NCBI GenBank assembly: GCA_036874045.1
Contig: CM072345.1
Coordinates: 9,720,501 to 9,784,500 of the forward strand
DNA: 64,000 bases
Origin: Cymodocea nodosa
Lineage: Eukaryota; Streptophyta; Magnoliopsida; Alismatales; Cymodoceaceae
Direction of reading: 5' to 3'
The notes beneath the pieces were generated by a model. It had not been told where the DNA came from, searched no databases, and saw only the letters and a program-made list of their open reading frames with translations. Below are positions 1 to 64,000 of this stretch, piece by piece; positions within the stretch are counted from its first letter, which is position 1; every line of letters begins with the position of its first letter. The translations under genes and the position numbers were made by a program.

Positions 1-429
1 CAGCATCATGTTGTCATAATTGGCAAAGAATATTTGAGATATGCTAAAAAAATAAATGGCCATCAGCAGCTTTTCATAGATCATTAAGGGGAACAATCTA
101 TCCAAGAGTGTTCCACTGCATTTCACTGAACTCAAGGTTTACCAGCCATTGGCCACAAACATAAACAAGTTACGTCAATATCAAGATGAGTTAACAATAG
201 AAACTTACTAGACAGATACTTGATAATGACAGTAATACATGATTTTCAAGCTATCTTCTCCAAGATGCCAAGAATCTAACCCTACCCCTATTATTGATCA
301 GTTTACCAGTGACAGTTACAAGTGGTCATGGCCATAATTTAGATATAGGACGTACATACAGTCATGGATAACAACCATGTGAGCATTGCATGAAGATAAA
401 TCATAGATCTAATCATTACTAGAAGTGTG

Positions 430-2600
430 GCAAGCCAAACTAGGCACAGATGTCTATAGAGGTTCAGAGTTCTTCACTTGTCAGTTCAGCTGTTGAGCCA
501 GAGTCCATTACTACTTCAACAATGACCCTGTCTCAAGCTGACTATACTAAATTTTTATAGATTTGAGAATGCCAAAACTCAACCACTATCTCCAATACTT
601 CTACATCTACTTCAAATAATTCTATCTCCATTGCCAATGACCACACATGCACTATATTTGGCGAATGATTTGTACAAACTTCTTCTTAGATTAACCCTTG
701 ATAAAGCCCTTTACGTCCCTGATTTTTTCGTTAACCTTTTATCCATTAATGTCATTTCAAATAATTATATGTTATACATATAACCACCCTTCCTTTTTAT
801 TGTGTTTTTCAGGACTTACAAAAAGGAAAGAACATTGGTTTAGGTCATAAGGAGAAACTAAGTGTGTATCTTCTGGTACATAGTAAGATATTCCATGGGC
901 TAGTGCATTTAGTTACTAGTTTAGTGCTTTCCATCCCTTGGCATAACTGACTTGACAGTCCATTGCGTTGTAGGTTATAACAAACTTTATCTTGGTTTTC
1001 CACTTCACCTTTTGATTATAAGTCTTGTTAATTGGGCAAGCAAAATTGTGCTACCTTTAGTCATTTGCATCTTGTGTCATGTTGGAGTTTATTTAAGTTT
1101 GATCTTTATAATATATTAAGTCCTATTAGAGCTTCATTAGTATTAAGTCGTAGATATTATATTATTTTCATTGATGATTATTCTTGTACTTAGTGAGTTT
1201 ATCTATGTGTCATGTTTAGGATGTAGTGAAAATCTTTTTTAATGGAATAAAAAGTCATGTTTCTATTGTGCTTAAATTTTTTCATACCAATAATGCATTA
1301 AATTTCACTCAATTTAACATTTAGTCCTATTGTAACTCATTAAGTGCAATACATCAAACTACATATGCTCATACCTCACAATAAAATGGTATTACCAAAC
1401 ATAAACATTGAAAATCTCAATGTTGTTTGCCCCATCGTGAATCAAATGAAGGTTTCAAAGTATTTATGATCTAATGTTATTTTGACTGCATTATACTTAA
1501 TCAATAGGACGCCTACCATTCACCCTTTAAAGGGAGAAATTTCCTTTTATAGAGACTTCACTTAGATACTAACATTTTCTCCATCCCCCCTAAGATGTTA
1601 GTTGTGTTATCTTTATGCAAGACTTATCTCTTAGACTTTACAGGCTAGCCCCATGATCTCTCAAGAGTGTCTTTGTTAGATATTTTACACACAAGGACAT
1701 TGATATTTACATCATCCTACAAAGGTTATTTTGTATTTGTTGATCTCATTTCTTCCAATCACAGCCCTATTTTGAGTCCACTAATGATCTTGTTGAAGGT
1801 ATTCTTCTACCAAGTCTTTTTGAATTACCGAGAACAGATAGAAGTGACTCCACAATTGTTGAACCAGAAAATCAATGTCCCTTACGAAAAGGTAATTGAA
1901 TTTGCATGACTCATCCCATTTCTCACTTTGTATCTCATGATCACCCAACACCATCTTTTCAAGACTGTGCCTTTATCCAATCTGAGTCCATTCTCTGAGA
2001 CTACCAAAAAACACTACTAGTACCACATTGGAAGACAGCAATAGATGAGAAGATGTTTAGCTTTTACATCACATGACACATGGGAACTAGTGCCTCAACC
2101 TATGGACACCAACATAATCACTTATAGATAGGTATACACTACAAAGCATAAACCTGATGACATAATAGACAAGTACAAAGCAAAGTTTGTTGATTATGCA
2201 AAGACATTGTCCTCAACTATCAGACTAAATTCAATCTTGAGTGCTTCTTTTTAATGCTATTAATTAGATATAAGGCATACACCAGTTGAACATAACGAAT
2301 TTCTTTTATTATAGTGACCTAACAAAATAGGTGATGATGAAGTATCCTACAAGATATGAAGCTTGACAGAAGGATAAACTATGTTACCTAAAAAGGTTAT
2401 TTATAGTCTACAATAAAGTCTAAATGCTTGGTTTGAAAAATTCAACAAAGTTGTTGAGAAAAGAGGCTACAAGGGATGTGTTATCAATTATTCATTATTT
2501 TACAAGAAATCTATAGCTTGATGCATTATTTTTGCAATCTGTCGATGATACATCAGTAAATCTTATTATGTTATTATTGGTAATGTAATTGGGTAATCGG
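430..2600 (+). mobile_element. Copia LTR-retrotransposon fossil in PTAC3 intron 3
   Basis: Degraded gag-pol of a Ty1/Copia element in the plus orientation, opposite to the host gene. Recognisable parts in order are a gag zinc-knuckle remnant near 430, a protease-to-integrase stretch from about 540 to 1560, and reverse transcriptase from about 2040 to 2590 that stops around the YVDD region. I see no terminal repeats. It is broken in many places and looks old. Confidence 0.75.
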
Positions 2601-3552
2601 ATAACCATTTATATGCAATCCCATAAATGTATTCTTCTAATGCCTCCTTAGGGATAATCTAGTGACCGAAAATCTTCTTTTCCCTTATTGCAGTGCAAAT
2701 GGCACAGCTTAAACTAATTCATAGCAGAGGATTGAATGGATAATAAAGAAAAGCTCAAGAAGGCTAACAAAGGGAAATAAATTGATTTAGATTTCAACAT
2801 GGCACTTCATGCTGCCGTTATAATGACAGGCATGAATAGCACAGCTTAACATTCTGAGGCTGATAAGATGTTCAGATTAAAGAAAATTTCTCTCCTGGAC
2901 GGAAATTATCCAAAATAAGATTCACTCGATTTGCCTTTCAATAAAATTAACCCATTTAACTAACCAAACTTTGGCACAACACCAGAGCAGTTGGTAGATA
3001 TATAAATGAACAGTACTTGGTAGAATCACAAAAGCATTTTATTTACAAAAGTATTCAAAAAAATTGAAAATATGATTTTATTTTTTTTTAAAAAGCCTTT
3101 TCATTCAAATTACTTGCTCTTATATGGTTCAAGAGGAAAAAAAAATCAAGAATGATAACACCTTTAAGAAAACCAAAATTCACATCATGCTGCCACCATA
3201 TTCAATGTGCAAGACAAATGAGAACAACCAATATTGTAACTATATGTGCAATAATCCACGCACTAACTCTAAATTTGTCAATATATAAATGCAGTGTGTT
3301 AGGTTTTAATAGAATCTAGAAATGATTGGACATGTCAATCTGTTATTATAGCTGAGCTATTTGTGATTGAGTTGGCACATTTGAGTGTTAACATCACTAG
3401 ATCTAGGACCACATATATACATCTAACTTTGAATCTGTTAGTACATAAATTCATTGTAGGCAATTGTTAAGGCATTAGAATTCAGAGAAGTAATATTTCC
3501 ATGGTTATAACAATAGGATGAAAAATATACCATACAAATAAATTTAATCTAC
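2601..3552. other. PTAC3 intron 3, unclassified part
   Basis: AT-rich intron sequence between the Copia fossil and exon 3. I see no coding region. The only notable item is the short exon-derived copy at 3455-3480. Confidence 0.6.
3455..3480. repeat. 26-bp copy of PTAC3 exon 3 sequence in intron 3
   Basis: The 26 bases from 3455 are identical to bases 3615-3640 inside exon 3 (the codons for NALTIAY on the minus strand) and have the same orientation, 160 bp apart. Flanking bases do not match on either side. Confidence 0.85.
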
Positions 3553-3770
3553 CTGCACACTAAGCAAGCAATTAAAATGGAAGGTGGTAGCCATTCTCCC
3601 TGCTGCCTCCATTTCGTAGGCAATTGTTAAGGCATTAGAATGGTCACCAGCTTTACAGTCTTCTTGAATCAGAAGATCATAAATCTCATCAGTAGCCCTT
3701 AAACCTCCCTCAGCTCCCTTCAGGAATACTTGATTGGCATCATCCAGATGGTTATTCCTGACTAGTTCCT
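3553..3770 (-). CDS. PTAC3: PTAC3 exon 3
   Basis: 218 nt complete Glu186 and encode residues 187-258, ending LLSVQ before the donor GTAGAT. Intron 2 between exons 2 and 3 is only 95 bp. A 26-bp piece of this exon recurs in the next intron at 3455-3480 (see findings). Confidence 0.93.
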
Positions 3771-6700
3771 CTGTTTTCAGCCAAAATTGATTGGCCATCA
3801 TTATTAAAACAAGAAGCAGCTGTGAGTAAATAACTGGATTAACAAGATAAAATAAGTCAACATACCAACAAGCACAAGCCAAGCTTGCCGTATATCATAG
3901 TTTAACCTTTCCATTGCTGCAAGAATTTCTAGGCCACTGGTAGCATGACCCTTAGAGCCAAACAAGCGAACTAGAGAAAGAAATGTTTCATGCAGAGGGC
4001 GTAATCCTGAACTCAACTCCTTCCTCAATGCTTGCATCTGCATTGAATATAGTGGATTTTCAGCATAAGTACATTTTCAAAAGTTCAGACAATCCCTCTC
4101 TCCCTTTAAGTACAAGCATAAGTACAAGCATAAGGATTGAATAGTGGAAAGTGTACTGACATTTATAAAAAACAATCTAAGTCAACAGAAGCATACTATG
4201 CATCTATGGGTGTTTGTGCACACACATATCCGTACATAAATACATGCATACATATATACACACAAATATATCACAACTTCAGATGCATTTTATTTATCCC
4301 TCTCTCCCTTTAAGCCCTTACAACCTAATGCATGTTGTCCATCCCTCTCTCCCTTTAAGCCCTTACAACCTAAAACATTCATTGACACAACTAGTATTAT
4401 ATTGAAAGAGTAAGCTAAGTTACTACCGATAAATCCTCATGAAAGATAAATCCTCTTCCTATTTTTGACAGGAGCAGAGTTGAGGAGCTCAACTGGATTA
4501 TTTAGTTGGGAAGTTTTGGAATTTGACCCCCAGAAAAGTTGTGCTTATATTTTCCAAATCTAGTTAGTTTCCTCGTGTTCACTCCTCCTCCTCCCATTGA
4601 TTATAGCTTTGATTGGATGGGCTGAGTTTACACAAACAAGCATAAGGTTGGACCCCCTCAAGATGTCAATTGATTCACTGACCATCAAAGGTGGAGAAAC
4701 TTAGGGCAATCTTCCAGGTTCTTTTAAGTAGGAGGTGAAAGTCTTTCCCTCTTCACAAAGGAATGCCTTATGTAAAACCTTTTTGCACCCTCTCCCATCA
4801 TATTTTAGACACTTTAACTTTGGTATCATGTCAAACTTGTCTCTAACCAAAAAAAGGAACATTTCGAACTTTAATAGAAATGCCAATGAAAGTTCAATCA
4901 AACCACAAAAGTTCGCAAAAAATGCCAAAAACTATGAAATTGGACATGAAATTTTAGGGCAAGTTAAAATAATCGATAATACAAATCAAGGAATGATTAA
5001 AGCAGCTTTTGGACATTTAAAACACAGTATACTTCCAAAATGGAGTGTCAAAAAACAATAAATTATTTATAATACACTAATAATATTATAAATAATCAGA
5101 AAAATACCAACCTTATTAAAGCTCAATACCACTTGTTCAAAATCCTTGTGCATGCTTGTAAATGCATAAAATTGAAATAAAAAAATAATTTTAAAAAAAT
5201 CATAGGGAAAAATCCTCTGTAAATGTAAAAAATGGCTGAATCTGCATTATTTGGATGAAAAATAAAGATCTGCATATTTACAAGTTAGATTTAAGGATAG
5301 ATACATGTTTTCAAGGTAGATCTAAGAAAAGTACATGTTTTCTTGATGGATCTAATGAAAATAATGCTAGATCAACTCAAAATTTTAAACAAATCAAAAC
5401 AATCCAACAAAAAATTGATAATACCTTAATATCAGTATAAATGGAAGAAAATGAAACGAATCAAGAGCAAAGAATTCATGGACAGGAAGAGCATGTGAAG
5501 TCTGCTAGCTACCTACTTTGAGAAGTTTCTCCACTTTACAGATGGTGAGCTTCAGAGTTGCTTTGATGACTTATTTGGTAGTTAAGCAACAGGCAGGAGA
5601 GTGAGTAGTGGAGAAGAGAAATGAGATGAATCTTTAAAAAAATTGGAAAAGAGGTAGGGTGCCATATTTTTCCTAGAATAACACCATGTTGATCTGACAG
5701 TGCACGTCCACTGATATGTGGTTTTGAAAAATAAAAATAACCAAACGTCAGTCAACATGATATTCTAGACCAAAATTTCACTGAAACATTCATCGAAATC
5801 TAGATTTTGCCTACATGAAGTGGTATTTCTTGTTGATATTATCCAAAATTGGCATGTGTCAACACAATTTTGCAAACACATCCCAAAGTTGCATTCCATG
5901 CCTTGATAGCATTCTTCCTCTTCCTTGCAAGAAGGATTTGTAAATCAACCAAGCACACTAATATAACAACAAAAGAAGTACTACAAGAAGGAAAGAATAA
6001 AGAAGTGTTCAGTTTTGCAGTCAAGCAAAAGGATCACAAGGTAACAAGATGCACCAATAAGTCATCCCTCTAAAATGGGCTCTAACTCCAATCATTAGGC
6101 CCAAATCTGTCTTTAGCTCACCCAATTTCAACCAACCATGTAAAAGGACTTTGTATATCTTCATTTCTGAGGGAACCTCTTGGCTGGCTAACACTATTAG
6201 CAATCTCTCGATTGACCACCCCCATTGCCCCCTCCTTGGAGGCTTGTGCTTGCAGTTGAGGCACAAACAATGAACCATCACAGCAAAAAATTCTTTTGCT
6301 TTTAGGGTATTCCACAAAACAGTTTGTTTGACTAGATGGATTTCCCATTGGTTTGAGCTAGTGTAAACATTTTTTTGTAGCCCATGATGCTCAATTGTAG
6401 GCTAGACCAAGCAAACATCCAATCATATGTGATCATGATCCAAATATTATTCAAATGAAGCAATGCAGATGCCACGTTGAACAACTTGAGGATGTTTGTG
6501 ATGAACATCAATGATAGGATGCAAAGGTTGATCATCAATCAAGTGGTCCTTGAATATCATAAAGCTAAAATCTCCACTCCAACTAATAGGCATGTTTAAC
6601 CCTAGTAGCACACAATTGTAAATAGTGAAGACTTAATATTTCACTCAAATGTGGAAAGGATTAGCTTTATGCAACATGCTAGGCTAGCTATCATACAATT

Positions 6701-9179
6701 ATTCTGCAAATAAGTTTTTTCCCTGTCCCCCTCCAAACTAGCATCTGTCCACTAGGTCCAACTGTCTGAATCATGTTCACCTAACCAGATTCCTCCTCTA
6801 CTATGCCACCAACGCTCACTCCTTTTGATGCCCCCACCTCCCCAAACACCATTGCCACCTAAATTCTTGTTTGACTGGTCCTCACTTTTGTCCTCACTCA
6901 GCCTCGATTACTTGGACAAGGGGATAAAGACAAACCTTCATCAAACATGGAAGGAATCATCACTTGATATCACTCAAGGTCAGTCGAGAACATTTGATGG
7001 AAGGAAAATGACTGCCTAAAATTGCAGGTCCCCTTAAGACTTGTTCAAGATCACTTGCTCATGAGGAATCACAGGGGCAAGAAACAAAATGAGAGAGTGT
7101 AGCTTCTCCTCTCACCCATCATTTGTTCTTTCTTCCTCAATAGAAAAATTGTCACAAGCTTGGTTGCCTTAATACATGCATTATAAAGGAAACAAGGCTT
7201 CTCAAGAGATAGAGAATATCACCCACATATTCATGTTACAAAGCTTTGGACCAACATAGTCAGCATTCTTTGGCAATGTTTTACTTAAATTATCAAACAT
7301 TCATTCACCAACTGAAGTAGAGGACCCATAATGTGGAGGCCAAATTGACCATCTCAATCTAAAGACCAAGACCAAGCCAACCCAACGTACAACCCATCAA
7401 TCCACAAAAGGTAGCTCATTATGCTTGCATGGATGCTTGGTCCACTTAGGCATGGTTAAAGTAAAACCTCTAGATATGCTCATCCAATCAACACTAGTGG
7501 CCAATAGCCACTCAAGCATAAATTTCAACATGAGTCATTACCTTTCATAATAAGATTGTTCATCATTTAGCCAACCAAGCATACTTCTTCACACAAATCA
7601 TTCCCTATCATGACAAGACCATTTGTCATAGGCCATTCAAGCACATTTACCTACCACACGTCACCTTCTAATTGCATGTTCCTCACCTACCACCAACAAT
7701 ACCATAAATATGTCATTATTTTACTGTTATAGGTATGCAATTCAAACCATCTTTGATTGTTTCTTTCCTTTCCACTCACCTAACTTAAATGTCATAGGGT
7801 ATTTGGTGGCTCATATCAGGCAGACCCTAGATACTTTCTTTTCCTTTTAATGTAATAGGGTCCACCCCATCTAGACCCGATCCAATCTACCCAGGCTAAA
7901 TGAGTGAGCAAGATTGACCCAAGTCAAGCTGCCATGCAGGTATGAGGAACATCACACTTAATATATGTAACATTGTTGTTGTTGTTGTTGGGATATACAA
8001 CTATAATATATTTATAAATGATTATCGGATCATACTACATATGTAATGACATTTTACCATATGTAATGACTTACGTACCATGTAAGTACATTATACACAA
8101 CTATAAATCCAATTTTTCATCAACCAAGGAATAATATTCCTATTTTGGTCTTGAATCAATATCTAATCTACACCCATAAATGGTCTTTCTACGAAGAATT
8201 TTTTTTTATGGTAATATTATTGACTGAGTGTAGATTGTTACTTCATACATGTGACGGTCACAAGCAAGTTGGAATACTTATTCTAGATTTTGAAAGCATG
8301 TTTCTCATTCTTTGTCATGACAACAATGTTGTTTTGGTGCAAGTTCGCACCTATATGGTCAATGCAACTAAGGAGATTTGTAGTCATCGCCTTGATTGAC
8401 TTTGGTGTCAACGAACAAACAACCTTAAGTAAGGAATGCTAGTGTCTTCACGTATTAATAATTTGTTACCAATTCCGATATTTGACGCTTTAATGTTTCG
8501 CAGATTGTTCTCGTGTATTATGCAAAAATACACTTCATTCCAATCAGGCGTTTGGCATATCTGCCTTCTATTTCACGTTTTAACTCTCTGTTCTGTAGCA
8601 TGCATCCTCGCCGAAAAGAGTGGTGCAAACCATGTGTCGACTGCTGCACTGCTAGTTTATAGTAGGATTAGGCAATGCGTGAAACGAAGTACAAGCTAAA
8701 ACATAGACACTAAAAACCTTCCACTTTCACAACGTAAGTGTCTAGGATGCTAGAAATAAATCATATGCATGCCAAACAAATACAAAGGAATTTACCGCGC
8801 CTTCCTCGTCGCCGGATAGGACATAAGAAACGATGAGCCCGTGGAAGGACCTCGGCCCAGGCCTGAGCCCCGCGGCGACCATATCGTAAATGACATCAGA
8901 CACTCCGACTGGATCCCGGGCCCGGGCGCGCTCCATCAGCTCCTCCATGAACGTGAACCTCAGGCCCTTCTCCACCATTGACAACGAAATCCCGGAGGAA
9001 GAGGGCGACGACGAAGAGAGTCCGTCGTCACGGGCCTGCTTCTTCTTCTTCTTCCTGCGGGCATTCTTCTCCGTCGTAGGGATGGCGGCGGTGACGAGGA
9101 CGGAAGGTGTGTTGGGAGTAGAATGTATACTGGAGGAGGTCGGGAATTTGGCGGGCGAGTACAAGCGGAAAGCGACCAT
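3553..9179 (-). CDS. PTAC3: PTAC3, plastid transcriptionally active chromosome protein 3 (5' part, exons 1-3)
   Basis: PTAC3 is a plastid nucleoid protein with helical PPR-like repeats and a SAP domain that associates with the plastid-encoded RNA polymerase. Here 258 codons are readable in three exons, and the gene runs off the left edge. The product starts with a Ser/Thr/Pro-rich stretch typical of a transit peptide (residues 1-35), then a basic run (41-50, RRKKKKKQAR), then the conserved block around KGLRFTFMEELMERAR (71-86). Exon 2 carries RPLHETFLSLVRLFGSKG and exon 3 EAAGRMATTFHFNCLLSVQ, both hallmarks of Arabidopsis PTAC3 as I remember it. All splice sites are GT-AG and keep frame. The SAP domain and acidic region would lie outside the window. 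The start at 9179 is the first ATG of the frame and gives a sensible transit peptide. The gene diverges from psaE, 2.4 kb away. Confidence 0.95.
3866..4037 (-). CDS. PTAC3: PTAC3 exon 2
   Basis: 172 nt encode residues 129-185 plus one base of codon 186. The acceptor is ATGCAG before ATGCAAGCATTG; the donor is GTATGT. The join to exon 1 gives GDEEGA-MQALRKEL, which matches the family without a gap. Confidence 0.93.
4091..4374. repeat. Interspersed direct repeats in PTAC3 intron 1
   Basis: The motif ATCCCTCTCTCCCTTTAAG occurs at 4092-4110, 4296-4314 and 4341-4359. The last two copies continue together through CCCTTACAACCTAA, making an almost tandem 45-bp duplication. Near 4110 there is also a doubled AAGTACAAGCAT. 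Confidence 0.85.
4375..8795. other. Rest of PTAC3 intron 1
   Basis: About 4.4 kb of intron. Several short open frames exist (for example on the minus strand at 6021-6348 and the plus strand at 8145-8699) but I recognise no protein in them. The 6100-7900 part is less AT-rich and may be decayed transposon sequence I cannot classify. There is a short GTT microsatellite near 7974-7990. Confidence 0.5.
8796..9179 (-). CDS. PTAC3: PTAC3 exon 1
   Basis: The exon encodes residues 1-128, 384 nt, ending on a codon boundary (Ala128) before the donor GTAAAT. It is GC-rich and unlike the AT-rich DNA around it. It holds the transit peptide, the lysine/arginine run and the start of the conserved region. 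Confidence 0.93.
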
Positions 9180-11382
9180 TTCCTTCGCCCTCCTGCCAGA
9201 GGGGAGAAGTGTAACCGTGTAAAGTGGATAAGCAAGAGAGAAGTCATGGGCCGAAGCTAAACAAAGACCATGGGCACTAGTGGCAAAAGTGTAATTTCGG
9301 GGAGTATAGTTTGATAGCCAGAGAGTTAAAGAGTTCGAAAGTTGTCTTTTATTTTTTATTTAAAGAGTTTAGAGTCAGAAAGTTGTCTTTCTAGCTTCTT
9401 AAGATTAAAATTAATTCTTTTTAATTATCTAGCTATAATTTTCAACTTTATTTTTTGTATTTATTTATCAACTTTGTTATGAATATCATGTACGAAATAC
9501 ATATTATAAATAAATGCATATCTTTTGAAATTACATTACACGAATAAATAAATATCAATATTTACGATATTTTTCAATGAGCATTTACATAAAAATTATA
9601 TTTTTATTATTATTTTAACGAAGGTTGTATTGTAAGCGGTAGATTAAACTTAGACGTAAATGATTGATTGATAAATGAGCAAAACAAAATTCCTGAAGGT
9701 ATGTTCTTAATTTCATACCAGATTTTAATATAAGTTACAAAATTACAGTTTCTACAAGACTTTCAAAAGCAACCTTTTGCTGCTGAAAAATGAATTGATG
9801 TAAAATATCTGTTGTGTTCGATTTACCTCTTTCAACTTCTAACTCTCCACTATCAAATGCAATTATAATTTTTTTCCCTTGAAACAATACAATTTTAACT
9901 ATGATATTTATAATTTTTTTCATTATAAATATTTAATTTTGATGCATCGTACTATAATATTAAACACTAATATAAAAAATAGTAACTTGGTCGAAAATAG
10001 TGAGATAAAATATTTGTACATTCATGAAAAGGAGCAAAAAAAGATATCTAAAATGAATTTAATGTACTTCTTTTAAATAACTAATAAAAACTATGAGCAT
10101 GTCTGTTCACTTTTTTCTCTTTTCGAAAATAACGACGTAGTCATGTCAGTTGCTACAATTTAAATGAAAGTGCTAACAAATGCTCGCGATCAAAGAGAAA
10201 AATGCATGGTAAAAGTAGAATTAGAATGAGTGGGCGGTAATCAATTTGATTTATTTGTGACTCATCTAATTATTCTTAACAAGTTTATAATATTAGAAGA
10301 AATTTCCTCGATACCTCCAAAACTTTCATTATTCTTAGAACATCAATTACAGCAAGTAACAAACAATTTCCATTTTCATACTCTACCTTTTTAAAATGAA
10401 TGTGGTTTTATATTCTTTGATATTCGAAATTAACAATTGTCTCCATATATATTATTTCAATTGTTGTTTCCTTCTATTTCCGTGTCTTCATTTTTTTTCC
10501 TTTATTCAAAGTTCCTCTTCACACCATTTCTTCCATGACCAACATCACTTATTTTCACAAGTGCATGTATCAGATCCCTTGTAGATGTCCCATGGCTTCT
10601 TTAAAATTCGTATCATTGAAAGCTCCTTTCAATTACTATATTTGAGAACTACATTGATCAAAAAGATAGTAAACTTCAACATGATCTCTCGTAATAAAAA
10701 ACTATATCGAGCTTATGTCATTTTTTACCAAACTTTTGAACACTCAGGTTTAAAAAAAGAAGAAGTGATGTAATAGAACTTAGAAAATGACAAACCCATC
10801 GTAGAAAAGTTAAAAAAGCCTGTGTGACTTATGATGTCCTTCAATTGTTAACAATGATTATCAATAAAGATTCTGAAAAGAATCAAGAAATGGCATATAA
10901 ATAAGAACATTAATTTTAGATTTGTTTGTGTACTTGAAATTAAATTTAACAAAATTTAAGTATTTGTTTAAAAATTTAACGAAAATTTAAATTTAAATGA
11001 CAGTAAATATTGTTAAGAAGGAATAACATATGTAAAAAGGAGGAATCTTCATGGACTAGCTTTGATAACGTGAATGTGTGTGCATTTCAAGTGACTACCA
11101 ATACAGTAATAAAAAATTTTAGTTAGTTCATATATTGATATTTTCGTAATCCATATATTGTTTCATCTGTTAGTTCATATTTGTGTCTTCGAAATTATGT
11201 TGCATACCACTAAAATACACGTAGACCTATCAGCTGTTTCTTCAATTTTGAGGTTATCAATGAATTTGATTTTATTTGAAATTCACGGGAGCGAATAATT
11301 TTACAATACTTGTTTTAGATCAACTACTGTTTTAGTTTTTGACTTCGGATTTAATTTCTTACAGGTAAAATGCTAAATTTTA
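9180..11382. other. Intergenic region between divergent PTAC3 and psaE
   Basis: The first 100 bp next to PTAC3 are GC-rich and probably contain its 5' leader and promoter. The rest is very AT-rich, with only short open frames (two adjacent ones of 62 codons at 10396-10773) that resemble nothing I know. No transposon was recognised. Confidence 0.5.
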
Positions 11383-11437
11383 GATAAGAAATTAGATGTG
11401 GTATTATCCGAAATGGTGGATAGAATGCCTACGTGTC
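11383..11437 (+). promoter_or_regulatory. Putative light-response cluster upstream of psaE
   Basis: GATAAG (I-box type) lies at 11383-11388, its complement TTATCC at 11404-11409, and an ACGTGTC G-box/ABRE-like core at 11431-11437, about 200-250 bp upstream of the psaE start codon. I-box plus ACGT-core pairs are known in light-regulated photosynthesis genes. No clear TATA box is seen near 11480-11600; a TATA-less promoter with pyrimidine-rich start region is known for photosystem I genes. The functional link is inference. Confidence 0.45.
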
Positions 11438-11635
11438 ATGACACCAGTGGTCTCAGACCTTCGCCTCCATTGGTGTCCATAGATTCGCGTGGCCGGGAAA
11501 AAAATCCACACCCCTCATCGGAACCCCTCCCAATCTTTAATCATCGTCACAACGTACACACGCGCACTCTCCATCACCTTCTTCCCATCTCTCAGACCAG
11601 AGGAGCAGTGTTCGGAGCGGACCGACCACCCCCGG

Positions 11636-11911
11636 ATGGCTACCTCAAGCATGGCCTCGGCAGCTTCGGGCTTCGTTCTCACCTCCCCTCTCCCGAAGAG
11701 CACTGCCAACGTCCGCGCATCAGTCCTGGCATTCCCTAAGAACGACAGGTGGAGCCACCGGAGAATGGTCGCCGTCAGAGCGGCAGAAGGGGATGGGACG
11801 GCTCCTGCAAGTGACGAGAAGGCTCCCGCCACCGAGGCAAGCGGTGATGCGCCGGCCGCTGCCCCGAAGAAGCCCAAGCCGGAGAAGATCGGGCCGAAGA
11901 GAGGAACAAAG
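11636..11911 (+). CDS. psaE: psaE exon 1
   Basis: 276 nt, residues 1-92 (transit peptide, spacer and GPKRGTK), ending on a codon boundary before GTAATT. GC-rich relative to its flanks. Confidence 0.97.
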
Positions 11912-12820
11912 GTAATTAGCTGATGAGGTTTGTTGGTTCATAAGTACAGTCATGTGCAGATTAAATTATCGTACAAAAGTTAAAAGTCAAAACCATCCTT
12001 GTCCGACTCACGTATGGTTTTCGAGAGTCTGGTTCAAGAAATTGAGATGGTTGTAACTTGTAAGGGGCATAAAAGACTTGTTTGTTGTCACAAATATAAA
12101 TAAGATTAAATTAAAATTTTAATACATATTAACTTATTATATAACTAAATTTAAGTTTTAAAGAATTGATTATAATAAAATAAGAAACATCTTCGAAAAA
12201 TAAGTGCTTTGGGAGGCCTTTTTACCCAAATTTCCTATTATTCTATAGAATAGGATCATATTGATTTTTCAGTGGAAGGTTTTACACCTCTTGGCAGAGT
12301 GATCCACGCATCGGATTCAGATTTTTTAATATGCCCGGGTTCCTCCGAATCTTACAGCAGCAAATTATCCATTTTTTTTAGCGTATAAGATCGTTCGAAT
12401 TTTGACGAAATAGGTGTCCTGTTTGTTCCGGAATATCACAACAGTCAATACCAACAGGAGAAAGAAAGAAAAAAAAACTCTTTTAGGAAGTCCCCCGCCG
12501 GCGTTCATTGCTCCATATCATTTGTAGAAAAGTAGTGAATGACTTTTGCCTGTAGGTCAAGATCCTCAGGAGGGAGTCGTATTGGTACAATGGCGTTGGA
12601 TCGGTTGTGACCGTTGATCAGGTAAATTAACAAGCTTTTCAGTAGTTTCTGTTACACTGTCCGTGATTGTTACCGGGTGATGACATCTTTCCTTCTGATT
12701 TTTGTCGTCTTCCAGGACCCCAACAGCCGTTACCCTGTGGTGGTACGTTTCAACAAGGTGAACTACAACAACGTAGCTACCAACAACTATGCATTTGACG
12801 AGATTTTGGAAGTGAAGTAA
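11636..12820 (+). CDS. psaE: psaE, photosystem I reaction centre subunit IV (complete, 3 exons)
   Basis: The three exons give 148 residues. Residues 1 to about 49 form the chloroplast transit peptide (Ser/Ala-rich, no acidic residue before 37), followed by the Ala/Pro/Lys-rich N-terminus of mature PsaE (50-84). The SH3-like core follows: [28 protein letters not shown], then [17 protein letters not shown] and the end DEILEVK. This is the nuclear-encoded stromal subunit of photosystem I that helps bind ferredoxin/FNR and takes part in cyclic electron flow. All three core strands and the YPV/RF motif are intact and the length is normal. The start ATG fits the known MA(T/S)-type N-terminus; no in-frame upstream ATG precedes it in the leader. 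The gene lies head-to-head with PTAC3 and tail-to-tail with the glutaredoxin gene. Confidence 0.98.
12556..12621 (+). CDS. psaE: psaE exon 2
   Basis: 66 nt, residues 93-114, from acceptor TGTAG to donor GTAAAT; both boundaries are phase 0. Intron 1 before it is 644 bp. Confidence 0.97.
12716..12820 (+). CDS. psaE: psaE exon 3
   Basis: 105 nt, residues 115-148 and the TAA stop, after the acceptor TTCCAG. Intron 2 is 94 bp. Confidence 0.97.
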
Positions 12821-13045
12821 CGAGGAGATGGACTTCTCCTCTTCCTATCCGTGTATCTTGCAAAACAATAGTTCAGGGGTTCTTGGATTGTATAAAACTC
12901 GTATTCTATTTTCAAATCTATGTATTCATAGTTCCCCGGCAACGAGTGCTGCAATCATCGTGTTCTGCTCCATGTTCTCAGTCGTTGAGTTTAAAATACT
13001 GCTTTACTGCGTGGTTGGAGCAAAGCTCTGGTGACATAGAAATTA

Positions 13046-13051
13046 AATAAA
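13046..13051 (+). terminator. Candidate polyadenylation signal of psaE
   Basis: AATAAA, about 225 bp after the stop codon. The position is plausible for a plant 3' UTR, but plant signals are loose. Confidence 0.35.
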
Positions 13052-13937
13052 AGGAAGCACATTAATATTATTTCCCCGTTGCATATAAAAATTTGAGGTT
13101 CACTTCAATCTCCTCCTCTGCACGGTTCAGTTCGTAAACCTCTATTGATCACCATCCTCAGGTTAAAAAGAAGATAATTTCTAAGACTCTCATGGGCAGC
13201 GTCCTGCTCGAAGTTAGATTCAGAAATAATTTTCATTCATTTTCATTATACGTCACTGCAAATTCATTATGGACTGTATTCGAATAAATAATTCTAGATG
13301 CAACCCTTTGGAAGAATAATACAAACATTTTTCAACTGACGATATTAATCTGACACCACTAAACATATCAGAAAAGTTCAATGATTCCTTGTCTAGACTT
13401 GTTTTGCACCTGTAATAACTCAAATGAATTTAATAACACATAGTCTAATATAAAGAATCCCATTACAATCAGTGCCACCATACTCATCAACCAACAACTT
13501 TAACCCACAGTTTTAACAAAACTTAAGTTCCGGGAAGGAAGGATGTTTTCCAAGAATTTTAGCTGGTAGAAATAATTCAAGTGTAGAAACTGTGGGAATT
13601 ACCGCAGTAACCAGTTAGAAATTTGGAAATGCACTGCCAATAAAGAGTGTAAAGTAAAATGGAAATTCAACAAGTGAAGAATGCAATGATATTATTATTA
13701 TTATTGATGCAGGACAGAGTAACGTTTTTTCTACATTTGGGAGAACAATTATTTGACAAAAAAAATCAATTACTTAATCTAAAAGTAACCTACGCAAGAT
13801 CCATGTAAGGATCTATTTATTCTAACAATATCCACTTATTCCAACATGAAAACAATATAGCAAAATGGAGAGAAAAACAAGGGATGCAAGCACAGAATAC
13901 AACGCTAGCATTGCATTATTAGTTAATGAGGTTGATT
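13052..13937. other. Convergent intergenic region psaE/glutaredoxin
   Basis: AT-rich sequence holding the two 3' UTRs. There is a short (ATT)n tract near 13690-13705. No gene or mobile element recognised. Confidence 0.5.
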
Positions 13938-14047
13938 CTAGCTATTCGTTGAGGTTGACTGTGGCTGTTGCGAATCTTCTTGCTTCTTGGCATAAAGTTC
14001 TGAAAGTAATGGCTTGAGTTCTCCATTCTGATGAAGCCGATAAGTTT
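13938..14047 (-). CDS. GRXS12: Glutaredoxin exon 5
   Basis: 110 nt complete Glu158 and encode residues 159-193 and the TAG stop. The last helix GELKPLLSEL is conserved; the Gln/Ser/Thr-rich tail is not. Confidence 0.88.
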
Positions 14048-17000
14048 CTGCATTAAACAAAACAAGAATATTAGGGCAAATGCAAGTTTGGGTAGAGTCA
14101 CATAAAGTGCAGACTGAGGAACACGACAAGCTAACTTTTCTTTATATGCATCAAATATTTGCATTTTGATCATCTGAATCGATTTACAACTTATTTTAAT
14201 AAAATACAAAGAAATTGCAACATTTTTCGTAAATTTGGAGATGAATGTCAACAAGATCAATATTGAAAAAACCAACCCAACTTTCCCAGGAAAAGGAACA
14301 ACAAAATGGTCAAAAACAAATAATGATGTCAGGAATATATAAGCACATATTCAAATGTTAAAAATAATGATCCACATGCTCATTTTATAAAAAGGAACGC
14401 ATTTTGGTATATTGGGAATGCATACACAGCATCTACTCTTATGAGAAGGTGAAATCTGATTATATTATTGTAAAAAAGTATAGTACTGCATGTCTACCAT
14501 GACAGAATAAGCAAGAAAAGCGTACCTGAACATCCTCCCACATATTTTCCTCCTATTTGACAAAAAAAGGAAAATAAGCTTAACAAATAAGTAAAAGCAA
14601 CTGTAGCATAAGATCAAGTAGGAAAAAGCATCGATAAAAAAAGATGTACGATCTACGATAATATTGGATTGTATACAGATCAACCAAACATGGGAATGTT
14701 GATTATACCTTGCAATTTTACTTTACTACTTCATGATATATTCTGTATGGAATGTCCTTCAAAGAACCACCCTTGTCTTGTTCAGAAATAAAGGAAACCA
14801 TGAAGATGAAATGACACACCGATAAAGGGAGTTTCTGGCGCCTCAAACAAATAATTAGTTAATTTAATTAGGTAATTTATCGGTGACTAGTATTTCCCGA
14901 GAATGAAACATTGTCCTGAGAATCAAAATTTTCCGACCTGAACTCAAAGACTGAATTTCAAAAGTAATATTTTCAGTCTTCCAATTTAAATCAGGAGTAA
15001 CCACGACAGGGACTTGGGACGCTAAAATTCCAATATTAGGTTGTCGAATCAGTCAAAATTAGAACAAGTTTTTATTTATAGGGGCAAGGAACTTGGAACT
15101 TGACAGTAGTCTCCCTAATGAACTCAGGCTCCACAATATTGGTGTAATATAACTAAATTACATTACATAATTAAATTATAATATTTGGTAATCAAATTTA
15201 AATTAAGTATAAAATTATATAATAATGTAATTCAAGACATTACATTATATTATATACAAATTACGGATAACCAAATGAACCCTTACAATAAGAACTTTCA
15301 AGAAACACTAGTAAATAATCCTTACGGAGAATATAAAATAAGGAAAAAAAATCTAAATTGACTATATCAAACTAATTTTTTTAATATTACGCCATTAAGT
15401 AACTTACTTTTAAAATCATGAAAATGTTGATATCTTATCAATTAGAGAAGTGAGAGGGGGAAGACATGTTATGGCTCAAGGCAATGTACAACTCTTTCTA
15501 CATGACAGTAACAATACGAGTTTTTTTTAAAAAAAGCATCAATGATGTAGAAGTGAAGATGAAAAATAGAATCATAAGTAGACAATGATATGGTGAATTC
15601 ATTCGCCATCATGTACGAAAGTAAATGAAGCAAAAAAAAAGTACAAAACTTTTCATGAAAATGATTCATAAACCATTTCATGGGGTAATTCTTTAGCATA
15701 TACAACACAAATGTATATGAACTGAATGTCAAGTTTCATTATATTGATAATGCACAATTTCGTTGACACATGGAAATATTTGTTGATAATAACGGGTTCA
15801 CAGATTTGAATAATGCACAGCTGTGTCCATGAAAAGAATCATCTCAATTTAGTATGAAATTGTTCATTGCAAAGGCAATGTAGATTGGTTTTAAGATTTG
15901 ATGGCAGCATTTGTCTTGTATAAGATATGAATTCCCAAGATGGCAAACGTTGCCATGACATAACAAGTATTTCCATGGACAAATGAATGAATGATATCAC
16001 ACAAAAAAGAAGAAAGAATGCTCAAAATGCCTCTTACCAATAAAAACATATGGAAGTCTATACCGACCAGACATATTTTCCAGAAACATACATATCTGAA
16101 ACCCCCGGGGACCTGAAAAGGACACAGAATTCATTGATCAGTGACATTCTTGATTACCCATTTCAAAATATATATTTGTGGTACCTATTTCTAAGTGAAA
16201 GCTCCTTATTTACATTATTGTACGCAGAATGAAGTGCATTCCATATTTTGCGACTGTTTTCGGCATTATGACCAAGTAAACATACTGGCACTGAAAAATG
16301 AAACAAAAAAGAACAAAAGATGATGCGTATTTTCCTTGATCAGAGAGATTTCTTATTGCATATAGTCCATCATTTCAATTGTCTTTAAGGTTCAAGGATA
16401 AAATTCATACTCTGGAATGTTATTTTCAGGAATCTATTGACCAAAAAGGCTCAACTTTTCCTGGCAAGTTGCCAACAAAAGGTCCCTCCTCAATCAGATA
16501 TTGACAAGACAGTCCATCTTGGAGCATTTCACAGTTTTTCATATGTACAAATATCCACCAGATTAAGTCAACTGTAATTTCACACAACAGCATTGTTCAT
16601 TCTCCATTCCTTGAATTATATATTGCACAGAACTAGGAGCGAGATCGCAGCTAGCCTTACAACAACTTGGTTTTACCAAAGAGAACAAATAATCACTTTT
16701 GGATAGAGAACCAAGTCCGTGCCCTAATTCTTGCTATTGAAAATTCGTGGCATGAACCTGTATCCCTAATGCTTCAAAACACAGCCATGCTTCACTACAA
16801 AAATTGCAGTCCTAGGATAAAAATGTTTAATATTTTCAGCACCTTATTAACATGGAACATAATCCTCACCATTTTCTTTCATCAATCTTGGCTAAAAAGG
16901 TGCTCGATTAAGACCTCAGAGCAAGTAAATTATTGTTCTCAATTGTTACATGTAAAACAAACTAGAGATAACAGGAGTTATTGGGATTAGAATTTAACTC

Positions 17001-17587
17001 CAAAACATCATCACGAGAAGTATGCACGCGATATATTCCTTTAGTTTAACTTAATAATGTTACGTCAATAGACACATAATAATCAAATCTAGGCAACGTT
17101 TAAAACGAAGGAAAAGAAACTGACCCATTTTATTCATTTGGAAGACAACAGGCTCGTATCCCAACCGATTGAACAACTTTATCACAGTCTCGGAACTCCT
17201 TCGATGGCACGACAGTATAAATCAAATCAAAACAAGAGGAAGAATAAGCACATTCATGGAGAAAGGGCATTCAGAAGAGAAGTGGACATACCAGCACCAG
17301 GTCTTGGCGTATACGACGACCGGGTTCTCAGTGACTGTCTTCTTGATGGACGCCTCCAACCGGGCCCCGAATGTAGTGGGGGGATTTGGTTCATCCGAAC
17401 ACATGGACCTCACAACCATCGATCTGCATGTCCTCCTCCCTCCACTGCCGCTCCGGTTGCAAGACAGAGGCGGTGAGAGGAGCGACGGGCGGGGGAGTGA
17501 ACACGGCCGAACGACGCAGGCGGATGAAGAACTTCGGGATGTAGTACGGACCGGGAAGGACACGAGGGCGTTGCAGCTTTCCGCCAT
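13938..17587 (-). CDS. GRXS12: Plastid glutaredoxin of the GRXS12/GRXC5 group (complete, 5 exons)
   Basis: The five exons give 193 residues. Residues 1 to about 65 are Ser/Arg-rich with few acidic residues, as expected of a transit peptide. The glutaredoxin fold follows: FGARLEASIKKTVTENPVVVYAKTWC (catalytic Cys98), then LFNRLGYEPVVF, the cis-proline region RLPYVFIGG (Pro144), GGKYVGGCS with the second conserved Cys156, and the C-terminal HQNGELKPLLSEL. Stromal S12/C5 enzymes reduce glutathionylated proteins using glutathione. The order and spacing of all motifs match the family. It is divergent: the active site reads CWSS rather than CSYS or CSYC, QMNKMG replaces the usual ELDQLG, and GGCSE the usual GGCTD. 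It could be a fast-evolving paralogue instead of the sole S12 gene. All introns are GT-AG and in phase. Confidence 0.88.
14526..14552 (-). CDS. GRXS12: Glutaredoxin exon 4 (27-nt micro-exon)
   Basis: Only 27 nt, encoding GGKYVGGCS. It lies between acceptor CAAATAG and donor GTACGC; both phases fit exons 3 and 5. It carries the second conserved cysteine. Confidence 0.85.
15141..15284. repeat. AT-rich MITE-like remnant in glutaredoxin intron 3
   Basis: It has partly palindromic TAATGTAAT/ATTACATTA strings and ends with GGATAACCAAATGAACCC, a sequence style common at the ends of small hAT-like elements in plants. I could not find the matching left end, so the assignment is weak. Confidence 0.35.
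16038..16112 (-). CDS. GRXS12: Glutaredoxin exon 3
   Basis: 75 nt, residues 124-148 plus one base, from acceptor TTTTCAG to donor GTAAGA. It encodes the GPRGFQ to LPYVFI part, including the cis-proline. Confidence 0.88.
17125..17198 (-). CDS. GRXS12: Glutaredoxin exon 2
   Basis: 74 nt complete Trp99 and encode residues 100-123 plus one base. The acceptor (ATCGAAG) is weak; a second AG three bases further in would give CCS instead of CWSS, but would leave the protein one residue short against the family. Intron 1 is 93 bp. Confidence 0.75.
17292..17587 (-). CDS. GRXS12: Glutaredoxin exon 1
   Basis: 296 nt encode residues 1-98 plus two bases of codon 99, ending at TGGTGCTG before donor GTATGT. 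The start MAESCNALVS was chosen because it begins a good transit peptide and sits about 80 nt below a TATA-like element. An in-frame ATG 99 nt upstream would place codons across that element. Confidence 0.88.
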
Positions 17588-17659
17588 TAGTGATTGCTCC
17601 CGAACGAACGAACAGAAGTTGGATCGATGATGATCGCACTTGCGTGATTGCATCCCAAT

Positions 17660-17672
17660 ATAATATATACAC
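17660..17672 (-). promoter_or_regulatory. Possible TATA box of the glutaredoxin gene
   Basis: Read on the minus strand the sequence is GTATATATTATA, 75-85 nt before the start codon, in an otherwise mixed-composition leader. Confidence 0.45.
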
Positions 17673-18244
17673 ACGCACACGGACACTTCTAGCCCATTGT
17701 AACAGAAATAACAAACTTCATATAAAAAGACTAATTACCATCTAATTATCTGGCTAATCTTGGTCATTAAATAGTCCCGACTCTCGCTCTAACAACTAAT
17801 TTGTTACAGGAGAATCATCAAATCCCCTCGATTAACGACTAATTATTCAACCAACCAATAATGGTCGTCAGACGCCTCAGACCAGCGTGCTATTCTTTCA
17901 GGAATTAAATGCCTACCATCTCGTGATCAAGGTTGACAGAATCAATATTTATTGTTAAGAGATGAAACATTTTTTTGGTAATACGTTGGGGGAGATATCT
18001 GGAAAGAAGTCCATCACGAAAAATATGTACAAATACTTCTTTAAAATTAGATGAAAATCAAATAAAATTATATTTAATTTTAAAAAATTTAAGAAATGAA
18101 AAGTTTAATATTGTCAGAAATAGGCATTCTAAATGTTAGAAAAAAATAAAATAATTGTGCACATGATGAAAAGTTATAATTTGATGGAAGAGTTTATAAT
18201 TAATGAAATGTTAGGAAAAAAATTATAAGATTAGTTATATTATT

Positions 18245-18590
18245 ATTATTATGTTTTTATTAATCCTCAATTTTTTCCCATCTCCTTTTCTTTTTTTATT
18301 TTCCTTCATTTTTCTTCCTTTTTTCCTTCCTTGTGCTTATTATTGTTATATTTTTATTTATCCTCACATTTTTTCGTCTCTTTTACATTTTCATTTTTCT
18401 TCAATTTCCTTCATTTTTTCTTCTTTATTTCCTTTTTTGTGATTATTATTATTGTTATACTTTTTAAGCCTTTTTTTTGTCTCATTTTCTTTCTTTTTTT
18501 ATTTTCATTTTCCCTTTATTTTTCTTCAATTTCTTCTTTTCCCTATTTTCTTTCTTTTTTCCCTTTTTTTTAAAATTTTCTCTTCTTCTT
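18245..18590. repeat. T-rich pyrimidine tract
   Basis: About 350 bp composed mostly of T and C on the plus strand, with repeating TTTTCTTC/TTATTATTATT units. Open frames through it are compositional artefacts. Confidence 0.8.
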
Positions 18591-18764
18591 CCTTAATCCT
18601 TTAGTACCTAACAGAATTCAACAAATGGAAAGTAATATCATTAAATTTTGTTAGATAAGTGTTAGTATACGTATTTATTGAATAAAAAGAAAATGATAAA
18701 TTTTCTTATTATAAAAACGAAATTTTCCATTTCCGTCATTTAATTTTTGACATTTCCCTATTCA

Positions 18765-18968
18765 ATTTCTACTCTCGTTATGTCCATTGCTCTCACAACC
18801 CTTTCGCTACCTTCCCATTATGTCCCACTCTCGTTGTGTTTTGCTCTTATCATGTCTATCACTCCTATCCCACTTCCACTCTCTTCACATTCATCACTCT
18901 CATCACATCTCACTCTTCTTGTGTCTATCGCTTCTGCTACTCTCCTATTGTGTTCCACTCTCCTCCTT
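18765..18968. repeat. Degenerate CT-rich minisatellite
   Basis: Variations on CACTCTCnTTnTGTCYATCnCT recur roughly every 25-50 bases through this stretch. Confidence 0.55.
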
Positions 18969-21069
18969 TAAGAGGTAGCAAATTAGAGTTGGTGCATTTC
19001 TTCATTCTATTATAATGATATCAATGTCAAGCTTCAAAATTGATTATAATGGTTTGGTTAAAAATTTTGGTGCAAATAAAAGTTGTATTGCATTTCTTCG
19101 TTCTATTATAATGATGCAAGTGTGAGATGTACAAACCTAAATGTTAAGGTGATAAATAATACTACATTACGATTATGGACAAGAGCTTCATTTTTTAATA
19201 TACCATTATCTCTCATGTACAGGAACATTACTTATGTTTTTTTTTGAAATTTAAGATTTCAAGTTTCAAATAATAACTGCAATATAGCTTTATTTAGTTT
19301 GTTCCATTGTATGTTTTTTTAAGAGGATATCATATGAGACTTCATTTTGAAGTCCACATCAAGCATATGTTCTATAAAGTAAGAAAAATTACAGCAATAT
19401 TGTAAATGCAATTGATTTTCTATTATTTTATTATATTATTATTATTGATTGATTTTCTTATTTTTATAGTTTCCTTTTTGTTATGTACTAATTTTTTATT
19501 AAAATTTTCATTTGAACTTTTCATTGTGTATTAATCATTAAGAAAATTTTTATTTTTCTGTTAGAATTTTTCTTTTTTTTTTCTATTAAAATTTTATGTT
19601 ACATACTAACAATCCTTCAAAGTTGAAGGAGGTCTAGTGAGAGGATTTCTTCAATGACACAGTAGTGGTATATAGGTGTTTCTGGTAATGTGACGTCTAT
19701 GGGTAGTAACACGCCTTTGCTTACATTTTCCTCACGTGATGACAAATGGGTTACCATTGTTTAAATACAGGGTGATGATCTCGTTACCTTCATTGACATT
19801 GTTGGTATTAAAGATTAATCCAAACTTTGAGGATTTGTCGATTGCACCTAACCAAAAAAAGGCCTGTTAAGACGTTAGAAAAGGCATTGAATGTGCATTA
19901 TTAGTTAACGAGTACATGTAATCAAGTGATTGACCGAGAAAAGTGTGACAAGAGTAGGTAGAAGAGGTGTCTAACGATTGTTGTTCGTGAAAAAGGGTTT
20001 CGAGATTTTCTTGAAAGAGTGCAAAAAACTTGGTTGGAAATATAATTTGTTTGTATTTATACGAGAAAAAAAAAGATATTCTGCCGATCAAATTCTAGTC
20101 GACACAAACAATTTTATTTTTAACTTTCCTTTCCCTATTTTTTTTACTCAAGAATTGAGGTGACACATATGTTTAAACTTCAATACTCATAGTTGATGTT
20201 TACAGAATTGATTCTCTTAATTTTAATCCGAATTTCACAGTAGTAAAATATTTATTCATATACAAAACATTTTAAAACTAGTTGACACTCTTGTTGGATA
20301 ACAGTTTAATCGTGATTGTATTTACTTTATAATTTTACAGTAAAATTTTATGTTATTATCGATTAACAATTAACTCGTCGACGCAACAAGATAAGACGGT
20401 TGTTAATCTTATAAAGTAATTTGCGGTAAAAAATATCATCAATAGATGGAGTGTTTTATCCCTGATAGGAGAGATGAGTTGCTATCAAGTTACTTCAAAT
20501 TTACTTCACAAACATGTCATTTGAAAACAAAATAATTTATCATATTTACGTTGTAAGAGGGTATAGAAAGAAAACTAAAAAATTCGTCTTTACGGTGATT
20601 TTTATAATTTTTACGTTGATTTTATAGAATGGAGTTAAGATAATTGGTTATGATTGTCTTTTTCTCATTGTATAAGATGTTTAAGAAAAAAAATTAAATT
20701 AAATAAACCAAATGCGAAATAAAAAAATTAGGGCCACTTTCGCTCCCATCCAAATGCACGTGGAAAAACAAGAAAAAAAGGAAAAAAAACTAAAAGAAAG
20801 AAGTGATGGTATTTGTAATTTTTATCAAAAATTAAAATTTAATAATTATAAAAAAGTTAAGGCACTGACGAGTGACTGGACTCCTGACATCCCCACTTCA
20901 CGCCTCCCTCCGAGTTTCTCCGTTCCTCCCGCGGGAGAGGACAGTACAAAAGCCCGACCGTTCGTTCCTTTCACTTCCCCTCCTCGTGCGGCTTCCGTCC
21001 ATGATCGGCAAATCCCTAGAAAACCCTACGGTCATTTGCTCCTCCCCCTCCCATACTCCCAAACACCAA

Positions 21070-21182
21070 ATGCACTGGTCCATCGCCAAAACTGTTGTCT
21101 CCTCCACCCCTCGTTGGTTCTTCTCCGTCGGCATACTTCACTCATCCGTCGTTCGTCGGCGTCATGCCTCTCTGTCGCTGCG
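21070..21182 (+). CDS. MSH1: MSH1 exon 1
   Basis: 113 nt, residues 1-37 plus two bases, donor GTGAGA. The start MHW agrees with known MSH1 proteins. An in-frame ATG at 21001 would add 23 residues (MIGKSLENPTV...). Confidence 0.9.
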
Positions 21183-24100
21183 GTGAGATTTTTCATCTTT
21201 CCGGGCCACTTCTTTGTGGCGCTGTTTTGTTCACTGTTCTCTGAGACGACTAGTTTGTCGGTGTTTGTCGTCCGACGCGTGTAAAGAGCATCTGATTTTT
21301 TTCTATTTGGATGAATGCAACTCGGGAGAGATTTGTGTTCAAATCATCGTCAATGTCTTCCAACATCACGACACTAACCAGTCAGTTCGTCTTCCACATG
21401 GAACTAGAAAATGCAGCTGTCATTCAGGGGACATGCGCTTTATGATAGAGATTCCATACACTTGAGATTACGTTGGTAAAAGTTAGTCAACTCCAATCTG
21501 AGATAAACAAAACACTCGGACTTCTAAGTCGAGGAAATTCCTTATTTTACGAAGACGTTTTAATGATATTATACGTACACATTCTAGATTATTTAAGATA
21601 TTGCCATGGTTTTTAGGAGACGTGCTAATGATATTATACGTACAAAGTGTAGAGTATCTAAGTTATTGCCACGTTAGGAATATACGGGTCTTTTGTAATA
21701 ATCATGAAAAAGAAAAGAGATTATTTCTTTATTATTTGCCAATTATCTACAGCAGACTAGTTCACCTTAGATTTATTTTTTAGGGTTAATTATATTTTTA
21801 TTATAAAAATATAATTCAAAAATACTAAATATTTACAATCGAATTTACCAATATTATTTTCTCTGCATAAACCAGATAACACTAGAACTTTCGATTTTCT
21901 AATAGGTTGGTAGAGATAATAATGTATTATTGTTAAGTCATTCCCTCTTTGCTTTAGAGTATGCAACTTGGGAAAAAAAATACTTGGTATACTTTTGATC
22001 TTCAAATAAGTCGGGCATTCAATGAAGCTACATAATTAAATGTGATGTTTTGTTTCAAGTGCAGTGTATAAAAGATAGCAGAGACAACAATTTATTATTT
22101 TTAAGTCATTCCCTCTTTGCTTTAGAGTATGCAACTTTGAAATAAAATGACTTGGTATACTTTGACATAAGAAGGCTTTTGATCTAATATGTGGAGTGTC
22201 TTGCTTCTATTTTTCTCTTCCTTTCTTCCTTCATTTTCATCCCTGAAAACTTCATTTGTTTCTGTTTGTTTTTGTGTTGTTTAGCCTGCCAACGGCTTCT
22301 GTAGGTTGGCACTTTTCATGATTTTAATATATTCTCCATTGCTGCTCAAAAAAGGCCTTGAGGTAAGATTTAGGAGGAAGTGATATTTTGGCAAATTTCA
22401 TTCATAAATGTTATATACTAAGTTTTTTTGTGGGAATGAGTTATGACCTGATTTACAAAAAAGAACAATCTGGTCTCTCGGTAGTTCTTTTATAAGTTAT
22501 CCCATAGAATTCATCTTCAAATAGTTATCAAAGGAATAAATGTCAGTTGATTGATCTATTACAACTACCAGCATCCATTTGATTGAATCTTCATGCATGG
22601 TTATTTGAAATCTTTGTTCCTGGTTTTGCATTCAATCAGTTAGCCTTGTTCTACATTATTATAGGACGTTTTTTATTTGCTGCCTCACTTTTGTCCTTAT
22701 TCCCTAGGATTTTCCTTCAATATTTTGGATATTTTCCCGTATGTTTATATTAAACAGATTTTCTTTATAATATTGATTGCAGCAAGCTATCATTGAGGAA
22801 ATATTTTCCAACAGCACAGCAATCAATGAAGGGGACTTCTAAAATGACTAGAAGAATGAAAGATTTGAATATCTTGGACAAACAAGACAGTTATTCTCAC
22901 ATAAAGTGGTGGATGGAGGTGACTGCTAAATTTTGGGCATTACTTGTACTATAGTAATCTATAATTGCCATGCTCCACTTGCATCACATGCATTATTTTT
23001 AACAAAGTGGTGTTGTTCACAGAAGATGCACATGTGTAGAAAGCCTTCGGCCATTCAGCTTGTGAAAAGACTCAAACGTTCCAATCTGCTGGGCTTGGAT
23101 GACAGTTTGAAAAATGGAAGGTGAGGTTCTTTTTCAGTTTTTCCTACAACCTTGTTTGAAAATATTTGGCAAGAAGAATCCATGCAGTTATTTTCCCAAG
23201 AATGATTACTTCAACAAATGATGTATCACACATTTCAGTGCTTTGAAATTTGCTTTGCTGTAACTTTGGTTGATAACTTTTTATAGCATTTATCATCAAA
23301 ATACCCAAATATATATACAACGAATGGGATGCATGCAATAACAGATTGGCATGTTTTAATGTGCCTCGGTCCTTAACCTTTTTAACAGTGTCCTATTCAT
23401 ATCCATGTCCTTTATAAGTTCATTCTCTTAAATCTTGAAGATTGTTTTCAAGCATTTCGGGGCATCTTAGATTTCTTAATAAACAAAAGCCCAACTTTCC
23501 TAATGTAAAAAGTATATTTAGGACTATGATGGTTTCCCTATTACAGTGGTGATTGTTTTTTATGCATAATTTATAATGTTTCATGTGATGTAGGATTTTC
23601 TGACTGTTAATTACTTTTATTATGCAGTCTCAAGGAAGGGACTCTCAATTTTGATCTGTTGCAATTTAAATCTAGGTTTCCACGTGAAGTTTTACTTTGT
23701 AGGGTATGCCAAACGTTTTCTTTCTTATAGGAACCTTTAATTCACCAGTTGCATGATTTTTGTTGCTCAATTGAGGGAATAGTATTTCTTGTGTTTAACC
23801 TATAATATATTGATTTTTGTTGCTCAATTGCGGAAATAGTATTTCTTGTGTTTAACCTATAATATATTCAATATAAACAGTTGAACATCAGTCAACCTCA
23901 ATACATTGCTTGTATTTTCATCACCAACTACTGCAAACACAAACCTTGTAATCCTGCTTTGTATAAATATACTTGTCTCACTTTTTCATCTTTGCTGAGT
24001 TTATGCATGCATGTCTTTTAGTGCTAACTGTACTATCATAATAGCCTTTATGTGTTGTCATACCTTCATTCTTCAAATTCAATGCAAGAAAGAAATGCCC

Positions 24101-27100
24101 TAATCTCATTTTCTTGCCATTTCATGGTGACATGGATCATATCTTAATTCATGAACAAAGTATAGTTTTTTTGTTTACATGAAATTTAGAATCCTTAGTT
24201 TTTAATATATTTAGGAGTGTTGTTATGAACTATATTTCTGTGGAAAACAAGATAATAAAGTAGATGTTGAATTGTATTGATAAGCATACATAAGACCTCT
24301 ATACATAGAGGCTACATACAAGAGATTAAATGACTCTAACCAATATAGGACTAAACCCACTTATAACATAACACTACTAACTCTTATACTCTAACACTCC
24401 CTTTCAAGTTAGAGCATTCAACTTGAAATAGACTTATACGTAAGTAAAACTAAAATAAAATAAACAAAGAGATATAATGAGATGGTAGACAAGTAGAAGT
24501 AATATTGTATAAGTAAGAGATATGGTCAAACATTAGTTGACCAGACAAAGAAAACTTGCACATATACGAACATCGGCAATCATCCAATAAAGATGTGGAT
24601 TGTTAACCTTGAGGTATCCATAAAACCCTAATTTTACTAGTGTGAATTGTTAATCAGGGTATTCCATAAAACCTCAAATTTACTCATTGGATATTGATAA
24701 TGAAGTATTTTTTTTGGGTCCTTTTTTTTTAATATTTCACTATTTTTTAAGTATTTTTTCCTCTCCATCATCCTCTTCTCCTCTTTTTTTCTTTCTCTCT
24801 CCACCTTTTCCTCTTTTTAATATTTTTATTTCTTTCCTCCTCCCCTATTTTTTTTCTTTTCTTTTCCTCTCCTTCTCTCCCTTTCTTCTTTGTCCATTTG
24901 AATTTTACAACTCTAACTAGTGCAAGTGGTGGCAACATTGGTGGCAGAAGAATAGATGCATGGAGCCCTAAATGTGGGCTAAAGAGGAGAACAACCCTCG
25001 TGGGCCATAGGAACTGGAGGATACCTTGACAGGATGCATGTTGAGAGGTGTTGATGCACATTGTAGACACATGCGTAGGGAGAACACATGCTAGAGAAGC
25101 ACATGGATGACATGTGTTGAGGAGTGAAGGCCAGAGTTGTGACAACAGCAACATTCCTAGAGAGTTCAATAGTAGTGCATGGACATTCCAGCATGTGCTG
25201 AGAAAGAAGAGAGGAGGTTGGGCTGCTTAGTGAAGGACGAGAAGAGGAGAAGGGGTGAGAGAAGGCATCACAAGAAGAAGATGAGGACAGAAGGAGTTGT
25301 CAGAAGGACAATCTGTTGAGAAAGAGGTTGCTGACAATTGTGGTGGGGGGGAAGAGGGTGACAACTAAGGTTTCCTGCCTAGAATTTTGTACTTGATGGA
25401 CTCTTAAAACCTAAGTTTTGATACCATGTGAAAACACAAGATGATAAGGTACAAGTTAAATTGTATTGATAAACAAACATAAGGCCTCTATATATAGAAG
25501 CTACATACAAGGGATAAAACAAAGCATGGCTTGTTTTTTTGTTTACATGAAATTTAGAATCCTTAGTTTTTAATATTTTTAGAAGTGTTATTATAACTAT
25601 ATTACAATTTTCATATGGTTAATATGTTTTTTTATTGTAGTAGATAAACTGGTAGCATCTTTTTATGTGCTTATATTTGATTTTGATGCGAAGTTGGATG
25701 GATGGATGCAAATATGAAATTAGATAGATCTTGGGCTTTGCATATTGCTTTTAAGCTCAATTACAGTACAGAGGCATGTCTTTTGGGTTTCCAATCATCT
25801 AGCGTTAGATGTCATGCCATTTATTTAATACTCAACTTGTGCATTATTTACTCAAGTATTATAGTTCAATTAACATTATTTTCCAATCTTATTGATCTCA
25901 ACATGCTTATATACTACTGGCCACAGTTGTTTTATTCCATTTTTTAGGTGGGTGATTTCTATGAAGCCATTGGCTTTGATGCTTGTGTTCTTGTTGAACA
26001 TGCTGGTTTGAATCCATTTGGTGGTCTGCGCACGGATAGTATACCAAAAGCTGGATGCCCTGTGATGGTACACATGTTCCATTCCTAGTACTCATCCTTT
26101 TTTTTGTAATTTAACCTTTCCAAGTGTTTGCGTCCACACACATAGAGAGAGAATATATATGTCATTATCTTGTGAATAACATGTTTCTTATTCATAGAGA
26201 AAATGATTTATTTGCTTTTTTTGTGATTACTTTGCAAAGGAGGAGACTAATTCATGGTCACAACCAAATGGGCATACGAAATTGTCTTCAAAATCTTGTT
26301 CAAAAAGAAAAAATTTAATTTCATAGCATGGGCCAAAGAAATATTTTAAATGGAAAACATATATGATTTTTTAATGACCCAAAGTCACCTAAATTTACGA
26401 CCACATTCAAACTTTGCTTTCAAGGTGTTGAAATGGGTTTTGCATGTATCATATCCTGGTCATTTTGCTCGTAGATTTGATTTCCCTCAGATTGACAATC
26501 AAGTCAAATGAGCTGAGCCAACAACCATTATGCTTGGCTTGTTTATTTAAACAAGCCCATACTTATTTCAGACATGACTCATTTATAATTGAGTTAAACT
26601 CAAGTTGAGCTTTTATCAAGTCAAATACAAATTGTTTATCGAGTCAATTAGAATTCATAAATCTAATGACTACTGATATGTCAATGTAAGAGTAGATGAT
26701 ACAATGGAAAATAATGTATATAGGCTTCTTCAATGTTTCCTTGAAATATTAGAAAATAATGAAATGTACTTGTTTATTTAAATGGGCCTAAAGTCTTGAG
26801 TCATTTATGTTCAAACTTGACTCATTTATAATCTGAGTCAAGCTTTAATCAAGCTAAACAAGTTGTTAAGCATGCTTTGTAACATTGGTATTCACGAAGA
26901 CATTATGATTTTTGAATTTAGAGAAATGACATTAAAGGGAAAAATCAAGTAGTTTTGGGTTTTAATGTAGGTGTTTTGGAGTTTTTTCTCATATATAGGA
27001 GTTGAACTATCATGCAATCTTAGGGGAGATTGGAGGAGTATGCTAGTGATGGTGAAACAAAAGACTCATGGATGGTTGTCAGGTAGAGAAGAAGCTCTTG

Positions 27101-30100
27101 TATACCCCCATTGACAACAAATTTATGGAGGTGGTGTTGGTGGAAGGAGCAAATTCTACTCATCATTATTGAAGGACATGCAGTGCTCATGGAGGGCATA
27201 GGGATGTCGAATCTGAGGTGCTTGAAGTATTTTGGTATTGATATGACCTCTATATATAGAGGTTACATGGAGAGAATTAATACATGAGCAATGTGGGACC
27301 GTACTTAATGGTGTTAGAGTAAATTAGGCCAATATTGGTGTGATTATTGTGCTGTAGTGGATTTGTTTTTAATGAATGGTTGAATCGACTCTAGCTTTGG
27401 AAGTTAAAGGAAATGCTAATAATATTATGGTGATCATTGGGAAGTTTTGATTTGATGTTAGGGCACTTTATTCACTTTATAGTATCAATTTGGATATTTC
27501 TTTTAATGCAATAGATGGATTATTTAGCTGTAAATTCAAATTTAATGGTTTTAATTAATAAACTAGGGCTGATGTGTAAGAGAGGGGGGGGGAAGAGAAA
27601 GTTGTTGAGAATATGATGGATTAGTTATTTGGCAAGAATATGATGAATTGTTTTTCATAGATATAGCTGGTAGGTTGACATTATGTTAGGAGACTAATAT
27701 CCTTTTTTCTAATGTTAGATATTGGTGTTTCACTAAGTGGTCTTGTCTATCATTGGCACGCACATGTGTGCAAGGGGGGGGGGTTGGTATGATATATCTA
27801 TCAAGTGTTATTTCTGCATATAGGTTTTGTTAGACTTTTAGCTTCAAGAAAGGGAAAAATTGGTGTTTCACTAAGTGGTCTTGTCCATCATTGATGCATG
27901 CACACACACCGAGGGGGGGAGGGGGGTTTGGTATGATATATCTATCAAGTGTATCTAAATATTCATAAACGTGTTATTTCTGCATATAGGTTTTGTTAGA
28001 CTCTTAGCTTCAAGTTTTTTCTCTCTCTCATTTACATAATTTTTAGTTTTTTAGAGTGGTTCCTTTGAATTTCCATTTATCTATTACACCTTTTTTGAAT
28101 AAGTCCTTCACAATATTGACACAAAGTGCCTTGCCATTAAGCCAACTCAAGTCTATTTACTTGCCTTTCTTGGTAGTAAAGTACCAAAAAGTCAAGAATC
28201 TATAGTAAGCTACAACTTAAACGTGAAGGATTTTCCTTTTTTTAAAAGTCATTATTCTAAAATCACTTTTCCCATGGATTAATCATAGAAAATCCTTTTC
28301 TTGTTGTGGTAAAAAATTATGTTAGAAAATTCTGTGTTAGATTTTCAAGAAGTACAATAGAATAAATATGCCCTTGTGCAGATAATAGATCTTGACTCTA
28401 GGTTGTTTCTAGGTTACCTAATATGTTACTTGTAAGTTGAGTAATAATTCTCCTTTCTATAGGAGATTGTACTCTTTCTCTTTCTAAATAAACAATTGTA
28501 TCATTCCATTATGTACTTTTTGACATGGTGTTGTGCCAAGGTTTTAAAAGAAAGAAAGACAAAAGAAACCTTCGATGCTGTTGTCACTTCAATTGTTGTG
28601 GTACTGAAACTGCTTAAAAATCTTCCTTTATGGTCTATCAAACTGTTCAGTGAGGAACTATGAGGAGAGGGGAAGGAATGTTACAGAGAGGAGGTGAGAG
28701 ATCCAGGAGGAATTGGTGCCCATTTCTTTCAAGTTTCACCTTACACACAGGGGTGGAAGAGGAATGAGTGAACAACCCTGGATTTCATGGTGTGGGCGCT
28801 CAACTAATCTCTCTTTCATTAGATAATAATGTGTGTATGGGGGCATGCTTGTGGTGGGGAAGAATCAAGTCTGTATCATCAACTGCAAAGCTGAGTGTCC
28901 CAACAACTTGTGGTGGTGGTCTCCTTTGGTCTTTAGGTCCACCTAGTTCCTGTAAGGCCGAGATGTCCTAACAGCTAGTAGAAGCGTCTTCTTAATGATC
29001 TTTACAGAATGTCTTACAGATTCCTACATCAGCATAAACTTTGCTAGGGCTGTATGTCTTAAAATGAGTGTAATGGGGTTTGATTGGAGACAAAGGGTGT
29101 GTTTGATAGCAGGGTAGTTTTAGCTCTCAACACTTAGGAGTTGGGAGTGGAGAGTTGAGAACCATGTTCAAATCTCAAAGAGAATTGAGAGATAGTATTT
29201 TTAGTTCTACAGAAGATGTGATGAAATTTCCTGAAATGTCCCTGATTACACATTTGAATATAATTTATTTGATTTGTTTATTTTTAAGTATAAACTATCA
29301 TTATAATATGAATAAAGAATTATAATAGGAATAAATAAGTATCAACATATAATTATAATATAATTAACATATATGAATAATTTGAATATAAATAATTAAT
29401 GATGTTTACAATTATAATAATATGTTACATTATTTTTTTGTACATACAATTCACCTTCTTCTTATACGTTTTTTTATAATAATTATTTACTTATATGTAT
29501 AAGAGTGTGTGTGCCTATATATATATATAGGGTAAGGGTATTTAGGTAAATTCCTTGCAGCTCCCAAGGAGACTCAGCTCCCCATTAGCTCTCCAAATAA
29601 ATATATATCTACAGTGAAAAAATTTGATGATGCAATTTTTGATATAGAAGGAGCTATATGCGTTTGATACACATTTTCTAGCTCTCAGCTCTCCATATGG
29701 AAAAGAGCTGGGGAGCTGGCGTATCAAACACAGTCAAAGAGACTCTTTGGCTAAAGAGAATGGGAACAAATTAAACGTTAGGGCTTCTCTTCAAGTATTT
29801 TTGCCTTTTTCTCCAAAATATTTCTGTTATTGTAAAAATTACTCAAAGCATCCTTAAAGCTCATGGTTACAGGAAATTCTGTACGTTAAAAAAAAATCTC
29901 GAGTTAAAAAAGTGAAAAAAAGGGATGTGGTCATTGTGTTTGTGATTACGTGTCCATGTTTGTGCTCATGCCTGATTGGTCAACATAATTGACCATTCTT
30001 CATACTTTTACTTTATGTTTGTGTTCATGTCTGCCTTGCCAATATGATTGACAGTTGGTCTTGTTTACCTATTGCTGAATGTCAATGAGATTGACTGTGG

Positions 30101-33100
30101 TTTGTACTTGATGAACAATCATTGTGATTGATTATTATTCTTAGTTGCCTACTGTTGAATAGTCAAGATGACTGATAATTGATCTTACCTATCTTTTCAA
30201 GAAAAAGCATCATCCTTTCCTATTGTTATGATTTTTGTGACTTTCTATTGTTGTTCAGGGTTACTTGTATGCATTTCTTTATCTTAATTGTGCAAGAGCT
30301 TGTTGGAAGTCGTGCATGGTAGATGCTTGGGGTGTGGGAGAGTGTTGTGTTAGAACAAATTGTTCCTTATTTGGATTTCGATTAGGTTACTTCAATGCAT
30401 TACTTTTAATTAATAGGCACCACAAAGCAATATGTTTTTATATCTTGCATTGAATATCCTCCTTTATTTCTTTATTGTAATACAACCAAATGTTGTATTT
30501 ATGAGTCATTTTTTTTAATGCAAAATGCCTAACGGCACACACACACATACACAATTATGTACAATGAATTGGTTGATAAGATTTTATTATCTTTAAAACC
30601 TAAAAAAGATGCTGGATTCTTTCTTCCTAACGAGCATTTCTGATTCTATATATGGTGGATTGTATTCTTTCCATAAATAAACACCAATAGCATTCTATTC
30701 TTTACTTTTTGACAGTATCTGTTAGAAGCTTTATTAGAGCACATGTTGATCTTATACAATCTATTTCTGTTTGTGGTTATCCTGTTGCAGAATTTGTATC
30801 TGAGCCTTGGATGACTTGACATGTAATTTGTTCTTTTTGCAGAATTTACGTCAGACTTTGGATGACCTGACATGCAATGGCTTTTCTGTTGTAAGTGGTC
30901 GTCATATTTTTTTTGGATATCTTAATATATTGCAGCCCATAAAGACACACCTATGAAGTCTGCCTCCCTCTGATAACTCCGATAAGTTAAATTATACTGG
31001 TGTCTTATTGTCAAGGTGTCAACCAAAATGAAGATTTTCATTAGGCTTATTGTGATTTGATCGAGTTGTGTTAAACAAGCCTTTTGTAATTAGACTGGAA
31101 ATCAACTTGGTGGATTGAAAGAGTGGTTGTTTTATGGGTTCAGCCTTTCTGAATTTTGGTACATTGGCTTTTCATTTGTTGTCTCATTATTACCTTTTCA
31201 AACTTAAAAGCTGTGAACAAATTTGTTTCACAAATTAGATTTCGCTAAAAGCTTCTAGATGTCTTTGGACCCTGTTCACCTGCTTTTATTGTTGTATTGT
31301 TGGCCATCCCTATTTTTCCTTTTGTTTTGTCAAGGTCTATTTTGTTAGTTGTAATGTCTATTGGTGTTTTGTTGGTTCTTAGCTTAGCTTCTTGATAAGC
31401 TTGTAATTGTTTTCCTTTAATTTATGTTTTGATTGCTTACCACTCCCTGAAATTTATGGAATATTATAATTTCCTTTTGTTGATGGACTATTGTATTGGG
31501 ATTGAGGTATTGGTATTGTCGTGTGTTTTATTTAAAATGCATGTATGTTCTTTGCCTTTATGCAAGCTTTAAAGTTTTTCATTATAATTGTGAAGTTACT
31601 AAATTCACGTGTTTTGTGTTTAGTGTATTGTTGAGGAGGTTCTGGGCCCTACTCAAGCTCGTTCTCGTAAAGGTCGTTTTATATCTGGGTAATAGATTTC
31701 TTATAGTTTCTGCTTTTTGATAGTTGTACTCTTTAGTCATCATTTTTCACAACTTTTGCCAGTTCTAGTAGAAAATGTGAGGTTACAAAGTGTTCTATTG
31801 GATATGTTCATTATCAGCCATATATCCATTTGACCAGAATGATTCATTCTTTTAGTGCTTTTCTTTAAATAAACCATGAAATATTACTCATGATGGGCTA
31901 TATTCCAGAAAATCTTATTATTCCTCTCTAGCCACTTACACTGCCATATGACAGGAGGAATTAATATCCATATCTTCCTTTAAGCCTTATGCAAAACACC
32001 TCTACTTATCCACCATTCTCAAAAGGTCGACATATTGACCTCAGGTTAGGAATGAAGCATAAGTAAAGTTCTCCACCATCTGCAGATAGAAGGCAAGCAA
32101 AGTAAAGGTGCCAGATTCTTGTCTCTTGTTGGTAACAAAATTGCAAACACCTGTATGTTGGAATCCCCTCCTTTGTAGCATTGATTCTATGGGAACACCT
32201 CTGTGCCAAAGCTGTCATGCAAAAAATGAAACCTTTGATGGAATGTAACTCATTCAAATAAAGTTTGCTGCTCTAATTCTGATGCACTATAAGTTGAGAC
32301 TATAAAAAAACCTCCATCGAAAAGGCTGCATTCTTGCTTCATCATCAATTCATTGCTGTGGGGTTGAAGTGGCCAGTATTTGGCCTTGAATATGAATAAA
32401 AGAAAAAAATTAATGAGTTCAGAAAATTTCATGACACTTATTCTATCTTAAGCAAACCACTCATAGTTCCTTGCTTCGAAACTCTCAAAACACTCTGCAA
32501 TATTCACTTAAGTGGAAGATGTAATGGAGAAAAACATTTGGAATAACAAAACCTAGGCTGAGACCCATGGTCACACATCCAACTAGAAGCTAACCGCCAC
32601 TTCATTTCTTGCCACAAGCCTAGTCCTGTGCTTTACCACTTCATCATCCAAGATGCTTCTCCTAATATTAGATACACTTTCTCTTTCTCTCTCTCATAGT
32701 CCCCTTCAATCTCCAAACGTCATGACCCCTATACCACTTTTCCCAAACTATTTCTACCCAAAGATTTGAAGACCTCTCTCCACGTTCAACCATTTGCCAA
32801 AATTATTTCTCCAACATGGCTTGATTCATTGATCGGAGGCTTTAGACACTCAACTGACCTTACCATTTTAATTGATAATCTCTTCCATCCTCTCAAGGTA
32901 CTTGACAACACTATAAAGAATTCTAAAGAGGATAGATAATTAATGGAGGGATTGGATAGAACAAATGCTATTAATATTAGCTTGCTCCCAAAGAACAGAA
33001 GTTTGCTATCCTATCCTGAAAGTCTGATCAAATCTGTCAATCACTTGTTGTGATCACTCACCTTCAATGCCCATATTGATAAAGACAGGCTTAGAAGTCT

Positions 33101-36100
33101 GATGGGAAAAGACTCTTTTACTCTATGAAATTTGCAGCTGCTTTTTTCTTCTTCAGGCAACTCAATCTCCATTACCGTAGACTTATGAGAATTGACTCTT
33201 CAAAAATGTGACAATACCAAGCAGGTCTATTGGATGTCTCTCTCTCTCTTCAAGGTTTGAATCCTCTGATCAATTCACTTGCCTCAGCAGCTTAGCATAT
33301 ACGTACAAAGACTTCTAAGGAAAAGAGAAACAAAGATAATGGATTTCCCATCACAATCCTTTGGAACAATGAAATTTCCCTTGTAGGGTAGCCATTGACA
33401 ATTACAGAAAAGGAAGTAGAGTTGGCACAATAACCAATCCAGTTTTGCCATTTGCTGCCAATGCCCATGCAACATTTTACCTACCTTAAGAAGCTTCCAT
33501 ACACTATCATAGGCTTTTTCTTCCATATCAAGCTTGCATATTAGACTTGACCGATCCTGGTGTCATCTTGCTCTGATACATCACGTGTAACTAGGAAAAG
33601 CATCCATAATTTGGCAGCCATCTACAAAGGCTTGCTAGAAAACCATTTGGACAAGGAGTTTTATCCCAAGCCATTGAGAATATCGCTCTCCTAGCCCCAT
33701 CTTCTGGAAATTTTACCTCCAACAAATGATCTTGTGCTACCAAAATCTGATTGAAACCCCTTGTTTATGCAGTTCCAAAACACTATTACACTTTCCATCT
33801 AGGTGTTGAGCAATATGGCTCTCAATGTGGTTGTAAATTCTATCATTTTCTGTGAAATTCTCACCACCAATAGTGATTGATATCAGGTGATTAATTTATT
33901 GATTGGAAGCTATCTTATGGAAAATTTTCTATTGTTGTGTCTCGCTTTTAGCCATACCACTTTGGATCTCTGCCTCTAAGCAATCTCCTCCTGACCTGTC
34001 TATTCCTCCAATTCTTGTTTCAACTAAATACTTAGTTCCTAATCAGTGTTAGACAAGCTTGATGTATCCTGTTCTTCCTTATCTAATCCCTCAATTAACA
34101 TCCCTAGCTTTGATATCTACACACTTGGACTGTACACTTCCTCTACTTTCTAACTTTTCAATCTTTACTTTAGATTTTCAAATTGGCACGAAGTGTTCTA
34201 GTGGATCCCTTGCCTGAGTGAAAAGTTGTATCCACCAAATTCAAGATTGAGTGCCACCAACTTCTTAGCTTTTGATCAATGCCTTCTTAATTCTAGCCAG
34301 AAGACCTCAACTCGGAATGATTTTGGTTCCCACTTGATCGAATCACCTATGGAAAGAGGAAATGGGGCATGATTAAAAGTTACCCATGGCAAGCAATGTA
34401 CATGAGAGTCAAGGTAACAATCATCCCAGTTGGATTTATTAAAAACTCTATCCAGGTTGGCCATCAGGGATTAGCCAAGGTGTTAGGACCAAGTGTAATA
34501 TGTACTAGCAATTGAGATGTCTATCCATTGCAGTTCTCAAATGATGTTGATAAATTTCTGAATTCAGGTTCTAATGCTAGGGTTCCTCTTCTGATTTGAT
34601 GAAAATCTTGTAATTTTGAAGTTGCCACCCACTACTAGTGGTTGACGTTAGATCTGACCACTTCACAAAATGTCTGAAAGTGTGTGATATCCTTGTCCGT
34701 ATGCATTCAACACCTGCCATTAACAATCTGACTTTGCCTCTTTCTGGTACACAAACAGGCCAAACTTCAATATAAATATTATTTCATTACGCATATGAAT
34801 CTATTCATCCCAAGTCTATTTGAAAATATTTATTGCATTCTAGCATTACGAAATAAATAAATAAAATTTATAAATATTTATTTTTGAAATATATCATTAG
34901 AGGGTAGGGATGCTGTGGGTGCTTGCAGTGTTTAATGTGGTGGTTCATGTACAGTCGTGAGGTCATGCATGCTGTGCCTCTTTCCTTTGGTTCCATCTTC
35001 AGTTCTAACCATCTAATTGGCACCCACTGTAGAGATTGCTATGAGCACCAATATCTTCGTTTTTCCAATATCATTATATTATATGTAAAATTCTAAATTA
35101 TATATACATATACATTCAAGGAAAAAAGAGAGAAATCTTTTATTTTATCATAGAGAATTAGTTAGTTCTTGTGTCCAAAACGCAAATCACAACCTGGTCT
35201 GGCCCAACATTGGCTTAGGCATGGTTGGGGCAAGACTCACGCTGGGCTGTACTAGCCTGAGTTGATTTACACCTCTACATATGTGTGTGAATGTGTATGT
35301 GTGATGGATTACTAATGAAATGTACATAAATATTGAAATAAATCAATATATGTAGTACTGAAATCTACAAATTGATATCAGTATTATCATACATTGTAAT
35401 TTAAAATATGCAGATTTGTATTATGTATTTGCATGCTACTTAAAAAATAACATATTAGAATGTATACATGATTATTATTAAGTTTTATAAATATGTATCG
35501 TATATGCATGAAAAATTGAGAATAGACATATTTAAATTGGTGTTAGTAGGATTTGAAAACGCATATTTAGAAAAAATAATATTGTTGAACCTTGTGGTAG
35601 AGGTCTTCAACAGGATGTATAGTATCATAATGGGGAACAGAAAGTTATCTGATTTTTGTTCCAAATGTGGCCTGGATGGTGTTCTATGCTTACAATATGC
35701 AAATGATACTATAATCTTCTTTTGTGGATTTGGTTGGGAGCCTAATGTGCCTTCTTGGATTCTTTAAAATCTGGTTTGGCTTGAATATAAATTTTTGCAA
35801 ATCCATGTTGATTGACATTTGTTGTGATTATCAATTGCTGAATTGTGTGGTTGAGATCTTTGATTATTGTGCAATTGAATTGCTGTTTCAGTATTTGTAT
35901 CTCTCTTCGGACATCAGATTAGTGAAAAAGCTCAAATGAAACCCAGTAATCTATATTTTGTTAAGCAAAGGTTCTCTGGGTGGCAAGCTTCTTTCCTTTC
36001 TTTGGGTGACAAATCAACACTGTTGCCAGCTGTTCTATCTAATTTGTTGATCTAGTATCTTTCTATCTTTGTGATACTGGTGGGAGTGTGCATTAGTTTG

Positions 36101-39100
36101 CATAGCATAACAAGGCAGTCTCTGTGGCTATGGGTAAGTAGTATGGCCTGATTTTGTGGGCTAAAATATTGTGATGCTGAGCAGGTGACCCTTGTTTTTA
36201 GGGTTTACTTGATTTTAACATTGCACTATTAGAGAAATGATATGGCATTTGGTGAAGGTGAGAGTGGGGCAAAATACACTGGTTGAACGTCATTTTGGGA
36301 AAGTTGTAATATGGTCATCTATCTTTTGGAAACTTTATGTGCCGTAGGAGGGTCAAAGGCGTTTGGTGGGGGTGCTTAAGTCAGGTAGATGGTTCAAGGG
36401 GTTTCCAGGCAGGGTGGGGTGTGATAGATGGGTTTCTTTTTGGAGGGGGTGATGAGTAGATTGATTCCCGCTGCAGGTTTTGTTCCTAAGCTTGTTTGAA
36501 TTGTTGTTGCATCCTTTGGTAAGGTTTATGAGAGCACTGTGAGTCATTTGACATAACTAGTTTGGGATATCCCTTTTTGTCGAGGTGTTTATGAATTATG
36601 TTTTTTTCTTTCTTTATTATTGTAAACTAGTGCCTCAACTCTTTTGGATAGTCTTGGAATTGATGTTGGGAGTTTTTAGTGGCTTCTCTCTACAACATAA
36701 TTCATTTTGGAGTCTAGATGTAGTTTGCCGATCATGAGTGGAACACAATTGGACTTGCCTAACATGCAGTTCCATTGCTGGCCGACGATGCAGGAGGTTG
36801 CTCGGAGTCTTCTGAATGGCTAATATCTGACTAGCAAGTTTATTCTTTTGTCGACCCAACTTGGTTGCAGATAGGGAGGCTTGGTAGTTGGGAGATGCTC
36901 TTTAGCAGTGCAAGAAGTAGATTTATTCTCTTGTGCCCTTAGCTAGTTGATGGCTTAGGTGGTTTTGGAGAAGCAGGCAAATGTATTGTGGCATAGCTTG
37001 TCCATTTAAGTATATGCATCTCAGTAATACTAAATTTTTACATTTGATCATGCTTTTCAACTTTGCTTATCAATTAGCACATGATAAGTGGTAAAGTAGT
37101 TTTGAATTGATTGATCGCCCTGTCTAGCTGTAAAATCTGTTCATAAATCTTGAATATATGCTTAATGTTTTCTTATGGCCATAACTAGTCCTCAAGGTAT
37201 CCTATATTTTCTTGGTCGTCTTGAGAAGCATAATGTTATGAGTAATGGAAGGTTCAGTTTATTGATCATCCAGGACTTAACAGCAGCATCGTCAAGACAC
37301 TAATTCACATATGTGGAGTCTTTTGGATTGGGAGGAGGGGTGGTGATGTAGTGTTGCTTGTGATGAACAAGTAGAAAAACTTCAATGCTATTTGTCCATA
37401 ACAAATAGTTGTTGCCATTGATTTTTTTCTAATGTGCCACCCAAGTTTTTCATAAAAGAATCATTTGCAGCCATCTTTGAGGCCTAAAAAATTCTGGAAC
37501 ATGCAGCAACAAGTAGATCTAACAAAATGAGAGGCTGGACAGCAGCAGTAACCATTAGCTGGGGGTGTTGGTGGCAGCAGGAGTGGACAGCCGAACCTAG
37601 GGTGGCTGCAGGATAGACAGATGACCCTAGGAGAGCCAGCAGAACATGCCAACAACCTAGTGGAGGGCCAGCAGAGCATGCCTTCGACCTAGTGGAGGGC
37701 TGTTGGTGGCCTGGCAGCCCTTGCAGGTCACTGACAGAAACCCTAGATGCCTGGGAAAGGATTGGTGGTGCTGGTCCGCACTGGAGGTTGGGGAGGGTTG
37801 CTGCCACTGGGGTTGGTGGGAAGATATGAGAGGAAAAAATAGTGGTCTTGCTGTTGGGAAGGTAGAACTGATGGGCACGGCTGGTGGTGGTGGCAGCTGG
37901 CTGGCTGACAGCAACGATGATGTGTTGGTGGTAGAGAAAAAAACCCTATATCCCCCTCTTTTGCTCTGGTGCCATGTGAAGGAGAAAGAAGAAGAAAATT
38001 CTTTTTTTATGGAGATGAGTTGCATATTTATAGGGAAATTGATAAGTGAATATTCATTTACCTAACAAGTGAGTCATATACATAGTACATAATAATAACT
38101 TTCTCCTTGCAATTTATCTGCATAACTTTCTGGAGAGGGCCTTTGGATTTCTTTTCAAAGCTGTCAACATTACTTGATTGTAAATGAATGTTACAAAGCA
38201 TTTCAGTTTTCAACTTTTCATGCTTTGAATTGCAACTTTTTTTCCACCATATCTTCTGCAAAACAAAAGGAGAAAGTGTGTCAAAAGCACCCCCACTTAT
38301 TTTTAATGACCAAGGTTTTTCTCATCAAGCAAGTACTTTACAGCTTGAGTGTGTGGTGGTCTTGATCAGTCTGTTCTTGTGACATCAATGGAGAACTCAT
38401 AATAGCTCAACTTGTCTACATGTGCCATAGACCTACTCTAAATGGACATAACAGTTATGCTGCCAGATCAATTTGATGATAGTGCAGGCAAACTATGAAA
38501 AAAGAGAAATGCTTGATATCATCACCATCTTTATGGCACAATTCTCATGCATCTAAGTCATCCCTGTCTTTGATCTGACCTTACTGAGAAATTGACCCCA
38601 TATTGTTTCCCATGTGAAAAATGTCTGTGGAAGAGATGATATTCCAATTCTATGTTTCCTGGAAGGAATGTGAGCGGTATGAACTCAAAGGCTATCAATA
38701 TTGTTTGGAAGGGGGCATACATGCTGCCGAACCTGACTCCTAGAAGCAATATGGTATAGAATCCTGACTTCAATTGTGGAAGTAGTTATGCAAAAAGCTT
38801 AGCCTTGCTTATGAAGGATATGTTCAAGTTGGCAAAGCTTACTCCTGTCCTCACCAGGTGATGTGCCAAAATGAGATTACTGGTCCTGTCTCTGTTTGGC
38901 CGGTGGATCAAGCAAGCCCAAAGCCAGCCATTTACCATATGGTATTCCAATTCTGTGAATTTTCTTCATTGGTCATATTTTCTTCTTTGAGCCAAAAATA
39001 AATCTTTATTTTACTGTGTACTAGCACTCCCATGACTATGTCATGGCATAGATCATTGTGTTTGTTTGCGTTCCAGCCTATAGGGTTGTGCTAGCTTTTC

Positions 39101-42100
39101 AATCTCCAACAGCATAAAGCCTTTGAGGCTTCTCTTGGTTCCTTAAACAATGTTGGAAATCTTGCATTAATGGCTTCTCATCGGTACAAATCCTCAAACA
39201 TCCACAGGCTCACCGGATTGTAATTTAGATTTCATTTGTGTTTGGAATGCAGATTTCAATTGAATGTAAATGTGCAATTGGCCAATGATTTTGTTTGCCA
39301 GTGTTCTGGCCTTTAAAAAATAAATGTGGAAATGGTGATGAACAGGGACACACATCTTACTTTTCTTAATTTATATTTACTATGGGGACAAACCTAGTGC
39401 ATGAGGCTTCCTTTCAGACTTTATGCCCACAGTTAGGGGGACTTTCAAGGATTTTATCCTGTGATCTCCAGCTCATGATAGCTGTTTTAACTGTTGCATC
39501 AGGGCTCAACCTCTTAATTTTTGTTTTACAAATGAAATTAAAATCAGAGAACTTGTTGCTGCATTTGAATTTTGTTCTTTGCTTCCAAGAAACCACACAA
39601 GAATCCTTCAATATTTGCTTTTGTCAATTTCAGCCAAAACTTGGAAGGCTTTGTTGTTAAAAAATCAACTGGTGATGTGGATGGTTAGTGACTTTAGGAT
39701 GAGTCATCGTTTGAATGCATTCATCAAATTTCTCTCATGTATGAATCTATACGGTCCTGTGAATCTAGTACATGATGACCTTGTATGGAAATGACCAATA
39801 TTTATAGCCCTTGTAAATTTACATTATTCTTTTTCTTGTGTTTGTCACTCAGAAAATTGGCCAGAAACAAAAGGCCTCAATCATACTCTTGAACTTTTCA
39901 TATATTCTTATCTCTGCTAATGTTGTTATCCTTCTTACAGGCATGCACATCCTGGTAGTCCTTATGTATTTGGGCTTGCTGGGGTTGATGATGATGTTGA
40001 TTTTCCTGAGCCAATGCCAGTTGTTGGTATGGTATTCTACGCTATATGGTTCTTGAGAGATCAATACGAAATTTTCAACGATCATGCTAATTTGTTAGTC
40101 ATGTAGTTTGTGTTATTGGTTGCTATCAAGTATCAACTTATCATAAACAAGACTGTTGCATATAACGCACGGGGATTTGATTTACTTTTGATTCAATATT
40201 ATCTTTTTGGAGCCAAATTCTAATCCCTCATTGACAATTGAGAATGAAAGTAAAAAATGTTACTTTGAATAGGAATTGAGATCCTCTCCAATTCAGAGTA
40301 AATGGAGAGGCTCTAATTTCATGAATCTAGACCATTGATTTTTGTACACATGGTCCATTTTGATTGCATTAAGTCATTAAGTTTTTCATTTTTTCAAGAA
40401 AAAATATTTCATTTAAAATCTCACCATCCTAAGTGTATTTTAAGGGTTAGATCTAAGAATAAAACCTTTCCAATTGTGATGAATTGGATAGTATCCAAAT
40501 TCTTTAATGGACCTACTAGCCTAAAGTTTTAGATTCTCATAGTCAATGTGCTTTGCATTTTTAATTATAATTTTGCAATGTGACTGGTTAAATGCATATT
40601 ACCTGGCTTCCCATATGTGCTTTGATTAGTAACTTTTACTTGGTTTCGGTTTTCAATTTTCTTTACAATATCACTTCTAGTCATGCTAGTATTGGTGTTT
40701 TATCTTGTTAGTGTTTTAGAAAATGAAATTATGTAGATAATTTACCGTTCCAAAACTGTTGTGTTTTCTTTAAAAAGTTTATATTCCTGCACCATTGTTC
40801 TCATATTTGATCAACATTCAAAAGAATACCATGGCCATGATTTGATTACTTCTATTTAATTAGAAAGTAGTTTCTTTTTATTAACAAAATATTAAATTTT
40901 CCCATGATATTTTTCTCACACAACATGCAAGAATGTAAGTGAAGGCCTTGCAATTTCTTGTTTGGTTTTTTGTGTATATATGATCATTATGTTCATTTTC
41001 ATTTTTGATCAGTAAGGCAAATTACAAGTATGAAAAGTGCAATTGGAAAAAAAAGCTGATCGAACAAACAGGAATGAAAAAATGCTAGTTTCTAATGCTA
41101 CCATTAGATTTTTTTAACAATAAATCATATAACGGACCATTATATTGTAATTGATACGGTAATGAAACAGAAGATTCTGCTTATTGAAACATTAATGAAT
41201 CATGGTTGTCACCATCATCGACGATAATAATGTGGTGACACAGCTAGCACTTCGCCCCACCACCAAACCATCACTGCTGTCGGAGTTCCCGGCTGGTGAA
41301 TTTTTAGCTCAAGGAAATAACATGCTACCATTAGATTTGTCTTCTGTAGGACAGACTTATTCAAGGAGCAAGGAAGTAACATGACTTTGGGAATCAAAGC
41401 AGAAACTGTCGTGAAAGATGTGATGATTTCTTTAGAGGTATCTTTCAACTAAGTGGAAGGAATAAAAAAACAGTCTGGTGCATTGGGACTAGGTGCATGG
41501 TGCACTAGTAGACATTCTTGGTGTGGTGTGGTGATGACCATTGGTTGATCCATGAATAATGAAGCTTGTGTAATGAGACCATGCAAATAGTCCAAAATGT
41601 GAGAACTTCCATCAGTGTTGGAAGTTGTGCAAAATTAAGCATAGATTCAAGCCAATAAAAAGAAGAGACCAGAGAAATGATTTTTTCATCAAGGATTGGG
41701 AAACCTAAAGCTGACAAGACTGTTGGCAAATATTTTGGTGTGATTAGGTGGACTCCTTCAGGGCCATTACGTAGCTCCATAAATGGCAGATATGGTACGA
41801 AGAGCTGGACAGTTGCTGCTGCCCCTAACATGATAGATCAAATGCCCCTCCTGCATCATATCAAGGTTGAAGTTCGCAGATCTCTCTATTTCCTTATAGA
41901 TTCTAAGGATGATTTTACATGGATAGGCACACCTGATGAGAACATCTCTGTCAAAGCAGCATGGGAAGCAGTTAGGAAAAGGAATAGGCCAGCCAGATGG
42001 AATGAAGGCATTTGGAACAAATACTTACCCACCATAAGTGTCTTTCTTCCTTTGGAGGCTCTTTCATTCTGCTCTGCTAATGGAAACAAACATGAGGAAA

Positions 42101-45100
42101 ATGGGCTATCAATTGGCATTGAGATGCAAATATTGCACATTCTAGCCTCAAGAAGACTTGGGTCATCACCTATGCTTTGATGGGGAATTGGCTATCCAGT
42201 ATCGTTTATGGCTGAATAGGAAGTTAGAACTCAATTTAAGGAACCAAGCTGATTGGAGACACTTTGTTCAACATTCCTTGTTCTGAAGAATTTAAGTCTC
42301 TTGCTAGTAACTCCCATAAATTTGTGGTGCTCACAGCATTTAGGAGTGTTGGAAAGGATGGTGTGTTATTGCTAAAGTCAAATGATCCTTTGCGAATGTC
42401 AAAGCTAAGGTGGATTCATCTTTGGACACATTTCTCACAAGCTACACCAAGAAGTGCCCTTGCTATCCAAGATTAGTTTTAGATATTTGGAAGCTTGTTG
42501 GTTGATTGCAACTGGTTTCGCCTTGTCCAAACTTGGTCACTCTTGGCTGGGGTTAAACATTGATGGAGCAGTTAGCACTGATGGGAAGATAGTTGGTGGA
42601 GGTGTTGTTAGGAATGACCAAGGAGGCATTATTGCAACTTTTATAGAACCTTATAGACTACTCAACGTAGAGATGGTAGAGCCATGCTTAGTGGACACTA
42701 TTTGCAAGGAAATGGAGATTAACTTGGAACAACTCGAAGTTGAAGTAAATTCTCTCTCTCATTGAGGCACTCTAAAATAATCAATACACATTTGGCCAAG
42801 CCATCTCGCTCTAGACTACCATAAGAGATAAGATCAAGCAGACTCACTCCTTTAGCTCAAGATTCCAATAGGCTTGTAGGTTGAAAATTGGGCCTTAATA
42901 GTAGTCATAGACACCTTTTCAAGCAAGTTGGTTCCTTACCTTGTGAAGTTTGCCAATAATTACTCATTAATAAAATGGGGGTTCCGTGCCTCGAAAACCT
43001 TCCTAGTGCTTTTGTTCAGTCTTCTCTGTCCTTTTGTAATCTTTAGTTTTTGGGCCCCATCCCTTTAATAGATGAGGGATATTATATTAAAAAAAATTTG
43101 GTGTGTTCGAAATAGTTGATCTTTGGAACTTAATGGAGTTATGCTCATAGTTGTATTGTTCATGCTTTATTAGTTAGTGAAAAATTTTGAAGTGCTTCTT
43201 GGGCATTGATAGATGTGTGGATGCTAATAAGTCGAGGAACAAATGAATCACCAACAAACTTGAGGATCCATCAAAGCACTATTTGGTCATGGGAAACTCA
43301 TGCAACATAACCTAGATTCTATTGGGTGTTTTCCTTGTTAATAGTCATGGGGGTGACACTGATGTTTTATTGATTGATGTTTGGGTGATATGGAGGAACA
43401 ACTTTGAACATGATGGTATTGAGTTGAGTGCTGATGTTTGGTGATAATGGAGAGGGTAGGAGGCATTAACGTAGGTGTGTGAGGTGTTGGTGATTGGTGA
43501 AGTGGTGGTAGACGATTGTGAAGAGAAAACCCTTGGAGAAGAGTTTGGGAGAAAAGAGTAAAGGTTATTACTAATGAATGAAAAGTTACAATATATATGC
43601 GACCAAGTTAAATAGATCCTTAACTAGATCTTAGTCCTAACTACATTAACTTCTACTTTTTGACACTCTCCCTCAAGTTGGTAGGTAAATATTTATCATT
43701 CCCAACTTATTATAGATATCACCAAATGCATTAATACCCAAAGCCTTTGTAAGAACATCAGTGAACGACATATAGATGATGCTTTTGACTACTAGATCTC
43801 GAATGTAGTGGTAGTCTATTTCAATGTGCTTAGTATGCTTGCGAAACATCTCATTTTTTGTAATGTAGATAGTTACTTGATTGTTACAATACATTTACAT
43901 AGGTAGTTGAACCTTCACCCCAAGTTCTTGAAGAAGTGACCTCAACCACATTATCTCACACATTGTTTCTCTCATGGACTTGTATTCTAACTTTGCACTT
44001 GAGCAAGTCACAACATTCTATTTCTTGCTCTTCCAAGTGATTAGATTCCCCCTATGTAGGTGAGATACCTAGACATTGACTTCCAATCTCCCTTATCACT
44101 AGCAAAATGAGCAATAGAAAGGACTTCTATCTTCAAGTGACCATTATGTTTGTATAGAAGTCTTTTTCCAGGTGTTTTCTTAATGTAGGCTAGGACTCTC
44201 TGTGCTCTTATCTAATGTGCTTGTCAAGTTTTGTACATAAATTAACTTAAAAGTCCTACACTATAGGTAATGTTAGGTTTGGTGACTATAAGATAAATAA
44301 GTTTTCTTACAAGTCTTCGATACTGTACCAAATCCTTAAGTTCTTCAAAGAAGTTATCCCAGAATGATGGATTTCTTTTGATAGGAGTATCTTTGGGTTT
44401 ACAGCCCAAGTGTCCCGTTTCTGTTAGAAGATCTAATGCATATTTCCTCTGATAGTACAATTTTATCTTTCGAGTAAGCAAACTAAATACCAAGAAAGTA
44501 CCTTGGGCATCTCATATCTTTTGTCTAAAAAACTATGGCTAGGTAATCCTTGGTTTTGATAATGCTGTTACAATCACTTCTTGTTAAGAGAATATCATCC
44601 ATATACACTACTAGTATAACAAGTCCTTGATTTGTTTGGCATGCAAAGATTAAGTGATCCACTGCACATCTTCTGAATTTACCCTTGAACATAGCTTGAC
44701 TAAATTTTCAAACCATGCCTGTAGACTTTATTTTAAGGCATAGATCACCTTACGTAGCTTGCACACTTGATTCTCCCCTTAAACAACATAATCTAACAGT
44801 TGTTCCATGTAAACTTCCTCTAAAAGATCTTCATAGAGGAATGCATTTTTGATGTCAAGTTGATGTAGCTCCTAGCCTTGGTTCACAACTAGTAAGAGGA
44901 CTACACAAATTGAGTTCAACTGGGCAATTGGTGAGAATGTTGCAGTATAATTAATGCCATACTCTTGGGTAAAGTCCCAAGCCATGAGTTTGGCTTTGTA
45001 TTGATCAATAGATCCATTTGGTCGATATTTGATAGTGAATACCTACTTGCATGAGATAACATTGGCTTCTATTGGACAAGAAATTAGCTTCGACATACCA

Positions 45101-48100
45101 CAAGACTGTAGGACATCCATAGCATCTTTTCAATGTGCTAGTTGTAGTGCCTCTTGATATGTCCTTGAAAGTGACTCATTCTGTATACTGAGTGTAAGAT
45201 TTCTACAAGAAGTCAAATGTTCATAGCCTATATAATGGACAATGAGATACTGGGTACAAGAGTGAGTACCTTTGCAAGGGACAATTAGAGGTTCATCAGT
45301 GGGTGCTATTAGATTTGCATCGGGGGACTCGATGTTGGGTGTTTGAGTGGCCATTGGATGAGGTTTCCTTTGTCGAGAGTACACCTATAATGGCTATGGA
45401 GTTGCCTTACAATCAACATGAGTTGAGTCCTTGTGACTCTCACTAGTAGAATCCCTAGTAGTACTTCCAAGGGACTCAAGAGGAATGACCACAAGTGTAG
45501 GAATAAGAATGGATTGATCAGAGAGAGGACTCTTAGAGAAATAGGCTTTGTCTTCAATAAAGGTAACATTAATAGAAATATGGTAACATCTGGGGTGAGG
45601 ATGATTAGACCTATACCTTTTTGAGTCCTAGAGTATCTAACAAACACACATTTAATTGCTTTAGCATTAGGCTTGTCCAAACCAGACTTAAGATCTTGAA
45701 CATAAATAATACACTCAAAGACATGAGGGGTTAACTCAAATAGTTCTCGTTCAAGATATAGATGATGTAAAGGGACTTTACCTCCTAAAGGTGTGGAGGG
45801 CATTTAATTGATCAAATATGCAACATTAAGAATTGCGTCAAACTAGAGTTACTTAGGAACTTTGATTTAGAGAAGCAGAGTGTGTGTAATGTCAAGGAGA
45901 TGCTGATGTTTTCTCTTAGCCACCTTATTTTGTTGAGAGGTGTGATGGTAAATAGTCTGATGGATGGTCTCCTATGAATCACAAAACTGTTGAAAGGAGG
46001 TACTAATGAACTCTAGGTATTATCACTATGCAAACCTTTTGGAGTTACAACAAATTGAGTTTTGATTTCATTAAAGTAATTTTTGATAATAGACAGAATA
46101 TTTTGACGATTTTTTGAGAGGTACACCCAACAAATTTTGGAAAAATCATCAATAAGCACAAGATAGTAGTGATGACCCCCACAAGAAGTAATATGACTCG
46201 AACCCCAAGCATCATAGTGCACAAGATCAAACATGTCACGACTGATAGTAAGTTGAATACACGCAAAGGTTGCCCTACTATGCTTTCCTAATTGACATGA
46301 CTCACAAGTATACTTAGGGATAGTGACCCATGGTAGAGCTTGGCGAAGTTTTTGTAAGGATAGATGACCTAACTGGTAATGCTATAGAAGAGGGGACTTA
46401 GAAGTTGATGATAAATGAGCAGTCAATCCACAAGGAGGTGTATCTTGAACTAGGATGTATTCTTTGGTGCTTCTTTTATGACCCAAACTAATCCTCGTAC
46501 CCGTCCACAAATCTTGAAGAATGTAGTGAAATAGAAAGAATGTTACACAACAGGATAGTTGGATGGTGATGACACTAATAGATAGAAGGTTGACTGAAAG
46601 ATTGGGAACATAAAGTATGTGATCAATGCAAAGATTAGATGTAACTTGAACAATGCTAACCCTTGAAATTTGACAAGTGCGACTATCAATGATGATGATA
46701 GTGCAATGATTGGACAATTGTTTCAAGTGAAGGAGAAGAGTAGTAGAACTTGTCGTATACTGAGATGTACCTAAGTCAACTATCCAAAGATTATTGCCCC
46801 TAACTACCATAATCATTTTTGTACTTGAGGTGGATGCTAGAGTAGCTGTGGTGAAGGAGGTAGAGGCCTGTCATTGGAAAATCCCATTGCTGCTGGAAAT
46901 TCCTGTCAACATCGCTTCTGCTGTTGGAAAATCCACTTTCACCCCTTGCATTGCCATTGTAACCACTTGATGCTGTTGTTTCCCAGGCCTGTGGTCTAGC
47001 CTGATTCATCCCAGGCCTTCTGCCCGGTCATCCAGTCTCCTTTCTTGGGCTGATCAGTTCTTGCTGCCATCCAAGGGTTAATAGTTGCAACTTGCTGTTG
47101 CGGCAAGCCATGCTACTGGTCCTCCTCTAAGTTGCTAATGTATTAGGCCAGGAAATTGGTAGGAGGACATTAAAACTATGTAGGTGGACAGGTAACTATA
47201 AAAACTTTATCCGGGCTGGATAGAGTTTTTATAGTTACCAATAATGTATTTGTACCTAGAGAGCTATCTCTAGGTCATTTAGCCTAATGTTACCTGTCCA
47301 GCTAATGTTAATACTTGTCCTTTATCCAGGCTTGGGACCAACTATGTAGGAGTTAACCTCCATAGGTGGAGTTTGTGTAATATAACACATTGTAATATAA
47401 TATTGGAAGATTAATATAATAATATTAATTACACTCGTCAACATCTAAAAATGTATTAAAAATATCAGGTTTTCATCTTTTAATAAATCCTAACACGTAA
47501 GTAACATAGAATTACTATTTTGTTCACTTCAAGTATTGAAGCATATGCCTCTCCCATGAGCTATTGGAAACAAACCCATGGCATGCATGCCAGACCAATA
47601 ATGTATTTGTACCTTTGTATCAAAAAGTTATACTTGGATTATTGCTAAATTTGACAATGGATCTAGCAATTATTTGACTAGAACAAATAAGATGAGACGT
47701 GTAAACAACATTCAATTGTGATTTTGATGAATCATATCTGGACACTTACCTAAATGAGTATGAATTATAAGAATAAACTGTTCTATGTCCTCGTGGCTGA
47801 CCTTTAATGACACAAAAAGAAAAAAAATCTTCATGGAAAAGGAATATTTTGAGGTAGCAATTTTATTATAGGTGTTTCATATAAACAAAATGTGTTTCGA
47901 ACCCTTGAAGTCCTGGTGATAAACAATGGGACCATCCTAATACATATCTTACGTCATGGTCCTTTGCTAATTTTATGCATTGGAAAACCCTCAAATTGGA
48001 AGGGTCAAATTCCACTTTACACAGAAATTGGATTGTTAATTGTTGTTAAGTACCAGAAATAAATCAATTCTTATTTACACCAGAAAGTTTTATTCCACAG

Positions 48101-51100
48101 TTTTGTAAATTAATGATTGATTGGATAAATATGTAAGATATATACTTTTTTATATATTTGTCTTATCAGATGAAGTAACCAATTTATTAATGTTGTACTT
48201 GTAATTGTAGTTAGTTGTTTTAGTGGTATAGTTTATTTTTTTTAAAATTATATATTTTAAATCTGGTCTATATTGTCACAGGTGTGGGATGGATTTCAAA
48301 TGAGACCCTGTTGTGTGAACCATCAATAGTTGTTTTGATGAAAATTTTCTATAATTTCTGTGGTACTTTTCATTAAGGTATATCTTTATGATTTAATGCT
48401 TTCTTCATTCCCACAGGAATTTCTCGTTCTGCAAAAGGATATTGCATGATTTCAGTGCTTGAGACCATGAAAACTTATTCAGAGGAGGATGGATTGACTG
48501 AAGAAGCCATAGTTACTAAGCTTCGCACTTGTCATTTCCATTATCTATTTCTGCATACCTCTTTACGGAAAAGTACTTCAGGTCTAATCTTCTAACTTCT
48601 CTTACTTCTTTTAGTATCATTTTGCTACTACTGCTCCTTTACTGTCTATGACTCATGATATTTTCTGTCTTCAAGGTGCATGTCGTTGGAGAGAATTTGG
48701 TGAAGGAGGGCTGCTATGGGCTGAATGTAAAGGGAAGAATTTTGAGTGGTTCGATGGAAATTCTACAGTAGAGATCCTTTGCAAGGTTTGCTACATTTAT
48801 TGCTTGGCAGGGATCTTGGTCTTTCTAGCTGATTAAATTCTGAATTCTCTAACTCCCATATGCAACCACTTTGACCTTTTTTATTTATTGCTGGTCTATC
48901 ACAGGGTTATTATTTTATCTCAACACCATTCTTCACTTTCGAAGTTTCTCTAAAATTGCAGTTGTTGATTTCTCTCTGTCTCTCTATGACAATGTTGTAA
49001 GAAATAGAAAGCAGACATTAGATGGATTGGAAATTAAAAGTTTTTTTAAATAGGGGTTTAAATGGGAGTTTATAGAAAATATTAAAAATTAAAAATAAAT
49101 CAATAAATATAAATATACTTATTTGATTTAAGAATGTGGTTCTAATTTTGATCAAATAGATTTTTTACTTACATGGGAGATGGATCAAATAGAATGTGCA
49201 AAGATTGTATGATTATTTTTGGATAAAAGTACACAACATAGGTTGTTAGTGTTAGATGCTAGTAACAAGATTATAAAGAAGAGAACTAAAGTACATAAGA
49301 ACTTAAGAATTAGGGGGGAGAATCTAAAAGGAGAGAAGAAAATGATATTTAGAGATAATTTGTTAAAAGAAGGAATATTGGAACTAGATGCATTTGTAAA
49401 TAAACTTTGGAATGGAATGACTACTTGTATTAAAAAATTGCTAAGAAAATTTTAGGATACTCTTGTGAGATAGCTCTATTAGGTAAAGAAAGTTGGCAGT
49501 AGAATGAAAATATACAAAAGTTAATAAAACAGAAAAGAGATAATGCTATAAAACCTATCATAAATTTAGAAATGAGGATAATATATAGAAGTATCAGATA
49601 ACAAAAAAGGAATGTTAAGAAAATTGCTAATGAAGTTAAGGCTTATATGATAGTTTGAATATAAAACAAAGGGTAAAAGGGGAATACGAACTGGCTTAAG
49701 GTTAGAGAAGGGAAATCTGAGATTTGAATGAAGTAGTATATTAGAAATGAAGAGGCTAGAGTTTTAGTTAAAGAAAGTGAAATAAATGATAGATAGTGTA
49801 GGTACTATAGTAAACTTTTTGATGAATCTATTGTTGGGCATTCTTAAAAAATAACAATAATCTGAGTCATAATCCTACTACGTGGTGTTGGCCATATAAA
49901 TCCTTTTCTTCCAAATATCTTTTATTTTTGATTAAATTACATAAATTTAAATATTCTCTTACATAAATTTATGTAATTTAATCACAGATAAAAATACGTG
50001 GTAGAAAAGGATTCATGTGGCTGAACACGCATTATGGGATTATGGCATGGGTTGTATACTTTGATTATAGTCACAATTATTAATTCAATATCAATACAAG
50101 ACAAATATTGTTTCAATTGCATATAATATAATTCAAAAGCATATTTTGTATATATTTGTTTATTAGTTAAGAACAAATCGTTAACAATTTACTTACTTTA
50201 TAAGGACAGTTAAGGTGTTACCAAAATGATGTCAATGACCTGTTGATAAGAACTCAAAGTGCAAAATCCAATAAAATTAACAAACATTTAAATAGGCTAA
50301 AGAGGGAAATCACCATTTTTCCTTACGAACAGGATAAATAGCTGTTTAAATCAGAAAACAACCTTTTTTAAACCATTTCTCATTTTTTTGAAAAATTTAG
50401 TAGATTGGTCTGTTAAAATATTTAAATGATGTTTGAAGTTTAAACCACTGATTTTCCCATTTTTTTAACAATTCTCTGCTTGCACATGCTTTTACATGTG
50501 TAAGACTGTATCTTCAATAACTATATAATCCGCTCATAAAATATTCTTGGTATATAACAGAATAACCTGAATCTTACATATTTTCAACTTTCCTTCTGAG
50601 TTTTGTGAATTACCGCAGGATCTTCTTTGTTAATCATTCCTTTTTCTTTCTCCTTTCTAAGGAGCTTTATTGCATATAATGTATTTTGCTGAAGATGTTT
50701 TTAACAATGTTGCAACTTCTAGGTTAGAGAAATCTATGGTCTTGATCATGATGCCACATTCCGAAATGTTACTATGTTATCTGGGAAGAAGCCCCAACCT
50801 TTATTCCTTGGAACAGCTACTCAGATTGGTCAGTTGTGCATATTTTCTCAATTGTATTTTGGTACTAGTAGTTCATGCAACTTAGTTTTAAGTGTACCTT
50901 TCAGGGGTGATCCCCACGGAGGGAATACCAAGTTTGTTGAACGTTCTTCTTCCATCAAATTGTGTTGGGCTTCCAGCATTGTAAGATAGCTAGTAAATGT
51001 CTCTCTTCTTATGTAGTTGCTTATTGCTTATGCATTCTGTTCATGCAATTTTCTTGGATACTTATTTCCTTTATGCAATTTGTGTGGTATAATAATCAAA

Positions 51101-54100
51101 GTAGACAAACTGATGTAGTTGCCTAGTTTGTATGAAAATTCTCATGGTGTCGTAACTTTAATTCAAGAGAAAGAATAGTGCTATCTTTTAAAGAGAGGGA
51201 ATATATTGAAAACATGTGACTAGGCCGGGGACATACTATAAAAAAAAATATTGAAAACATGTGACAATTTATTTAAATTGGTCCATGTGGATTAGGTAGT
51301 AAGCCAAAAGCACCTATGAACTTTTTGCATTATTGAACTATTGTAATGTGATGTCTTATCAACAAATAGAATGTACATATAAGAATTACTGATTTGTTCC
51401 CTATTGAGCTGGATTAACTAGACTGGTGTGTTGTTAATTGAACTAGTTGGCCAGTTGCTTCTCAAATGCTTGGCCTGTAAAATTGCAGAGAGGATTGACT
51501 TCGGTAGGGTCATCCTTCTTTTCTTTGTTGTTTAAATTAGACAAGCATGATGTAAGACGTGGATTAGATTTAGAATGGGAATTGTGTAGATGTATTCCCT
51601 ATATGGGACATTTGTTGTGGTATTTATACTCCATTAGTTATAGGTGGTGGTAGATAAGATTTGCCCAATGATCTCCAATCTTCTCTATGTGGATGACACT
51701 ATCTTTTTCCTTAATGGTTGAAAAAGGGTGTGGAAGAGGTTATGAAACTCTTGAATGACTTCCAAGCTTTGATGGGTTAGAGAGTAAATGCCAGGAAAAA
51801 TTTCTTTGTTGCTCCCAAAAACCTCACTGACCAAAGGATAGATATGATCAAAAACATCATAGGTTTTGACAGGGGGACTTCTCCTTTCGATATTTGGGTT
51901 GCTCGGTTGTCAAGGGAAGAGCAAAATGCATATACTTTGATAGTTTGATGCAAAAGGTGCATAAGAAGTTAGCATATTAGAAGGGTAAGTTACTCTCTCT
52001 AGGAGTTTGGTGGTCCTCTTTCTAGTGTAAGAAGATAGCTCTTTTTGCTAAATGACTTGGGGGTCGTGGCAACATCAACTTTTGAAGTGAATGGTGGTTA
52101 CTTTCTGGACCATTATTAGCTCAGGTGGAGTTGATGCCCAGGCTAGAGGATCCGTTGGTAGTTGAAGTGGCAACTAATTTAGGAGTGTTTGATAGTGTCT
52201 CCCTCCTACCCAATATTATCCTAGAAATTTGCAACAATTTACAATTCATAACAGATAATGAGGATGTCTTCAAGTGGGAACTCACCAACTGTGGAATCCT
52301 ATCAATTAGAATGGCATGCAAAGCAATTCTGGAAAAAGGGGAGCCGGTTAGGTTGAATGGTGGCTTATGGTGCAAGTTTATACCGATAAAGATATCTTTC
52401 TTCCTCTAGAGGCTTTTCCATTTTGTACTTCCAATGGAGATAAATGCTAGAAAGGGAGGATACTAGTTGGCCTCTTGTTGCAAATGTTCTAAATTTGGGT
52501 GAGATGAAGAGAACTCTTATCGTATTTGCTTCGAGGGAGGTTGGGCCATCCTTGGCAAATTTTGGATGAATAAGAAGTTGGGCCTTAACTTGCGTAATCA
52601 GGATGATTGGAAATTGTTTGTTCAGCAAACACTCACCCAAGTGAGCAAGAACTTGCCTATCAATGGTTTGAAATTTTTAGTGGCTAATATTCTATGGCAA
52701 TGCTGGAAGGAGAGGTGCTCAATGATCTATGAGAATAGGAATTGCTCTTTTGAGTGCATCAAGGAAAGGAGTGAAGTGGCTTTGACCATCTTCATGCAGA
52801 TCTTTGGAAGATCTCCATGCTGGCTTGGAGAAGGTGCCATAATGCAGTAATTAAGCTTCAAACAATTGGTTTCCATAGTGCTCACCACTAGATGGTACAT
52901 TTGGGACAAGCCATCGCATTTGAGGCTCAAGCTAAATATGGATGGAGCGGTCAATTTGGAAGGCTATGCGGTGGGGGGTGGAGTAGTTTGAGATGAAAAT
53001 GGATCCATTGTTTTTGCTTTCTGCAATTTTCAAGGTAGAATCAGTATTATGAAGGTGAGATCTATGCCTTGATGGAAGTTTTGCAGTATTGCTGGAGTAT
53101 GGGTATTTCTATTGGTCTTTTGGAGTGGAGATTGGCTCCCTTCCTCTGCTGAACCGTATCAAAGGCATTGGTTGCCTTGGGGGGCAAATAATGTCAAGAT
53201 GGGTAGACCTCTACTGGTCTATGGAGCTATTCCACTCCCTTTGCCATGTACACCGGGAAGCTAATTGTGTTGCAGATGCTCTGGCAAAGGCTGGCCTCAG
53301 TGGCCATAGGGGCCTTTTTTCAAGTACAAAGGATATTCTGGTGGAAGCCCGAAGGCATCCTTGTATGGACGCCTGGAGTATCCCTAGCAGTCTAAGATGC
53401 TAGGAATTTTGGATTCTGTTCTCTTATCACTTTTCAGTTTTTTGGTGATACCTTGAACATACTTGTAATAGATCTTTTACTTGGGTCCTCACCCTGTTAA
53501 TTGATTGGGGATTTTCTTTTAAAAAAAATAAAAAAAGATAAGAGCTGCCCATGATACAACGATCTTGTGGTGCTTAGTTGCTTGACATGTCAGCTTCAAT
53601 TGGCTCCCATTTGGTTGGATGGCATCCACATAGGCCCCATGGTCCAACCGTATCATACAGTGAGTCTCCATGTAAGACATTAAGGGAGTTCATGGTGATG
53701 TGTTCTGCTTGGTTAACTTGGCTGTCCTAGACTGACCTCTCCCTTGGTGGGGTCATAAATCAACTTTCATTGGGCATGCTGTCTGAGGAAGATCGGGTGG
53801 GCTGACCAACCAACCATGCAAGTGCAAAGGTAGAATCCAGTACTTTTTGATGTAAATTTTTTGGTTGCAACACAATGTAGTGGTTTTTCTTATTGAAACT
53901 AGTTTGCATTCTCAAATACTGGACTTGGCAATAGGATTCTATCAGTATTGGATGTCAAATTCATTGTTTTCCTTTTTTTTTCTTTTGCTTTCTTTCCTTT
54001 TCCTTTTTTATTTGCCCTGTTCTGATTGTCTTAATCAGGATTTGTACTCTGGATAAATCTTACTTGGAATGAGAATCACCCTGCTCTTATTCAAAATAAA

Positions 54101-56493
54101 AATTGCAGATGGATGCATCTAATTAATGGGTTATGGCAAGTATATATATATCTTATGACACTACAACTACAGCAAATTATTCCACCACAGATCTACATGT
54201 CTCCTTCCTTTTGTAGATCTTGTTTCCGCTCATATTCTGTCCTTCTTGTTCAACCTTTCATCCTACCCTTCATTTTTGCTGACAAAATGAGGCGAGAGGA
54301 CCTGCCAGTCACCACTCCTGCACAACATGAATGCACAGATCTTGCCCCATCTCTTTAGGATTGCCCTCCACCATATGCAATTTGATGGCTCCTCGTGACA
54401 CCTTGAACTTGAGTCACCATCATTCCTACCAATCATTGTTTTGGTCCCCCACCCTCTTCTTGTCTGCCCTTTCCCTGATATAGGCATTTGGTAATCATGT
54501 CTGGAAGAGGGCTTGGTTCCATGTTCTTGGTCTTGAGTGGGATGGGTGAAAAGCTCCTCTTGTGAATGGACCAAGTGGCCGCTGACTCTTAGATTGAGAA
54601 ATATTACCACCACTACTGCCTTAGGCCATTATTGGTATACTGGTTGAAATGGTGTATTACACTAGTCTAATGTGTATTGCTCGACATGTGTGATATGTTG
54701 GTGGAGGCGTGCAACTTCTGCAATTGTCATGGGTAGCACATTCTTTCCTTTTCTTAAATTTTCCACTCTTTTCTCCCTCTAACTCCAGTCTACTGTGAAG
54801 TTCTACGTTATGTATTTTTCTTAATTCTCAAGATCAAGTCTTATTTTGATGATTTCTTACTTTCTTAGCTTATATATAAGATCATTCTATTGAGTTTTTT
54901 ATAAATTTCATATCTACAAAATTTTCCTTTTTTTTTCATTTTTTTTGTATTTGATTATTTTCAAATCGAATTGAGTATCTTTCATGAAATTGTATATAGC
55001 ATTTTTGTTATATAAATGGCTAAAATTTAGTTTTTAAGTTGTTTGATATGTGTATTTTACTTTTTCAAGTAGATTTCTTGATTTCATGGTTTCTATGCTT
55101 TTGCACCGTCTCCACCTATGCATCCATGAGTACTTGATACTATCCATTTTTCCCTAAGCAATCAATATTTTATGCCTGAAGCTTTTGTGCTATATTTTAT
55201 TATTCTCTCTATGTGTATCCGTAAATGTATCATTCTTTGTATTTTTATTATGCTCATATGCAAATCAGAATATCAACCGATGAACCTTTTCTTGCTTCAT
55301 TTGTTGGCCACACATATAATTGAGATTTGTGCACTCAACGGAAAAGAAAATATTTTTCATTCAACGAAAATGGTACTCAAATGCATGTCGTTTCCTTGTT
55401 TGTGACTATTTTCTTTTGCAAAACAGATTTCCCTTTTTTATATCAAAAGCTTAAAACTTTCCCTCTCCGTTCTGACCCAAAAGACTGGAATTTGAATGGA
55501 AAATATTTTTCTTTGGTTTCCACATATGTTAAGTACTTTGCTGGAGTTAAAGGTAAAATAAAATATTTTGCGTTCCCTTTGATTGAATACATTTATTTTA
55601 TTTAATTTCTTTGACACAAACACTTCCATAGTGTAAAATGCACGTGTTAGGATGTTAAGGGTCATTCTTTCTCTGAAATTTGTGATTTGTGAAAAAATCT
55701 ATATCATCTAGTGGTATAAGGTTGATGGATTCTGGCATGAGATGCCACCTGTTCAACTAGTCATACGTACTTATAATTTTAACTGAGGTTTGTTTGAGCT
55801 CGAAATCCTGTGATTTGACTTTGTATAGAAAGGAGGAGCCAAAAAAGCAAGCTATGTAGTTAATCTGGGTACATTACAACTGTAATTGTTGTACAAAAGT
55901 GGAACGTTTAGTTTATATTAGTTAAAATATGAGTAGGTAATATTTATTCAAATGAAAGGACGGGATGTGGTGTATGCCACAAAGTTTGCTATCTCTATTT
56001 CTGTAGAATTGTGGGTTTTCAGGTTTAGAATTTCTTTGATTTTCACTTTTAGGAATTTCTGAAAAATAGTGTTGATTTAATGGTATAATTGGCTGTTTCA
56101 TTTGTAGTAGAATAGTTGGTGAGTCATAATCCTTGATACATAGTGTCAAAATAAATTATGTATCTTCTCTCCTTTTTGGGGCAAAAATTGGAAATATTTT
56201 GACATTGTAGTTAAGATTATCAAGAAATTGAATTTTAATGCTGAGTGTGTTTCAAAAATGCTCCTTCATAAGTGACATTGTTTCTGAAGCAGGAAGATGT
56301 GGTAAACTGTGAGCCAGAAATTAGGACCTTTTACTTGTGTTTGCGGTCTTCACTAAAACTATATGGACCACTATTTTTTGTACCAAAATTTATTTTTCTT
56401 CATAGTTTATTACTCCATGTCAAATATCTTGCAGGTACATCAGAGACCTCCTCCTAAATCCTCCCCCATATGCAGTTGCTTCTGCGATTCAAG
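21070..56493 (+). CDS. MSH1: MSH1, organelle MutS homologue 1 (exons 1-13; 3' part not in window)
   Basis: MSH1 is the plant-specific MutS protein with a C-terminal GIY-YIG nuclease domain, targeted to plastids and mitochondria, where it suppresses recombination at short repeats. Thirteen exons encode 419 residues in register with the Arabidopsis and rice proteins as I recall them. The N-terminus MHWSIAKTVVSS is a presequence. Exons 2-4 carry KWWMEKM and LKEGTLNFDLLQFKSRFPREVLLCR; exon 5 has the MutS domain I motif GDFYEA (F145-x-E147, the mismatch-recognition pair); exons 6-9 have LRQTLDDL, KGRFISGHAHPGSPYVFGLAGVD and GISRSAKGYCMISVLETMK; exons 10-12 have WREFGEGGLLW and PLFLGTATQIGVIPTEGIPSLL; exon 13 has YIRDLLLNPPPY. 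Introns 5, 7, 8 and 12 are 4.8, 8.3, 8.4 and 5.5 kb and full of mobile elements. The ATPase and GIY-YIG domains are not here. See findings on the exon 14 problem. Confidence 0.96.
21554..21673. repeat. 65-bp direct duplication in MSH1 intron 1
   Basis: Copies at 21554-21608 and 21619-21673 share GACG..TAATGATATTATACGTACA, then TAGA.TAT.TAAG.TATTGCCA, with several differences. Confidence 0.85.
21911..22165. repeat. About 90-bp direct repeat pair in MSH1 intron 1
   Basis: Copies near 21911-21997 and 22078-22165 share AAGTCATTCCCTCTTTGCTT and TAGAGTATGCAACTT, and then ACTTGGTATACTTT. They are about 168 bp apart. Confidence 0.85.
22166..22782. other. Rest of MSH1 intron 1
   Basis: AT-rich intron sequence; nothing further recognised. 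Confidence 0.5.
22783..22918 (+). CDS. MSH1: MSH1 exon 2
   Basis: 136 nt complete Arg38 and encode residues 39-83, ending KWWME on a codon boundary; acceptor TTGCAG, donor GTGACT. Confidence 0.93.
23023..23120 (+). CDS. MSH1: MSH1 exon 3
   Basis: 98 nt, residues 84-115 plus two bases of Ser116: KMHMCRKPSAIQLVKRLKRS and LLGLDDSLKNG. Acceptor TTCACAG, donor GTGAGG. Confidence 0.95.
23628..23703 (+). CDS. MSH1: MSH1 exon 4
   Basis: 76 nt, residues 116-141, including LQFKSRFPREVLLCR. Acceptor TATGCAG, donor GTATGC. Confidence 0.96.
23755..23868. repeat. 57-bp tandem duplication in MSH1 intron 4
   Basis: GATTTTTGTTGCTCAATTG begins both copies (23755 and 23812), which run to ATAATATATT with only about two differences, so the duplication is fairly recent. 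Confidence 0.9.
24154..24237. repeat. Flanking direct repeat, left copy
   Basis: About 84 bp, AACAAAGTATAG... to ...AACTATATT, matching 25518-25603 in the same orientation with roughly eight differences. The two copies bracket the TRIM-like element. Confidence 0.88.
24239..25522 (-). mobile_element. Short non-autonomous LTR element (TRIM-like) in MSH1 intron 4
   Basis: Read on the minus strand: an LTR part at 25427-25522 ending in CACA, a primer-binding site TGGTATCAAAAC (initiator-Met tRNA type) at 25415-25426, an internal region of about 1 kb with no protein domain, a purine-rich tract AACTTGAAAGGGAGTG, and an LTR at 24239-24396 (158 bp, TGTTAG...CCACA). The LTRs share a TATA-like CTCTATATATAG. 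The element is incomplete. Unusually, it is flanked by about 85-bp direct repeats. Confidence 0.75.
25518..25603. repeat. Flanking direct repeat, right copy
   Basis: Right-hand counterpart of 24154-24237; both contain TTTACATGAAATTTAGAATC followed by CTTAGTTTTTAATAT. Confidence 0.88.
25948..26067 (+). CDS. MSH1: MSH1 exon 5
   Basis: 120 nt, residues 142-181: the MutS I start with GDFYEAIGFDA and LNPFGGLRTDSIPKAGCPVM. Both ends are phase 0. Confidence 0.97.
26380..26890. other. Repeat-like stretch in MSH1 intron 5
   Basis: Phrases such as CTTGTTTATTTAAA, GACTCATTTATAAT.TGAGT and AGTCAAGCT recur at 26540-26600 and 26770-26850. This looks like remnants of an interspersed repeat; family not identified. 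Confidence 0.4.
27000..27310 (-). mobile_element. Fragment of an LTR element related to the TRIM-like element
   Basis: The 27235-27310 part resembles the LTR at 24239 (GACCTCTATATATAGAGG, then a TACAT...GAGA block and AATGTGGGAC). The adjacent 27000-27210 resembles internal sequence. Old and incomplete. Confidence 0.5.
27721..28014. repeat. Tandem duplication with G-tracts in MSH1 intron 5
   Basis: Copies at 27721-27848 and 27859-28014 share ATTGGTGTTTCACTAAGTGG, a run of 7-10 G, GGTATGATATATCTATCAAG and TTTCTGCATATAGGTTTTGT. The second copy carries an extra TATCTAAATATTCATAAACG. Confidence 0.92.
28015..29096. other. MSH1 intron 5, unclassified part
   Basis: No gene or element recognised; the 67-codon open frame at 28768 resembles nothing known to me. 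Confidence 0.45.
29097..29732. mobile_element. Non-autonomous hAT-like DNA transposon
   Basis: The ends are inverted: TGTGTTTGATA at 29098-29108 and TATCAAACACA at 29722-29732. Subterminal GAGCT/AGCTC motifs crowd both ends, and the middle is AT-rich without coding capacity. Flanking octamers GACAAAGG and GTCAAAGA match at six of eight positions, as expected for an 8-bp hAT target duplication. Confidence 0.62.
29733..30787. other. MSH1 intron 5, last part
   Basis: AT-rich. Several loosely repeated phrases (ATTGACCAT, GATTGACTG, GATTGATTA) occur at 29975-30180. A short CA repeat lies at 30537-30553. No gene recognised. Confidence 0.45.
30788..30837 (+). pseudogene. Decayed tandem copy of MSH1 exon 6
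   Basis: TTGCAGAATTTGTATCTGAG followed by CTTGGATGACTTGACATG mirrors the acceptor and body of exon 6, 52 bp downstream. It has about a dozen substitutions, one extra base and a TGA in the shifted frame, so it cannot serve as a coding exon. Confidence 0.8.
30843..30890 (+). CDS. MSH1: MSH1 exon 6
   Basis: 48 nt, residues 182-197 (NLRQTLDDLTCNGFSV). Acceptor TTTTTGCAG, donor GTAAGT. A decayed copy of this exon with its acceptor lies immediately upstream (30788-30837). Confidence 0.97.
31624..31688 (+). CDS. MSH1: MSH1 exon 7
   Basis: 65 nt, residues 198-218 plus two bases: CIVEEVLGPTQARSRKGRFI. Acceptor GTTTAG, donor GTAATA. Confidence 0.97.
31960..34780 (-). mobile_element. L1-type LINE remnant in MSH1 intron 7
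   Basis: Read on the minus strand the parts are in L1 order. An endonuclease end (LDRVFNKSNWDDCYLDSHV, then VTFNHAPFPLS) lies near 34276-34470, with likely more endonuclease up to about 34760. A reverse transcriptase piece (EEKAYDSVWKLLKVGKM and CQWLPYKGNFIVPKDCDGKS) is at 33284-33526. A C-terminal piece (GIPTYRCLQFCYQQETRIWH) is at 32006-32257. Frames are broken throughout. Confidence 0.75.
35155..35290. other. Repeat-like GC-richer segment in MSH1 intron 7
   Basis: Wording such as TGGTCTGGCCCAACATTGG... and GTTGATTTACACCTCTAC resembles a common plant repeat tail; the family is not certain. Confidence 0.3.
35540..37030 (+). mobile_element. L1-type LINE remnant (plus strand)
   Basis: A reverse transcriptase core is recognisable at about 35580-35735 (VEVFNRM, then LQYANDTIIFF, the FADDT box with Asn for Asp). 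It is followed by about 1.2 kb of decayed downstream LINE coding sequence. Many stops and frame changes; older than the L1 copies at 41.6 and 51.5 kb. Confidence 0.6.
37440..38067 (-). mobile_element. TRIM-like LTR element part with a 93-bp LTR
   Basis: On the minus strand 38067-37975 reads TGTTAGGTAAATG...CTTCACA and contains a TATAAATA box. It is followed directly by TGGCACCAGAGC, which resembles the initiator-Met tRNA primer-binding site. The GC-rich region to about 37440 is its presumed internal part; no second LTR was found. Open frames across it are not recognised proteins. It is incomplete. Confidence 0.6.
38068..39940. other. Rest of MSH1 intron 7
   Basis: About 1.9 kb with no recognised element; open frames of up to 92 codons here match nothing I know. 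Confidence 0.45.
39941..40026 (+). CDS. MSH1: MSH1 exon 8
   Basis: 86 nt, residues 219-247 plus one base: HAHPGSPYVFGLAGVDDDVD and FPEPMPVV. Acceptor CTTACAG, donor GTATGG. Confidence 0.97.
40272..40504. mobile_element. Possible MITE with 24-bp inverted ends
   Basis: GAATTGAGATCCTCTCCAAT at the left and the complement of the right end, GAATTTGGATACTATCCAAT, match at about 17 of 24 positions. The style is common in plant Mutator-like MITEs. No clear target duplication seen. Confidence 0.4.
40505..41190. other. MSH1 intron 8, unclassified part
   Basis: AT-rich; nothing recognised. Confidence 0.45.
41655..43098 (+). mobile_element. L1-type LINE 3' part with RNase H domain
   Basis: The order is the zinc-finger/C-terminal region of a plant L1 ORF2 (DDFTWIGTPDENISVKAAWEAV, IWNKYLPTISVFL) at about 41890-42060, then LELNLRNQADWRHFVQHS-like sequence. 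An RNase H domain follows at 42535-42700 (LGLNIDGAVSTDGKIVGGGV), then a 3' UTR ending ATGAGGGATATTATATTAAA plus an A-run at 43098. The same family as the copy at 51.4-53.5 kb. Sequence from 41190 may also belong to it. Truncated at its 5' end and frame-broken. Confidence 0.75.
43400..47150 (-). mobile_element. Copia LTR-retrotransposon fossil, nearly full internal region
   Basis: Minus orientation, in MSH1 intron 8. Parts in order: gag end near 47010-46800, protease near 46780, integrase about 46270-45650, reverse transcriptase about 45070-44240, RNase H ending near 43673, a purine tract AACTTGAGGGAGAGTG, and an LTR starting TGTCAAAAAG at 43665 and running left to an unclear end. No matching upstream LTR was found. 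It is broken in many places and old. Confidence 0.85.
47191..47239. repeat. Near-perfect hairpin
   Basis: Arms 47191-47212 (GGTAACTATAAAAACTTTAT...) and 47218-47239 are inverted copies of 22 bp with one mismatch around a 5-base loop. An outer pair GGACAGGTAAC / GTTACCTGTCC (47186-47196 and 47289-47299) and a small hairpin CCTAGAGA-GCTA-TCTCTAGG at 47255-47274 lie in the same stretch. Confidence 0.9.
47400..48416. other. Last part of MSH1 intron 8
   Basis: AT-rich intron DNA; no gene or element recognised. Confidence 0.45.
48417..48581 (+). CDS. MSH1: MSH1 exon 9
   Basis: 165 nt, residues 248-302 plus one base: ISRSAKGYCMISVLETMK through LFLHTSLRKSTS. Acceptor CCCACAG, donor GTCTAA (weak but in phase). 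Confidence 0.96.
48676..48785 (+). CDS. MSH1: MSH1 exon 10
   Basis: 110 nt, residues 303-339: ACRWREFGEGGLLWAECKG through VEILCK. Acceptor CTTCAAG, donor GTTTGC. Intron 9 is only 94 bp. Confidence 0.96.
49095..49835 (+). mobile_element. RTE-type LINE fragment in MSH1 intron 10
   Basis: Reading frames give TQHRLLVLDA, NLRIRGENLKGEKK and LWNGMTTCIKKLLRK. Further on come IRNEEARVLVKESEIND and YYSKLFDES, in the order found between endonuclease and reverse transcriptase of plant RTE LINEs. The RT core itself is missing after SKLFDES. Frames are broken and both ends truncated. Confidence 0.75.
49864..50047. mobile_element. Foldback MITE
   Basis: Two arms of about 85 bp (49864-49949 and 49961-50047) are inverted copies around a short loop; the inner part ATTAAATTACATAAATTTA is perfect. 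The outer end reads about GYCATAATCC..A..CGTGTTGGCCA. Lies just beyond the RTE fragment. Family not assigned. Confidence 0.8.
50048..50722. other. Last part of MSH1 intron 10
   Basis: AT-rich; nothing recognised. Confidence 0.45.
50723..50828 (+). CDS. MSH1: MSH1 exon 11
   Basis: 106 nt, residues 340-374 plus one base: VREIYGLDHDATFRNVTM and QPLFLGTATQI. Acceptor TTCTAG, donor GTCAGT. Confidence 0.96.
50905..50980 (+). CDS. MSH1: MSH1 exon 12
   Basis: 76 nt, residues 375-399 plus two bases: GVIPTEGIPSLLNVLLPSNC and VGLPA. Intron 11 before it is 76 bp, close to the plant minimum. Confidence 0.96.
51430..53540 (+). mobile_element. L1-type LINE 3' half with RNase H domain
   Basis: In MSH1 intron 12. 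A reverse transcriptase core is at about 51660-51720 (SNLLYVDDTIFFLNG) and the following region runs to 51950. The zinc-finger region is at about 52250-52500, KLGLNLRNQDDWKLFVQQT at 52570, and NILWQCWKERCSMIYENRN at 52690. RNase H runs from 52920 to about 53330 (LNMDGAVNLEG, CHVHREANCVADALAKAG). The 3' UTR ends in an A-rich tail at 53517-53540. 5' truncated, with frame breaks. Confidence 0.8.
53541..55694. other. MSH1 intron 12, unclassified part
   Basis: About 2.1 kb. The stretch 54110-54620 is less AT-rich and has an open frame of 116 codons on the minus strand, with no recognisable family. Nothing else supported. Confidence 0.4.
55695..55900 (+). mobile_element. Possible tRNA-derived SINE fragment
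   Basis: TAGTGGTATAAGG (55709-55721) resembles a pol III A box and GTTCAACTA (55751-55759) a B box, at tRNA-like spacing. No tail or target duplication could be fixed. Confidence 0.25.
56435..56493 (+). CDS. MSH1: MSH1 exon 13
   Basis: 59 nt, residues 400-419 plus one base: LYIRDLLLNPPPYAVASAIQ. Acceptor CTTGCAG, donor GTGAAT. It follows a 5.5-kb intron. Confidence 0.95.
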
Positions 56494-56644
56494 GTGAATC
56501 TGTTTTTGAAGTCTTCTTCTAATCTCCAATAATGGTAGCATCATAAGTTGATATACACTTGAGTCCTCATAACATGAAAAGTCTGTTTGTTTCTTAGGAT
56601 GTGGCGCGGCAGGGAACTATAACTATTTTTTTGCCTGTGTGCAG

Positions 56645-56665
56645 ATGCTTGTCAACAATTGTAAA
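56645..56665 (+). CDS. MSH1: Possible start of MSH1 exon 14 with an early stop
   Basis: After a good acceptor (TTTGCCTGTGTGCAG) and in the right phase the frame reads DACQQL and then TAA. Known MSH1 proteins continue here with (E/D)(A/T)C(K/R)LM. The match to the expected exon start is striking but short, and no continuation is visible to the right. Either the gene is broken here or the true exon 14 lies beyond the window. Confidence 0.35.
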
Positions 56666-56699
56666 TAATGTTTTATTCCTTGTATATTTTTCTGTAGAC

Positions 56700-57640
56700 A
56701 CGTACAGGAATTTTTTTATGTTGGCACCTAATATTTTTAATTATTTTATTTTGAAGAGAAAAATCTAAATATATGATATGATGTGATGTGATATTTATTA
56801 ACATTTTACCTTAATATGAGTTGTATGTGTTATTATTTTTAATTTAAATATCAATGGTTGGTATTTAACATAACTTGTTTAATTTTAAGACCTTTAGATC
56901 AAGGGTCAATAAATATTTGATTTAAATAAAAATTTCATGGCCTATTTATAATCTAATAGTAATCTAATAATCAAATCTATATGGTTAGTTTTCTCCATTT
57001 ATTTATGCATAAAAATGAGGATGTCTACATGAATATTTACTACAGGAAAATTTGATCCTACTTTTTTATTAGCCATACTGGCCCAATCATCATAAATTTT
57101 TAAGAAAGTGGCAAATTGGTGCTTTGTTAAATTGTTAATTGGATTTATTAGGTTTATGAAAGTGGTTATACATTCTTCTATACTTGAGGTAATCATTTGA
57201 TAAATTTGAAGTGCTCAAAATTTTTATTGACATTGAGTAGGTTAAGAGGTGTTAACTAATCACTGAAATTGGATATAAATAGTTTTATATAAGACTAAAT
57301 AAAGCATTTTAGAAGTTATAATCATGGCTATTAGGGCTTTCAATTTTGTTAGTTTACCAGATACACAACTTGTTTCTTACTTTATTTAAGAAGATGCAAG
57401 TAGGGAAAAAAAGTATGCATTTGATAACAATAGCATTTATCAACTAATATTTTTTAGACATTATATGCATCTATTATTGATGAATTGTGAAGTATCTTCT
57501 CTTCATATATGGGTGAAGGTTTTCTTCTCACTTTCATTGTACTATTATTTCGACATTTTTTCCAACTTGTTACCTTATTAGGTTCTACAAGTGTCTTTGT
57601 TGTTTGATTGTATAAATGTGTTAATACGTGGGAATTTATT
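56700..57640. other. AT-rich stretch right of the last MSH1 exon
   Basis: No coding region and no recognised element. Whether it is MSH1 intron or 3' flank depends on the exon 14 question. Confidence 0.4.
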
Positions 57641-59180
57641 AACAAATCATATGACCTTTATATATAAATGTTACATAGAGGAGAAAAATTCAAATTAAGT
57701 AATATAGGACTAAACCCATATGTACGACATAATAATTGTCACATTCTCTCTTAAGCTAAAGTATATATATTGATCATACCTAACTTGTTACACAAAGTAT
57801 TGGCAGACCTAACATTCAACCCTTTAGTAAAAAATCAGCCAAAAAACTACTTGAACAGTATTTGGAGTTGATATGATTTGGTGCATGAACATATCTTTGT
57901 TTATAAATTGCTTTCTTTAAGTGCCATATCTTGTTCTCTCTCCCAAGTTACATATCCAAGAGGTTCCTCTATCAATATCTACTCATGCAAATTGTCATAA
58001 AGAAAAACATTCTTTACATCAAGTTGGTGTATCTACCAAGACTAATGTACTATGATTGATAATAATATTTTGATTGAGTTTTAGTATAGTTGATGCCATT
58101 TTTTTGGATAAATTCTTTAGCGACTAGTTGTGCTATGTAGTGATCGATAGTTCCATCAAATTTATGCTTCACCATATGTATCCATTTTAAGGACACTAGC
58201 ATTTGCATGTTAGGTGGCTAACTCTCACACGCCTTGAAAAATGAGAGTAGACATTTTCTCATCTGTGATTGTCTTTGAATGTGAAAATTGAAGTGCCTCT
58301 TAATGATTGTTGGGAGTAGTCTTTGTGGAAATGGATATGGAAAGGGCTTGAAAGGTAGAAGTTAATTGATGATAGGATACAAAATTTGATAATGGATGCT
58401 TGGCACAAGTGTGTTTACCTTTTTGTGGGACAATAGGATGCTTAAAGGAAGATGGTGTGGCTTAGGTGGATATATAGCTGTGGTTGTAGGTAGTTTATGT
58501 GGAGAGGTTGGTTATGTTTCTTGGTGTCGATGATATACCTACAATGGATGCTGCTTATTTAGCCTTAATGTGCCATTGTCTTTATTTTGAGTTGGCAAGT
58601 AAATAGGAACAAGAAGAGGAAGATTGTGAATTGAAGTAACGGTAGATTCAAAATATGAGTAGGACTTAAAAAAAGTGACATCATTAGACACTAGATAGCA
58701 CTTACTAGGGAGATGAAAACATCTATACCCTTGTTGTGTTTTGGATTACCTCTTAAAGATACTTGACAAATCATAGGATTGCCTATCTAGATTTAAAGAT
58801 AAATCTTGAATAAAGGCAACTTATCCAAAAACATTTAGTGGGAGATAGAAAAGGTGAACACTCGGATGAGGGGGAGAACCCTTTTCAATGGCATTGGAAG
58901 GCTAAAAAAGGGCCTACTGTTGGTGGTGGGTTCTATAGTGTCCATAGATGGCAATGCAAGATCTTACTAGAACCATGGAGGTTGGCAGACCTGGGTAGGT
59001 TGTTGGTAGTGGTGGGAGAAGATAGGATGTTGGTGGTTGGAAACCCTAGGATTGTCTCTTGTGCTATAATACCATGTGAGAACACAAGAGAGAGGTGGAA
59101 ATGATTGATCATTGACAAAATATAAGACTTTTATGTATAGAGACAGTTAATGTATTGTAATGGATCATTATATGGATCCT
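57640..59180 (-). mobile_element. Copia-type LTR fossil (minus strand)
   Basis: An LTR-like part at about 57645-57760 resembles those at 24239 and 27235. Antisense reverse transcriptase/integrase remnants follow at 57930-58800. The upstream LTR begins near 59073 and runs right, preceded on the minus strand by a primer-binding-site-like TGGTATTATAGC. Old and broken in many places. Confidence 0.65.
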
Positions 59181-61531
59181 AGGATTCATTTATCTCTTGT
59201 ACTTATATGGGTGCTTAACCCTAATTAGATGTTAACGCTAATCACATCTTCCTCTCCACCTTCTTCTTCAACCTCTAATAACTTGGCATCAGAGCTAGAC
59301 ACTTGATTAGGGCCTTTGATTTTTCCATCTTGTGACAAGAACAGATGGAAATCTTAGTTTCTATATTGTGCACTTTCGTGGTTCACTTCACACATGCATG
59401 TTTGTGGTTCACTTCGCATGTGTGGGTTTTGTGTTTGCATTCATGTCTACATTGCAATTGCTGTTAATCTGGCTAGCCTTGACCTTGACATTGCATCATA
59501 GATTTGAGGATAAGTTTTGGGTGTCGATACAATGTCAGATTTAGTTGAAACTTTTGCCAAGGTGATGTGCATCTCAACTTTGATTTATTTCGTGTCAATG
59601 ACAATATTTACAGATTAGTCTGCCTTGTTTGCTTCTGGTGGACGTGGTCATGGTCGTAATACAAGAGAACGTAATGATCGCTAGTGACCAAAATATCATT
59701 GGTGTGGCAAACATGGACACAAATCAAAAAAATGCTAGGACAAGTTTCCACGTTTAAGACATTCTCAACATACTAATGCTAGCTTGGAAACTACGTCTAT
59801 CGTCTCCAATTACAGGGACAAAATTCTACTACCATGAATGCTCAAGCATTTTCCTCACTTCTAGGTACAAGCACCACTTTGATTGCATTCGATAGTGAGC
59901 CCTGGACAATAAATTTTGGGGCATCTTCTCACATTTTAGATAATTCCACTCTATTTAACTGTCTATTGTGCACGACAAGACCTTTGTGACTATAGTTAAT
60001 GATCATTCATATTCTATATTTGAAAAGGGGGACATCCAAACCTTTTCTTAGATAAAGTTGAATGATGTCCCTTATGCTTTTGATTTTTTTTTAATCTCTT
60101 ATCCATTAGTGCCCTTACTATTCAACTATAATATTCAATTACTTTCTTTCCTTTTCATGTTACTTTTCAAGACTTGTAGGCAAGGTGGATGATTGGTTTG
60201 GAGCATAGACCATAATTGTATGGAGCATACCTACTGGTTCATGATTAGATATCTTATAGTTTGATTGCATGTATGTCTAACACAAATTTTTCTCTTTTGT
60301 GACACTATCATCTTGGTCATCCATCATGGGAAAAACTTCATCAGGTCATACCATGGGTTTCTGTCTCTCCTTTTACTTGTAAATTTTGTCAACTTGGGAA
60401 GCACACCTATGCCTCCTTCAAAAGTTACATATTGTGTCGTCTAATCATATGTTTGATCTTGTTCACTACAACATCTAGGGTTCTAGTAGGGTTGTCTATT
60501 TTTGGTTACAAATATTATGTTGTGTTTGTTGATGATTATTCTTGTATAACTTGAGTTTATTTGTTTAAAAGATCGTTGTAGTGTTCTTAATGTTTTCAAG
60601 GATTTCCTTGTAAAAATAAAAAATTAATTTTTTGTGTGTTCAAAAATCTTGTGCACTTATAATGATTTAGAATTTATACAAATAGACTTTCAAATTACTT
60701 GTTTTTCTCTTGGTATTATTCCTGAGACTACTTATCCTCATACATCATAACAAAATGATATTGCTGAACATAAACATCGTCACGCCTTTGATGTTGGCTA
60801 CGTCATTATGTTGTAGATGTGTGTTCCTAAGTTTTTGTAGTTTGACAGAATTCTCTCTTTCGTTTACTTGATCAATCAAATGACTTTTACATCCTTGGGG
60901 GGAGCTATTCTTTTTCATTGTCTTTATCTTGAAGGAGAATTATTTCTTATTACCCTGAATGTGTTTGGGTGCATTACTTTTGTTCAAGATTTCACTCCTA
61001 ATTTTGATAAATTATGTGCTTGTGTAATAAAATAGTTCTTTATTAGTTACTCTCATACTTAAAATAGATATCATCTTTATAATCTCCCTGTTCATTGATA
61101 TTTTACCTTTAGGGATGTTACCTTTTTTAAATCTAAATTTTATTATGATAGTGGAGTAGATCCTTCACCCTCTATCGAGGTTGCACCCACTTCTTCCTCT
61201 CCATTACCTATCAAAGTTGTTAGTGGTTAGACTCCTTGTGTCACACTCTTTAAAGAACCTTTTGTGTAGTGTAATACAAATCAACCAACATTACATATGT
61301 ATGGTCGTCAACCACAGGCTCTTTTTACCACTACCACACCATCTTCTACTTTTGATAGTGAGTTTGACTCCCTCTCTACTTGTTCATGCCCACTAACCTC
61401 GGACGATATTCCTATTGCATTAAGGTAGGGAACCTACTCTTATACCTAACATCCCTTATCGAATGTTTCCTATGCTAACTTTAATCTCAATTTTTGCCAT
61501 TATATATTTTTTTAATTTTTTATGATCCTCA

Positions 61532-61726
61532 GACACTCAAACAGTTTGGTGAATACCAAGAATATCCTTAGAGGTGATAGTAGTTAAACCTTCATAGACT
61601 CTCAGATAGTTTGATATACATCAGAAGTATCTATGAAGGTGATAACATATGAGCTTTAGTGGACACTCAAACAATCTAGTATACACGAGGAGTATCCAAG
61701 GAAGCGAAAGCTTGTAGGAAGCCTTG
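61532..61726. repeat. Three 65-bp tandem repeats inside the SINE-like body
   Basis: Units begin at 61532, 61597 and 61662 with GACACTCAAACAGTTTGGTG, GACTCTCAGATAGTTTGATA and GACACTCAAACAATCTAGTA; each continues AATAYC..AGTATC..A.GAAG. The spacing is exactly 65 bp twice, with substitutions only. Confidence 0.9.
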
Positions 61727-61936
61727 TTAGGCTCCAATATTGTAGACTTTTCTAAATACTGTGTACTTTGCCTTGTAGAGATTTCAACTTGTCAGGGGTA
61801 CCTTAAATGGTCCCATCCACCAACTTGTTTGAGATTACTAACTGAGGCAATACTCGCAACAGTGGTATGTAGGTTAGATAAGTGATGCACACATATACGG
61901 TTTGCCAATGCTTGAGCAGAGTTAGCACTACTGTCT

Positions 61937-62055
61937 ATAGACACTACACGAGAACTTCTCAGGTGGTCACCCATCTTGATTCTGCTCTCGACCAAACATA
62001 GTTAACTTCAGAGTTCTTACAAGAATAGGTGCTTGGTAATAGGTGTAAATACATC
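61937..62055 (-). ncRNA. 5S rRNA-derived head with pol III internal promoter
   Basis: The 3' two thirds follow plant 5S rRNA closely: AGAACTCTGAAGTTAA, TGGTCGAGAG, GATGGGTGACCACCTGAGAA and TTCTCGTGT align without gaps. The 5' third is weaker but collinear (AAGCACC, ACACC, GATG at the very start). The A-box, intermediate element and C-box positions are all present. Too divergent to be a working rRNA gene. Confidence 0.85.
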
Positions 62056-63466
62056 TTTGCTATTATGCTTTAGCTATTTCTACTTAGTTTTTACCTTCAA
62101 GTCTTTAAGATGCTCTCTAGACTCATCATTGGAAGATAGTTATGGATAATGAAATGCAAACTTTTGTTTCTCGTGGCACTTAAAAATCTTGTATCTTGCC
62201 TTGAAGGAACAAATGTAGTCACCTATAGATGAGTTTACACTATGAAGTACAAGTCGGATGATAGTGTTGACAAGTAGAAAATTTGTTTGGTGATTTGAGG
62301 CTTCAAATATAGAGTGAAGTACTCTGAAACATTCTTTGTTGTGGCTTACCTTTCATTTGGGTTCTACTCTCTATGGTTGTGAATCAATCTTGACTCTTAC
62401 CCTAACTTAATGTTAAAAATGTATTTCTCTATGATGATTTGGATGAAATTGTTTACGTGGAGCAACCTCTAGGCTATGTTGCTTAAGGGGAGGCACAACT
62501 AGTCTATTTACTCTACAAGACCATTTATGATCTTAAACAAAGTTTGAAAGCGTGGTATAAGAAATTTTATATCGTGTCTTGGAGTGGTGGTTTTGACAAA
62601 TGTCGTGTTGATCACTTTATCTTTGTAAAGAAAACTTTAAGAAGAGTTGTTTTACTTGCAGTTTATGTAGACGATATGTTGTTGACATGTAGTGATGTGC
62701 AAGGCATTAATGAGACATAAATACTTTGCCACTAAAGACATAAGTAAGTTGAGATATTTTGTAGGGATTGAACTAGTCTTTTCCAAAGGGAGACTATCCT
62801 TAACTCAAAGGAAGTATACTTTAGATTAGTTAAAAGAAATTGAACTTGAAGGGTGTCAACTAAAGAGTAGTTCCATGAGACAAAATCATTCCTTTTATCA
62901 TGAAAATTCTCCTCTATTTGAAAATCCAGATAGATATAGCAGACTAGTTGGGAAACTTATCTATTTGACAGTTACTCGACCTAACATCACCTTCACTATA
63001 AATTTACTCACTCAATTGATATATGCACCAAGATAGGTACATTGGTAGAGTATTGTTCGTATTTTATCATTTATAAAAAAGGCTTTAGTAAAGAGACTTC
63101 TCTATGAGAAACATGTACACCTATATGTTAGATACTCAGATGCTAGATTTGTAGGTGATAAGGCTACCAGAAAATTTACCTCTAGTTTTTTTAACATATC
63201 TTGGTGGTAATCTTGCTTCATGGTGAAGCAAAAAGTAGAATATAGTTTCTAAGGCTGGTGTTGAAGATGAATATAGAAGTTGTTAGAACCCTTGCATTTC
63301 GATAATATAAAAATCTATATGAGAAATGAAGATGTATTTCATAGGTACAATTGAAGTGTCAAAGCTAGACTGAAAATAACCAAGCTAGCCTGGAGATCAT
63401 AACAATTGACGAATAATCGCAAACCAAAAGAAAAAGTCGAACAATTATTTCGTGAGTAAAGTGGAG

Positions 63467-64000
63467 GTCGAATAGTTATGAGATAACTATTCAAGTTTCT
63501 CGAAAGGTTATAAGTTAACTGTTTGTATTTAAGTGACTTCACACGTGTAACTTATAATATCACGTGATTGAGGAAAGAAGGCAAAACTCGTATAGTTGAG
63601 TTAACTGTTTGAGTTTCTCAAATGGTTAAGATAACTATATGATTTTACAGGGTTGTCATATGCACAACTTATAACATCACGTGATTAAGGAAAGAAGGCA
63701 AAACTCATGTAGTTATGAGTTAATTGTTTGAGTTTCTCAAATAGTTAACTCTACGACTTTATAGGATTGTCATGTGCACAACTTATAATATCATGTGACT
63801 GAGGAAATAAGTCAAAATTCGTATAGTTATGAGTTAACTGTTCGAGTTTCTCGAATAGTTAAGATAACTCTACAACTTTACAGAGATCTCACGTGCAGAA
63901 ACTCGAACAGTTAAGATAACTCTACAACTTTACAGAGATCTCACGTGCAGAACCTAAGTCATCACGTGACAAGTATAAGAGTACAACAAAACGGAAAATT
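63467..64000. repeat. Tandem array, about 115-120-bp units, continuing past the window
   Basis: Each unit contains a G.GTTTCTC.AA.GGTTA block, an ACTTATAATATCACGTGATT-like block and GAGGAAAGAAGGCAAAACTC. The ATCACGTGAT motif or its variants lie at 63559, 63676 and 63790, with another at 63961. Inside the last unit a 43-bp stretch (63858-63900) is repeated perfectly at 63910-63952, period 52. Confidence 0.9.

Follow-up and report, generated by a model that had tools for sequence, protein, structure and literature searches.

A 552-nt insertion in the window (the whole 64-kb stretch of DNA that was analysed) is probably a plant SINE-like retroposon with a 5S rRNA head, for which SINE3-like is our working term, and its lineage probably diverged from the 5S genes before the insertion took place. 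The insertion lies in a Copia relic, carries a 5S rRNA-like head with its promoter boxes at the 5′ end and an A-rich tail at the other, is bracketed by a target site duplication, and has no primer-binding site of the Cassandra type (Table 1). We regard it as a SINE-structured 5S retroposon in a plant because of this anatomy, the empty site that can be rebuilt from its flanks, and the failure of the comparison with Cassandra. The structure gives good support for retroposition of a 5S-headed RNA by a LINE-type mechanism, and the element is likely to belong to a SINE family, of which the 64-kb window contains a single copy. The first-pass annotation had delimited the same element without giving its strand, which is the minus strand.

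Table 1. Positions of the insertion, its parts and its surroundings in the window
Feature	Position	Strand	Remark
Whole insertion	62055-61504	minus	552 nt
Target-site duplication, 5′ side of element	62056..62066	TTTGCTATTAT on +	10/11 match to 61493-61503
5S rRNA-like head, full length	61938..62055	-	RF00001 match from 62056
Box A, 5S internal promoter	61993..62007	-	11/15 to reference plant 5S
Intermediate element (IE)	61985..61990	-	6/6 to reference plant 5S
Box C	61960..61977	-	16/18 to reference plant 5S
Central body, no match	61712..61937	-	~225 nt
65-nt unit U1, hairpin	61647..61711	-	fold z -2.55
65-nt unit U2, hairpin	61582..61646	-	40/65 to U1; fold z -3.49
65-nt unit U3, hairpin, extends into tail	61517..61581	-	fold z -1.42
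A-rich 3′ tail	61504..61523	-	15 A among last 22 nt
Target-site duplication, beyond tail	61493..61503	TTTGCCATTAT on +	10/11 match to 62056-62066
Copia relic upstream of insertion	61300..61492	+	in-frame stops; translations
Copia relic continued, RVT_2 region	62067..63260	+	frame 0 of joined flanks; extent by eye

Elsewhere in the window, an ORF at 11621-11923 (+) resembles the N-terminal region of PsaE, subunit IV of photosystem I, in five solved sequences (best E 2.1e-7); it has no Pfam listing and points to nuclear plant DNA. By eye, the ORFs at 3544-3894 (-) and 8742-9359 (-) look like pieces of a pentatricopeptide-repeat protein, and the latter has no Pfam match. In addition, a TG-rich segment at 4199-4271 (-) is weakly mir-297-like (35.2 bits, where the gathering score is 90), probably by low-complexity chance.

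The insertion had been placed in a Copia fossil, and the flanks bear this out. When the site was emptied, leaving the flanks and one copy of the duplication, a single reading frame ran through a Copia relic with stops, and the translation of the joined flanks (...TSDDIPIALR*GTYSYT*HPLSNVSYANFNLNFCHY / ALAIST*FLPSSL*...) headed for the reverse transcriptase of a Copia element. The Copia identity of the upstream part was assigned by eye and by the frame that it has in common with the RVT_2 side. Two of three downstream pieces matched RVT_2 in Pfam (E 8e-4 and 0.066, both below the curated cut-off), the best match being a 57-aa piece with 19.5 bits against a cut-off of 31.6, and the third piece had no Pfam match. 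Just past this relic, at 63549-63952, there are tandem units of ~114 bp (2.9 copies) and a 52-bp pair. A second Copia-like relic was recognised by eye at 45309-46870 (-), and within it the segment 46013-46381 matched gag_pre-integrs (E 5.2e-5) and rve (E 1e-4), both below cut-off.

The direct repeats of 11 bp with one mismatch that had been described around the element, TTTGCCATTAT and TTTGCTATTAT, do bracket the insertion. An equal match at the same spacing occurs at 5 of 63,400 window positions, with the element's own pair counted. At the ends of the insertion the duplication and the Copia frame concur; the 5S start falls at one end and the A-rich tail at the other. The terminal bases are GATG and ATAT, and by eye there is no clear TT/AAAA target site. 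The insertion was said to start exactly at the 5′ end of 5S. This proved right to within a single base, since the 5S match starts at 62056, one base outside the element, and that base can equally be assigned to the duplication.

The head matched RF00001 at 62056-61938 (-) over model positions 1-120 of 120, with 35.1 bits and an E value of 2.6e-5 when 1 kb was searched (0.0017 over the whole window). The Rfam gathering score for this model is 38, so a default scan lists nothing here. For comparison we used 5S sequences and box positions that we take to be those of Arabidopsis and human, from which the host's own 5S may differ. The head shared 83/120 identities with the Arabidopsis and 67/120 with the human sequence, and at the 41 ungapped sites that separate the two it sided with the plant sequence 23 times and with the human one 10 times. 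Furthermore, its local score against the Arabidopsis sequence was 104.5, while the other 315 overlapping 400-bp pieces of both strands reached at most 32.5. The annotation had also claimed that the internal promoter is retained, and with the assumed box positions we found the same: boxes A, IE and C together kept 33 of 39 positions against 50 of 81 over the remaining 5S (one-sided Fisher P 0.008; P 0.023 within 5S positions 10-110 only). Among the 37 differences in the head, 18 were C>T or G>A, which is the pattern given by methylation decay. The folding of the 5S part was not better than that of shuffles (z 0.02). A tRNA head, as in the tRNA-derived SINEs of plants, was considered and rejected: ARAGORN found no tRNA in the window, and the head is 5S.

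Downstream of the head, the central body gave chance-level matches only elsewhere in the window, and a 91-nt piece of it folded not better than shuffles (z 0.29). It is followed by three units of 65 nt. The third shares 38/65 identities with U1 and 39/65 with U2, and the repeat at a lag of 65 scored 58/90 identities against a maximum of 44 among 300 shuffles. The hairpins of the three units are in the same register, and 81% of 48 pair cells are standard against 25-46% when the units are slid, a contrast that is partly expected because the structure was drawn from the same three sequences. U3 folded slightly better than its shuffles, of which 17 of 200 equalled it. The 195-nt repeat domain outdid 175 of 178 GC-matched pieces in folding, these being the ones retained from 600 random draws. 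For the whole element z was -1.62, a value that 5 of 100 shuffles reached. In four pairs both partners had changed, a number equalled by 58 of 500 swap controls; for the score and for the cells paired the controls equalled the hairpins in 52/500 and 46/500 (three sequences). Covariation thus does not stand clearly above the swap control and makes no case for selection on the fold.

The A-rich tail stands at the end of the insertion, as first described. No TTTT occurs on the sense strand in all 552 nt. Of 824 overlapping windows with a similar T content, that of the element among them, 39 also lacked TTTT, as did 56 of 2000 shuffles of the element by single bases and 128 of 1000 by dinucleotides; its absence is weakly in line with Pol III transcription. 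The longest open frame inside the element has 69 codons, and we attribute these frames to chance.

The first-pass annotation had proposed a 5S-derived SINE family in a plant. The structure of a 5S-headed SINE was found, and a family would be represented here by one copy, with none else in the window. Searches of the 64 kb for a second copy with blastn and nhmmer gave the element itself, its internal repeats and chance matches (E >= 0.99), and a covariance model of the 65-nt unit returned the three known units, the next best window match having an E value of 0.63. Searches with exact patterns in viral contigs (three) and prokaryote genomes (one), and blastn against plasmids, gave none; these are non-plant collections and carry little weight. 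When the 3′ end of the element was compared with the window for the tail of a partner LINE, only chance-level matches appeared (E 1.2 or more), and as a LINE source the window offers decayed LINE-like pieces at most. By eye, two ORFs at 41659-42765 (+) and 52086-53403 (+) resemble the end of a plant LINE; in Pfam they gave weak matches to zf-RVT (E 0.014) and RVT_3 (E 0.068), with unrelated families at similar E.

Parts of the element seem to be older than its insertion. The divergence of the 5S head (83/120) and of the 65-nt units (38-40/65) exceeds that of the duplication (10/11). If all decay had followed the insertion, the head divergence of 0.40 per site would leave the two duplications about 51% alike. 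A match of 10/11 or better then has a P of 0.007, although the test is biased, as a decayed duplication would escape notice, and the 18 C>T or G>A changes among the 37 differences of the head also count against it. On A/T sites alone, which were meant to blunt methylation decay, the match was 8/8 (P 0.022), and with the 65-nt units P was 0.024-0.038. The contrast in divergence and the better keeping of the boxes lend indirect support to membership in a SINE family.

Three other origins have to be weighed against a 5S-headed SINE. Vascular plants have a 5S-bearing element, Cassandra, and we consider it improbable that a LINE mobilised a Cassandra transcript whose start lay at the 5S within the LTR, or that the insertion is a decayed Cassandra. 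The Cassandra transcript reportedly starts in 5S (PMC10886601) and, without terminators, reportedly extends more than 400 nt further (PMC3095306), and against the patterns printed for Cassandra the element scored 13/13 for box C and 11/12 for box A (PMC7215508). However, the query printed there has box A, box C and then a primer-binding site at 5-200 nt (PMC7215508), and the Met-tRNA primer-binding site is missing here: the best match within 200 nt past box C was 7/12, and over the whole element it was again 7/12 against a shuffled mean of 7.9. The ends are not TG..CA, the Copia frame resumes immediately outside the 5S, and no direct repeats of at least 12 nt (seed 9) were found around the element, where two LTRs would be expected of Cassandra. 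Cassandra makes a target duplication of 5 bp, and that of the element has 11 bp. Earlier, the element had been held distinct from Cassandra, and the 5S at the boundary of the insertion, the missing primer-binding site and the longer duplication uphold this; by the printed description it probably does not belong to that group.

A one-off chimeric retrocopy is the strongest of the three, though still unlikely. Here a LINE reverse transcriptase would have switched template from an A-tailed RNA (LINE, mRNA or another SINE) to 5S rRNA without founding a family, or, as a variant, the two RNAs would have been ligated before a single insertion. In a catalogue of human and mammalian genomes, 5S/LINE-1 chimeras made up 10.5% of 253 insertions, and 20 of 27 5S chimera cases had duplications of 7-17 bp (PMC13174262). 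The lack of a second copy within the window agrees with such an event. Against it, the 5S of the mammalian chimeras is typically truncated and antisense (PMC13174262), and here it is full length and in the same sense as the A tail. In addition, the head has diverged further than the two duplication copies (P 0.007; 0.022 on A/T sites), change has spared the boxes more than the rest of the 5S (P 0.008), and the 65-nt units, too, seem to predate the insertion. The two origins are not exclusive, since chimeras of RTE LINEs with tRNA or 5S made new SINEs (work cited within PMC13174262), so a chimera could also found a family. The same contrast in age speaks against a retrocopy of a read-through 5S rDNA unit, in which the 5S gene would be followed by spacer and the 65-nt units would be spacer subrepeats. 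Spacer subrepeats are common in plant 5S, and the start of the element coincides with the 5S start. Nevertheless, we hold this origin to be very improbable, for TTTT is absent both after the 5S and from the element as a whole, and genic 5S has termination signals at once after it (PMC3095306).

A 5S-headed plant SINE would be transcribed by RNA polymerase III, would have a LINE partner and would be present in further copies. Pol III would read from boxes A, IE and C, transcripts would begin with the first bases of the 5S, and the promoter would thereby be retained at the 5′ end of each RNA. With no TTTT run to stop it, the polymerase could continue past the body and the hairpin units to the end of the A-rich tail. 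One of the plant's LINEs, most probably an L1, might then take the RNA via its tail, perhaps aided by the 3′ hairpins, nick the target and reverse-transcribe the RNA in place (target-primed), which would give the 11-bp duplication. In flowering plants the LINEs are almost exclusively L1 and more than half of the SINEs have a poly(A) end; a 3′ hairpin is apparently needed by one lineage of plant L1 elements (PMC3747384).

Our opinion is evenly balanced on a fuller proposal, namely that the element stands for a SINE3 family of plants, descended from a plant 5S gene and equipped with a 3′ module of tandem hairpins, and is a candidate for the kind of 5S-headed SINE from whose insertion Cassandra is proposed to have arisen. 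It has been suggested in print that Cassandra gained its 5S through a SINE3 insertion into the LTR (PMC10886601). If the reading as a 5S-headed SINE is true, plants would have an added promoter class of SINEs, and this printed speculation would become testable.

The element had been called possibly undescribed in plants. This agrees with a 2022 review, in which plant SINEs are tRNA-derived (PMC9033089), as the annotation had also stated, and with the titles and abstract openings of the literature searched, where no plant 5S-derived SINE is named; Repbase and most subscription papers lay outside that scope. One paper places 5S-homologous sequences among SINE3 'including plants', and the citation given there is the Cassandra paper (PMC3095306). 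The statement that 5S SINEs are described from animals is correct for fish, mammals and insects (PMC3272025; PMC8010984), and it is incomplete, since fungal ones have been printed from Aspergillus (PMC5063351).

Compared with known systems, the element shares with Cassandra, a plant TRIM with 5S in its LTR, a plant 5S with conserved boxes A and C. However, the Cassandra 5S lies in the middle of an LTR that is accompanied by a primer-binding site, whereas the 5S of the element stands at the very 5′ end beside an 11-bp duplication. The mammalian 5S/LINE-1 chimeras also hold 5S and other sequence inside one duplication, but the element has its 5S in full length and in sense orientation, and this 5S apparently predates the insertion. 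With the tRNA-derived SINEs of plants (Au, TS, p-SINE and ZmSINE; the Angio-domain superfamily) it shares what is probably a LINE-type mode of insertion. Poly(A) ends occur in more than half of these SINEs, and a SINE-L1 group of maize and sorghum has a 3′ hairpin; the heads of these SINEs, in contrast, are tRNA, and several have T tails (PMC3747384).

The SINE3 class of fish, some mammals, a beetle, Lepidoptera and Aspergillus likewise joins a 5S head that carries boxes A, IE and C to an unrelated body. The traits of that class seen here are the 5S head at the 5′ end, the three boxes, the A-rich 3′ end and the target duplication. PxSE4 and PxSE5 share ~63% with 5S (PMC8010984), and the duplication is variable in the class, three copies of the HaSE3 type having 19 bp, 8 bp and none (PMC3272025). 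The SINE3 elements compared for length have 259-389 nt (PMC8010984; PMC5063351), and the 552 nt of the element also exceed the range of 80-500 bp given for SINEs (PMC3272025). The lepidopteran tails are TGA or ATGT repeats (PMC8010984), in contrast to the A-rich tail of the element. Furthermore, the element differs from SINE3 in its plant host, its plant-type 5S and its triple 65-nt hairpin repeat.
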